Shown here: piece by piece, positions 1 to 64,000 of the stretch
How positions within the stretch are numbered: position 1 is the stretch's first letter
How the letters are laid out: each line of letters begins with the position of its first letter
Origin: Tricholomella constricta
Taxonomy: Eukaryota; Basidiomycota; Agaricomycetes; Agaricales; Lyophyllaceae
Assembly: GCA_013368375.1 (NCBI GenBank)
Contig: JAACJP010000021.1
Location: forward strand, 124,001-188,000
DNA length: 64,000 nucleotides
Reading direction: 5' to 3'
The notes under the pieces: model-generated
Told to the model about the DNA's origin: nothing
Database searches by the model: none
What the model saw: the letters and a program-made list of their open reading frames with translations, nothing else
Made by a program: the position numbers and the translations under genes

Positions 1-188
1 GATGAGCCGATGCGACGTCGCCGACGATAGTCGAGTTTGGAGTGCCTGCGCTCCACATCCAAGTCATTTTTTGGCGTGAGGTAACATCGATAGACGTGCG
101 TGCTTTTACGTAGAAGGGGAGCGTACCCACTGCTTCGGAGTCTGCCAGCGCCAAAAAAAAAGAGAAAACCCTAATGAAGATTGTTATT

Positions 189-266
189 GTCCCGCTGCCC
201 GGGTCGAACGGGCACACCGCGCATGAATGGACTCGGAGTCATGGCCAACCGCTGTGCCAAGGGGAC
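189..266 (-). other. tRNA-like module B (inverted copy)
   Basis: Read on the minus strand, this stretch starts GTCCCC, has an A-box-like TGGCACAGCGG, and ends with a perfect T-arm (GCCCG, loop TTCGACC, CGGGC) followed by GCGGGAC, which pairs with the 5' end. It matches the B modules at 22.5, 23.7 and 24.9 kb, including the leader GTCTCTTCGCA. The anticodon arm is not canonical. It lies after an A module on the same strand, the same order as in the 22-26 kb array, so it is part of an inverted copy of that unit. Confidence 0.5.
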
Positions 267-456
267 TGCGAAGAGACGGGACACGTCCCCGTCCAAAGTC
301 CAAGTTGGCGTCTGTCGACTTCAATGGTACAGTCGAGTTCAAGCGCGATTTTGGACAGAGCAAATCGAGGGCCGGGGGGGATCCAAAAACTGAGCGCAAT
401 GGTCGTTCGCCCAACCCCGAGCCCCCAGTAAAATAACGAGAGTTAATGGATTGATT

Positions 457-554
457 GTCCAGCCCCCGAGTCGAACGGGGCTCTCCGCTGGATGAACAGA
501 CTACGGCGACGCGTGATATTGCAGCGGCGCGTTATCCGGATACGCTTACTGGAC
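457..554 (-). other. tRNA-like module A (inverted copy)
   Basis: On the minus strand the module starts GTCCAGT, has D-arm GCGT/ACGC around ATCCGGATA, then a 5-bp stem CCGCT/AGCGG enclosing a long loop, then T-arm CCCCG-TTCGACT-CGGGG and a 3' end GCTGGAC that pairs with the 5' end. This is cloverleaf geometry with an intron-like insert in the anticodon loop. The stem CCGCT/AGCGG differs from CCGCC/GGCGG in other copies by a paired change. Its 5' end is interrupted by the fold-back element at 557-1514. Confidence 0.55.
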
Positions 555-556
555 TA

Positions 557-1514
557 CGGTTGCCTGGGAGTCCAAGGTCTATTTTCAAATCCCGCTCAAA
601 TAATTCAGTCGACCTCAAAATGTCTAAAGCTTCTGCAGTTCACCACCGTGTTTAATATATGGATATCTGGTCTTTGAAATGCTGGTAGATGATGGGTGGA
701 TACTTACAGATGGCACCGATACTGCTGCTCATGATTTTCGAGTATTTTGGGAGTCAACATGACATTGACAAGGTGTTGGAAAAATGTGCAAAATCTACCA
801 TGTAAAATCCTCCTCCTTCTGATGCTAGAGGGACTATTCATATTTATCTTGACTCTTTAGAGAGTGCCGCCCTATGTCTAGAGACCTCGTCGCGAAGGTT
901 TTCTTGCCAGCAAAGCAGGAGGCAGGTTCGCTTGTTTCCGGTTTTCAGACTCCGCTCACGTGCCGATTCACACACAGTGGGAGACTATGTTAATTGTAAC
1001 AGCGGTTGTTTTCAAACGGTACTCGTGGGATTGAGTAGATAGCTCTAATTTCCATCACAAAATAAAACAAGCGACAGATAAGAATGAGATGATATATGTA
1101 TCGACGGCTTGAACCGGCACATGAGCGGAGTATGAAAACCGGAAACGGCCTGCTTCGCTGGCAACAAAACCTCGCATCGAGGTCGCTGGAGGGCGGCACT
1201 CTCTAGGAAGGTGAGGTATATGTGGTTAGCCCCTCTAACATCAAGAGAGAAGGAGGAGGGTAATTTACATGCTGCCTCTTGCACCTTTTTTTCACATCTT
1301 GTTAGGATCATATTGACTCCCAAAATACCCTAAATTCATGAGAAGAAATACAAAAGCGATCTGTAGGCACCTAACCATCATTTGCCAGCATTTCAAAGAC
1401 CAGATATGTACATATATTACACGGTAGTGGATTGTAGAAGCTTCAGATACTTTCAGGTGACACGAAATTATTCGAGCGGGATTTGAAAATAGACCTTGGA
1501 CTCCCAGGCAACCG
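557..1514. mobile_element. Fold-back/MULE-like non-autonomous element with ~420-bp inverted arms
   Basis: Positions 557-980 and 1514-1115 are imperfect inverted copies of each other (roughly 75-80% identity by eye), starting CGGTTGCCTGGGAGTCC at both outer ends. The spacer is about 130 bp and no protein is evident. The element is flanked by a direct 10-bp repeat TACTGGACTA at 547-556 and 1515-1524. Long terminal inverted repeats with a 9-10-bp target duplication are typical of Mutator-like elements, so a MULE-derived MITE is the best guess. The insertion point is the 5' acceptor region of a tRNA-like A module; the module's conserved leader (GTCGACTTTGCA) is found on the far side, near 1540 on the minus strand. 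Confidence 0.75.
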
Positions 1515-1624
1515 TACTGGACTACAAGAGACGCACGTGCAAAGTCGACGATGTGGAAAACAAACGCGACCACACAGCGATGCTCTGCAGCGCACGAAGG
1601 GCAAGCGCAGCGGTCTCCTCAACG

Positions 1625-3573
1625 ATGTCCCTCCGGTCTCCCTCACGCTCCAGGGCCGAATACACCACATACGAGTTCACCGCCGCCGCCGGATTCGATT
1701 ACAACTACGATCCCTCCACCCCGAATCGTCATCTCCATACTCTATCCTTCGATCCCTACACAGACGCCTATGCCAGCCCCCCCGCATCTGACACCTACGC
1801 CCACGATGCTCGCCGCAGCCCGGTTCCCGTGCCTCCGATCCCGATTCCAACACAGACCCCGACATCCCCGTCGCCCGAGTACCTCTCCGAGTCCGAACAG
1901 CCTTCCACAAGGCTCCGCACGCCGTCCGCCGCCCGAAAACTGCTCATCCTCGATCTCAACGGCACCCTCGTCTACCGCTCCCCGCACACCCGCCGCGAGT
2001 TCCGGCCTCGCCGGCGGCAGCATACCCACACCCACACCCACAACCACGGCCGCGACTCCAACTTCACCTTCACCGACGCCCCCGATCCTTACGCGGACCC
2101 AACAGCCATCCGCCCGCTGCGCACGGTCCATGCCCGGCCGTACATGCCCTCGTTCACAGAGTACCTCTTCCACCCCTCGACGCGCGCATGGCTCGACACG
2201 ATGGTCTGGAGCTCCGCACAGCCGCACAGCGTCGCGGACATGGTCGACCGGTGTTTTGGCGAGACCAGGGCGGGGCTCGTCGCTGTCTGGGCACGGGACA
2301 CGCTTGGGCTCCAGGAACGCGATTACCGTGCGTGCTCTTTTTTTATCTTTTATTATCATCAATTATCAATCCGATCCCATATATGTTAGATCGTAAAACA
2401 CAAACAACCAAAGACCTGTCGAAACCATGGGCACAGCTCCCGCTCGTCTCCTCTTCATCGTCAAATACCACCACGTACACGCACGAATCCCCGCAGGCCC
2501 ACTCGGCGCACACCACGCTCCTGCTCGACGACTCCCCGCTCAAAGCGCACCTCCAGCCGTGGAACCACCTCTGCATCCGCGAATACTCGGGCACGCTGCG
2601 CAATGCCGATCTGCAGCAGCTCGCGCGGGAACGGCAACGGGAGCGGATGCTGGAAATGGAAGCGGAAACGGAAGGGGAAATGGGACGCGGGAGGGAGGGG
2701 GAGGGAAAGAGCGCACCCTCAACGACTTGGCCTGCCAAACCAGAGAAAGCCCATGCACGTACAGATGCGGATGCACACGACGCGGGCGCTCCACACCACC
2801 CCCCGAAGAAGCGCAAACGGCCCAAAAAGATAAAGGGCGGGAGCGCTGCGCCTTTGCTCCCTGCAGCCGAGATCGGGATTGGTCTTCCGGGTTCCATTGA
2901 GGACGAGGGCGGAGGAGGAGGAGGAGGAGGAGGCGCCGACGCATACCCATACGACCCGACGCTCCTGGCCGTCGTAGGCGTGCTGGAGCGGCTCAAGTGG
3001 GAAGCGAACGTGGCGGGGTGGATGCGCGCGGGCGGGCTGCGGGCTTGGCCTTCGCCTTCCTCTCCTTCCTCTCCTTCCTCTCCTTCCTCTCCCCAGCCTC
3101 CGCCTTCTCCGTCCGCCTCGACAGCTTCCTCTTCCTCTCCGTGCTCGTCCCGCGCCCGCTTCAACGACGGCGGGGGTGACTCGACCTCGGCCTCGTTGTC
3201 TTCGCCGCTCCAGGAATCGAACGCCCCGCCTCCCCCGTCGTCCTCGTCCCCGCCTCCTCTTTCCTCATCTGCATCGGGTACGGGTACGGGTACGGGGAAG
3301 CGCCGGCGGCTTTCCAACGAGCACGGGCACGGATGGGACGAAGTTCAAGAAGAGGCAGGAGAGCGAGAGCGAGAGCGAGAGCGAGGAGGAGAAGAGGCAG
3401 GAGCAGGGGAAGGAGAAGAAGAGGGAGAGGGAGGAGGAGGAGACCCAGCAGCGAACATCGGGGACTCGGGACAGTGGTTCGCGGACAGGCGGGCGCTGGC
3501 GTATTGGGTAAGGGAGGGCGTGAGGGCGTTGCGGGTGTTGGGGGTCGGCGTTGTGCATGGTGTGAGGGGGTAG
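1625..3573 (+). CDS. FCP1/NLI-interacting-factor-like HAD-family protein
   Basis: A two-exon gene (1625-2327 and 2390-3573; donor GTGCGT, acceptor ATGTTAG) giving 628 residues in frame. Residues about 95-210 carry the FCP1 homology domain: LLILDLNGTLVYR, RPYMPSFTEYLF, VWSSAQPHSV, then across the intron TTKDLSKPW and LLLDDSPLKAHLQPWN. HAD phosphatases of this family use DxDx(T/V); here the second Asp is Asn (D-L-N-G-T), so catalysis may be weak or absent. The C-terminal 350 residues are low complexity (Gly, Ser/Pro and Glu/Arg runs) and probably disordered. The chosen ATG lies just before a Ser/Arg-rich N-terminus. The gene is convergent with the GH55 gene. Probable nuclear or cytosolic phosphatase-like regulator; the exact substrate cannot be told. 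Confidence 0.85.
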
Positions 3574-4056
3574 GAGATGGGAGGGGCTGGGTTAGGGTTT
3601 AGTGGTGGGAGGGGGTGGGTGTGGGCTGGGCTGGTGGGAGGGGGGATGGGATGTTAGAGATAGATTATATATATATGTATGTATGTATCTTGTGTTTCTG
3701 GGATTACTGGGTTTTGGGGGTCCTTGTGCAAGTCCAATCAAATTCAATCAATCTGGCAACTCGGAGCTTCTCTTGTGGCAGGCAGGCGTGGCGCAGCGCT
3801 TGTTCCCAACCTGTGGGAGGTTTTAACAACGAGGACCCGACCCCTCTGTCCGTCTTTTCATTCCACTTCAACTTCAACTTCAATATAGGGCTATACGGGT
3901 TCCCATTTGATTTTTCATCATTCCCTCCCACTCGCACTCGTAATAAGTAAGTAATATAAAAAAAAAATCAAAAACACCCCTCTTTTCTTATCCACCTTTT
4001 ATTTTTTTCCGGGGTTACTTCTCCGGTATATACATATATACGTACGTACTTCCCAA
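3574..4056. other. Convergent 3' intergenic region
   Basis: This AT-rich stretch separates the stop codons of two convergent genes. It holds a (TA)n/TATG tract near 3668-3690, an A-run at 3957-3967 and T-rich tracts near 3980-4010, as expected for 3' UTRs. No coding signal was seen. Confidence 0.5.
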
Positions 4057-7000
4057 TCAAGTCCTGCTCCACGCAGTAACGGTCGACGCGAACCCATTGC
4101 GGTTCAAGCTCTGGTTGACGATACCCTGGCCATTGACGCTGACCTGGAACGTCACGGCCACGGTCGACAAGCTGAAGATCGACACCGAGGAGGTGGAGTC
4201 CACGTTCAGGATCTGGGTCTGGCAGTTGTAGGTCTTCAGGCAGTCTTGGGCGTAGTTCTATACAGTGCGAAAAAAAAAAATACGAGATTAGGGTGAGCGG
4301 ATCATGAAAGGACGGGGGGGGGGAAGGGGAAGGGGGGAAAGGGGGGGGGGGGGGGTACTGACGCTGAAGAAGCTGTAGAGCCCGGCGCCGAAGATGATGA
4401 TGTCGGTGGAGGAGGCGACGTTAAGGGCCCAGGAGGAGGTGAGCCCGCTGGGGAAGCTCGGGTCTTTCCATGTAGATTGGATGGAGAAGGGGCCGGGGGC
4501 GGCGGGGGTGGGCTGGTAGTAGGGCTGTAATCCGAAGATCGTTAGCCCGTCATCGTGCGAGGGCGAGGGCGAGGGCAGGAGGAGGACGTACGCTCTCAGT
4601 CTGGATGAGGCCCATAAAGTGGTTCCTGGCGTTGACGATGTTGTATTGGTAGAGAACGTGGTGCTCGGCTGAAAACGTAAAGCGGTGGTGAGTAATTCTG
4701 CCGAGCGCGCGTGTCAGAGCATCCACGTACATCCTGAGGAGGAGCCAAAGAACTATCAGAACTGAGCCAACAATACAGACAGAGAATCGAACGTACCAGT
4801 TCCAATCATCCACACCGGGCCTGCAGATTCTGAGAGAATACCCCGGCCCGAGTAGATGGAGATCTGCGACTTGCCGTCGCCGTCGAGATCGTGGTCCGCG
4901 AGCCACGCCCACATGCCCTGTTCAAAAATTACAATGCCGCAGTTAAGCAAACCGCATGTCAAAAAAAAAAAAAAAGCACAGCAACGGGAACACTCGCCTC
5001 GAGATATGCCGTGGCGCTAGGCTTGATGTGGAGCGACAGGAAGGCAGCGTAGCAGTTTGGAATTCCACCAGCACCGCTCTTGGGGCATTGTGGGACCTCC
5101 AGGTTCGTGCCCGCAGCTCCTCCGAGTCTGGTTTATGCGACAACCCAGTTAGCCGATGGCGTGGTGGCTTCCAGAAAATTCGTCAGGCGTACCTGATATG
5201 GGTGTCCCAAGTACCAGCGCCACCCTGCATGCCACTGGGCTGTTTGACGTTCCACTCGAGGACAATCGCTCCGGGGGCTGAGAAAAAAAGCCACCATCAC
5301 GATCAGTCTCAGGTAAAGATACACGATCATTTCTTTCACGTACTGGAGCCGATGGTTGTGAAAAGGATGTCCGAGATCTCGAGGATGCCCTGAGAGTTGG
5401 GGTCGCCGGCGCGGACGACGACTTGAGGGTTGCTCATGTCCTTGAAGTTGTTCCCGGAGCCGGCGATGACTGACCAAGCCTCGCCGACCATTTGGGTGCC
5501 GGCAGGGATTGTCAGGGTCGAGGTGACGACGTAAGTTCCAGCATCGAAGAAGATGATCTTGCATCCAGAGTACTGAAATGCAGGCAATCGTTATCAGTAC
5601 CTGCAGAGTTCCACAGCAAAGACGGTATTGTATGGCTTACCCTGGCGAAGATGGCCTTGAGAGCAGCGGTGTCGTCGGTGCGACCGTCTCCCCTGGCGCC
5701 GTTGTCCTTGACACTGATGATCTGGCTGAGAGCATACGCCTCATACTGAGGGTGAGCCTTGCCGAAGATCCTGCCGGAACTATCCAGGAGCGAAGAGGGT
5801 TTGTTCGGGTTGAAGATGTTCCCCTGGACGAAGCTTGCAGCAGAGTTGGTGCCCTTGAAGACGTTGCCCTGGCCCCATGAAGCGATTGTTTTGGTACCGC
5901 CGGCAAGAACAACGGCGCCGCCGACAACACCGACAGCGGTCTGGACGTTGTTGAGTTTGGCGTTGTTGATCACGAGAGAGCCGGCGAGTTTGCCGTTGCT
6001 GGGGTTGGAGTTGCGGATGAAGATCGGGGTGTTGGTGACGACTGCGTCGATGATGGCTTGGGCACCGACAGTCTGATATTTTCACATGAGTAAAAAATTG
6101 CGAGCTTTTGGTAAGTTGGTGTGCGCACCTGGGTAGATTCTGTGACACCGCCGGTTGCGAGATCAAAGCCGACCTGGCAGTTGTTGATGTTGATGCCCTG
6201 GAAGGTCCAGCCTTCGATGGGTTTTTAGTAAGAAGGCGACTATAAAAAGGGAATGAGGTAACATACCCCAGTTCCAGTGACTGAAGACTGCGGTCTGGGC
6301 GTTGTTGATCGTGACATTGCGAACAGTAAACCTAAAGAATAATCAATAGGCGCTTCTGCTGGATAATTGAGAGTCGCTTACTGTTGGTTTCCAACCCACA
6401 TGCCAAACTTGCCTATCGTCAAATGAGCATTTGTGCAAAGCTAAAAGCCCAGCGAATCATGTTACCTCCGTTGAAAACAAGATCACCCATGAAGCCTCCG
6501 CTTCCGTTCTCCATCCAGATGCCTTATCATTGGGTTAGAAAGTACATCCACTTGGAAATGGAAGCAACTCACCTTGGTGAGCCGTGTTGGCCGCGGTAGA
6601 CATCTCGAAGACAATGTTCATGAGCGAAGTCGCTTGCGAGACTTGCCAGTGAATACCAGTGCCTTGCGACCTCTCGGGCGCAACTCTGGAGAAAGCGAAG
6701 GTAAGCCAAGAGAGTTCTCACGTTGGAAGAATGTACAAACCGGCGAGTGTCGATGACAAAGTTCCTTATGGATCGAAGGCTAGCGATTTAAGAAGTAAGA
6801 CGTCAGCGCGTAGAATGACGGTCGAGAGAAACCGAAATCGCACAAGTTGTTCTGGTTGATGTAGTATTGGGCACCGCCTCCGCCAGGGATGTAGGGGTTA
6901 GCGTCTGACAAATGTCGATGAGCATTGTTTTTGTTCAAATGGCCAGGATCAAAACTCACCAATGATGGCCATACCGTCAAAGTTGTTGGCAGCAAGAAGG

Positions 7001-7652
7001 GTGGGAGGGCTTTTGGCGTCTCCGATGAGCTGTGTGAGGTACAGAGCGACGATTGGGCGGGAAACGAGATAGGTTCTAGAGGTTTTACGGTGTGTCAGTT
7101 CAACGCCTCTGAAAAACGGGGCCGCATTTACCCTTTCGGGAAGAAAACAACGGCTGGGGTGAGACTGGAAGCAAAGCTGCGGGTTGGAACATGTCACTAC
7201 ATCCACAGGCAGTAAATGCGTACGTGGTCGACTCGCAACCTCCTCCGCCGCATCGGCTTCCGGAAGAGATAGCAGCGCTGTGGAATGACTTGTCAGTCGC
7301 GAGAGAAATTCATTTGGAAAGAGGGTATCACTTGATAGCATTGGTATCGTCGGTGACACCGTCGCCTCGGGCGCCAAAGTCCTGTAGAGAGACAAAAAAT
7401 GATAAGTCTGGAATTCCGTCATAGATCGGTGAGAAACCCATCCACCTTGACGTTTCTGAAGACCTGATAGCCGCTTGGGTTCGAGTGGTATGCTGAGATA
7501 CCCTGATGCCTGATGTTCTGCATCCAGTATGGGTCGCCGGGTGCAGCGGTTCCAGCACCGAGAGGCGATGAGCACGAGGTCCCGAGGCCAGAGACGAGGC
7601 TGGTCAGGCCAAGCACCATGGTCGCGATGACCGTAGGTAAGTGGGGAAGCAT
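4057..7652 (-). CDS. GH55 glucan 1,3-beta-glucosidase (exo-beta-1,3-glucanase), secreted
   Basis: A multi-exon gene (about ten or more introns of ~50-60 nt) starting at ATG 7652 with a signal peptide (MLPHLPTVIATMVLGLTSLV) and ending at TGA 4057-4059. Glycoside hydrolase family 55 has two tandem beta-helices, and both are visible: DFGARGDGVTDDT near 7370 and DNGARGDGRTDDT near 5700. Other family blocks in order are GGGGAQYYINQNNL (~6870), RSIRNFVIDTR (~6750), GWTFQGININNCQVGF (~6190), IFFDAGTYVVTSTLTIPAG (~5530), EHHVLYQYNIVNARNHFMG (~4650), and a C-terminus ending FASTVTAWSRT. Expected length is about 770 residues. The enzyme removes glucose from beta-1,3-glucan outside the cell (fungal wall turnover or nutrition). 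Exon borders were only partly resolved; a poly-G tract lies in the intron at 4310-4356. Confidence 0.93.
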
Positions 7653-9420
7653 TTCGAGGAGATTTAGCAGACAAGGGAATGCTGGAGTTTCCTCGTTGGA
7701 CATTCATCCGTCTTTATAGCGCCCAGGAAACTCATCCATGTCGGCCGACGAAGCTAAGCAGACTTTTACCTCTAGAGTCACAATGGGTTGGTACACACAT
7801 GCTTCGTCGAGCTCGGTGCTCCGCGTGACGGGACGGAAAAGCCAAGATTTACCGCGAGCATCGTGTCGAAAACTGCGCGAGATTTCGAGATAAGGAAAGT
7901 TGCTGGGATCACTGGTATCAGGTGTTGCAGTCCTTTGCTTTGCCAACAAATAATGACACAGCATCTTTGGGGTCGATGTGCGGCGCCTCGGTCTTTTTGG
8001 GCGGAAGTGGCGTGACCCTGGGTGACCTCGTGAGCCCAACGCTCGTTTCGTGCATCACAGTCTCTGGAAGCGGGAGCGTTTGGGTTGGACGCATCATGGG
8101 ACTTGGAAAAAGGTGGTCACAGTGGTCGTTAAGATGGATATGAAATCACGTGGATGTAGGAAAGGCGCGTGGCTTGCATCACTAATGAAGGACGACGACT
8201 AAGGACTCCGCGCGCATAGATGGTGCATGAAGGAGCTTCTTCCGAGTCAATTCGCCGAAAAGCCCTTGCGGGCGTTGTACATGCTTAGCCTCCTGGCCCA
8301 TTGATGAACTTGGCGAGCCATGAGAACAGGTGTCATGTCAGCCCTTGAGGAGGTGAATGTGGGAGCCCTTGACGAAGCGCATGGTCACAGCAAAAATTTG
8401 CGTCGCGTCCGAGGCAGAGAGGTTTACCCAAAAGAATGGTCATCAAAAGCTATCCCTTGAAGACTTGATCTGGCGTTTAAATCCGCGCCCTGGACCGCCT
8501 AAATCTGGGTTCGCCCAAAGAGTGCACGACCTAGGCTCGTGACGTCGAGGATTGGTGTACCACGAGGGCTCGAGGGCTGGAGAGGGCTCAGAACAGTGTG
8601 GTGGAGTCTTCGTTGACGACCAAAATACAAAAGAAGTCCAGGAAATCAGGGCAAAGGTTCAGCCTTAGGCCGTCCATACCATAAAGAGTGCAACGTCGAG
8701 AGATCGCAACGCGATCGTGTGGATGGGGCAACAACTCGAGCGAGGCTGGGCGTCAAGACGTATTGATAGTCACTTGACTCGTCAAATAATCCGAGGAACT
8801 AACAGAGCAGAACGAATCGAGAAACATGCCTGCGATCTTGCGAGCGGCTTGCCTGAAACGATACGCCCATAATGAAAGCCCTGGGCTTGTCCAAAGCTAC
8901 CGTCCGCCACCTGACCGAAGGCCCACACGAAGACACGAGGGTACACCAGGGTACACGGGTTAAGCGGCACCAGAGCATGGAGACAGAAGTGATGCGAAGC
9001 TCAGACTCATCGATACCAGTCCACGAATTCAGAACAGAGTTGGCACGTGGAAGAAAGCTTGGATTACATGCCCCAACTTCAGTAGATAACAAGATGAGAG
9101 AAGGCAGAGCATCAAGGGGTGAGGTCAGAGGTGGCCCATGGGGGTTAACGTTAACGTTGAGGTCAGGAGTGCCAAGCAGTGCCACATTGTGAACGCTTAT
9201 TTTTACACAACATTCTTGGCTAACAACCCCCACTGCAGATCAAGTGCAAGTACCGAATTCCACACAGACTCGAAAGGCATATATATACATACCGAAGTCC
9301 AAAACGTTACGAGGGATCAATTCTAAGCGTTAGAAATCTAAGGGATCTAGGAAGGATCCTCTCCGCACGAACTCGTTCGACTTGATTCATCATTGCAATT
9401 TGAGCACCTCTCGCACGCTA
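7653..9420. other. Intergenic region upstream of GH55; nothing recognised
   Basis: About 1.8 kb with short scattered open frames only. None has a recognisable motif or consistent coding pattern. The part nearest 7653 is the promoter side of the GH55 gene. Confidence 0.4.
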
Positions 9421-10330
9421 CCTCCCCACACGCGATCTTATCAGCCTCTCGGAGAATCGTCGACATCCCCACTCAGTATTTTGAGCACCATCTCGCATTC
9501 TTTCATAGACTCGGTATGTATATCAAAAAAAAAAAATTAAAAAAAGAACATCGTCTCTCCATGCATATATGATATGGCCAATATCACAAACACTAAACGC
9601 TTCATCTCCATCCATCCATCCTCAATTCCAATCTTCCTAACTAGTACACTTCTCAGATTGCCAGCGCCCCGAAAGTTTGAAGACCATCTTCCGTACTCGG
9701 ATCCCCATTCATTTCACTTTAAGCACTGAGTCTCTGACGCTATATAACCCTCCTCACACGCGATCATATCAGCCTCTCAGAGACTCATGGACATCCCTGC
9801 TCAGTTATATGCATATGAGCACCATCTCGCATTCTTTCATAGACTCGGTATGTATATCAAAGACAAAAACAAAAAAGGCATCGCCATCCATCCATCCTCA
9901 ATTCCAATCTTCCCAATTACATAGTACACTTCCCACAGCGCCCCGAAAATTCCAAGACCAAGACTATCGTCCGTACTCGAAACCCCATTCACCTCTCGGA
10001 CCCTATGTAACCCTCCCCGCACGCGATGCATGGCTTATAAGCCTCTCAGAGAATCACCGACATCCCCGCTTGGTTATGAATATGAGCACCATCTCGCATT
10101 CTTTCATACACTCGGTATGTATATATATATATAAACGTCGTCCCTCCATGCCAGGCCAATATCACAAGCACCAAACGCTCCATCTCCATCCATCCATCCA
10201 TCCATCCATCTAATTAGGTTACACTCCTCAGCCAATTGCAATATTAATTGCAAGCGCCCCCAAAGAAAGTTCCACAACCATCTTCCGTCTTCGATAAAAA
10301 CCCCATAGTCCATGTTCTAACCAAACGACG
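9420..10330. repeat. Degenerate tandem repeats containing decayed copies of the NAPE-PLD-like terminal exon
   Basis: Three imperfect units (starting roughly at 9430, 9760 and 10010) share the blocks GCACCATCTCGCATTCTTTC, CAATATCACAA-CA-AAACGC, CATCCTCAATTCCAATCTTCC and CATCTTCCGTACTCG. The last three blocks also occur, in the same order, in the genuine last exon of the neighbouring minus-strand gene (10384-10507). The repeats therefore look like partial duplications of that exon and its downstream flank, now decayed and invaded by ATCC microsatellite. Confidence 0.7.
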
Positions 10331-10383
10331 AAAAGAAAAAAAAACCAAGCTCGATGCCCTAACCCAACGGCACCCACTATCAA

Positions 10384-12088
10384 TCAAAAGAACATCGTTT
10401 CCCCAATATCACAAACCCCAAACGCCCCATCCTCAATCCCAATCTTCCTACACTCCTCCGCCAAGCGCTTTGGCGGCTCAAGTACATCTTCCGTAGTCAA
10501 CACCCATGTCCTAAACAAAAACCCAAGCGAATAAGCGATTGCGATGCCTCACCCACAAAAAAAAAAACAAAGAAAAAAAAAAACAATGAATGACATACGC
10601 CCAATGCATACCCAAAGCCTTCTTCGCCTTTATATCCTTAAATATGCGGACACTATCCTGCGGCGCGCAGTGTATCGGGGACATGTACTGACGCGGCTTG
10701 TACGCCCTAATCACGATCACGATCACGAGGAAAAAGATGAGACAACAACAACCTCCTGTAAGAACGAAAGAAAAAAAACACCTACCCAATGGGAATCATC
10801 GCAAACTCGAAACCCCCAAACCGCGCGCCGATGTCCTTGAAGACGGGGCACGTCGGGACTGTGTCCTCGTCCTGGTCATTCAGGACCGCGCGGTACCCCG
10901 TGTCGCCCCCGAAGAACACCTTCACGCCCTTATCGTTGTCGTTGTTGTTGTTGTTGGCAGGAGCGGGGACGGGGACGGGGACGGCAGGTGGCAGGCGTAC
11001 TTCCTCGACGACCCAGCTGGCCCAGAGAGTCTTGAAGCGATCAAACAAGGAGCGGCCAGTAAAGTGCTGCGCGGGGGTGCACGTAATCGCGACTGTGACT
11101 TTGTGTGGGCCCGGACCCTTATCCTGTCCGGAGGAGGAGGAAGGCGCGACCTCGACGCGCTTCGAGTCCCACCAGTCCATGAGATGCACATGGCTGTCGG
11201 GGACGCCGAGAGACCTGAAGAAATAGGCATTACCTAGGGGAGCGAAGAAGTGTGGGGTGCGTGGGCGTTGGGATAGGATTTTGATGGTATGGGTATCGAG
11301 GCTAGAGAGAGAGAGAGCCGTCTGGGGTTGAGAACGCTGCTGGTAATTTGCGAAAAGTGGGAATTGGAGGCTTACTGGTCATAATGGTTATGCTGTAAGA
11401 ACACCATCGAAAATGAGAAAACGCAACAATCAACAAGAGGAGCGGGAGCCTCAAACTGACCGAAATGACAACAGCATCCACTTCTGGTATATCTTCAATC
11501 TTGCAGGGCGGGGCTGGGAGCAAGGTAAGCGCAGCCCTGTGGGCCAGACACGGGACTTGAACGTACGTGTATACCGCTTCGGGCCGATCCACTGGCTGGG
11601 CGAGCACCTATCGCTAAACACCGGATCGAACAGAACTCGAGCTCCCCGTCTTCCAGCGTCCGAGCGCGAAGGCAGCTCGACCAGGAAACACGCATGGCCC
11701 AGCCACGTGGCCGTTATCTTGTCCTTCACGTTCTCCTCCTTGGATTCTACATCCACAGCGCCCCAGGTAGGTTTGCGGATGGGTATAAGGCCTTTCACCT
11801 CCTGTGAAACCCTCGGGAACGTCGGAAGTATCGACAGGAGCTTGAGATAGATAGATGGTAACGTTCAGCGCCTGGAATCGAGAAGGTTATACGGTCCACA
11901 TGGATATATACACGTACGTGTAGCGTGTCCATGGCGCCGTGGGGTCTGAAGCTGGGCCATGGGTTGTGGAAGCCCGAGCAATCAGGATCGTCCCAGTGTT
12001 CAGGCTTGCTGTTGATGTTGGCCTCTACATCTGGAGGGGCCTTCTTGGGGTCGATATCGGTGACGAGGATGGAGGAGCTCGAGGTCAT
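10384..12088 (-). CDS. NAPE-PLD-like metallo-beta-lactamase-fold hydrolase
   Basis: The gene starts at ATG 12088 (MTSSSSILVTDIDPKK) and ends at TGA 10384-10386; at least five exons. The metallo-beta-lactamase core is visible: TWLGHACFLVELP (~11700), VLFDPVFSDRCSPSQWIGPKR, EDIPEVDAVVIS, then across introns the metal-binding motif HNHYDHLDTHTIKIL (~11390-11270), APLGNAYFFRSLGV, VTITCTPAQHF-like near 11080, FFGGDTGYRAV (~10910) and PRQYMSPIHCAPQDSV (~10670). The last exon (10384-10504) encodes ATWVLTTEDVLEPPKRL and ends ETMFF. These blocks match N-acyl-phosphatidylethanolamine phospholipase D, which releases N-acylethanolamines from membrane lipid using two metal ions. The final intron is T-rich (10505-10600). 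Downstream repeats contain decayed copies of the last exon. Confidence 0.9.
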
Positions 12089-12433
12089 GATTGGTAGAGG
12101 GTCTGGGGATGGTGATGAAGAGACTTTATACTGAGCACTGATACTGAGCAATGGTCATGGTCGACGACCAGGTGTGACGTATGCGTTGCCGGCAACACGG
12201 CAACACGGAAGAGCCGCGAGGCTCGAGCGCCATCAAATTGGGATTTGCCATCAGAGATTCAGAGTCGTATGTTGATCCTCTGGTACTTCTTCCCGATAAA
12301 GACTTAGTCTAGTCTTCTTGGCAGAGGTTTTGGCGGACGGGTCGATTCGGCCTTCTCGGAGTATCATGTAAGCTAGAAATTGATCACGTTTCGTGAGATT
12401 TCCGGAAAGGACAGTTCACGTCGCGTCGTAAAT

Positions 12434-14693
12434 ATGTCTGCCGAGGCAGATACGCCGCCTCACTCATGGCGGTCAATCGAGGGTCGTACACGGATTCGCG
12501 GTATTATGGAGGCACTCATGCCGCAATGGAGAAATGGGCCTCGCGAGTTTCAAGTGGATGTCTGGGCAAACATCCTTGATAGGATTGCTGTTCTTCTTAT
12601 TGCCCACACTGGCGGAGGCAAAACGGCTGCGTTCTGGGGACCAGTTCTTATTATGCAGCATCTACTACAGTTCGCTATTCCCGGAGTGCCGGCACCACCC
12701 TCTAAACCTGTTGGAATTATTGTGACACCTCTTGTAGAGCTGGGAAATAACCATGTCAGTCAATTTACGCGATATTGCATCCATCTGGAGCTCACCTTTG
12801 CCACAAAGGCCCGTGAAATCAACCAACTGGGCATAGGGACCATCACAGTTAATGCCGAGACTGTCCGAGAAGCGGTTGCCGAAGGTCGAAACCTGTATTC
12901 AGAAGTGCGGCACTGCAAGTGGTCAATCGTGCTCATATCCCCCGAGAGACTGTTGACACCCGAACTTGATGGGGTCCTGCGCAACGAATACTTTCGGAAA
13001 AATGTCGTCCTGCTCGGTGTTGACGAAGCGCATGTCCTCAATCCATGGGGTGAGGGTTTTCGACCTGCGTACAAACAAATCAATGCTCTTCGACGACGTC
13101 TACCCACCCACTGTGTCCTCGTGGCTGTCACCGCAACGCTAAGCCCAGGTAAAGACTACGATTCTCTCTGCGGGGCACTTGACCTGAAGCCCGGTCGATT
13201 TCATTGCGTGCGACTGTCTTCGGAGCGGGTCAACGTTCGTCCTGTCCTAGTTGAGCTACGGCACACACTTACAGGATGGGACTTCCCTGACATCAAATGG
13301 GTCTTTTTGACGCCGGGAATAAAAGTCATCGTGTATTGCGCGACACTGGATCTGCAAATGCGCGTGGCATTGTATGGGTGGAATCAGCATGAGATCGGAC
13401 CAGCACGTCTCGAGAAGGTCAGGTTGTGGAATTCAATGACCTCACCTACATATAACGAGCGCACACTGGATCTTTTCCATCACAACCCTGAAACTCGTGT
13501 TATTGTCGCCAGTGTCGCCTTTGGGCTGGGGATGAATATTCGCATCATCACGGACTCGATTAATCTTGGCATACCTGATACTGTTGAAGCTCTGGTTCAG
13601 CAAAATGGCCGAGCTGGGAGGGACCTCGAGATGGATGCACATGGGTGGACGTACATTGAATCTGCAGTTGTATTGTCGGTACAGGAAGATCTTGATGAAG
13701 GAGCTGTGGTGGGATTTGAGGACGGCGTATTGCCGAAGAAGAAGAAGGCGAGGTCGAAAGGGAGGTCCAGACGGGTGGTGGAGGCAAAGATGAAGAGGTT
13801 CATCGCTGCACACTTGCAGGGACGATGCATTGTCGCTGAGCTAAACGTGATCCTCGGAAATCCTGGAGTTGATGCGCGGTTATCGTGTGAAGCGGCTGGA
13901 AGGCGCCTTCCATGCAGCTCGTGTCAGCCGTTCTGGAACAACCCTGCGCCTGCGCCAATGCCTCAAGGATATGTTGTCCCTGTAACCCCACCATCTGCCA
14001 GTTCGAGGAGGCCACGTCCGCTCACCAAAAAACAACGTGCTCACACTCACGCCCACCTTACATACTTTGCCGAGAAGCGGACTTTGGTGAAGGACACTGC
14101 ACGCTCACGCTACGCTCCGACTGCAGAATTTTGGGCTGGAACAGAACTTGATCTAATCCTCGACAATATGCATCTTCTGAATGTGAAGGAGGGCCTCAAC
14201 GCGATGTTGAGTAAGTGGCAGTACCTCGCAGATGATGGAAACATGTTACACCTGTTGATTAACGGGTTAAACGCGCAATACGACGCCCTTGATCTACAAG
14301 CGAAGGCCACCCAAGCTAGACGGGCAGCAGCAACTCGAGCAGTAAAAAAAGGTGTGGCCGTCTTCATTCTTCACTATCTATCTCGAGTATAACAACTCCT
14401 TTTTAGCCACGCAAGAGAAGGAAAATGTGCCGCCAACCACTGAGCTCATGCCTGCCAGCAAACTCCCCCGTTTCACTATCCGAATACCTGCCCGTAAACC
14501 TGTTCTCACCTCGTGTTCGATCGAAAACACTGCCGACTTCACAGGGAATTCATTCTTGTCTCCCGAATGGGAGCCTCCACCTGTGGCATCATTATCGGAG
14601 CCCGTGAGACTGCCAGCATCGAAGCACCTACTTGATGAAGCTTCAAAGCATACTCCGAGTCAGTCTAGCAACAAAAGACAGCGTCGTTTGTAG
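12434..14693 (+). CDS. RecQ-like DEAH-box DNA helicase of the TIR element
   Basis: Two exons (12434-14351 and 14407-14693) join in frame to give 734 residues. The helicase core has Walker A AHTGGGKTAAFW (~residue 65), motif Ib-like VTPLVELGNN, motif II VDEAHVLNPWG, motif III VTATLSPG, and C-terminal motifs VASVAFGLGMNIR and QQNGRAGRD. It lacks obvious RQC and HRDC domains; instead the C-terminal third carries a basic KKKKARSKGRSRR stretch and a Cys-rich DARLSCEAAGRRLPCSSCQPF patch, like the zinc-binding region of RecQ proteins. It ends in NKRQRRL, a likely nuclear signal. Family role: ATP-driven 3'-5' unwinding. As part of a mobile unit it may act in excision or copying; that is inference. 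Confidence 0.85.
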
Positions 14694-14725
14694 AATGTGA
14701 GTATATCATTCTTGACGCAATCATT

Positions 14726-17700
14726 TCAAAGCTTACCAGTCCGTTCTGTGACGTAGAGTTTGTCGTTGATGATTCTTATTCGTGGTAAATCTCTCCTTGT
14801 GTTATCAGGGACTTCACTGCGCTGACTGTCCTCCCAATTGTCATCACCGCTACTCTCCATCTCTACATCAGCTTGGGCAGTGTGATGACCGAGAATATCC
14901 AGGTATGCTGTCGTCCGTGCAATGAACTTTGTAATCTTCTGACGGAGAATCCTCCAGCCCTCTTCGAAGTCGTCTATTGCTGTGAATCCTTCATTGCGGC
15001 CGGGTCGATATCGATTTACTTCTGCATCCCGTAAGCATGCCAATAAAGCCCGAAGCTCATTCAATAGATCTGTGACGGAGTGATTTTTGGTCCGCAACTT
15101 GAGTGATACAGCCTCTTCCATCTCGTCACGTAAACGTGTCAGATGGTGCACATTCATTGAGACTGTGTCCCTGTAGAACAGATCATCAAATTCCTTTCCT
15201 TTGTGCTGAACCTGCTCTTCTAGGACACGATTATGACCCTCCTGCATGAGGTCCATCTCGGAGTAGTCCCCGAGCTCGTGCAGGCATACCAGCCAGTTCG
15301 ACATGATGGAATTGCTTGTGGCTTCGTCAAATTCCCACTTGAAGTTGCAGTATAGCTCGAGAAGGTACTGGGAATAGTACGGATTCCCGCTTCCTGCAAA
15401 GGTGAAGATCCATATCTGTTTTCAATGAGAAAATGTTCACAACGAAGTAATTAGGTGCGTCACTTTGAGGATCTCCCAAACTCGACCAGTATCACCTTCT
15501 GCAACTGCTCGACACATTTCTCGCCACCAGATACCGTCGCGCATAAAGAGCGTCGCGTTCGCCAGGGTCACGTCAGCATCCTTTGATGTCAGCTCTTTTA
15601 CTTCATCAAGTAAATCTGACATGACATCAGAGTCTGTGTCTGTCATTTCGTCGCCTTCTACTGTGTCTAGGCTCGTGCTCGGGATGTTCTTTTTTGGAGT
15701 CCACGGAGAACCTTGAGGCACCTTGTCAGGGTTATTCTCGCTAGGGTTATGGGCAGCCTTGAAAGCTTTTGTCGTTGCATGGCGTCGGCCGAGCATCAAT
15801 GCAGCCTTGAGAAGTTCCTCGAATGTCGGGAGTGTACCCTGTGCCTTCTTGCTTTCAAGGAAGCTCTCTAAATCCGCCGTCTCGTAATAAAATCTGGGTT
15901 GAGGTTCGTCATTCAGTGTGTTACATAAATAATAAATGGAATTAATCGGACGTACTCCCAGCAGTTGAGAATATGTGCGTCCAATGAGAGCTCGATCAAG
16001 TGTGCTCCATCATAGAACTCAACTTTCCGAAGGTTACTGGGCGTTGGACATCCAGCAAGTTTTGCGAGACACGCCAACGTTGACGGGTCATCTGCATGAC
16101 CCTCTCCCCAATGGCCACGCACAGTGCGGCTCAGGTCTGTCCATTTCGTGTGCCAAAGTTCGAGAAGAGGTATTATCCATCGAAATGACTCGAAATCTCC
16201 ATCCTCCGCAACCATGTGCCTTCGTAGCTTCAGGAGCTGCTCGAAGGTCTTCCCATCCCCAGAGGTGACGATACACCGGCCGTTCAAGTTCCCTGCATCG
16301 ATTCTCATCTGATCTGTAAAGTCTAGGACAGCTTGCTTCATTTCCTGGATATGCATCTCGTCATAGCCATTTGTCGCCAGAGGAAATATCTTGGTGTGTC
16401 GGGCTTTTGGCAGTGGAAAAATACAAAGCTTCTCTGATGCGTAGACCTTCAGATCCTCACGATAAATGGAGAGGGCTGGCATGCAGTGGATTAGCGGCCT
16501 AATAAACTCCACTTCTCTGACATGATCCTGGTGAGTCCAATCGATGTCGTCAAATATCAGTTCCGGTGAAAGGTTCCTCCGCTCCTGTAGGGCCTGGCGG
16601 CGCAGCAATTCACCTAGGTCAAATGCTCCAGGAACGACGTCTTCCATAATCACAACAGTAGCAGCAAGTCCCTTGACCATGCGGCTCTCACGACCGATTC
16701 GAGCATCACGCACGGGTGCATATGCCTGGATATTGTCGCTGACCTGTAGACCATGGCGTCCGTTCGCGATCATCCCCCTCAACTCTTTGCGCTGGTCGGC
16801 GGCGAGAGTTTTCAGTCCTTCAATCATGGTTTGATAGGCAACGGAATGCCCTAACCGACTTTCCACACGGTAGGCACTCTGATGGGACCGAACTGCAAAG
16901 TGCCAGATTGCCCGACAGAGTGGATACAAGCTCGCAAGCTGCGATCGACCGAAGGTGAGTGACATCACGGCACTTGTGGCGACCTTATTGAGTGTCAGTT
17001 TGCACTAATAAAAAATGAATGGTAAGCCTTACGAGGTTCTGTGGCCGTTGTTCGCGAAGCGGGGCTGTCTCTCCCATCTCCACAGCTGTCGAGTTTACGT
17101 AGGCAGACACGATAGCCCATAGAATTGGTGCGTTGTTCTCAGCTATTGTTTGAAGGGTACGATAGCTGAAAGATTCTATTGCAGACCAGCTGATCAAGCT
17201 TCTTGGCTGCTTCGATCTTGCGCGAAGATGCAGGCCTGTCGTTGGATGAACCATCGTGCCCCCCTCTGAATGCACAAGTTTCGTAACAAATCCCACAGCC
17301 CAGCTCGTGATAGCTGGTTTCGCATGCGTGATCTGCGCGAAGTGGCGGTCTGGTGTGAAAGTCGGTGCCGAAACAGCATTGTCATTGCTACGGTATGTGA
17401 CTTCACATGCATATTCGTATATGAGATCTAGGATTTGGCCTGCATGGGGTTTCGAAGTTCCATTGAGGAAAGCCTGGACCATATTTCGCTGTTGAGATGT
17501 CGGAGGGTTTGCACCAGTAGTCCGTTTCATAGAGGGAAGATCGTTGTACGTGAAGAGTGCCTCAAGGAATTTAGGAAGTGTCCAGTTGACCTCCTTGATT
17601 GCGCTGAGAATGAGCTCGACCTTGTCACCATCCTTCAATGCAGGTTTTCGAGGTGTTTTGCTAGTGCTCGATGCAGGTGTCCCAGGCTCGGTAGCAATAT

Positions 17701-17752
17701 TTCCTGGCCTCTGAGGTGTCAAAAGCAGAGGAGGGTGATTATTATAAGTCAT
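14726..17752 (-). CDS. DUF6589-type protein of the TIR element (candidate transposase)
   Basis: Four exons (17752-17033, 16983-15956, 15893-15464, 15415-14726) join in frame to 955 residues. The C-terminal half has the blocks I associate with DUF6589: ELWHTKWTDLSRTVRGHWG, FYYETADLESFLESKKAQG, EMCRAVAEGDTGRVWEILK, IWIFTFAGSGNPYYSQYLLE and MDLMQEGHNR. Acidic residues in conserved-looking strands (SDNIQAY, VTSGDGKTFEQLL, LMQEGHN) would be reasonable candidates for an RNase H-fold DDE triad, but this is a guess from spacing only. The N-terminal 240 residues are unassigned. Convergent with the helicase; the pair fills the whole element between the inverted repeats. A GTAAGC just before the stop might be a donor for a further exon, which I could not place. 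Confidence 0.8.
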
Positions 17753-17927
17753 CACAGGCCTTTAGAGCGTTCAGCGCAGGTGTACGGCTCGAGTACGCTT
17801 AGGATTAGTCCACAAAAGTTTAATCTTATCAAGAGATCTTGTACACGTGAGCATTGAAACTGTGCTTTAATGCCGACTTAACGCCGAATTGACCCGTCAG
17901 CCAAAACCTTTGCCAAGAAGAGCAGAC

Positions 17928-18750
17928 CTTATATAACAGATCGACTGTCATCTGTACTAAGGTCGGCTACCGGAGACTAATAAAGACTTTCCGCGACATG
18001 TACATCACAGACCTAAGCACATCCCTCGTCCTCGAACCAGCACCTCACATCCAGTTGCGCATGTCAGGGTAAGTACTTTCATTTTCGTCTTCGCTTTTCA
18101 ATCTACAATTGCAAGTGTCAGTGTCATTGTCAAATACTGCAAGCGAAGCGTGTGCGATCATGATGGCTGCGCACAAGCCTTTATGTTTTCTCTTCTACTT
18201 TTGGCGTTATCTCGCGACAGTCACACACACAACCACCCACAACTCGTGGCAAGTACGGATGACATATCCTCGCGTCCAGTTAATATAATTGGTTGTGTCC
18301 GACACGGGCACATGCGCCCGTTAATCTCCAGCCAAAACTAGAATCCACTTGCGTTCTGAATCTGGAGCCCTCCACTGCGATTCCCGGTCGAGCTCCGTGC
18401 TCTGTGCTCTTCCTCCTGTGCTTTATTCTGAGACTCTTCATAGCTGCATAGCTTCCTACGCGCTTGCACGGATGCCGTTAAGGAAATAAGGGCTCTTTCC
18501 CAAAATGCAATAATGGACACGAGGCACGACCCTCACGATGCCCGCTAACAGCCTAGAGTCCCCTCAACGTGGCATCAATGAACTATCTATCATCCATGGC
18601 AGTTTATAATACACGGCACGACAAGGTCGTGCCCACGACCCATCATCGCATAAGATACTTCTATAAAAATCGCAGCTCCTCGAAGCACCCATATCTCATT
18701 CACCCATATCCACCACCCACCACCCACCAGCCAGGCATAAGAGCCTCAGA
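17928..18750. other. Intergenic region; nothing recognised beyond a possible promoter
   Basis: Between the right end of the TIR element and the next plus-strand gene. CTATAAAAA at about 18660 lies about 90 nt before the ATG at 18751 and could be its TATA box. No coding pattern was seen elsewhere. Confidence 0.35.
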
Positions 18751-20004
18751 ATGGCCGACCCACTCTCATCACCGACTACACCTCAAGGCTTTGAACTTCT
18801 AGACTTCCACAGTCTGGGCAAAGTCACGACCAAGACCTTCGAGCGCCTCGCGCCCTTCAGCCAGCTCCAAAACCCGTGCGCTACACCTGCACTTCACTCA
18901 TACTTATATACTGATGCCCTTCTTACCGACCCCATATAGGTCCTCGCACGACGCCGGCCCAGCAGTGATCAAGGTCGTGAACAAGATCAAGACCTACCTC
19001 GACGCCATCGACACGAGCATCCAGGTCGTGCACAGCGCGTACCAGATGAGCAAGCTCGCTGCGACGCTCTGGGACGAAGCGGCTCTGGCTCGCGGGGTAC
19101 GTGTGGAGGAGAAGCGCAGCCGCCAGCAGCAGCAGCAGCGCCTGGAGGACCTGGTGACGCTCGCGGACGAGGCACATGAGAATGCGAAAAAGGCGGATGG
19201 GGTGTTGAGGCAGGTCGAGCAGGATTTTTATCGCGTGCGTTGGCGTTTCGTTTCGTTGGATCTCTCCAGTAGTGCTACGCGGGGGTTTCTGATGTGGGCT
19301 TGACTTTAGATCGCAGCATCCACCAAGGACGTGGACGCTACAGTCCAGGTACCTGTGGACCCTGCATTGCGTGCGTCTACGTCTACGTTTTCCTTCCTTC
19401 CTTCAACTCACCTCAAATCCCAATTCCTCCTTTTCATGTCCACAGCGAAGACGATCAAGAAATCACTCAAAGACGTCGGTTCAGACCTCGTCGCCAACCT
19501 CCACGTCCTCGCCGAGTTTGCACGGCAGACGGACGATATGGCCGCGTGGTGTGGCTGGATCAAGGCCAGCATCATAGCTCTGGACGGGACAGTCGTGCCA
19601 CCGCAGGACAACACCGTCGCAGTCGACGCAAACGCCGTACGCGCAAGGTGGGCTAAAGTCCGCGCGGACTGCCTCGTCTACCACAGCATGGTGCGTGGCT
19701 TCCCTCCCCCCCCCTCTACGCTGACATCCCAAACGCTCATGTGAAAAAATATTGTGATTGTATTTAGATCGCCGAGGTGCAAGACCGGTACGCCGCTATG
19801 CTTCCCAGGTCCACGACGCTGTGGCAGGTGGCGATGCGCGAGGCGAACAACCCGAACTACAAGAACAATAAACGCGAGTCGGACTCGGGGGCAAGGGGAC
19901 TCGGAGACAAAGCCGGGGGCGGCGTAGCTCGGAAGATGGTGAACCTTTTCCGGGACGCTGTCGGCCATCTAAGCTGTCATGCATGTCATGGGGGCTTTGT
20001 ATGA
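18751..20004 (+). CDS. Hypothetical helical basidiomycete protein
   Basis: Five exons (18751-18875, 18940-19234, 19310-19370, 19446-19690, 19768-20004) join in frame to 320 residues from ATG to TGA. All four introns use GTGCGC or GTGCGT donors. The protein is mostly alpha-helical with heptad-like stretches (SRQQQQQRLEDLVTLADEAH; LKDVGSDLVANLHVLAEFAR), a short basic/acidic linker, and no signal peptide or membrane segment. No domain family is recognised. The helical plan resembles cytosolic coiled-coil or HeLo-like bundles, but nothing more specific can be claimed. Coding composition and clean splicing support a real host gene. Confidence 0.75.
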
Positions 20005-20464
20005 TTCGGTGTTGGACCTCGCCCGGGGTCTGGCACCTTTCGGAAGGGCTATTTAATATAAGCCGGTGTGTTTAATCGCCGTTCATCTCTTTCTTGGCGG
20101 GGTGTACTGATGGCTCTTTGGCCGTGATAAGTATATTTTATCTATAGGTAGTAGATGGGGATTTAGTTTATGATAGAGGCTAGACTATATACGATTGTGA
20201 GCCTTCGATGCGAGGCGCCAACTTTTTGTTCCGAGGCAGTGTCCTGACACTCGATCGAAGAATGCAAGGTGGTAAGAATTGGCAACATACATGCTCGTAA
20301 AGGGCTGCAAGACGTCAGTCGTGAATGTTATCTAAGCGGTTGATATGATGATCTCTGCTTTTGCACAAGCGACGGGGTGGCTGTGAAATCGCTTCTTGAC
20401 CTGGATACAACATAAATAACCTCGATGGGGGCGAGATATCCCTACTGACGCGGCTGCTGCTGAC

Positions 20465-21628
20465 ATGGACACGGACATGGACTGCAAGGCATCTGGCATA
20501 TCGACGTCTGGCTTCTTCTACCCTCCACTCACCCCGCCAGCAACGGCTGCAACCCATGAGCCGCTCGTCCCACCCCCACCCCGCAGTCCTCCTCCTCTCC
20601 CCCCACACCCGTACCAGACATACGCACCTGGATCCTATGACTACCACTCCACGACGCCCACACTCACTGCCAACTCCCTAACCCAACTACACCCCGGTCG
20701 ATACCCCAGTGCAGTCTCTACTACGGCCTCCTCCATCGACGTCGACACCGACAAGGCCTCCCATCTCACCGTCCAGCCAACATATGTAATCCACCACCAC
20801 CATCACCACCACCACCCGCCTTCAAGCACCTCCCTCCCTCCCCCTCCCCCTCTCCCCCTCACCCTTCCTCCACCTCCGCGTCCGCGTCCGGCCCCCTCCA
20901 CACCCACTCGCCGCCTAAGCCTCAGCGCCCTCCACAAACTCCGGCTGCTCCTCCTCCTCCTCCTATTCATCCCCATCCCCCCCTTCCTCTCCGTCCTATA
21001 CCTCACCATCGGACACGCCCTCCTCCAGCGCGCCTCCTCCTCCCACACAGCCACAACCTGGTCCGCCCCGCTCCTTACCTCCGCCAACGCCGGCGCAACA
21101 GGCGGCACCATCCTCGCTCTCCCCCTCTTCCTCCTCCTCTTCCTCCTCCTCTACCCCGCCTCCTCCTCCTCCTCCTCCCCCTCTTCCTCTTCCTCTTCCT
21201 TGTTTCCCTCCTTCGCCTCCTTGTTTCCCTCCTCCAGCTCCGGCCCCACGCGCGCCGCCCACGAAGACTTTTTCGACGACGACGACGACGACGACGACTC
21301 GCGCACTGCCTCCACGCGCCGCGCCGCCTCCCTCGTCTCCTACGCCGCCTGTGCCTTTCTCCTGCTCGGCGTAGGCGCCGCCGCTGGCCCGCTGGGCGTG
21401 ACCTGCCTCGCGACGGAGGGGATGGGGATGGGGATGGAGATGCTGGCGCCGGGGCGGGCGGCGGAGGCGGGCGGGGTGGGTGCGCTGTTGCTGTGGGCGG
21501 GCGTGTTAAGTGTGCTTGCGCTGGGCGTGGGCGGGTGGGTGGCGTGGAGGTGGGTGAGGGTTGGGGTTGGGCGTGCGCGTGCGCGGAGGGGGCGGGAGCG
21601 CGGACTGGGGGAGAGAGGGAAGGCTTAG
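20465..21628 (+). CDS. Proline-rich multi-pass membrane protein, unknown function
   Basis: A single open frame of 387 residues from ATG 20465. The first 150 residues are Pro/Ser-rich with an eight-His run and poly-Pro tracts. Four hydrophobic segments follow: LLLLLLLFIPIPPFLSVLYL, ILALPLFLLLFLLLYP, a segment around SYAACAFLLLGVGAAAGPLG, and GALLLWAGVLSVLALGVGGW. An acidic run of nine Asp lies between the second and third. The C-terminus is strongly basic (RARARRGRERG). GC-rich, biased sequence also opens the other frames, but only this one gives coherent membrane topology. Plausible integral membrane protein; no family recognised. Confidence 0.65.
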   Translation: MDTDMDCKASGISTSGFFYPPLTPPATAATHEPLVPPPPRSPPPLPPHPYQTYAPGSYDYHSTTPTLTANSLTQLHPGRYPSAVSTTASSIDVDTDKASHLTVQPTYVIHHHHHHHHPPSSTSLPPPPPLPLTLPPPPRPRPAPSTPTRRLSLSALHKLRLLLLLLLFIPIPPFLSVLYLTIGHALLQRASSSHTATTWSAPLLTSANAGATGGTILALPLFLLLFLLLYPASSSSSSPSSSSSSLFPSFASLFPSSSSGPTRAAHEDFFDDDDDDDDSRTASTRRAASLVSYAACAFLLLGVGAAAGPLGVTCLATEGMGMGMEMLAPGRAAEAGGVGALLLWAGVLSVLALGVGGWVAWRWVRVGVGRARARRGRERGLGERGKA

Positions 21629-22150
21629 GTTTAAGTGGCCTCGCTGTTTTGAGCTTGGTCCCTGTTTCTGCGCGGGCGCCGGGGATGTCATTTCGGTGTG
21701 TGGGGTCTCGCTCTTTGTGTTTTGGGTTCTGGCACTCAGCGCTCGTGTCCATCCAGGTCTTGTATGATATGTATACGTATGCCCGCGCAACCCCCCACCC
21801 CCTCTCTCTCACACCCATCCCCCGTGGTCCCTGTCCGTACCAGGACCGGGAACCGCAACGACGACGACTTTCTCGTCTTCCATGCCGCCTCTCCAAGCCC
21901 TCAAGTATGCATGCATGTGTCCCACAACGTGACCATGCCTATGCCCGTGCCCGTGCCCCCATGCCCCCATGTCAATATTTTCCAAGTATACCTAAACCAA
22001 TACCCAATCTTGTACTTATTTACCCTCAAAACGTCTCAACACCCAGTATCATCACCAACGCCCATGGCCAGCTAGATATAGCTTCCTTGTTGTAGAATGT
22101 AGAATGTGACATATTGTTGTCAATGCATTGACAATCGCACGATAGGACGA
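21629..22150. other. Intergenic, nothing recognised
   Basis: Downstream flank of the membrane-protein gene, leading into the tRNA-like array. It has C-rich and CATG-rich short repeats near 21930-21970 and no coding signal. Confidence 0.35.
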
Positions 22151-22234
22151 TGACTTGCTTAACGCGACTGACCGGGACTTCTATCCTCTAATCTCTAATC
22201 GTACGTCACTGATGCCAATCGTCGACTTTGCACC

Positions 22235-22328
22235 GTCCAGCTGGCGTATCCGGATAACGCGCCGCCACAACGTCGCCCAATCGAGGTGTTCGTCCGGCGG
22301 AGAGCCCCGTTCGACTCAGGGGCTGGGC
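22235..22328 (+). other. tRNA-like module A, unit 1
   Basis: Acceptor GTCCAGC pairs with GCTGGGC; D-arm GCGT-ATCCGGATA-ACGC includes the A-box match TGGCGTATCCGG; stem CCGCC/GGCGG encloses a ~29-nt loop; T-arm is CCCCG-TTCGACT-CAGGG with one mismatch. The residue at the position of the universal U33 is C, so it may not be a working tRNA. Confidence 0.55.
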
Positions 22329-22551
22329 ACTACCAGATAACAGGTGTTGTTTTTTTCTTCTACTGGGAGTTGCGTCCGCCGCTCATGGTCAGTTTTTGGG
22401 ATCCACCCCCCCCTCTTGAGTTCCTCTGTCTAAAATCGCGCTCGAGCTCAAAGTGCCACCACTGTCGACTCGGGTTCGAAAACGACCAACTTGGACCTTG
22501 ACCTTGACCTTGACCTTGAGCTTGGACGGGGACGTGTACCGTCTCTTCGCA

Positions 22552-22640
22552 GTCCCACTTGGTGCAGCGGTTGTATGCTATGATTCGCGATGGCGAAGCT
22601 CGCGATGCGGCGCTGTGTGCCCGTTCGACCCGGGCGGGAC
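22552..22640 (+). other. tRNA-like module B, unit 1
   Basis: Starts GTCCCAC, A-box-like TTGGTGCAGCGG, T-arm GCCCG-TTCGACC-CGGGC, 3' end GGGAC pairing with GTCCC. The middle holds a TCGCGA inverted repeat rather than a normal anticodon arm. Leader GTCTCTTCGCA as in other B copies. Confidence 0.45.
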
Positions 22641-23025
22641 ATATATAGAAATCGACTTTTCTTTTTTGGCTCTGGCGGTCCAGCGGACCAAAAGCAGCAG
22701 TTGGCAGTGGGTTGGGTTCCACGCCCTCGAAACGAATGGATTGGAAGGTTGATACAGAAGCATGCGCCCTCCGAGTTCGATATTTTTTTGTTCTTCATAT
22801 GATCGTTGTCGATTGCAACACCTTGATCATCGTTCTAATTATTTCTTATATCCCGAGGCATTATTCAAATCCAACTCCAAGACTCTAGGCTACACGCTCG
22901 CTCGTCCGCGTCACCGACGACACGGCTTAAATGAATTGCCAGTCGCTCCGGAGCACCATTCGAAACCTCGTCCCCGTATAGATTCCCAACCAAAAATGAC
23001 CTCGAAGAAATGCATGTCCTGCCGA

Positions 23026-23115
23026 GTCCAGCAGGCATAGCGGTGCAGCGTCGAATGCAGAGCTGTCAATCACGTACACTGCGGAGCGCCCCCCCGTTCG
23101 ACCCGGAGGCTGGAC
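23026..23115 (+). other. tRNA-like module C, unit 1
   Basis: Acceptor GTCCAGC pairs with GCTGGAC; A-box-like AGGCATAGCGG; a 5-bp stem TGCAG/CTGCG; T-loop TTCGACC in a C/G-rich stem. Extra bases lie between D-arm and anticodon-like stem, so the fold is tRNA-like but not canonical. Confidence 0.45.
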
Positions 23116-23421
23116 ATCAATCATATAGATCTCGTTTTGCTATATGCTCTTACTTGTCCTTTTGAAGAAAGAACGGGCAGTGGCATTGTCGTTCCTGGTA
23201 CGTTTGGACGATGTGTGATGTTTTTTATTGTGTCATTGACCATCCAGTGGTCCTCGGAGATGTTTTGATAACATCGTCTCATTGAATGTTGTGTGTCGAT
23301 GTCTGAAGCATTTGGCGTAGTAAACGCTGACTAGAACGCCGCGACTGCACAGGTTTGGAAGGTACGCTCAGGCTGCACCACAACTGATGCCATTGTCGAC
23401 TTTGCAGGTGCGACGCATATG

Positions 23422-23520
23422 GTCCAGCTGGCGTATCCGGATAACGTGCCGCCACAATCTGCATGTAATGCCAGTTAAATTTCATCCGGCGGAGAGCCCC
23501 GTTCGACTCGGGGGCTGGAC
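23422..23520 (+). other. tRNA-like module A, unit 2
   Basis: Perfect 7-bp acceptor GTCCAGC/GCTGGAC and perfect T-arm CCCCG-TTCGACT-CGGGG. Stem CCGCC/GGCGG encloses an intron-like loop starting ACAATCTGCATG. Confidence 0.55.
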
Positions 23521-23729
23521 ACTAACCAAGGGGCCTCAGCTTTTTCTTCTACTGGGAGTTGCGTCCACCGCTCATGGTCAGTTTTTGGAAACCCCCCCCC
23601 CCCCCCCCCCCCTCAATTTCCTCTGTCCAAAATTGCGCTCGAACTTAAACTGCGCACACCGTCAATACAGCTCGAGAATCACCCAACTTGAGCTTGAGCT
23701 TGGACGGGAATGTGTCTTGTCTTTTCGCA

Positions 23730-23825
23730 GTCCACTTGGCGCAGCGGTTGGCTATGGCTATGCTATGGCTTATGATGGCGAAGCTTGCGATGCGCTGTGT
23801 GCCCGTTCGACCCGGGCGGCGGGAC
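23730..23825 (+). other. tRNA-like module B, unit 2
   Basis: A-box TTGGCGCAGCGGTTGG and T-arm GCCCG-TTCGACC-CGGGC. The centre is expanded by CTATGG repeats. The 3' GGGAC pairs only partly with 5' GTCCAC. Confidence 0.45.
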
Positions 23826-24118
23826 GTCTGCCTCTAAAGACTATCCTTTTTGGCTCTGGATCACTGGTGGACCCGATCGCGAAGCAGTGCACTCCCCCGA
23901 AACACAAAAAAAGGCCTAAGCATGCGCCTCCGATTCCGAGGTTTTAGACTTTCGTCGTTGTCGACACCTCTGAAATTCGGAGGCCTCTGTTCGAAAACAG
24001 CTCGAGACTCGGCTACTAGGACGGGTTCAAATGATCTACCAGGCTCTGGAGCACCATTCAAAACCTCGTCCTCGAGTTGGTTTACAAGCAAAGGTGGCCT
24101 CGTCGCATATACTGCCAA

Positions 24119-24213
24119 GTCCAGCAGGCATAGCGGTAGCGGCGCAGCGGCGACTGCAGAGCTGTCAATTACGTACACTGCGGAGGCCCCCCCGTTCGAC
24201 CCGGGGGCTGGAC
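24119..24213 (+). other. tRNA-like module C, unit 2
   Basis: GTCCAGC/GCTGGAC acceptor pair, A-box-like AGGCATAGCGG, T-arm CCCCG-TTCGACC-CGGGG. A GCGGTAGCGGC expansion is present in the D region. Confidence 0.45.
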
Positions 24214-24523
24214 ATGAAGATTGATCTTGTAGACCTCATTTTGTTATATGCTCTTACTTGTCCTTTTGAAGAAAGGACGGGCAATGGCATTGTCATTCCT
24301 GGTAGGTTCAACGATTGTATGATGTTTTTTCTGTGTCCTTGACCATCTAGTCCTCGGAGGTGTTTTGATAACATCGTCTCATTGAATGTTGTGTGTCGAT
24401 GTCTGAAGCATATGGCGTAGTCAACGCTGACTAGAACGCTGCTGGTATACAGGTCTGGAAGGTACATTGCACCACGACGAGTCGGACTGATGCCATTGTC
24501 GACTTTGCATGTGCGACTCGCAC

Positions 24524-24624
24524 GTCCAGCTGGCGTATCCGGATAGCGCGCCGCTACAACGTCGCCCAACTGAAATGCAAGATGTTCATCCGGCGGAGAG
24601 CACCGTTCGACTCGGGGGCTGGAC
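24524..24624 (+). other. tRNA-like module A, unit 3
   Basis: GTCCAGC/GCTGGAC acceptor pair, D-arm as in other copies with ATAGCGC. Stem CCGCT/GGCGG keeps pairing through a G-T wobble. The T-stem has one changed base (CACCG). Confidence 0.5.
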
Positions 24625-24856
24625 ACTCAGAGTAGCGATAGAATCTATTTTTTTCTTCTACTGGGAGTTACGTCCGTCGTTCATGGTCAGTTTTTGGATC
24701 CCCCCCTTCCTTCCCCTCAACTTGAAGTTTCGCTGCTGTCCGAAAAGAAATCGCGCTTGAACTTGAATTTGCACACACACCGTCATTTGCAATTGAGGTC
24801 GATGATCGCCCATCTTGACCTTGAACTTTGCGGGGGATGTGGACCGTCTGTTCGCA

Positions 24857-24958
24857 GTCTACTTGGCGCAGTCGCGGTTGGCTATAGCTATGCTATGGCT
24901 CATGTTGGCGAAGCTCAGGCTCGCGATGCGCTGTGTGCCCGTTCGACCCGGGCGGGAC
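24857..24958 (+). other. tRNA-like module B, unit 3
   Basis: A-box-like TTGGCGCAG and T-arm GCCCG-TTCGACC-CGGGC. Central expansion of CTAT/GGCT repeats. 3' GCGGGAC. Confidence 0.45.
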
Positions 24959-25283
24959 GTATACTGATTCAAATTAACTTTATTTTTTGGCTCTGGCGGA
25001 TTCGAAGCGGTGGGTTGTGTTCCACTCCCCCGAAACAAATGGATTGGAAGGTTAATACAGAAGTATGCACCTTTGAGTCTGAGGGTTTATGCTGTCGCCG
25101 TTGTTGATTGTAACACGGAGGCTTTCCTATTGGAATTCGACTCGGGATACGGCTAGCCTACTACGCGCTTGTTATCGACGACATGGGTTCAAATGAACTG
25201 CCAGTCGCTCCGGAGCACCAGTTCAAACCTCGTGCTGGTGTGGATTCACGAGCGAAGAGGGAGCTGGACGGATGTCCTGCCAA

Positions 25284-25384
25284 GTCCAGCAGGCATAGCG
25301 GTAGCGGTAGCGGTGCACCGTCGACTGCAGAGCTGTCAATTACGTACACTGCGGAGGCCCCCCCGTTCGACCCGGGGGCTGGAC
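25284..25384 (+). other. tRNA-like module C, unit 3
   Basis: GTCCAGC/GCTGGAC acceptor pair with a (GCGGTA)3 expansion in the D region and T-arm CCCCG-TTCGACC-CGGGG. Confidence 0.45.
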
Positions 25385-25664
25385 ATCGATCATGAAGACC
25401 TCATTTTGTTATATGCTCTTACTTCAAGTCCTTTTGAAGAAAGGACGGGCAGTGGCATTGTCGTTCCTGGTACATTTGGACAATGTGTAATGTTTTTTAT
25501 TGCGTCATTGACCATCTGGTTCTCCGAGCTGTTTGGCTAAACTTCAATGTCTGAAGCATTACGCGTGCTCAACGCTGACTAGAACGCCGCGACGGCATTG
25601 GAAGGTACGCTCAGGCTGCACCATGACTGATGCCATTGTCGACTTTGCAGGTGCGACGCATGTG

Positions 25665-25763
25665 GTCCAGCTGGCGTATCCGGATAACGTGCCGTCACAA
25701 TCTGCATGTAATGCCAGTTGAATTTCATCCGGCGGAGAGCCCCGTTCGACTCGGGGGCTGGAC
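25665..25763 (+). other. tRNA-like module A, unit 4
   Basis: GTCCAGC/GCTGGAC acceptor and perfect T-arm. Stem CCGTC/GGCGG keeps pairing through a T-G wobble. Nearly identical to the unit 2 copy. Confidence 0.55.
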
Positions 25764-26169
25764 ACTAATTCGCTAATGCGCTGTTTTATTTCCACTGGGA
25801 GTTGCGTCCACTGCTTATGGTCAGTTTTTGGATTCCCTCGAGTTCCTCTGCCTAAAAGAAATCGCATTTGAACTTGATTTGCACACACCGTCACTCCAGG
25901 TCGACAAATGAGCCAACTTGAACTTGGACGAGGATGTGTCCCGTCTCTTCGCAGTGCATCGCCTAGGGCCTAATGCTCATGTGGAGACCGTTTTTGCTCT
26001 TCAAGCGTGCGATCTACATACGAATCAGATTTGAATTTCGATCATCTGTTCTTCCTTTATCTTTGTCCAAGGATTGATGTGTAAAGATGTTCATCAGATT
26101 GTATTCCAAAATCCAGGTTGAGTCAAAACAGCCTATACTGTGGATTTTATGCATTATTCAATGCTAGTC

Positions 26170-27830
26170 AGCGTCGAATTATGATGCATCGCAGGCGGAC
26201 ACGGACGTCGACGGATACTCACCGTGGGTCAGGTTCCAACTACTTCGTCCCCCTTCGTCGTTCCCCCTGAGGATGTGATGTATCAATTACGGAGCCACCG
26301 ACAAATGCATAATCAGGCAGCTTACCATGAATGGCTCGGTTTCCACTCTTTGCATCAACAAGATTATCTAAGTCAACAATCGTAGACATTCACGAGTGAT
26401 GCAACGGCTTACCGTGACACCCTGAGGTTGTCAATCGCTCTGACTGAAATTGCCATTGACTGATTATGCATAAAGCCACCGTTAGCAACATCCCAACTGA
26501 AGCATTACCGACGGGGCACCTCTCGTGCGTATCACAGATAACCGTAATTACCCTCCATCTGTTATGCATCGCTGAATGGAGATTGCTTTTGACTAGTGAT
26601 GCATCATGCCGCCGTCAAGCACATTTAGAGCATACCAATCGGGCGCCTCTCGTGCGTACTACAGCTTTCCGTATCATTCGTTATGCATCACTGATGGGGA
26701 TTTCCTTTGACTAATAATGCATTGAGCCACCGTCAAGTACATTCCCACTAATAGGCATTACTGACGGGCCGCCTCTCGTATGTACTACAGCTATCGGTAT
26801 TTACCCTCTATTTGTTATGCATGGCTGATGATGATTGCCATTGACTAGTAATGCGTCGAGCCATCGTCACAGTTGAGTATCGTCAACGTGTCTCGTGCGT
26901 ACCACAGCTTACGCACCCTTCATGTGTTATGCATCACTGACAGAAAGTGCCATCGACTAGTAATGCATCGAGCCACCATTAGCAATGTCCCCGAAGCATT
27001 ACTGATGGTCCCTTTCGTGCGTATTACAGCCTTTCGTCTTCAGCCTCCATTTGTTATGCATGGCTGATGACGATTGCCATTGACTAGTAATGCATCGAGC
27101 CCCCATCAAGCACATTCCCACAGTGAAGTATCGCCAACGTGTCTCGTGCGTACCACAGCTTTCCGTATTCACCGTCTTGTTATGCATGGCTGATGGCGAT
27201 TGCCATTGACTAGTAATGCATCGAGCCCCCATCAAGCACATTCCCACAGTGAAGTATCGCCAACGTGTCTCGTGCGTACCACAGCTTTCCGTATTCACCG
27301 TCTTGTTATGCATGGCTGATGGCGATTGCCATTGACTAGTAATGCATCGAGCCCCCATCAAGCACATTCCCACAGTGAAGTATCGCCAACGTGTCTCGTG
27401 CGTACCACAGCTTTCCGTATTCACCGTCTTGTTATGCATGGCTGATGGCGATTGCCATTGACTAGTAATGCATCGAGCCACCATCAAGCACATCCCTCCC
27501 TCAGCGAAGCATTACCGACGGCCCCTCTCGTGTGTATCATAGCTTTCCCATATTTACCCTCTTGTTATGCATGGCCGATGGCGATGCCCGTTGACTAGTA
27601 ATGATCGAGCCACCATCACGCACATTCCCCCCTCACTGGCGAAGCATTACCGACGGGCCCCTCTCGTGTGTATCATAGCTTTCCCGTATTTACCCTCTTG
27701 TTATGCATGGCCGATGGCGATTGCCGTTGACTAGTAATGATTGAGCCACCACCACCGTCAAGCAAATCCCCGCAACAAAGCATCACCGACGGAGCGCCTC
27801 ACACGGTAGCATACTTTAAATGTATGTACT
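26170..27830. repeat. Left subterminal repeat array of the KDZ element
   Basis: Units of about 120-126 bp contain TTATGCATGGCTGATG, ACTAGTAATGCATCGAGCC, CAAGCACATTCCCAC and TCTCGTGCGTACCACAGC. Three copies between about 27050 and 27480 are nearly identical with a 126-bp period; the outer copies are diverged. The open frame on the minus strand through this stretch is a repeat artefact. Confidence 0.8.
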
Positions 27831-27947
27831 TACTGCAGCGCGCGTATGTAGCCTGTCATTACAGCAATCAATCATTTTTAAGCTATACATCAAGAGCGCG
27901 CCACTGTAAATGATACTTAGGGCTTGTCAGATCGATGAACTGTGGAA

Positions 27948-30900
27948 TTATTCTAATTGAAGATGTGCATTGCTGCCGCCGATACTTTCGCCGCCGCCGA
28001 TACTTGCAGTGCCAGCAGCAATTCGACTAGTGGCATCATTGACGTAGCCAGGAACCGACTTCCACAACTTGATGAAGTGAGTGGCCATCGTTCGACGTAG
28101 AGCAGCCTGGCATTCTGCGTATGCCCGTAGACCCTCTCCGCGTGGTGTACCTTCCTTCTCTGGAGCAGACTCAGCTTTCGTTAGCCACCAGCGCTCCTGC
28201 CAATTCAGAAACCGCAAAACACGCTCCATCTCCTCTTGCAGAAGGTCTACTTCCTCTTTGAACCGCATAGCTCTAGCCCGTGACTTGCACCATTTGATAC
28301 GAAGTGCTGACGTGAATGTCAACAACGAAGAGGGCATGTATGCTGAATGATCGCTTACCATCGCGGAAGGTGGGGTCGTTGTCATCTGTTCCTGCTACCC
28401 CTACGGTCCGCCATATCCACGATATTGTGCGTCGGCCTTCAGACACACCATCGTCCTCAGACATCTCCCGTATATCGCCTGCTGCCAGTGGCTGCAGAGA
28501 CGGCGGACAGACCACCTTGAGGAGATCCGCAAGCTGCATCAGAGCCACATACGAGGCACGGTACTCCTCAGCACTCATACTGACTCTTGCCTGAACCGTC
28601 GCAATGGCATTCTGGGCCCGAGTATTTGCGTGTTGCCCGCGCACAAATCGGTCCTTGAATCTGTATAGATAGGATCAAATCTGCAAATTCCGCCGCATGT
28701 TGTCGAGCGCTTCTTCAGCCTGAGCGGTGCGCAGATCCCACTCAATTTTTGCAAGTCGGATGTCGAAGGAGACTTTGAGTCCCACTTGAGAAGGCAGCCA
28801 TAGGGGGAACTCGTGGATTGCAGGGGTGGATGATCTAGCAGCTTGTGCTTGGGCATCTGCTCGGCGTAACACAACGACTGACGGCATATAGAGTTGTTGT
28901 CGCTGCGTCCATATAGTGATTTAGCGGGTCAGGGCGTTGATTCGCAGTTGTAGTCGGGTTTTCTGCCGGTCCTGTGCATGTGCCCATACCTTGGATGACT
29001 CGACTTTGAGAGAACGTCTGTTGATGCACATTAGTTATGCCCGCGTTGACGTTGAGCGACTCACTGCTCAGCCTCAATGTCAAGTCCTGCAGATATCAAG
29101 GCACTGGGGATGACATTGACGTCGATGGCAATATCGCGGCCAGTAGCAATGGCCTGAGCCTCCTCCTCTGCCATGCGCCGGCGGACAGCGGCTTGAGTGG
29201 GCACTGAAATGGTGTGAGTACTGCGCAGCGTAAAGTACACGGAAAGGCGTACAGTCGATCCTACTCTCATACGGGTTGGGCTGGTGCGGGTCTCCCTCCC
29301 ATGCTTCAACCTCCGCAGTCCATTCCTTGGTGCTCGCTGATGGGAGAGAGCTTGTCAGCTCTACATGTGCCACTACATGGTCAGCCATGTCGCTCGCCGC
29401 GGCTTTCAACTTGCGTAATAACGTTGGGCCTATTATGAGATGAGTTAGCGGTGGATAATGGACTAAAGTGTGGGTTTACATACCCATTCCCACTACCTTT
29501 CGCCAATTATAATCTCCAAAGTGCGCATCTAGCGTATCCCTTCGAGATCCCGGCCCCATCTCCTTGGTACTGGCAGCCAGTGGGTTCACCTCAGCCCAAC
29601 CTCTCTCCGCGGCTTCCCCATCAGTACGCCCGACACCCGGTGTGAGATTCAGCGAGAACCTGGTGCGACATTGGGCTACGTGTGCAGGAAGATGGAATTT
29701 CGGTACCAAAAACTTAACATATACCTTGTCGTTGAAGAGGAAAAACTCATGGTCGAGGCTATACATCCGTTCCTGAAGGTTAATTGACCATTGGCAGGCT
29801 ATGTCATATGCGACAAAGAACGCTAGAATTTGTGAGCCAACAATGCTTTTCCAGAAGAGATAATCCATATTGACATATCTGTCACCGTAAATTAGGTCAG
29901 CTCTTGATACTTAGGCTACGAGACAACTTACCTCTCGCCCACTTGTAAGTCTCCAACGGCCCGCGGACGCTTCATGTTATGGCGAGCACACTCGATTGTC
30001 CCTATACCCGTGGCCGCATGGCCTTGTCCAGGTTTCGAGTTTGAGAGATTGACGGCGTTGTGACGTGAGCATGTCGATTTCTATTCCCAAAGTATCGGAT
30101 ATGTGTGAAATATAATTTAAATGTAGCCAGTAACGCACCGGCTCCTTCTCGTCCTTATGAGCCTCCAGGTGAGCTTTGTAGTCATTCTCCTTGACGAAAT
30201 AGGCAAAACCCTGACCCAGATCGGGGTCAACCTTGTCGCTTGAGACGTCCTTCCGTTTGAGACGGAAGTTGGCGTCAATACCAAGAAACAATCCATATAA
30301 CCATCTTAGACATGGTCAGCACCTGCCAGAAAAAAATGGCGAGAAGGATGGGACTTGCCGTCTGTCGAGAGGTGCGTCCTCCCAATCCTCTGGTAAATTC
30401 TTCTCCGGTTGGGGGCAGGCGGGGCAAAGAACCGCACATTCACCCTCTTTCGTTTTCGATACAGCGCCATCTGGATCATGCCCTCGTGCGGCTCGTTTCA
30501 TCATCTTCAAATATCGCCATTGTCGAATGACACGTAGGAAGCCGGGGTAGCGATCCTAATGTGAAATGAGCACTCATTGTGTTTACATAAAGCGAAAGAC
30601 TTCACCTTTGGAGGGCTGGTGCCCGTATTGTCTGTCATACGAGCTAAAGATTGATAGTACTCGAAGGCTGAGACTTTTGAAGCATAAGAAAGGATTTCAA
30701 ATGCCTCGAGCGCTCGAAACGTGGTGGCAGTCTTCGGGTTGATGCACGTTGCGGGATACAATTGGTGGCGAAGCAGTTGTACTGTATGCAGAGGACTAGT
30801 GTTACCGCAGCCACAGAAGTCGAGGCCTACGCTGTGAATGGCTCGAATATTGATGATCGTGAAATCGTCACCCGGGCTAGGCTGTGGATTGGGGCACGGT

Positions 30901-31549
30901 ATACCTCGGGCATGTCCCAGCTGTATACGCAAGCCGAGTTCCTTGAGGGTCATCTTCTCATAGAAGGAGCCATTCCATCGCTACATAATATGGAAATTAG
31001 CTGAGTGCCGCTGCTACGCTGCAAATTAAACCTACACGGATCCTGTGGAAAGGGCTGACAGAGTGTTGGCTGACAATGCACCCTCGGCAGTGCAGTTGGC
31101 GATTGAAGCAATCGAGGCACTCGAATTCGACAGGGTTCTTCTCGATTCCTGAACACCTGAGGCAGACATCCATTGGCGCTTCCCCCCGGCCCTCAAGAGT
31201 TATCATCTCCTCCAGGTACTTTTCACGGTGCGCGAGCCATACCCTCATTGGCTCGTCCTGGATTGATCCTGAGCATTAAAAAAAAAGCACGATGAAGTTC
31301 ACGTACCCCAGCTGTACGCCTGCGCCCTCCTGTTTCGACAGATATCTCCTCAAGATGATCGATGTATGCTGCATCGAACATTTCCTCCTCTTCGCCAAGT
31401 AAAGCTGGAAGCTCCGAGCCAGCGTCATGAGTTGTATCAATGAGGGAGGTTTCTGTTGAAATAAACGAAGTGGAGACATGGATATGGCCCCCGGTGCCAG
31501 TGTAGCAGGTGCTTCGATGTTTTGTAGTCAGAGCAGTGGACCGCCGAGG
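27948..31549 (-). pseudogene. KDZ transposase with CxC2 cysteine cluster, main body (disrupted)
   Basis: Multi-exon minus-strand gene ending at TAA 27948. Family blocks from the N-terminal side: GGRRRTAG (~31310), CxC2-type cysteines in DVCLRCSG, FECLDCFNRQLHCRGC and QHSVSPFHRI (~31190-31040), KMTLKELGLRIQLGH (~30940), LDFCGCG (~30810), first acidic strand LFLGIDANFRLKRKD (~30280), TIECARHNMKRPRAVGDLQ (~29970), AYDIACQW (~29800), KFHLPAHVAQC (~29690), and GRTDGEAAERGWAEVNPLA (~29600), which supplies the likely catalytic Glu. Two lesions are seen: an LTR retrotransposon in the first exon at 31550, and an in-frame TGA at 28675-28677 between NLQI and SYLYRFKDR. The enzyme would have been a DDE transposase for this element; it is now probably dead. 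Confidence 0.88.
29061..29061 (-). other. Internal exon region of the KDZ transposase (28.9-29.5 kb)
   Basis: Between the catalytic core and the C-terminal coiled region, introns and exons alternate and I could not fix every border. Coding frames are interrupted by plausible short introns, so this point marks uncertain structure rather than a separate gene. Confidence 0.3.
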
Positions 31550-31554
31550 GTGTG

Positions 31555-32051
31555 TGTTAGGGGAACACCTGTTTGGTGATCACGTGACCATCTGATTCCT
31601 CGGACGAGCACGTGACCGACCGCTCCCCAGATGATCGCGATCCCGACCCCGACGCTCCGCCCCAAGCATCGGTGTACATACTTATAACTTCCTGTCGTTA
31701 CTTCCCCTTCCAGCGCGCGCCCGATCCCGATTCCCGACATCCCGACGTCGGTCATCCGACCTCGTGCGCCTGCACCCTGAGCCACGAGGATCGGACAGCG
31801 TCGGGAACGTGTACATACACGCGCCGCTGCCCATCCGTTATCATTTACGTACCATACACCCCAGAGAGCCGGCCCTCAAGTAGTTACTCGTATATAGTCA
31901 TCCTCCTGACATGGGGGAATCCTTTACTCTATTCTCATTGGATTCCCCTCTGCCAGGTAGGTCTACTTACGTTCTCTCTAATCGTACATAATATAACATT
32001 GGATTCCCCTCTGCCAGCACGACTAAGCTCTGCGCTGAGGTCGCCCTAACA
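31555..32051 (+). repeat. 5' LTR
   Basis: 497 bp, TGTTAGGG to CCCTAACA. A TATA box (GTATATAG) lies at about 31890. Transcription would then start about 31 nt downstream, near 31922, just before TTACTCTATTCT, which is complementary to the sequence just after the LTR. Confidence 0.95.
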
Positions 32052-32053
32052 GC

Positions 32054-32065
32054 AGAATAGAGTAA
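32054..32065 (+). promoter_or_regulatory. Candidate self-priming primer-binding site
   Basis: AGAATAGAGTAA, two bases after the 5' LTR, is the exact reverse complement of TTACTCTATTCT at 31924-31935 in the LTR. The latter lies where the transcript should begin (about 31 nt after the TATA box). Tf1/sushi-type elements prime reverse transcription by such fold-back of the mRNA 5' end. Confidence 0.7.
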
Positions 32066-32178
32066 CTCTAGAAACCCGACGAAGCCGACCGATCCGCTTC
32101 CGCGCCGAAACACGCGTCTGCTACACGCGACCGTCCAACGCGCGCTCGCCCCGATCGCCCGTCCAGTCCCGTTTCGAG

Positions 32179-33393
32179 ATGTCCGAATTTGGTGACATGT
32201 CGCAGCGACCGTTCTCTCCCTTCCTCACGACGGAGGAGCGGTTGGCGAATATGGAAGCCACAATTTCGGCTCTCTCTGCCTCCAATACCTCCAACTCGGC
32301 CTCTATGGACCGCCTCTCCGCTCTTTTCGAAAAATTCATGTCGGGGACACCCCCCAATCCCACCCCCGCTGCTCCCGAAGCAGACACGACCCCCCCGCCG
32401 CCTGAGACGACCACCCCGCTGCCAGGCTCTCCGCGATCGGGATCGCACCACCTCCGACTGTCGCCCCCTCCCATTTACGACGGCGCCCGATCGGGCGGTC
32501 GCGCGTTCTTGAACGCCTGCAAGCTCTACTTCTCCTTGTGCGGGGGAAGTTTCGCCGACGACCACGCCCGAATAGTATGGGTGCTGTCATACATGCAGCA
32601 CGGGCGAGCCGCCGACTTCGTCAGTCGGGTGTTCCAGTTCGGAACCGCCAAGGACGTCTTTCCCGCCTGGAAGGACTTCGAAGACACCTTCCGTGGCGAG
32701 TTCTTCCTCTTCGACGAGGTCGCCGATGCCGCGCTCATCCTGGAGTCGACGGCGTACTTCCAGAACGGTCGATCGATCGACGAGTACATCGACTCGTTCC
32801 GATCCCTGTGGGTCAAGGCGGGCTACCCAGATGGGCGTCACCTGGTCCTCAAATTCCGTCGGGGAATGGACCCGAAGCTCTCGAGGCGACTCGGAAGCAT
32901 CACCACGGGTCGCCCGCACGATGAGAAGATTGAGGAGTGGCTGAGGATCGCTCGTTCTCAAGACTTCATCATGAGGTCGGAGGACGACTTCCACCGTCGG
33001 ATGGTCCCGACAAAGGCGCCCGACAGCCGCCCGCCCACCACCGCAGCTGCACGATGGGCGTTCGCTACTGCCCCCGCTCCCGCTCCCGCTCCCGCTCCCC
33101 CCGCCCCCCGCGCTCCTGCCGCACCAGCCCCCAGGCCGATCCCCCAGGGCATCCCAATGGACGTAGATCGGATGCGCGATCGAGTCGCGCCTGCCGGCGA
33201 CCACTGTTTTCGGTGCAAGAAAAAGGGTCACTACTCTCGTGACTGCCCTTTGCGCTGGGACGTGCGCCACATGCTCGATGATGAGCTGGAGGCGCTTATC
33301 ATGGAACGTCTAGCTCGCAAGGACGCAGTCCCCGCCGACCCGACTCCATCGTCGGCCGACGCGACCGCCTCCGACGCCGAGGAGGGTTTTTAA
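32179..33393 (+). CDS. gag: Gag protein of the chromovirus
   Basis: 404 residues from ATG 32179. The N-terminus has coiled helical sequence (TTEERLANMEATISALSAS), then a Pro-rich linker and the retrotransposon gag domain (about 95-260: PPIYDGARSGGRAFLNACKL, FEDTFRGEFF, SIDEYIDSFRSLW). A CCHC zinc knuckle CFRCKKKGHYSRDC follows near residue 340. The stop TAA at 33391-33393 follows GAG GGT TTT, forming the slippery heptamer G-GGT-TTT, so pol is probably reached by -1 frameshifting. It forms the virus-like particle and binds the element RNA. Confidence 0.93.
   Translation: MSEFGDMSQRPFSPFLTTEERLANMEATISALSASNTSNSASMDRLSALFEKFMSGTPPNPTPAAPEADTTPPPPETTTPLPGSPRSGSHHLRLSPPPIYDGARSGGRAFLNACKLYFSLCGGSFADDHARIVWVLSYMQHGRAADFVSRVFQFGTAKDVFPAWKDFEDTFRGEFFLFDEVADAALILESTAYFQNGRSIDEYIDSFRSLWVKAGYPDGRHLVLKFRRGMDPKLSRRLGSITTGRPHDEKIEEWLRIARSQDFIMRSEDDFHRRMVPTKAPDSRPPTTAAARWAFATAPAPAPAPAPPAPRAPAAPAPRPIPQGIPMDVDRMRDRVAPAGDHCFRCKKKGHYSRDCPLRWDVRHMLDDELEALIMERLARKDAVPADPTPSSADATASDAEEGF
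33384..33390 (+). promoter_or_regulatory. Candidate -1 ribosomal frameshift site
   Basis: G-GGT-TTT in the gag frame matches the X-XXY-YYZ slippery rule and directly precedes the gag stop TAA. Sliding back one base gives GGG TTT TTA ATT and enters the pol frame, which is open from here and has no ATG near its start. Confidence 0.75.
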
Positions 33394-36300
33394 TTACACA
33401 ACGGGTGGAACGTACGCCCCCGTTGTCTAGTCGTAATCGGTTCGCTCCTTTATCCGTAGAATACGCCAATACACCTAATATTGCTGCTATTCCGACGAGT
33501 GAACCGACCGACAAAGACGTACAAAACCCCTCCGACCCGACGACACCAATCGCAGTCGCAAAGCCGATCGCCCCGTCGCGTCGTGGCCTACCCCGCTGGG
33601 AAAAGCGACTCCCTAGTCGCTTCATCGCCGCTGCCTCCCCCTGCCCCAGATCCCTGTGGCTCAACGTCGAACTGGAGACCACCGACACCCAGGAGTCGCA
33701 TGCCGTCACTGCCCTAGTGGACAGCGGAGCGACTGGCAGTTTTCTCAATGTTGCTTTCGTCGAGAAACACAAGCTCACAACCAAGGTGCTTAGTCGGCCA
33801 TCCCCGGTTTACAATGTGGACGGCACTCTCAACGAAGGCGGTTCGGTCTCTTGCATCGTAGAAGCTGTCTTGCGATACAACGGTCATACCGAACGAGCCG
33901 TCTTCGGGGTCACCCAGTTAGGCAAGCAAGACATGATCCTCGGGTTCAACTGGCTTAAAAACCATAACCCCGAGATCGACTGGGAGACCAAGGAGGTGAA
34001 GATGAGTCGCTGTCCGACGCAGTGCGGCACCTGCAAGGACGAGGTCAAAGCCGATCGGCGCGCACGCACCAAAGTGCGCGCAGCGATCCGCGCCTGTCGA
34101 GCCGACGGTATACCGATGACTGAGCCCGACCTGCGAGCCCCGACCAACCCGTATGTTGAGGACGACTCTGATGAGGAGGAGTTCCTCCCCTACACCCCGG
34201 TCCTGGAGGAACCTGACCCAGAGTCTGACGACTTCCTGGTGGAAACCTTCCTGAGTGGCGATCGCATCTTCGCGACCGCGATCCATCCGACTCCGACCGC
34301 CGAACATATTCGGGCCAGCCAAACGACATCGCAGCGACTTGCGGAAGCGCACGCTGCTAACTCCGTGCCCAGAACTTTCCGCGACGCAGTACCGACCCAC
34401 CTCCACGACTTTGAAGATGTCTTCTCCAAAGTCGCATTCGATGAGCTTCCAGAGCGCAAGCAATGGGACCATGCCATCGAACTGGAGCCGGGCGCGTCGC
34501 CGACGGGCACGAAGGTCTACCCGCTCTCACCGGCAGAACAGGTCGAACTCGACGCGTTCCTCAAGGAGAACCTCGAGACAGGTCGCATCCGACCGTCCAA
34601 GTCGCCCATGGCGTCGCCGGTCTTCTTCATCAAGAAGAAGGACGGGTCGCTCCGACTGGTTCAGGACTATCGGACGCTCAATGCGCTCACGGTGAAGAAC
34701 CGATACCCGCTGCCCCTCATTAGCGAACTGGTGAATAACCTTCGCGGCGCGCAGTACTTCACCAAGTTGGACGTCCGATGGGGGTACAACAACGTGCGGA
34801 TCAAGGAAGGCGACGAGTGGAAGGCAGCGTTTCGGACGAATCGCGGCCTCTTCGAGCCGCTCGTCATGTTCTTCGGCCTCACGAACAGCCCCGCCACATT
34901 TCAGACCATGATGAATGATATCTTCCGCGATCTGATCGCTGAAGGTGTTGTTTGCGTGTACCTCGATGACATCTTGATTTATACAAAGACGCTAGAGGAA
35001 CACCATCGGGTCACGCGACTGGTACTGGACCGACTCCGCGAACATCAGCTGTTCTTAAAGCCCGAGAAATGCGAATTTGAGCAGACTAAGATCGAGTATC
35101 TCGGGCTGATCATCTCGCAAGGGCAAGCGGAAATGGATCCGGTTAAAGTCGCTGGAGTGTTGGAATGGCCGGCGCCGAAGAACAAGAAGGAGGTGCAAGC
35201 GTTCCTAGGCTTCACCAATTTCTACCGACGGTTCATCCAGGACTTCTCGCACCACGCCCGACCCCTGTTCGATCTGACAGGCAAGGACGTCGCCTGGCGA
35301 TGGGGAGAGTCGGAGCAGTCGGCCTTTGCCCTTCTGAAGTCTGCGATCACATCGGGGCCAGTCCTCATGTTCCCCGACGACGATCGACCGTACCGCATCG
35401 AAGCCGACTCGTCCGACTTCGCAACGGGCGCAGTCCTGTCGCAAGAGTCGCCGTCCGATGGCAAGTGGCACCCGGTCGCGTTCTACTCGAAGAGCTTGAA
35501 CGCCGTCGAGCGGAACTACGAGATCCATGACAAAGAGATGCTGGCGATCATCCGGTCTCTGGAGGAATGGCGACACTTCGTAGAAGGCGCAAAGCACAAG
35601 GTGGAGATCTGGACCGACCACAAGAACCTCGAGTACTTCCTCACCGCGAAGAAACTCAATCGGCGTCAAGCCCGATGGTCGCTTTACCTCGCTAACTTCG
35701 ACTTCGCCCTCCACCACCGTCCTGGCCGTAGCATGGGCAAACCCGACGCGTTATCGCGTCGCCCCGACCATGGCGACGGAAGCGCCGACAACGCCAACAT
35801 CGTGCTGCTCAAACCAGAATTCTTCGCCGTTCGTGCAACTGAAGGCCTTGCACTGGTCGGAGAGGAGGATGATGTGCTGAAAGCGATCCGCAAGGGCAAT
35901 CGCGATGGGGCTCAGGAGGATGCGGTCGCGAAAGCGGCGCAACTGGTCAAAGCATCCAAGATCGCCGGCCGCTCCCTTCGCTTTGGCGAGTGGGGAGAGG
36001 AAGGCGGTCTGCTCACGTTCCGTGGACGGATCTATGTCCCGAACGTCCCAGACCTTCGCCGACGCATTGTGGAGCAGCACCACGACTCCAAGGTCGCCGG
36101 TCACCCCGGTCGCTGGAAGACGCTCGAACTGGTGTCGCGCAACTACTGGTGGCCCCAGATGTCGCGCTTCATCGGTTCGTACACCAGCACCTGTGACATG
36201 TGTCTGCGCACGAAACCTCGCCGCCAACTCCCCGTCGGACAGCTGCAGCCGCTTCCCATCCCCGAAGGCCGATGGAATGTCGTATCGGTCGACTTCATCA

Positions 36301-37424
36301 CCGAACTTCCAGAGTCCAACGGCCACGACGCGATCATGAATGTCGTGGATTCAGTTGGAAAGCGCGCGCACTTCATCGCGTCGCACACGACTTGTTCGGC
36401 CCTGGGAGCTGCGAACCTCTACCGTCGCCACGTCTGGAAGCTGCACGGTCTCCCCGACGCATTCGTCTCCGATCGAGGTCCACAGTTCGTCGCCGAGTTC
36501 ACGCGCGAACTGTACAGACTCCTGGGTATCAAGCTGTCGGCCTCGACGGCGTACCACCCACAGACCGACGGACAGACAGAGCGTGTCAACCAGGAACTGG
36601 AACAGTTCTTGCGAGTCTTCTGCAATGAGCGCCAGAACGATTGGGAGGACCTCCTGCCCGACGCCGAATTCAGTTACAACAACCATGTACATTCGGCGAC
36701 GCAGCAGACCCCCTTCCTGCTTGACACTGGTCGGCATCCGCGCATGGGCTTTGAGCCGCGTCGGGGCGCTTCCAAGAACGAGTCAGCAGACGAGTTCGTG
36801 GAGCGCATGAAGGAAGCACAGGAGGAAGCCAAGGCAGCGCTTTCAAAGGCCAAAGACGACATGGAGCGGTATTACAACCAGCGGCACGCCCCAACGCCCG
36901 ACTACCAGCCTGGCGACAAGGTATACTTGGACGCGACCGACATTTCTACGACCCGACCGTCTAAGAAGTTGTCGCATCGCTACCTTGGCCCTTTCGTCGT
37001 GCAAAGGCGAGTCGGCCCGCTGGCATACCGCCTCCTGCTGCCTCAGTCCATGAAGCGCATCCACCCAGTCTTCCACGTCGTGAAGCTCATCCCCGCCATT
37101 GCTGATCCGATCGAAGGTCGTCGATCCGATCCCCCTCCGCCCCCCGACATAATCGACGACGAACCCCATTACGAAGTTGAAAAGATCCTCGATAGCCGAA
37201 CCTTCCGCAAAAAACTACAGTACAAGGTCCTGTGGAAGGGCTATGGTTACGAAGAAGCTTCTTGGGAACCTCGCGAAAATGTCGCCGCCCCCGATCTGGT
37301 ACGCAAATTTCACCGCGACAACCCCGACGCCCCACGCCACATTCGTGGCATCTTCACTCTATCCCCCGCCATCTTCGCCACCGTCACCCCGCACCGAGTC
37401 GTTGCGATTCAAAAGGGGGGGTGA
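33385..37424 (+). CDS. pol: Pol polyprotein (PR-RT-RNase H-IN-chromodomain)
   Basis: Roughly 1,345 residues in the -1 frame relative to gag, ending at TGA 37422-37424 exactly against the 3' LTR. Domains in order: aspartic protease (ALVDSGATGSFLN), reverse transcriptase (FFIKKKDGSLRLVQDYR; catalytic VYLDDILIY), RNase H (IEADSSDFATGAVLSQ), integrase with HHCC zinc finger (HHDSKVAGHPG, CDMCLRTK) and DDE core (VVSVDFITELPE; SDRGPQF; TDGQTERVNQELE), and a C-terminal chromodomain (YEVEKILDSR, LQYKVLWKGYGYEEASWEP). The chromodomain places it in the chromovirus branch and would target integration to modified histones. The polypurine tract AAAAGGGGGGG overlaps the last codons. No internal lesion seen. 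Confidence 0.95.
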
Positions 37425-37921
37425 TGTTAGGGGAACACCTGTTTGGTGATCACGTGACCATCCGATTCCTCGGACGAGCACGTGACCGACCGCTCCCCAG
37501 ATGATCGCGATCCCGACCCCGACGCTCCGCCCCAAGCATCGGTGTACATACTTATAACTTCCTGTCGTTACTTCCCCTTCCAGCGCGCGCCCGATCCCGA
37601 TTCCCGACATCCCGACGTCGGTCATCCGACCTCGTGCGCCTGCACCCTGAGCCACGAGGATCGGACAGCGTCGGGAACGTGTACATACACGCGCCGCTGC
37701 CCATCCGTTATCATTTACGTACCATACACCCCAGAGAGCCGGCCCTCAAGTAGTTACTCGTATATAGTCATCCTCCTGACATGGGGGAATCCTTTACTCT
37801 ATTCTCATTGGATTCCCCTCTGCCAGGTAGGTCTACTTACGTTCTCTCTAATCGTACATAATATAACATTGGATTCCCCTCTGCCAGCACGACTAAGCTC
37901 TGCGCTGAGGTCGCCCTAACA
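37425..37921 (+). repeat. 3' LTR
   Basis: 497 bp, same as the 5' LTR except CCG (about 37460) where the 5' LTR has CTG, a CpG-to-TpG difference. Starts immediately after the pol stop codon. Confidence 0.95.
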
Positions 37922-37972
37922 GTGTGGATCATGAAAAATTAGCCCATATTTCTTACTGCGACCGCGACCCAT
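37922..37972 (-). pseudogene. 5' end of the KDZ transposase gene, severed by the chromovirus
   Basis: On the minus strand ATG at 37972 opens a basic start (MGRGRSKKYG) that runs in frame to the target duplication at 37926. The same frame continues on the other side of the retrotransposon at 31554. The first exon was therefore one reading frame before the insertion, and the insertion separates the start codon from the rest of the gene. Confidence 0.8.
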
Positions 37973-38168
37973 GTTCAAGAGAAGTGCTTCATAAATATAA
38001 GCAAACAGCCTGCAAGTTGCGCTTGTATTCTCCGTTGCCTCCGCACTGCAGATTGCGATCATCTTGGGCACTGTAAGTTCGTTCATTCCCTTTGATACTC
38101 ATTCAAATGTATACTTATCAGACTAGTGGTCCTTGTCGGTCGTTAGGTGCATATTTGTTGGTTTCGAT
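37973..38168. promoter_or_regulatory. Bidirectional promoter region of the KDZ element
   Basis: About 195 bp between the divergent starts of the KDZ transposase (37972, minus) and the small gene at 38169 (plus). Contains TATAAATATT-like AT-rich sequence near 37990-38000. Inferred from layout only. Confidence 0.45.
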
Positions 38169-38890
38169 ATGGGCCGACGGGCGAAGTATTTAACATACGA
38201 TGAGCGCAAAGCAGGGGCGCGAGCACGCCAGAAAGAGTATGCTGCGACTGCACGGTGAGTGTTTATGTGTAGCTGAATGTAATTGGAAAACGTACAGCTC
38301 AGGCCATGTGACATAGTTGCCAGAACTTGCGTGCGGCACAAAACCATCAAGCATACGGGGCACGCATACCATCGGCGTCTCTTACTGGCTTTCATGTCCC
38401 CACCTTCCCTGATGAACTCTTCGCTCTTGCTGATGACCCATTTCCACATTCGCGTATCTTCCAACAAGTGCTACGAAGCAGTGAAGCCCTCGAGGACACT
38501 GACTATGCAGATTCACGACTTGCCGAATGGAACGATCTCTCACGACTGGCAGCTCCCTCCCCAGAGCGTCCTGAACTACTGCTCGATGCGCTCCAAGGAT
38601 ATCGTATGCGACTCCAACGAGAGAGTGAAGATCGACGGCTGCAGCACTATCAGGCATTAGCATCGAAAGAATTTCTGGCAGAGGTTCATGGGGAAATGAT
38701 GGGTCGTTATACGCAATGGATCGAAATACGCGACATGATGGAGCTTCTACCCTTAGGGTTTGGTGCCGATATGGGTCAGGGGATGCTGCACTGGGAGGCG
38801 CGAAGGGTTCGTCACTTGAAGGATGATTTGGTAGCACTTTCTAAGGGATCGGACGCCTTTCTTGGAGTCTATGTCAATCGTTGGTCGTAG
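38169..38890 (+). CDS. Small accessory gene of the KDZ element, unknown function
   Basis: Two exons, likely 38169-38254 and 38317-38890 (donor GTGAGT, acceptor ATAG), joining in frame to 219 residues. The start MGRRAKYLTYDERKAGARAR is strongly basic and similar in style to the start of the divergent transposase. The rest is acidic and helical (TFPDELFALADDPFPHS; LLLDALQGYRMRLQRESEDR; MMGRYTQWIEIRDMMELLPL). A basic N-terminus on a helical body would suit DNA or nucleoprotein binding, but no family is recognised. Another acceptor at 38323 is possible but breaks the frame. Confidence 0.65.
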
Positions 38891-39849
38891 TCTAGTTGCT
38901 ATTTAGACTACAAGTTGTATGGTACCATTTCAGTCGTTGCGCGAACATTGAGGAAGTCACGGTACAACGTTTAAATGTTCATCCCACATGTTGTTTCTTT
39001 CTAAGATATATGTATCGACATTCACTTGCTGGGTAAGGGCAATCTGGATATTCTGTTAGTGACCTGTGTACATTGATACACCATAATTTCCAGTTTCCTG
39101 AAAGGAGGGTCGAACAACAAATTGATAGTCATTCGCAGGTCAATGGTTGGGTTGAATCTTGATTGCATACCGGTTTACGACGCAACATTTATTTCATTCA
39201 CTGACCTCATTAAACATCTTACCTACTTACTCAGAAATAGAATATTGAACTTCCTCCGTGATTTGGCGGTTTACTGGACATGATTTAACTTCTTTTTTTT
39301 TTGCTAGATGCTGAATACATGTCGAGGTCAATTTCAGTAGGGATTTATATGTCCCCTGATTGGCTGACTGAACGGCCCAATATCCATGTCCATCAACTCG
39401 ATCGACAGGATTGGCCTGATCGGGCCTGAAACAAGACCTATCGAGTTTCTGTCACCCCAGTGGAAAAAGACTCTCACTATAGCCAGCACTCACCAACATG
39501 TCTTTCACTCGTCGGTTTCTTTCTTCTTCTGCCTTATCAGTTTTTTTAAAAATATTTTTTTTTTTGGATTCAGGAAGGGGGGAAGATATCGGTAACAAGA
39601 GGGCGTAATGTGAAGGGGGATAGGTCTGCGGCGGTGTAAAGATAAAAGTCCAAAATTTATGCAAGTGACGAGAGCAGCAAGATAATACAGTAGGGGGTAT
39701 GTTCAAGATAAGATACATTAGCAGATGACAGTGGAGATATCAATGATGGCAAAAGAGCACGACAGTGAGCAAGCAACAAACAGCAGCAGAAGAAGGTGAG
39801 GATAGTGTACAAGTGGCTGCAAATAGGTCCAAAAAAACACTACCACTAA
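38891..39849. other. Non-coding part of the KDZ element
   Basis: AT-rich spacer with T-runs (39290, 39535-39565). Short open frames show no coding pattern. Nothing further recognised. Confidence 0.4.
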
Positions 39850-40884
39850 TTAGAGAATGATCGCCACGACACCAGTGCGGACAGCATCAGCAAATGCCAA
39901 TTCGGCCAAAGCCCGGCTTCAAAATCGTGCGTAGACCGCGCCCAAGACTGATACGACGTAGGGAGCCACATTTTGCCTCAATTCCAGTTAATTTTGTGCC
40001 GTAAACAGTAGTGACAAGGACTGACCAGTGAGAGAAGACGCCAACACGCTTGCCCCGCGTGATTGTGTACCAGCGGAGGGTACGCAAATTGATTAGACAA
40101 GGTACCTTCGTCACCATCGCTGACTTCGATCGGACCATACACGAGGCTCCCGCCACTAGCAGCAGAGACTGTGGCAGGCGCAGGGACCATGGCAGGAGGA
40201 GCGGCCATGGTAGGAGGAGGGACCGTGGCAGGAGGAGCGGCCGTGGCAGGAGGAGGGACCGTGGCAGGAGCAGGGCTCGTGGCAGGAGGAGCGGCCGTGG
40301 CAGGAGGAGCGACTGTGGCAGGAGCAGGGCCCGTGGCAGGAGGAGCGGCTGTGGCAGGAGGAGGGACCATGGCAGGAGCAGGGCTCGTGGCAGGAGGAGC
40401 GGCTGTGGCAGGAGGAGCGGCTGTGGCAGGAGGAGCGGCCGTGGCAGGAGGAGGGACCGTGGCAGGAGCAGGGACCCCAGCCAACACTGCCTGGCTGGGG
40501 TGGGTCACTGGGATGGGGCCAGGGGCTGCAAATCATTTAATTTTACCATATTCCACCTCACAAGGGGATACTCACCGGTAGAGGCGATGCTGCCAGAGCC
40601 ATCGGCACCAAGGGAAATGGATGAAGGGTCAGAGGGGCGAACGACTGAGTCAGGCAGTGCATTCGGTTCGAAGGAGGCCGTGAGAGTCGTGGTCGACACC
40701 GGGTCGCCCACAGTCAGGACAAGCCCTAAGCGAGTGTTTGTTATTGATGAGCATCAATGACAAAGAAAAAAAAAAAAAACTCACGGCCGCCAATGGCCAG
40801 GGCGGCCAGGAGGTCAGCGAGTGTCACAGAAGAGGGTGCTGCAGGCCCAGCTCCGTCGTCTGTCACATTTTGAATCTGAGTCAT
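39850..40884 (-). pseudogene. Pro/Ala-repeat protein with RNase H1 N-terminal (viroplasmin-like) segment, disrupted
   Basis: Starts at ATG 40884 (MTQIQNVTDDGAGPAAPSSV). Introns at about 40784-40724 and 40576-40527 lead into a minisatellite-encoded PPATAAPPAT/PAPATV domain (40170-40490). Next comes an acidic GPIEVSDGDEG and, in another frame, RWYTITRGKRVGVFSHW, a 49-nt intron, and QNVAPYVVSVLGAVYARF. The last two blocks resemble the RNase H1 N-terminal hybrid-binding fold, which contacts RNA:DNA duplexes. No intron with AG explains the frame change near 40110, so a one-base indel is likely. An in-frame TGA (39919-39921) follows ARF, with SRALAELAFADAVRTG and a stop at 39850 beyond it. Probably a decayed gene. 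Confidence 0.55.
40170..40490. repeat. GC-rich minisatellite (15-18-bp units)
   Basis: About 20 units of GTGGCAGGAGGAGCGGCC/GGGACC type. They encode the Pro/Ala repeats on the minus strand; the multiple open frames over this stretch are its by-product. Confidence 0.85.
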
Positions 40885-41121
40885 GGTAAAAAATTCGGAG
40901 ACGGGTAGAGACGGGTGGAGGTTATTATTCAGGGTCTAGTCATTTTTATTGATCGGGGTGATCAAACTGGCTAGTTCATCAATTAAGGTTTGCATCCGGT
41001 GATCCGAATGGATGTCGGCTTGTTGAGGGTCACAAAGATTTGTTCCTGGAACCTTGAAGTTAAAAAAGTGTGTCATTTCATTGTCATAACTCTGTTTGGT
41101 GTGCCTTAACTGATCATGTAG

Positions 41122-43927
41122 ATGCCGCGACCTATGTGGGCATCTGTCGCTCAACAGGACTTCCTCAAAATTCGCATCGACGAGTACATAGAAGCCCAGA
41201 AAATTGGAGACTACGGGCCTTTCTGGGAAAAGCTGTACATTGAGTGGGGGAAAGCCTTCCCCGAGGACAATGTTTCACTGTCAGATTTACCAGAACATGA
41301 GGCTGGGAAATTCAAGGCTCCTGACCTTCCCAGGCCTGCGCGTCAATCGGTTCATTTTGCCCATTTATGTCAAAGAGGCTACGCTGACACAATGATTGTA
41401 TTCAGCAGCTCCAGACTTGGTACCGGTGGCGGTGTGGGGCCAAGGGCCGTTCTACCGAAAAAATTCGCAAGGCAACCGGAGCACTATTCGAACGTTCCCG
41501 CTTGAGTACCCGCCCAGAGATTTATTCTAAGCTGTACTACGAGGATAAGATCAAGCCCTATGTGACAGCTGAAATCAGGAGGCGAGGAGCAGTCAAGCGT
41601 GGTGAAAAGCTCACGATCACGACAGAGGTGACAAGACAGCGGTGGGAGGCTGAGAAGGATGACGTGATTAGAGCTGAGGTCGAGACCGTGTTGCAAGAGT
41701 TGATTGCCAAGAAGTCAGAGCCGACACCGTCCACACCCGAACAATTTCTACAGTGAGTCTGACCCTGACAGTAATCTTCCTACCTCCTCATTCGATTTAT
41801 GTCCCCAGTGCCATCGAAGAATGCCCCAAGGTCCTCGGCCGTTTCCTCAATGCTCTAGCAGAGAAGACTGGGTGGTCATTTTCGGTGATTATGGGTGGCC
41901 CCGACCCCGCTGCAAAAGGCGAGATCAACGTTGCCAGGTGAGCAACTTATAGTCGTTATAATGGAAAATCTCACAAAATAATTTTCCATGCTAGTTTTCA
42001 TGTGGGTGAGACTCCGAACAACAAGCATTTCGGTCAGGCATACCAGTCATTCAAGAAGAGCGTCATGCAACCCTATGCAGAATTTCTCTGCCATATATAC
42101 TGTGAGTTCTTTTTCGTCGCTGAGGATAAGAGTCTTGACCTGAAATCATTCTCTGTAGCGACTGCTGTACAGCGTTCGCGGGCTCTTGGAGCATTTCCTG
42201 ATAGTAAGGAGGATGAAATGGAAATGCAGCTCATAGAGAGCGTGGACGAATTGCAGGCAGTTGGAATTAGTATGCCTCTTAATCTTTTCACTGTTTTACC
42301 ATCACGCTGATAGAAGTACATAGGTTCTGTCGTTATTGATGCATCATCCTTGACTGTGTCGGCAGATACATCGGCCTCGTCCACCGACTCTGATGCATCA
42401 TCTGCATCCTGCATGCACAACATGTCGACTGGGATGCATTCACCGTCGAGCCTGGCTTCGCCGGCCACTACACTCCCTGCACCGGATACTATGCTTCCTA
42501 CACTGGACACAACCCTCCCCACTCTGGACACTGCTTCCCCTACACCGGCTATCGCTCTCTCTACACCGGCCATTGCTCTCCCTACACCGGCTATCGCTCT
42601 CCCTACACCGGCCATCGCTCTCCCTCCACCGGCTATCACTTCCCCTCCACCGGAAATGCCGACTACCATCGCTCTCCCTCCACCGGCTATCACTTCCCCT
42701 CCACCGCAAATGCCGACTACCACCTTCGCTACACCAGCCAACACTCTCCCTATAGCGGCACCGGGGCTTCTTGCACCACCTGTAGTCCCGGCCTCAACCT
42801 CCGACATTGGCATCAAGCCCTTCGACTCACCCTTGCAGGATATCGACAGTGTGGGTATTTTAGGAGCTGCAGGCAGTCTTTCGCACCTGTTATCAGCCAT
42901 CGACAATGCTTCGGGCGGAGGTGCCATGATGGGGCCGGATAACTATGATTGGATGCAGGGCCTGTCGGACTTCGATTGGATGCATAATGATAGTCTATGT
43001 TCGTCATTAGGTGTCCCTATACCCCCTGATCCTTCGCTGTCTGCGACGTCCGACTGCCAGATGCTGTCACTTCCTGGTGCTGATGTATTATCATTCGACT
43101 TCTTCGGCCTCATGACTACGTCACAGGATGCTTGTGCTCAGCTGTCCCAGCCCACTGTAGTCCCATCTCCTCTGCTCCAGGGTTTGGCCATACCGCCAAC
43201 CCCTATCACAACAAATAGCATCACAGAAGCCGCCGCCTCTACTCCATTGGATGTGTCCGATACCAACATCACGCCCCCTCCTGGAAATCTCTTGCCAGGC
43301 GTACTCGTCACGCAGGTAGCCGTAGATTCAAACATCGAGAAACCATCATCTTCACCAACTCTCATCGACAAAGAGGTACCCGGCCAGCCAACCGCTTCAG
43401 CTCTCCAGCCGCGCTCACGATCTGGCCGGCATATCATCCCGTCCACCCGAGCCGATGTCATGAACAAGATCGGAACCACGGCCAAGGCGGCGCTCGACTC
43501 CTCTGCAGCAAACAAGGAGAACGTCCCTCCTAGTTCCCCTGTATCTCATCCAGCATGGATGACAGCTGCGCACGTTTACTTCATGAGCCACGATCTCGGT
43601 ACTGAATGGAGTCGTTGCGTCGAGACCTGGTTAAGGTTCGAAGATGCCATGAACCTCTCTTCGAAAGTCAAGGGTACCCTGCCGTCAACAAAATTGCGGC
43701 CTGAAGAATGGAGCAAGTGGGTTTCGAAAGGACGCAACGGAGTTCGCACTGGACTGCTTTCATCGATGATATGCGCCAGTGCCTTGAGGTGATGACTGTT
43801 GTCCATAAGCGAAAGCGCCCAGGCACGGAGAACGACGCCCTTGTACCAGCCAAGCGGTATGTTTTGATGCCTTTATCGCAATTATTAACGTTCACTCGTC
43901 CTTGCCTCTAGGGCTAAGCAATCTTGA
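41122..43927 (+). CDS. Large KDZ-borne TE-associated protein, unknown function
   Basis: Starts at ATG 41122 (MPRPMWASVAQQDFLKIRID). Introns near 41350-41404, 41756-41810, 41938-41995, 42109-42160 and 43858-43911 are supported by frame. Blocks typical of a protein recurrent near Agaricomycete transposons are LQTWYRWRCGAKGRSTE, EKTGWSFSVIMGGPDPAAKG, FHVGETPNNKHFGQAYQSF and PYAEFLCHIY. A Pro/Thr minisatellite domain follows (42520-42720), then a Ser/Thr/Pro-rich linker and a C-terminal block with HPAWMTAAHVYF and LRPEEWSKWVSKGR. At about 43740 the frame switches to WTAFIDDMRQCLEVMTVVHK, ending in a basic KRKRPG...AKRAKQS, a likely nuclear signal. The switch lacks a convincing intron and may be a frameshift. 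Role unknown; a DNA-binding or regulatory partner is only a guess. Confidence 0.65.
42520..42720 (+). repeat. Coding Pro/Thr minisatellite
   Basis: About 12 units of CTCCCTACACCGGCCATCG type, 18 bp each, encoding (A-L-P-T-P-A-I) repeats. Lies inside the large KDZ-borne gene. Confidence 0.8.
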
Positions 43928-44120
43928 GACTGTTATCTTATTTCTGTAGCATTGTTTTGGACGTGCATTTGTGCAGTACTGATGTGTCTATTTTGTTGTC
44001 TTGTTTTTTGCTTGTTTTCTCACTAGTTTTCGACTTTCGATACCCATATCTATTATATCTATCTTGTGTGACCTATCTTGTGTAAAAGTATTTACTTTCT
44101 TGTATGTCTAGAATAGAATC
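43928..44120. other. 3' flank of the large KDZ-borne gene
   Basis: T-rich sequence (TTTTGTTGTCTTGTTTTTTGC) typical of a 3' UTR. No gene seen. Confidence 0.35.
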
Positions 44121-44139
44121 TGTTTAATGTGTATGTAAT

Positions 44140-45568
44140 TGCCGAGCCGTACAGTAAATGATGCATCGCTGACGGAAACCGGTAAAATAAGTGACGAAAG
44201 GAAGCGCGGCCTGGTCTGTGATAGCTTTAAGTAATACATAACCAACGGGCTGGTGAACGATGGCATTATGCATCAACATCAAGAGAGGGAGCCACGGATG
44301 ATGCATCACCGACGTAGAATTAGAGCTGTAGAAGCAGCTCGTATATTCATCGACACGAGGTGACGGGAGAAGGGACCATTGACCATATACTTAAAATGTA
44401 CTTACGTATGGTATCATCCATCGACGCGAGGGGGCAGAAGTGATGCATCGCTGACACATGCTGATGAAGGGAGCCGGGCCATGGTACTATTGTGCATCAG
44501 GGTGAGCGGGAGGGACCACGAGCGATGCATCACCATCTAGGGGCTGGTCGAAACCACTTTGTTCATCCGTCAACGCTGAGGAGAGTGAGTAATGCATCAT
44601 CAATTCATGGTGGTCAAAGAGGTGGCTCACGGTGATGCATAGACACTATTATCCGTCGACGTAAGAGGGGCGTGAATGATGCACCACCGGCCCATCTGGT
44701 GATCCTGGAGGGGCCTGCAACAAAGGGCTGCCAAGTCGGTCAAAATCTGCTCATGACATCCTCCGTTGACGCTGAGAAGTGTGAGTGATGCATCACGGCG
44801 GTCAATAGAAAAAAGGTGGCTCACGTCGATGTAGAATAGACACTGTTATCCATCGCCGTGAGAAGGCATGAGTAATGCATCACCGACCCATGCTGGAAGA
44901 GGGGGGCTGGTCTGTATCAGTAATGCATCACGGTGGTCAATATAGAAAAGGTGGCTCATGTCGATGCAGAATAGACACTGTTATCCGTCGACGTGAGAGA
45001 GCATGAGTGATGCATCACCGACCCGTGCTAGAAAAGGGGGGGCTGGTATGTATCATTGCGAAGGAAACAGTCGATTCATGGAGGGAGAACTTACGGTAAT
45101 GTGATGCATTATTCATGACGCGACAAAGAGCATGAGTGATGCATCGTGGACGTGGGCCTACACAAATACTATAATCCACTAATGACATCCTCCGTCAATG
45201 CTAAGAAGTGTGAGTGATGCAACAGCAATGTACGGCGGTCAAAGACGTGGTTCACAGTGAAGCAGAACAGACACTGTTATCCGTCGACGTGAGAGGGCAT
45301 TAGTGATGCATCAACGACCCATGCTAGAAGGGGGTATCAGTATCGACGTGAAGCATGCAATGGTCGATCCATAACTTACCGTAATGTGGTGCATCATTCA
45401 ATGACACTCATGGCGCAGGAAAGAGCTGGGAAAGAGTGTATTTGCGTGTAGTAGATGATGCATCAGCCATGGTGTAAACAACACCATGCCTACAGACAAT
45501 ACCATCGTGCACTATGAAGGTATATCAACGGTGGCATGTTGCATGACCAGTGTACGGTCACTAGAACG
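44140..45568. repeat. Right subterminal repeat array of the KDZ element
   Basis: About a dozen imperfect units of 70-130 bp built on GAGTGATGCATCACCGACCC, ACACTGTTATCCGTCGACGTGAGAG and GGTGGCTCACG. The orientation is opposite to the left array and the palindrome GATGCATC is shared. No coding signal. Confidence 0.8.
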
Positions 45569-45633
45569 TGCGATGCATCATATTTACACTGTGATGACAG
45601 TACATAATGCATCAATACCACAGGGCCTGGTGG

Positions 45634-46280
45634 TCAAAAATCATGGAAATATCCATCCAAGGCCTCGCGCTCGTCGTCAGTCGGCTCTGATGTTGGGTCT
45701 CCCAACATTCTGATATACATTTGACAGCGCATCGTGCCACGCCCTCCCAGCTGGGGTTGCGTAGTACTGAAATACCGCATGGCTTTGTCATAAGCGCTCT
45801 GTGCATCTGCCTTTTTCCCTAGCTTTGCCCAGGCGCGCCCCATCATTTCCAGTGTTTCAGCAATGTCTACGGGACGGCCATACGACATGCAGCTCTCAAG
45901 ACTCTGGACCAACGTCTCGAGCGAAGCAGTATAGTCACCCTTCGCGAACTCGACTTGCGCAACGTGCCGTTTCACGTCGCCTGTATATTGCCCGAGAGAC
46001 TTATACTCCTGTGCAGCGAAAACTCCCCATTTGAGTGCGTCATCATACATTCCGTTCCACAAGTAAGCGATTGAAAGAAAGTATGCGCAGCGGGCTTGAT
46101 AGAGCGGATCCTGGAGAATTTGTAGCAGATCCATTGCGCGAATGAGGAGTTTAATGCCCTCCTCTATCATGCCGTACCGCCACTGTATGTGCCCAAGGTA
46201 ACAGATGCTGCGAGCGATACCCTGCGCATCACACCGGGGGCAAAGTCCACCTCATGTGAAACTCACATGCCTTTAGTTCA
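45634..46280 (-). pseudogene. C-terminal TPR fragment of an NLR-type protein
   Basis: From about 46245 the minus strand reads GIARSICYLGHIQWRYGMIE and continues as three to four TPR-like repeats (YQARCAYFLSIAYLWNGMYD; GDYTASLETLVQSLES; AETLEMMGRAWAKLGKKADA) to TGA 45634-45636. No start or NTPase domain precedes it. The sequence upstream (46250-46460) has no consistent frame. It has the repeat style of the TPR tail of the NB-ARC gene at 55.4-57.9 kb, which lies upstream in the same orientation. It is probably the severed 3' end of that gene or of a close paralogue. The KDZ right end lies about 10 bp past the stop. Confidence 0.6.
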
Positions 46281-46585
46281 CTTGCGCGGCACTCGACTCG
46301 CCCTTGATCCAAATGCGTTGCGGCTATCAGAATCAGCTCGGCTCGGCTCGGCAATCCAGATTCTCGGCGATTTCCGAGAATTGTAGTTTGACGACGCAAC
46401 GCGCGGCTTGCTGCTCCCTCAGTGTTCCACCACCAGCGTGAAAACCAAGGTAAGCCTTCATACATTACCTGAGTATTATTGTCTGACTGTCATTTATGTA
46501 GTCAGCTGCTTATTTTGGTAAATATCTAGTCCTTCAACCCTTTCATGTCAGCACTGATCACTGATTCATTTTAGATCAGATAACC

Positions 46586-49500
46586 ATGGTCAAGGTTATC
46601 TGCACCTGCAGTAGCTGTATCAAGACAACATGTACAGATCATGGGCGCACTGTACCTGGTCGCAAGGTCTCTCCTCAGACTCGCAGAGCGCATGAATTGC
46701 GCAACAGGGGTGAAACCTCAGTTAGTCACACTGTATTAGCTACTCCTTACGTCACCACCAATGTGCCCCGACCACCTCAAGCTTCCTTGGATCTAACGCA
46801 AGGTGAGTTTCATGTCTTTACTCTGTTTACTTTGTTCAAACTTCAACTCCTATTAGTTGTTGCACCAGTATTTGAGTTATGCTGTCTTGTCGTCGCTTGG
46901 CTCTCTCTCCATGCAGGTGCTAGTCGAGATACTGCGAACATTCTGCTGAAAGCGTTCCGATTCATTATCTTGACTATGCTTGGGCTGATTCAAACTGCGC
47001 TTGCTTCTTCTGGGGTCAATATAGCAATCTCTGAGAGCTTGGGCATTCCATCTGATATTCGTACTGTATATTCTCATAGCCAGTTTGAGCCTGAGATTCT
47101 GCGTGTTATATGTTGCCCTCAGTGCTTCAAGCATTACACTGCTGATGGAACTCCTGCCCAGTGTAACTGGAGGCGGTCACCAAGGTCTAAAATCTGTGGT
47201 GCTGATTTGTTTATTGAGCGCCGCACTCGTGAAGGGCTACAACGAGTTCCTAAATGCCTTTATACTAGTCAATCATTTGAGTCATGGCTCACTTTCTTCT
47301 TGAAGCGTGCTCAGATTGATGATGGCTTGCGGCAAACATTTGCAAAATTTCAGAATCCTGCTATTCCTGATCGGATGTATGACATCCATGACAGTCCAGC
47401 TTGGCATTCACTTCGAGGATTTCTACGATCTTGTTACCACCTAGTCTTTGCTGTATACATTGATTGGTTCAATCCATTTACCAATAAAATTGCAGGCAAA
47501 GTAGTATCTTGTGGTGCTATTATCTTGTACTGCCTAAATCTGCCTCTGTCTATCAGATTTCGACCTGAGAATACATTTATAATTGGCATGACACCAGCAC
47601 CTCATGCACCAAATGTTTGGACAATCTCTCATGTTCTGCATTCAGTTCGAGAGATGATCATGGAATGGGACCTTCCTGGAAAAAGAATTTCAACTCATCA
47701 TCATCCTGATGGTGCTTCAGTTGCTGCTAGAATCATTCCACTTATTGCAGACTTGCAAGCTATACGTAAAGTTGCTGGATACTTATCAGCTTCTGCTGCT
47801 CTTTTCTGCTCGTTCTGCAAATTAAACAAGAAAGACGTTGAGAATTTGAACATGTTCAATTGGGAAATGAGAAGAGGAGCAGAAGTGCGAGCTCAAGCTG
47901 AAGAATGGCGGAACCTTGTAACTGTCAAGGCTAAAGAATCTTTAGCTCGAGAGACTGGAGTTCGTTGGACACCTCTGCATGATATGCCTTACTGGGATCC
48001 AGTTCGTCATGTTCTTCTTGGATTTATGCATAATTTCCTAGAGGGTATTCTTCAATATCATCTTCGTGTGCTTTGGGGTATTGGACGCACAAAAGCAGCT
48101 CTAAAAGCAATAGCAGACATGGAACAGGAAGAGAATGTATCTAATGTATCTGACACTGCCTCTGAAGGTAGCCATAGTACATCAGGGCTTACCGATGACT
48201 TGAACCAAATGAACGTTGATGATGATTTTGTTTGGGACTTGGACAGTCAAGAAAGTAATGCTAATACTCCTGGAACACCTACTCAGAATTCAAACTTCGT
48301 TTTCTTGACCCCTGATGATGACGAAGATAGTGAGGAAGAGGATTCTACCAATTCTCAGCATGTGTTCAATTTCTCTGATTCAGAGTTGGAGGCAATCAGA
48401 GGCTGTATCCGTGATGTCCAGTTACCCACATGGGTTCAGCGGCCACCAACTAACCTTGGTGAAGCTAGTCATGGGAAACTTAAAGCTCATGAACTGCTGG
48501 TTCTTTTTTCTGTCATCTTTCCTCTCATTGTACCCAAGCTCTGGTGGAATCACAGCAATAACAAGCAACAGCTACTTGAGAATTTTTGTGACTTGGTCTG
48601 TTCTACAAATATCATTGCAGCATATTCCGTTACAAATGCAGAAGCAGATGCATACTTGGATCATTATGTCAAGTATCGATCATCAATGCAGCAGCTCTTT
48701 CCTGGGTTTCGCTCAATGCCCAATCACCACTATGCAATGCACAATAGGGATCTGCTAAAATTCTGGGGCCCTTTATCGTTACTGAGTGAGTTTCCTGGTG
48801 AAAGAATGAATGGCGATTTTGGAAGAATTAAAACAAATCGCAGGCTTTGTAAGTTACCAGTCTATTAAGATGTTTCCTGACTATTGATACTTGTATTATA
48901 AAGATCATATGGAGTTAACAATGCTTCGCCAGTCGGCTCGTCGCGGGCGCTTGGAGGCACTGCTCCATGACAGTAGCTCTGAGAGCAGCACTATAGCTGA
49001 ACTAGCTAAGATTCTTATGTCGGAGCACCCAGCAGAGACAAGCAATATCTTGAGTGATGCAGACATCATACGGGCTCATGCAAATGCAGACCGGCTGGAT
49101 TTGCACTACTATATGATGCTTCTTCAACATTTGAACTTGACTGGACATGATTATCACTCTGCATATGAGATGACTCCATATACACAGGGTACAATCATTC
49201 TTCCACCTTTGGTGCAACAGCCACGCCAAATAAATTTTGAAGACCGCACGTACAGTCGGAATGACAGTCACAACGGAAATAGTCATATACAGTTCTATGT
49301 TCCAAGAGCTCCAGCAGGCACAGTAGAGACAGGATACATTGAAGCAATCTGGAAACTTCCGCTCGAGGGAGTTTGGCAGACATTCCTTTTGATTCGACAA
49401 CATAGGCCTCTTTCACCAGCTCAGGCAGGGCACACACCATATATGTTTCAACCATGCTCAAATCTGCAAACAAAAGTTGTGGATACAGAATTATCAGCTT

Positions 49501-49628
49501 ATAATTTCATTATTGAACTGCGTCATATCATCTGTCACCTTGCTACATACAAAAATCCATCAGGAACATTTGGACTTGACAAAGAGACATTGACAATTTG
49601 CTGGGGGCTGAATCGAAGACGTAAGTAG
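46586..49628 (+). CDS. Tnp2/CACTA-like transposase, apparently complete (copy 1)
   Basis: Three exons (46586-46802, 46857-48848, 48904-49628) join in frame to 977 residues. The start has paired cysteines (VICTCSSCIKTTC) and a second Cys group (ICCPQCFKHY). The core matches transposase family tnp2: YIDWFNPFTNKIAGKVVSCG, ILYCLNLPLSIRFRPENTF, IGMTPAPHAP, VRHVLLGFMHNFLEGILQYH, LPTWVQRPPTNLGEASHGKL, and the DUF4218-like NHHYAMHNRDLLKFWGPL and SEFPGERMNG. An acidic Ser/Asp/Glu-rich insert lies near residues 500-570. The first intron is 54 nt without an in-frame stop, so the reading frame runs through it. Codon use is AT-rich compared with host genes, a sign of foreign or TE origin. Confidence 0.85.
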
Positions 49629-49670
49629 ATACTATTATTGGTAGCCAGGTGGATCTCAATATATATATTG

Positions 49671-49692
49671 CAGGCCACCTTAGTGGCCTGCA
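49671..49692. terminator. Hairpin after the Tnp2-like gene
   Basis: GCAGGCCA and TGGCCTGC form an 8-bp inverted repeat around CCTTAG, about 45 nt after the stop codon. It may be part of the element end or a 3' processing structure; the function is not shown. Confidence 0.3.
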
Positions 49693-49829
49693 TTTCTCAA
49701 ACTGAAGATGCCTGAAGTGAAAATAAGTTTTTTGAATTGATTGTGGTGTCAATACTCAGAAATACTCAACACATCCGCGTCGCGGTCCGTTAACAGTCAC
49801 GTGAGTGGCATTTACTTTTCAGTCAGTGA

Positions 49830-50158
49830 CTCACTTTCCTCCGACGCGTCCATGAACCAGCCTCCACAGTGGGAGCCACTGGCCGTGTTCCCAGTGGACT
49901 TAGAGCCCTGGGAACCAGAGTGCGACGTCAATATCAAGCATTTCATGGCCCTCTTTTTTTTTTTACATCCGCGTTGAGTACTGCGGCGAGCAGAAGGAAT
50001 TCGTGAGTCTCAATTCGATTCTCCCTTCGACAATTTTCTGACTTCCTTTCAGTCGCCAGAGGAAATCTCTTCCATGATTCTCCTCAAGATCAAGGAGACC
50101 GCCGAATCATACCTCGACACCACCACCAACAACGCTGTCATTACCGTCCCTGCGCTGT
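49830..50158 (+). pseudogene. Hsp70 gene fragment (N-terminal ATPase domain part)
   Basis: After an intron at about 50006-50052 the sequence reads [20 protein letters not shown] and [14 protein letters not shown], a hallmark of cytosolic Hsp70. Before it, PECDVNIKHF and [11 protein letters not shown] correspond to the preceding Hsp70 segment with several substitutions and small lesions. The frame then leaves Hsp70 abruptly and becomes ABC-transporter sequence. No start codon region is found. This is a fragment, not a working gene. Confidence 0.75.
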
Positions 50159-50239
50159 GTCCTCTTCACACTCCCCTTCCTACTCTCCGCCTCCTCGCCG
50201 ATTGGATCTGATTGGATTCTGTTCCTCCCGCAGTCATGT

Positions 50240-51115
50240 GTGGCTGCGCAGTTCAGCCTCGATCCATCGAACGGCATGGGAGTTGTGCTCTGCAGCGACA
50301 GCGGGCCATTCGACTTCCGAGATCCCTGTGTCCGGTCCTCATGGAGTGTCCTACTCCCCGCCCTCCTCGTCTTTGCCCTCTGCCTCTTCTCTCTCCCCCT
50401 ACCCACCCAATTACAGCACCTCTTCGCCATACTCGCCCGCCCCTTCAGGACCTACCTCACCCTCGACGAAGCCGAGACACTCGATGCCGATGTAACCGAA
50501 AAGAACAAGGGCGACGCCGCTGACTCCGACACCACCTCGTCCCGCTCTGGCGCACCCTCGCGTTCGTGCTCATCGGGCTCGCAGAGCCGCCCTGTTCGTT
50601 GGGGCGATTCTGCAGGTGGGGGGGGACGGTGTATGATCATGAGGTGTTTGGGGAGAGGTGGCTTCCCTCCGGGCGAGCTTTCTGTCATCACTGCACGTCT
50701 GGAAAGACTGCGCTCCTGGTGCATTGCGTTGTTCCTTCCCTCCCCATCCTCTCCCTCATCTGGTCTGGATTTTGACGCCGCCCCTTCTGTGTCCAGATGG
50801 CGCTCCTAGGCAAATAACCCTCCTCCCCAGCAGCGGCGGCGGCGGGGGGCAGATCATCATGTCCAAAGACCCTTACCATCTCGACGCCCACGGGCTCGCG
50901 CACGCCATCTCCTACACCGCCCAAGCACCGTGGCTGCGGCACCAGTCCACCCGGGACAACATCCTCTTCGGCGCCCCCCTGGAGGAGGAGAGGTACGGGG
51001 CGGTGGTGGAGGCGTGTGCGCTGGGCCCGGATTTGGGGGTCCTGGAGGATGGGGATGCGATGGAGATTGGGGCGAGGGGGGTTAGTTTGTCGGGGGGGGG
51101 GGGGGGCAGAAAGCG
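50240..51115 (+). pseudogene. ABCC-type ABC transporter fragments (N-terminal membrane region and NBD1)
   Basis: One frame gives DSGPFDFRDPCVRSSWSVLL and a hydrophobic run with PFRTYLTLDEAETLDAD, like the N-terminus of fungal ABCC transporters. Short pieces follow in shifted frames: a TLAFVLIGLAEP-type segment, then P-loop remnants (FPPGELSVITA; TSGKTALLV). From about 50850 comes the NBD1 stretch IIMSKDPYHLDAHGLAHAIS, YTAQAPWLRHQSTRDNILFG, LEDGDAMEIGARGVSLSGG, ending in a poly-G tract at the ABC signature. Most of the transmembrane region is missing and the frame is broken several times. It is embedded between two Hsp70 pieces. Confidence 0.75.
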
Positions 51116-51267
51116 AGGTGGGTTTTTGGTTTTAGTGGTTATGTTATGTGGATGCTGATATGTGCGTGGATTGACAGGGTTGCCCCCATCCCAGTTCCTC
51201 CATCTCCCACCCCACCCCCTAGGCTTCCCCACCCCCACCCTAGTTCCCTAACAACACTCCTCAGCTC

Positions 51268-51535
51268 CCTCCCAAACACCACACTGCCCCCACGCCCTGC
51301 CCCAACCCAAACCCGCTCCTCCCGCAGCCTCGTCCCCAGGTTCGGGCCCGTCCTCGCCTCGGTCACCTCCACGTCCGACACCGACGTCGATACCGAAGTT
51401 CCCTCCCAAACACCACACTGCCCCCACGCCCTGCCCCAACCCCAAACCCGCTCCTCCCGCAGCCTTGTCCCCAGGTTCGGGCCCGTCCTCGCCTCGGTCA
51501 CCTCCACGTCCGATGTCGACGTCGACACCGACGAT
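51268..51535 (+). repeat. Direct tandem duplication, ~134-bp unit
   Basis: CCCAAACACCACACTGCCCC through CGGTCACCTCCACGTCCGA occurs twice, near 51274-51385 and 51408-51515, with few differences. Source unknown; it separates the ABC fragment from the second Hsp70 fragment. Confidence 0.75.
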
Positions 51536-51554
51536 ATCGACGGCGCATTCGTGT

Positions 51555-51648
51555 GCTTCCGGTGGTGCAGCGGAACCTTCTCCGCATTATTAACGAGCCT
51601 ACTATGGCTGCCATCGCCTACGGTCTTGACAAGTTTGCCAAGGTCTGC
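51555..51648 (+). pseudogene. Second Hsp70 fragment
   Basis: RNLLRIINEPTMAAIAYGLD followed by KFAK matches the conserved Hsp70 phosphate-binding region, with Thr-Ala-Ala changed to Thr-Met-Ala. In an intact Hsp70 this lies only about 20 residues after the point where the first fragment stops, so ABC sequence appears to sit inside an Hsp70 copy. Confidence 0.75.
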
Positions 51649-52020
51649 AGCAGAGTCGAGGACAGCAAGGTGCCCTCACCTGTCACCATTGGGCTGCTCA
51701 TCCAGGGGCTCGGGTGCACCAGTCGCATGGAGGAGGTGCGATACGCGTACACGGTCGCGTAGTCAGTGCTGGCGTCACTGGAGGTGAACAAGGGGTGGCA
51801 GGCGGATGCGTGGCATGCATCATATGCAGATTCTCAAGCAGGGCGGGTCGCTGATGGCGGACACGTATGGCGCGCTCCTTGACCATGTCAAGGACACGAC
51901 AGACGACAATTCGGATGTGATGGCCTTGTTCCAGGAGCAGCGCGTGGTGCCGAACCAATACCTGTATTACAGTATCATATCCGTAGTCCACAGAATATAT
52001 AAGCATATTGGCATGTATCA
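51640..52020 (+). pseudogene. Pentatricopeptide (PPR) protein fragment
   Basis: RVEDSKVPSPVTIGLLIQGL, MEEVRYAYTVA, then after a stop SVLASLEVNKGWQA, and in other frames MQILKQGGSLMADTYGALLD, HVKDTTDDNSDVMALFQEQ and VVPNQYLYYSIIS. These blocks follow the order found in a fungal mitochondrial PPR protein. Frames change several times and there is no start or end. Fused directly to the Hsp70 piece. Confidence 0.65.
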
Positions 52021-52144
52021 TATATCAACATAGAGTGAACAATGAAAGGCATATATGTAGGCATGAAAACTATAGGGGGGATGTCATGAAAGCCGTCCTT
52101 GAAGCCAGTTCGAAGCAACGAAAGTCAAACCAGAATTATTCACC

Positions 52145-53616
52145 TCATTCTTCATCATCGGCATCAGCATCGGCCTCAGCTAGAGCCTCTAGTTCCTCCT
52201 CTGTAGGCAAAATATACTGGGCACGAACACGATTGCCGTATTTCTCCATGAACGCCTCTTTCGACATCCTTTTCCAGTCGGGTTCAGCGATAGCTTTGAA
52301 CCCAGTGCAATCTTCTGGGAGGGGTAGAGCGATGGGGGCATTGACATAGATGGCACGAAATCTGATGTCCATGCTGTTAAAGAAGTCCACGTCGAACCAA
52401 TCGAGAGGGCAATGGAGAGGTAGGCGCTCCGAGATCCGACTCTCTCGACCTTCGGGGTGAGGGATGCGAGGTTCTTCTCTTCGCAAATTCTTGCGCTGGC
52501 CACGAAAAAGAGGTGTCCTGCGCTGTCGGCGCTCATCCATGGTATAGTTGAAATCAGTGACATGCTGATTTCGCGCGTGCTTCTTCATGATGAGGAAGCC
52601 TGGTCCCGACGGATTTGTCTCTTGATCGGACGTGCACTCGGGGTCACCTGCCAAACGCTGTATGCGGTCGTTCCAGCCATTGTCCCGCAAATAGTTGCTT
52701 CGGCGCCGCGTGAGCTGTTCCAAAATGTCAATAAAAATACATAGTGTCAAAGCTGGGGACTCCATACCTCCTGGCAATTCTTATAAGCCTTGTTTTCCTC
52801 CACAGCTCGTGCCACACTCCCAGCCTCTTTCGTCTCCTTGACCACCAAACCCTTCATGTACGACCATAGAAAGTTCCTATATAATTTCTGCACCAGATGT
52901 GTGTCCCGAAGATATCGCAGATTTGGCGACAGATGAGAGTATGAAAAAGTTACTGCCGCCTGTTCAAAGGTCCATATCGCGATTGTTTCAAGTGTTCCGT
53001 TATAAAGAGAGGTGGGAGTGCCGCCAAGAATATCTGGACGCCATGCAGGCAACCCAAAAGAATGAATGGTCCCGAAAATCAGTCGAAGCGCATTCTCTGG
53101 CACGCGAGTGATGGCTAGAACAATGTTGGATGTTGGATCCGTCGCGCACTTCGCTCGGAGGTCCTTGAGTGACTGTAGTGTCATGTGGTCGATATGTTGG
53201 AAGCTTGTACCCCCTTTCAGTAGATTATTGACGGCGGCAGCGTCGGAGAACCTTTGCTCAAAAACTGTCATGGTGTGCACATCGGGAGGCACAGGGAGAG
53301 ATATATTGGTGATGGCGCCCAGTAGAATCCTGATGTGGGTCTCCAGCGCTGTCTAAAATCACAAGTCGCATTGGCTCTAATTCTGTGAAAGAAAGAAATG
53401 CTAAAAATAGCACACCTTGAACCCTGCTGCATCCTCGGGAATGTTGTCCTTCTTCAGATGGTATACATCTTGCTTGACCTTCTTCGGAGTCCCAGGAGGC
53501 ATGATACCTCGTCGCTTGTGGCGTGACTCGTCTGAAGTTGTGTCGTTGCCTTGAGGTCGCTTTCGCTTGGAGGGTGTTGATGGCTGAGAGAAAGCAGACG
53601 GCCCAGCTTGAGACAT
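52145..53616 (-). CDS. Hypothetical TE-associated basidiomycete protein
   Basis: Starts at ATG 53616 (MSQAGPSAFSQPSTPSKRKR) with a basic nuclear-type signal (KRKRPQ, RHKRRG). Introns at about 53415-53354 and 52774-52723 join frames cleanly. The middle exon is helical (VFEQRFSDAAAVNNLLKGGT; LRYLRDTHLVQKLYRNFLWS); the last exon contains CPLDWFDVDFFNSMDIRFRA, NAPIALPLPEDC and DWKRMSKEAFMEKYGNRV, and ends in an acidic tail. I believe similar proteins recur near Agaricomycete transposons, but no functional domain is known to me. It lies between fragment clusters on the opposite strand and is intact, unlike its neighbours. Confidence 0.65.
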
Positions 53617-54335
53617 AGTGGTAAAATAGGGATGCGCTAAGAAATAAGGGCTGAGGTAGGAGACGAAGTCAAAGAACAAAGGATCAAGTACGCGACGCCT
53701 CGCGACGCACCGCGACACACGCTAATTAAGTCATGTGACTGGAATACCAGGGCACATGTTGGAATATGTGCTGTGCACGGAGACCTAGTCAACGCTATTG
53801 ACCCAATGATAATGACGTTACATACCCATTTGCAACATGTGAGGTTGAAGCGCGTGAAATACATGTGAACCCGAGCCCCTGCTGTTCGGCAATTGCGGGC
53901 GGGGACTTGGTGTGTCATTGATTTTTTTTTAAAATTTAAATTATCGTGTTAGAGGTGGTACACGGCACATGCGAACAGGTATGTACATGCTACGGGAGTC
54001 CCGGAATCCCACCCCCCCGTTAAGCAGAGAAAGGGCGGGTCGGCGTATCCAACACCGTTGTAGATCGGGCTCACGGGGCTTTGCTGGAGCCGTTTTGTCG
54101 CGACGATGTCCCGCAGAGCGGGTGGGTGGTGAAGCGAGCAGCATGACTGAGCACTCGGACCGAGATGGAACTGGTTTGGGGTTTGGTGTGTCGGTGAGGT
54201 CGGGCGTCGTGTGCCACTATGGTTCTGGATTAGTGGGAGGGTGTGAGTATTGTATATGCAAGGGCGAGGGCTGCAGGTTGGGCGTCGGGTTGGGCGTCGG
54301 GTGTGGTGCTGGAGGTGAGGATGGCGGCGACGTCG

Positions 54336-54700
54336 TAGGTCAGGGACCACCAGTTTTGGAGGATGTCGAGGCCCGGGCAGAGCTCGCCGTTGGCGTAGAC
54401 GTTGGGGTGGAACATCTGTGACAGGAATTTGACAGTGGGCGGCTTGTTGGGGTCGAATGTTAGGAGGAGCTTGAAGGTCCCGTCTTCGAATGGAGTGTCA
54501 GCTGGTGTTGGTTGGTAGGACGTTAGTAAAGATAGATGGGTATGGATAAGGCGTCACACACCTGGACCGAAGATGACTGTGTTCCATAGCATGATGTTGC
54601 CAGGGCATGGGCTGCCAGAGATGCCACCGGGTGGGTCGGAGGATAAGCATTTGAAATCACGCGTCGTTTACAGTTTGTGGACTGCGTGAGGGTTGAGCAG
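54336..54700 (-). pseudogene. Rad6/Ubc2 ubiquitin-conjugating enzyme fragment
   Basis: Minus strand reads [30 protein letters not shown], a plausible intron (~54560-54500), [60 protein letters not shown] and ILTS. This is the E2 core of Rad6 with the active-site Cys present, but two extra residues follow it, conserved Arg is Trp and Pro is Leu, and a short segment after TFD is absent. Homology stops after AAILTS, where Rad6 should continue. No intact first exon was found. A captured, decaying copy. Confidence 0.8.
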
Positions 54701-54749
54701 GGCGATAGAACGGTAGATTAGAGACTTACCATGGTGGAGGAGGACTACA

Positions 54750-55400
54750 AGATGTTTGCGAGAACAAGGGCAAGGGTCCTCGAGTTGTTGATTCCGTGTT
54801 TAGCTTCATTGGTCTAGAGTAACATGCACTGTCAGATGTGGCACAGGAGGGGGTTGGGACGCTGAGCCGGCCGGCGGCGGGTGGTGATCTCTTGGAGCGC
54901 GCCGACTCAGCTGTCTTGAAGTGTCGCGTGGCATGGTCATTGGGTGAACCTAAGTAGATGCTTCAGGGCATCGGGACTCGACAGTAAATAGGGAATAGAC
55001 TCAGCTTTACGTCTGAGGTTTCGACGGAGGTGTTGATGGCGCTCATGAGGGCAGGGGTAGGGGTTTCTGTCGGAGGAAAACTGGTGAATGTCAATGGGTC
55101 ATTGCTTTTTGTGATTCTACTTACTAGCTGGTCAATAGTCAATCCACACTCTGCTTATATTGATCATTACTACGCAAGGATAATTTATTGACTAAGATTG
55201 ATAGAAGAAATTGTTATGGGAGGGGAAAGAAAACTGTAAGCAAATGTCGCGGCTGGTGATATACGACGCGTTTGTTTAGGGCAGCCGCGGTCTAAAAATA
55301 AGTATCACGTGCCTCATCTCACATGTTGCGAACGACCTAGACCTATTGCCTCAAGGCAGCATACAAAGAATTGATGAAGGGAAGTAAAAGGACATCTCAA
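54750..55400. other. Intergenic, nothing recognised
   Basis: No coding pattern, repeat or RNA feature could be supported between the Rad6 fragment and the NB-ARC gene. Confidence 0.35.
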
Positions 55401-55422
55401 GTGAACTTAAGTCATGTCACCC

Positions 55423-57910
55423 TTATGTGACCTGGAGAATGCCCCCGGTGTCATCGAGCTCCTCAAATTCAGCTTTGGCCTGTTCTACTAGACATAGTAG
55501 ATCCCGTTCGGATTCCTCGCATTGATACGCGTCATCGGTTTGAACGTCAACAAAATCTAACAAGCACTGAGCAGCCCGCTCTCTCGACCGGACTTCCAGA
55601 AAAGCTTCACGGGCAAGGTCGAACACTGTCAGAGAGTCTTTATATTTGTCGAGGCCGCAGAGGATTTTTGCATGGCAATATAGGGCGTCACCGAGCAGCA
55701 TCTGCGCGTGCATTTGGTGCAAAAGTTTCAAGGCATGCTCGATGACCTCCACTCGCGGTCTCGTCCTTTCTTGGTGGGAGGCCAATACAAGAAGAGCCTT
55801 GATTAATGTTGCGTCAGGTACTGTCGCGTTGAGTAAAATTGTCTGGAGATTGCCTTCTTCCATTGCTAGTGCCGCAGCGTCAACCTTATGCGAAGCATCC
55901 CCCGGCGATGATTTGTGCTTCATTAAGAAAAGGCACGCCAATTCAATCATTGTGATGCGTACTCTAGGGGAGAAGCGGGAAGGGTCGAGGACGTACACTC
56001 GAATGACGGGCAGGACAAAGAAGCTGGACTGCCACCGTTCAACAAGAGACGTCTCGCGAAGGACCCGGAGTGCGCTCGTTAGGTTTGTCAGATTTCGCGC
56101 CCACCACTGCCCAAGTGCTCCGTGCGTCGTACCGACGGGGAGCATTGCGAGGATGGCTAGGAGCTCGTATGCCTCGGAGTGTTTCTTAAGAAGTGGGCTG
56201 TCGAATGATAAGCTGATGCAGATATCCATGTTATGTTCCGCGTCAGATCCCGGCCCAAGCATCGTGGTCCCAGTCCTTCTGTACTCGTCGATGAGTTCTT
56301 GCGCTCCCAGGCCTGTAAGCTTCCCGACAGTTGCCATCAGTTTAATTGCCAAGAATATATTCCCCACGAGATGGAGCAATTCTGGGATTTTGGGATCGTC
56401 ATTGCTGCTTTCGACATAGATGGTCGAGTAGATGAGATGCGCGGCGTCGTCGTCAATGGCCCGGAGGTCGACTGAGTGCCATGAGATTCCGTTACACGGC
56501 GAGCTGGAGGATCTCATAGTGATGAAGAGGGTAATATGTGGAATCTGTTCTATGACGCGAAGGATCCGCTCTACCTCCGATTGCGCTCCGTCTGCATTCC
56601 AAGGTGTTTCGAAGTTGTCGAGCAATAAGATGAGGGGCTCTGATGATTTAAGTTCGGAAACGATATCGTTCAGTGCATTCCCATTGTGCTGGCTCATTCC
56701 CAATGAGGTGTAAAGCGTGTCGAGAAGAAGGGAGACGGATGTCGCCTTGACGCATGGTACCCAGACTTGACTGCGCTCGGGAAAATGCTGCTTTATGTCG
56801 AAGTGCGCCATGACGGCAAGAGCTGTTGATGTTTTTCCCATGCCTCCAGGTCCCAGAAGACAGATGTGTGCCCTTGTTTGCCCTTCTGCAACCATCGTAA
56901 GCTTATGGACGAGGTCGGTCACAAGTGCACCGCGTCCATGAAACTGCGTTGGGAGGAATCGCAGCTCGCGAGCGGAGTCGTGACGACGAAGAAGTCATCG
57001 GAAGACGCTCTTCCAGTATGGATCTCACATAGTCCATAGTGATCTGGAGCTTTCCAGAGACTGTTGGTGGCTGGCGTGGAATGCGAGTATTTGTTGTTCC
57101 AATTTGTTGAGGAGATTCGTGTCGTTGATCTGACGTACAAGCTTCAAAAAGGTATGATTAACATCAGGATCACGAGTCAGTCGATATCAAAAACTTACAC
57201 TGAAACTTTCCAAGGCATTGTCCAGTCGGCCGACACATTTTCTGACCTTGTCTTCATTGATGCTTCTGAAAAAAATCACGAGAAGGGCATGCTGGGATGC
57301 AATTTCATCGAGCTTCTGTTTAATGTACTTCAGATCCCTAAATTTTCGGCTCAATTTGGAATTGGACAAGTAGAGGGCAGCGGAGCATACTTTTCCAGGG
57401 ATTTGATGTCCTCCTTTAGCTTCTCTTGGATTTCATTGGCTTTTTTCCCCTTGAGTTCGTTCACCAAGATCATCACAAGTGTCTTGATACGCAGTTTTAG
57501 TTCCTCTGCCCGCTCCAAAGTGGCGTGACTTTCCTTTCGCCAAGATTCAGTCATTGGGGAGAATATTCACCAACAAGGCTACAGACTCTAACCTCGCATG
57601 CCTGAATAAGATTCGTCGCGATCTTCACAGCGGCACCAAGTCCGGGAACAGGAATCTGTACGGCCACAGCCTCGAGGACATTGAGGAACTCTTTTGCCGC
57701 TTCGCCTGCATACTCGCCATGAGTGGGTTTCCTGAGCCCGTCCGAATCATTGGTGGGGGATTTAATCTCCTCCCTGGGAAGCTAAGAGAACGTTACTTTA
57801 CTGGCGTAGATAATTCAAAGGCGATGAAGGCTCGCCGTCTGTTCGTTGTCATCCTTATCGAAGGCCAAGGCAGCATTTTTGGGAGAACAAGGAAAGCAGA
57901 AACCGGACAT
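55423..57910 (-). CDS. NLR-type STAND protein: helical N-terminus, NB-ARC/NACHT NTPase, TPR start
   Basis: The main exon (to 56922 and beyond) has Walker A CLLGPGGMGKTSTALAV, Walker B PLILLLDNFETPW, winged-helix-like sequence (SFDSPLLKKHSEAYELLAIL) and the first TPR-like helices (LLGDALYCHAKILCGLDKYK). Upstream exons at 57.0-57.75 kb encode an amphipathic helical domain: GEYAGEAAKEFLNVLEAVAV, PGLGAAVKIATNLIQACE, RAEELKLRIKTLVMILVNEL, FFRSINEDKVRKCVGRLDNA. A possible start is MSGFCFPCSPKNAAL at 57910, though the exon join there is unresolved. Fungal proteins of this kind act in nonself recognition and cell death. The frame ends GGILQVT at 55423, where a TPR array would normally continue; its likely continuation lies 9 kb away at 46.3-45.6 kb, so the gene may be broken. 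Confidence 0.8.
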
Positions 57911-58095
57911 GCTTGTCAGGGAGTAATTAGAAAGATCGGCATATCTCTGTATGTCGGATCTAGCCTCGAGGCTTCGAATCAGGTGTCCGAAAGAACAGCG
58001 TGTCGATCCGATATCGATTCCAGATTCCAGGCAGAACTTAGTAGCACATTGAGTGGAAAAGGCAATTCCCGCCACTCACACAAGGGGCAAATCAC

Positions 58096-58120
58096 GGGGC
58101 GGTTGAATTTCAACCGCCCC
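58096..58120. repeat. Perfect 25-nt palindrome
   Basis: GGGGCGGTTGAA and TTCAACCGCCCC flank a single T. It lies about 190 bp upstream of the probable NLR start. Function unknown; could be a transposon footprint, hairpin or dimeric binding site. Confidence 0.9.
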
Positions 58121-59418
58121 TAACGCGGTTGGTGACTCGGTTGAGTTGTGGGTGGCCTGTGGGTGGCCTGTGGGTACACCGGCCTCCGTCACACACCTCA
58201 GGGACAGGTGACAGGTCCCAGATCATCAGGGGTTTTCAACACCTGAATTTGAGCTGAATAGATACTGGCTGCCAGGGTTGAATCTCTCTAATAGCACTCT
58301 GGGGCCAGGTAGACATAGACCCAGCTGCATCTTCCAGGTGGCCAGGACTGTGGACCATTATGATGCATTACGGACCGTTGAATATGAATTTTTGTCGCAG
58401 GACCAGATCTCTGTTTCTTGTGTGCTCGCTCATTGTCACTGATCTATTCAACAGATGTAACGACACATGCAATAAATAATGGATAATGATATAGATATAC
58501 GACACAAAAATCATAAACATATACAGCCCGACATGACAGGTCATAAGTAGACAAATCTCACACAGAAAGAAATGGCCTATATAAATAATAATCACGAGAA
58601 TCGGCCAGTATGTTGCCAAAGATGAGAACCTAAGTTGTTCGGCGTGTCCAGTTGTCCGTGTGCGAGCGCGAGCCCCGATGTTTCGAGAAGAGTCCAGCGG
58701 GAAGGGCCGAGAGGGAGACGTGAATCAGGAAACAGGTTCTTGATGTCCAGAGGGCGTGATCTTGAAGTTGTGCACAAAACGCAATACAGACGCCGTCACA
58801 AGCGCCCATGGTGGGAGGACGAGAGAGAAATGGTGCGATGCAAGTGGTGCGATGTTTGTCTTATGTTGATATTTTTTTTAAAGCGGAGTGTGAAGTAACT
58901 TGGTAGATATTTCACGAAGCAATGCGCACGGACCTCACAGGCGTCGACTATCGTCGTGTCCAATTTCTGGAAGCCATTTCTGCTCCGATGCATGGAATCT
59001 AGTATTTGGGTCTCATTGGTCCATTGTGGCCATAATAATAGCACCAATACCGTGTATTGCATTTGGGTCACAAAAACCTGGCTGTCATTAATTTTTGCAA
59101 TCTAGGACTGAGGTGACTGTTGGGTAATAGAAGCCTGGAGTCAGTCCAGGTGGATATGGCCTGGGGATCCTGGCAGGGACAGATATACAGAAATCATGGT
59201 GTCATCAAATTTGATTGGCTGTAATTTCCCTGCATGACGAATGGCGGTGTAGCGTGACGCTTATGTAATATACTTAAATAGGAAAGGCTTACGTGATGTT
59301 CCAAAATAGTAAACCGGCATCCGGCAATGCGCTCCGAATCAATCACGCCATCGCGCGGTTGATCTTCAGTGTCTGGAAAGATAACAAGTGATTTCCATCC
59401 CTCCCTCTGTCCTTCACT
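58121..59418. other. Non-coding flank of Tnp2-like copy 2
   Basis: Contains GTGGGTGGCCT direct repeats (58150-58175) and several CCAGG/GGCCAGG-rich short motifs (58270-58350, 59130-59180) that could be subterminal repeats of the Tnp2-like element. No gene recognised. Confidence 0.35.
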
Positions 59419-61869
59419 ATGCCCAAGGTAATCTGCAAGTGCAGTGTCTGTAGCAAGAAGACTATGGTGCTGCATGGAGTTCAGCAACCAGGGCAAAAGG
59501 TTGATGCATCCACACGTGCTAGGCATGAAAAGCGAGATGACCAGCCATCTGTGGAGCGAAACCGTCCACGGAAATCAGCACCGATTGAAAGTCAAGCCAG
59601 TCCACCAAAAGGTGAGTGCTAGCAACATTTTAAGTTTTCTAAGTGACACTGAGGATAAACATAGACATTGTCTGGCCTGCTGCTCAAATCATTAAGATGG
59701 TATGCACTTTGATTATCTGGATTCACGTGAGAGCTGGTGTTAGCCGTGTGATCACCAACAAAATTCTGAGAGCTATCCGGCTGATTATTACTACTGTTCT
59801 CTATCTCGTGACTGCTGCACTTGCTTCATCTGGGTTACATGTTAAGCTCTCGACTCTGGGAATTCCTCTTGATGTGCGCACAGCTTATCGGCTGCATTGC
59901 ACAGAACCAGATATTATTCGTACAGCCTGCTGCCCTAAGTGCTTTTCTCTGATTCCTCGTCCGATTCCTTGGACTTGTCAATGGAGAGCCTCTCCCAGAT
60001 CACGTCCTTGCAATACTAAGCTTTGGAAAAGTCAAAATACACAAAAAGGGCCCAAGTGGGTTCCTCACCGGCTCTACTCAACACAATCCTTTGATTCTTG
60101 GCTGCAATTTTTTCTCTCGCGTGAGATCATTGTGGATAGCCTGGAGACAACATTTAAAAATCAGATAAACCGACCACTGGCAGCTTTTGGTGCTGATATG
60201 AATGATATTCAGGATAGTCCTGCATGGATTGATCTAAATGGCATTGCGCAATCACCTTATAATCTTGTTTTTGGGATCTATATTGACTGGTTCAACCCGT
60301 TCACCAACAAAATTGCTGGAAAGCATGTATCTTGTGGTGCAATTGTCCTCTATTGCTTGAACCTGGCTCCACATCTCAGATATAAGCCTGAGAACACATT
60401 CATTATTGGTCTTATGCCTCCACCCAATATGCCAGATGCAACAACGATCTGCCACCTTTTGGAGCCTGTAGTGGCATCTGTTAACAAGTATGCCATGGCG
60501 CCTGACCAACTAGTGCCCACATGTCGACATCAAGGGGGTGTCCATGTAAAAGTAAGGACTGCTCCTCTTATTGCAGATCTTGAGGCTAGCAAAAAAGCAT
60601 CTGGCTTTATGCACCATAGCGCTACCAAATTCTGCTCTTATTGTTTATTGGAAAATGCTCAGATTGAAGACCTTAACCTGCATTCTTGGCGGTTACGAAA
60701 TGGTACAGAAGTGCGAGCACAAGCAGAGATATGGCACCAGCAAATAACAAAAGCTGCTCAAAATGCACAAGCAAAAGCAACTGGTGTTCGGTGGACTCCT
60801 CTGCATTCACTGCAGTACTGGGACCCAGTCAAACATGTTGTGTTAGGCTTCATGCACAACTGGCTCGAAGGTATCTTGCAGCATCATCTCCGAACACTTT
60901 GGGGAATTGGCCGTAGCTTGGATGAAGTCAAGAAAAGCAAGGAAAAGGAAAAGGTCGAGGAGTGGTCTGAGGCTGACTCGATGAACTCTGTTAATGAACT
61001 AGATGATCTTTTTCAAGAGACCCAAGAGACTATTAATTTTGTTCCACGGCAACATACTGTACCTCCAATGTCTCCTTCTCCTGCTTCAGAATCATCTGAA
61101 TCTGACTCCGACTCTACAACGTCATCAACGCCCACGCCAAAAGCTACACCTTATGTTTTCAGTGATGATGATGATGATAGCGATGATGAATATATCCCAG
61201 TGGATACTGCCATAGCTTTTCAATTTACTGATACTCAACTGCAGGCCATTAGACGCAGTATTGCAGATATCACACTTCCAACATGGGTGCAACGGCCCCC
61301 AAGTAATCTTGGAGAACCAAGTCATGGAAAGCTAAAAGCTCGTGAATATCTCACACTCTTCACCTGCATTTTCCCACTTATTGTTCCTGAATTCTGGTAC
61401 CTCCCTGCTGCCACAGAGACTGATCGGGAGCACTTTCACTGCTTTTATCACTTGACTGCAGCAACAAATATCATCTCTTCATTCAAGACCTCTAATGCTG
61501 ATGCTGATGCATATACACAGCATTATATTGGATACCGTGGTGCTATCCAACGGCTTTTCCCCCATGTTCGATCTAAACCTAATCACCACTATGCTATGCA
61601 CAATGGAGCTCTGCTAAAATACTGGGGCCCTCTCGCTTCTTTCAGTGAATTTCCTGGTGAACGCATGAACGGGATGTTGCAAGGCATCAATACAAATCAT
61701 CGACTTCGTAAGTCTCTGAATTCATTTTTATGTGGCCAATATCTGATTGTCATTTGTAGGAGATTTGGATTTTACAATGCTCCGTCAAATGAGTCGACGG
61801 GCACACATCCAAGCTATACTTTATGATGATGCAAATAACAAGGAACTGGTGCATATTTTGGAGCCAGAG
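59419..61869 (+). pseudogene. Tnp2/CACTA-like transposase, 3'-truncated (copy 2)
   Basis: Exons 59419-59611, 59665-61707 and 61760-61869 join in frame. The protein parallels copy 1 block by block: VICKCSVCSKKT, CCPKCFSLIPRPIPWTCQW, YIDWFNPFTNKIAGKHVSCG, ENTFIIGLMPPPNMP, VKHVVLGFMHNWLEGILQHH, LPTWVQRPPSNLGEPSHGKL, NHHYAMHNGALLKYWGPLAS, FSEFPGERMNG, then TMLRQMSRR. It ends at ILEPE where an LTR starts. Copy 1 has about 215 more residues after the corresponding point. The first intron sits at the same place as in copy 1 but here contains stops, confirming it is an intron. The two copies are diverged homologues, not recent duplicates. Confidence 0.85.
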
Positions 61870-62023
61870 TGTAACGGGCGTTACCGAATATGGTAGCGAT
61901 CATTGTTTGTCTTTGTTTATTTCTAAAGGTGCTGGCCATATATAGCCAGCACCTCTGCACACAATCCAATCAGTGGTTGTGTTTAGTTTGGTGTGAACTC
62001 TTAAGTCTAACCACACCCTTACA
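61870..62023 (+). repeat. Putative short 5' LTR
   Basis: 154 bp, TGTAAC to TTACA. Holds a hairpin (GGTGCTGGC at 61928-61936, GCCAGCACC at 61945-61953) whose loop CATATATA carries the likely TATA box, and a second inverted repeat GTAACG/CGTTAC at its very start. The 3' boundary is inferred only from the inverted terminal bases. Confidence 0.55.
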
Positions 62024-62079
62024 GTTTTTTAAACACCCTTACTTCAAGGGAACACCCCTAAAACATTTCAATTCCAAAA

Positions 62080-63651
62080 ATGTCCAACAAAAAGAAGACT
62101 TCGAAACCGAAGCCTTCTGACCAAAACCGGTCGGGATCCGTGGCGCCGGACAATCCGAAGCCGCGAGAAGAGAATCCACCGGGAAGTGGAGTCGCCGGGA
62201 GCGGCGACAGAGTGGAGCCTACGCGTGACGTGGCAAAGTCACACCCAGATGATAGAAACTATCATCTAGAGGACGAGCGCAGCAGCGCTCGACCTCAGAG
62301 CGCTATCTTGACAAGGCCCGTCAGTATCCGAGAAGGAGGCCCCCAGGGGGGACCCGGTTGGAGCGACCGGAAACCCAAAGAGGAACCCGTATCGGGCACC
62401 TCGCAGGAACGCCAGGGCGTGTTTCCTGCGCCCTTCGATAATATATCGAGGAGCTCAGTAAAGATGCGGGATGACGAACATGGTCACCCAGCAATATTTG
62501 GCACCAGTGAACTCACTGATGTGCCCGCATCGCGTTCGTCAAAGATGATGTCGACCGCAGCCCGACGAAATCGCCGGGCTGAGAAGAAACCAGCGAAACG
62601 AGAAAGCAGCGGAACGCTGCCTTCGTCATCTGTGGTGGATGACCGTGATTTATTAGTGGAAAGCATAGTATTAAACATACGGATGTTTAGCAGGGACGGC
62701 ATTATGCCTCCCCGAGATGTGCTAGTTAATCTAGTAAACAACGTGTTTGAAAAATGCGTCGAAGCGACCGGGGGACAATCGGCCCTCCAAAAAGACCAGG
62801 AGATAGTAGTAGAATCCATCGTTCTACAACTAAGATCGGGAAGCCGGAAGGGAGTAACTCCCTCCCGGGCACAGCTCAGCTCTCTTGTGGAAGAGGGGCT
62901 GAGGACGTATGATGAAGTGTTCGAGCAGGTGGAATCACCACTCGTACAGCAGGAACACGAAGAACCATACCGCCAGGTTGTAACCCAGCGGGACGTAGCC
63001 TTACCATCGTTAGATACGATGGAAGCCGTAAACCAAAGTTTGCGGCAGCCTCGCCAGCAAGACGAGACAAGCTCGCAGGCGCGCAGGAGACACGCGGCCT
63101 ACGAACGGGCGATGAACCCACCCAAGGCGGAACCAGCAGCGACTTCATACAGTCGGACCTGGGATTTATCAGGAGAAGGCCCGACGTCATATAAACGAGG
63201 GCCCTCGTGCGACGACGAAATCGTTACGCACTGCGCAGAACTGCCTAGTGGGCGGGTTACCGAGGCGGTGAGAGGTAGCGGACGCAACAGTGTTGCGACC
63301 ACAAGGCCGCATCCAGACCCACGACTGGAGGCGGCGCACCCAGGCGGATACGGTGGAGAGGAGGACAACTCGGAAGCCGAGGAGAACTCGGAAAGCGAGT
63401 TCGAAGGAGGGCACACTAATGCGCCGCCTGCACCAGTGAGACCGGAATATGGGTCCGGTGGGCGAGGAACGACGACGCCACGCCCAACTCACGCTAGCCA
63501 CCCAACGGGCGGCTGGGATGGACGGAGTAATCCGCCGAACAACCCACAGTACTACAGGGGAATACGACTACCTAGTCGTACTACGGGGGAATACGACTAC
63601 CTAGTCGTACTCCGGGGGTACACTATGGAGGAGGCCAGCAGCAGTTGGTAA
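62080..63651 (+). pseudogene. gag: Gag polyprotein N-terminal part, frameshifted
   Basis: 523 residues from ATG 62080 (MSNKKKTSKPKPSDQNRSGS), highly charged and disordered. It has a basic patch (RRNRRAEKKPAKRE) and an internal duplication: LLVESIVLNIRMFSRDGIMP and IVVESIVLQLRSGSRKGVTP with similar helices after each. The frame stops at 63649-63651 just after a 29-bp tandem duplication (63550-63607). Beyond it the other frame continues with the expected gag core, so the stop is a consequence of the duplication rather than the natural end. Confidence 0.75.
63550..63607 (+). repeat. 29-bp tandem duplication in gag
   Basis: Two units starting TACTAC(A/G)GGGG and ending CCTAGTCG, spaced 29 bp, with one difference, then a partial third start TACTCCGGGGG. 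29 is not a multiple of three, so one extra unit shifts the frame. Confidence 0.9.
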
Positions 63652-64000
63652 CTCCACAACGGCCGGTAAGGTCGTTCGGGGCGAGCGGACTGCAGCGCCA
63701 AGGAGAGTATCTCCTGAAAGTGCATGGTCGATACCATGCAACGATTGATGAAAAGTTGGATAGCATTATAGCTATGCAACAGGGAGGAGCGAGGCCTGGA
63801 GCACTGCGAGTGCCCATGCCCGAGGAATATAATGGGGCGCCAAGTATGGAAGAATTCGATACATGGCTATATAGTGTGCTCCGCTGGATGGAGATCAACC
63901 AGCTTGGGGGACAGGACCGGGAGCGAGAGCGAATCTCGTACGCAGGGATGTACCTCAAGGGTGCCGCCGCTGTGTGGTTTACGGACAACGTCGACGGTAT
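63608..64000 (+). pseudogene. gag: Gag core domain continuing in the shifted frame
   Basis: Reading from 63618 gives GGGQQQLVTPQRPVRSFGAS, then PMPEEYNGAPSMEEFDTWLY, SVLRWMEINQLGG and YLKGAAAVWFTDNV, the retrotransposon gag domain, open to the window end. Its frame equals that of the upstream part once one 29-bp repeat unit is discounted. Confidence 0.75.

Follow-up and report, generated by a model that had tools for sequence, protein, structure and literature searches.

The locus examined here carries a gene for a RecQ-like helicase and a gene for a DUF6589 protein, which converge between inverted repeats in a window of 64,000 nucleotides from Tricholomella constricta (the whole stretch of DNA that was analysed). 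The arrangement raises the question of whether the pair moves as one transposon and, if it does, to which group of transposons it belongs.

Boundaries and mobility of the element

The source genome (44.1 Mb in 118 contigs) was searched with both ends of the element, which gave 14 matches for the left end and 10 for the right. The 48-nt inverted repeat reported in a preliminary description of this DNA (about 42 of 48 positions identical) was present at 88% identity, with one arm at 12307..12354 on the plus strand and the other at 17880..17927 on the minus strand; the left arm, which is also found in the copies, lies almost at the terminus, and the right arm lies 52 bp inside the true end. Nine aligned right ends, which include C58 and C23 as one duplicated stretch and a diverged end at C52:12k, remain similar past the 48-bp repeat as far as the last bases AGACTA, and on the other side similarity starts at TAGTCT, immediately upstream of which seven left flanks differ in the alignment. 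The right and left ends were therefore set at 17979 and 12305. The whole element, as defined by copy alignment, occupies 12305..17979 (5,675 bp, TAGTCT...AGACTA) and includes an outer right segment of 52 bp (17928..17979), common to the nine aligned right ends, that lay beyond the unit of 12307..17927 first proposed. CTTA does stand outside both 48-bp repeats, as had been noted, but it was ruled out as a 4-bp target duplication because the aligned right ends place the right-hand CTTA inside the element, with 52 further bp common to the copies. The true duplication is the 9-bp ATAAAGACT, found at 12296..12304 on the left and at 17980..17988 on the right.

Copies of the window family on C7, C1, C9, C21 and C58 each have their own exact 9-bp duplication. 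The C5 copy is 99% alike to the window copy and has both ends present; a target duplication was looked for at this copy and none was found. The C58 copy spans 22.3 kb, with LTR-retrotransposon-like repeats inside, and C23 matches one end of the C58 stretch (99.99% alike), perhaps as an assembly overlap or a second haplotype. The short C9 copy (861 bp) joins about 506 bp from the left part of the window element to 353 bp from its right part and lacks everything between, and a similarly built copy on C21 (847 bp) is more diverged; from their sequences, both look like internal deletions. It had been considered that the ends might be a dispersed repeat around unrelated genes, and gene-free ends are indeed present, in the form of these apparently deleted copies. 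On L012 (C9), the short copy (1837-2697) is inserted some 20 bp away from one end of an element of another family (2719-8841).

Empty sites were sought with the joined flanks of ten insertions, and four places were aligned. Three of the ten insertions (C52, C38, and C1) have empty counterparts. Those of C52 and C38 are identical at 180 of 180 bases and hold a single copy of the duplication, with less similar counterparts present too, and the window-family copy on C1 has contiguous, diverged counterparts on C8 (83%) and C3 (87%). Repeated DNA surrounds all three insertions, and these empty sites are accordingly paralogous. The joined-flank search of the genome found no empty site for the seven other insertions, among them the window copy, so that the empty site looked for at the window locus itself was wanting and those of C52, C38 and, in diverged form, C1 were obtained. 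The near-identical copies at other sites, the duplications, and the empty sites of three other insertions bear out the proposal of a real two-gene mobile element.

Gene content and the predicted transposase

Both genes were seen inside the element in the convergent arrangement first described. The RecQ-like helicase gene (12434..14693, plus strand; exons 12434-14351 and 14407-14693, intron 14352-14406) encodes 734 aa, as had been given, and its product contains PF00270 and PF00271 according to Pfam, matches recQ_fam at 1.5e-26, and matches RecQ/BLM/WRN chains in PDB. The DUF6589 (PF20231) gene, the predicted transposase gene, runs along the minus strand at 14726..17752. It is intact, as stated in the preliminary description, but the length of 955 residues was replaced by 962 aa in our own putative splicing, made by eye with three introns (17032-17005, 15955-15894, and 15463-15416). 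PF20231 was matched in two of the three pieces of the protein submitted to Pfam and is the only Pfam family on this second gene.

Candidate catalytic residues occupy three conserved positions, all encoded on the minus strand: D330 in SDNIQ (codon at 16735..16737), D490 in GDGKT (16255..16257), and E792 in DLMQEGHN (15239..15241), the last within the structurally aligned range. The DUF6589 core, taken from the predicted model of a paralogue, resembled Hermes, Transib, and RAG1 with modest scores, and the best 12 rows of a second structural comparison were all Hermes, Transib, or RAG1. The likeness to hAT (Hermes), Transib, and RAG1 lies in a predicted core of the RNase H-like type that is interrupted, ahead of the final Glu, by a long helical insert, at 8-10% identity in the structural alignments; these systems are not known to carry a helicase gene. 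The DUF6589 protein very probably does the cutting and joining of DNA, as a predicted DDE transposase of the RNase H-like kind. Its earlier designation as candidate transposase, with the helicase as partner, is supported by the copies, duplications, empty sites, pairing census, and predicted fold taken together.

MuDR elements have 9-bp duplications, and a MuDR-like element was rejected on the grounds that the second gene matches PF20231 only in Pfam and that the C/DxxH motif was not found in it. This motif is described between the second D and the E in hAT, P, MuDR, Kolobok, and Dada (PMC9587614); in the aligned rows showing a His, the conserved His follows [GEQ]xx (GLFH, ELWH, or QLWH), and L024 has PFHF.

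Related elements in the genome

At least 38 PF20231 matches were grouped into 17 loci, the halves at 2058k and 2072k on C2, apparently split by a retrotransposon-like ORF, being counted as one. A RecQ-like helicase adjoins 16 of the 17 DUF6589 loci among the matches listed, convergently at 14 and divergently at two. The divergent pairs are L025 (C6:937k) and L032 (C13:468k), from which it follows that gene order was flipped in part of the lineage. For the DUF6589 gene at C7:612k (L031 3196-4665), no helicase was found in the 8 kb examined, and the first Asp and Glu motifs were likewise not detected; judged by its sequence, this is a dead or domesticated copy.

Bounded helicase-DUF6589 pairs belong to at least six families in this genome. 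Protein searches turned up diverged pairs, likewise convergent, on C2, C52, C38, C9, C19, C35, and C61. Over 5.5 kb, C2 and C52 carry copies that are 99.87% alike, yet these occupy different sites with different 8-bp duplications; the evidence for their ends is the alignment of the copies together with an empty site. Ten loci were scanned for termini that end in TA and are flanked by duplications of 8-10 bp; C9, C38, and C35 each yielded one match, which enclosed the pair, and the seven other loci yielded none. The C35 ends also fall where similarity to C19 stops on one side and similarity to C61 stops on the other. The family on C6 and C10 has inverted repeats of about 156 bp (96%), CAGACT ends, and different 9-bp duplications; a looser scan gave seven rows for each of these two, and the row kept was the one with 8/8 terminal matches that bounds the inverted repeat. 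On C13, a copy with a deletion is flanked by a 9-bp duplication in which one position differs. Copies of the pair that lack the 48-bp ends, which had been named as evidence against the proposed unit, therefore do exist, but they represent other families with ends of their own.

Duplications of 8-10 bp were found in 14 of the 15 copies having both ends (seven of the window family and those on C2, C52, C38, C9, C35, C6, C10, and C13). Eleven are of 9 bp (one of them mismatched), one is of 10 bp, and the two of the C2/C52 family are of 8 bp. Because several of the other ends were found by demanding a duplication, the count that is independent of end-finding is 8/9 (6/7 in the window family and 2/2 in the C2/C52 family). 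As controls, the same scan was run on element-free window stretches, three of five of which gave 8-bp matches, and on shuffled sequence, where 200 shuffles gave 27 matches and 1000 shuffles gave 77 matches of 8 bp, 22 of 9 bp, and 10 of 10 bp; a lone 8-bp scan match is on this account weak.

The termini differ among the families. The window family has a shared subterminal repeat at positions 9-47 of the left end and 59-97 of the right end. In C38, the corresponding positions of a 19-bp repeat are 89-107 (left) and 30-48 (right); by these offsets, two of six families have asymmetrical ends. The C10 ends are nearly symmetrical, no subterminal repeat was found in C2 or C9, and only an 11-bp one was found in C35. 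Terminal hairpin z-scores were -4.5 and -2.9 for the C35 ends, -4.1 for the left end of C38, and -2.3 for the right end of the window element, and the remaining eight of 12 ends gave no hairpin signal past background (-1.7 to 1.7, 30 stretches), for which reason hairpins are not general and were rejected as a shared terminal feature. In two families other than that of the window, strong hairpins sit just within the termini, at about 2312-2339 on L024 (z -4.5) and about 2273-2329 on L021 (z -4.1).

Classification

AcademH is said to have been the subject of a 2020 paper by Kojima (Mob DNA 11:15). Its duplications are described as 9 or 10 bp long, a length tied by the author to the helicase (PMC10045372), and low copy numbers are reported for it in Basidiomycota, Ascomycota, and Mucoromycota (PMC10799480). 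In fungi, Academ copies are described as bearing PF00270 together with recQ_fam, and annotation frequently takes them for host genes (PMC6416283); putative nonautonomous Academ elements are reported from Marasmius oreades (PMC8290104). The earlier view that no described superfamily has this pair is countered by these accounts of AcademH and of fungal Academ copies with recQ_fam.

Compared by description, the elements found here share with AcademH a helicase gene, duplications of 9 or 10 bp, low copy number, and occurrence in fungi including Basidiomycota, and they differ from it in that one family (C2/C52) has 8-bp duplications. The helicase stands beside the transposase in the window element and at 16/17 of the DUF6589 loci listed, and the duplication is of 9 bp in the window copy and of 9-10 bp in 12 of the 14 cases. 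The helicase likewise agrees with the fungal Academ copies in PF00270 and recQ_fam, whereas the available description of those copies names neither DUF6589 nor the ends (PMC6416283). Since a helicase, 9-10 bp duplications, and recQ_fam copies are described in print, the element, a DNA transposon encoding a RecQ-like helicase together with a DUF6589 protein, was on these descriptions assigned, as most likely, to AcademH, the helicase-bearing Academ lineage. PF20231 as the AcademH-type transposase may be the new part.

It is unlikely that the elements constitute a superfamily of their own, as yet undescribed, in which a DUF6589 transposase is combined with a RecQ helicase and the likeness to AcademH goes no further than duplication length and the presence of a helicase. 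The one family with 8-bp duplications would suit such a superfamily, as would the absence of the term 'DUF6589' from the 5.39 million papers searched for it, but PF00270 and recQ_fam are reported together in fungal Academ (PMC6416283), as here, and AcademH duplications of 9 or 10 bp (PMC10045372) agree with those of most families in this genome. A superfamily of its own whose DDE enzyme is of the hAT/Transib/RAG fold class is also doubtful; in some families the end repeats lie 50-60 bp deeper at one end, an asymmetry reminiscent of RAG signals with their two lengths of spacer.

It is very improbable that the helicase acts as the mobile enzyme, or that the pair makes up a Kolobok-type element (KolobokH), and that DUF6589 plays an accessory part. 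KolobokH is described as a group confined to fungi with a RecQ helicase, and the helicase of a rhodophyte Kolobok lies on the other strand (PMC9587614), so that gene layout alone is not decisive. KolobokH was rejected by duplication length and motif: its duplications are 4-bp TTAA (PMC9587614); the present elements have two genes and duplications of 8-10 bp, and none of the 14 duplications is TTAA. The DUF6589 protein has, moreover, the candidate triad and a DDE-like predicted fold. Ordinary host genes between repeat ends by chance are scarcely credible, for although fungal Academ genes are often so annotated and the DUF6589 locus at C7:612k is solitary, they are contradicted by nearly identical copies whose sites and duplications differ, by the empty sites, and by the pairing at nearly all listed loci.

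Proposed mechanism and implications

In transposition of the AcademH-like element, the DUF6589 transposase would bind the subterminal repeats, would cut at the TAG...CTA ends, and would join the cut ends to target DNA with a stagger of 8-10 bp. The helicase might open end or gap DNA in excision, strand transfer, or repair, which is the most tentative step, and the internally deleted short copies would be mobilised in trans. If this is true, PF20231, to which Pfam assigns no function, becomes the probable transposase family of those fungal transposons that carry RecQ, and DUF6589 genes and many mushroom RecQ-like genes could be masked as mobile DNA rather than counted as host gene expansions. 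The presence of several near-identical, recently moved pairs in one genome would make the role of the helicase in transposition directly testable.

Other features of the window

An apparent young LTR retrotransposon lies at 31548-37922 of the window, with 506-bp direct repeats that are 99.4% alike and 5.9 kb apart, and relatives of it sit within the C58 element. The stretch at 61858-64000 is about 75% similar to sequence nested in the window-family copy on C1 (L011), where the nested sequence is bounded by a 195-bp direct repeat. Near the left end of the element, the ORFs at 11451-12151 on the minus strand, which we take by eye to be of a metallo-beta-lactamase-fold phospholipase-like kind, have the element inserted a few hundred bp upstream of them.
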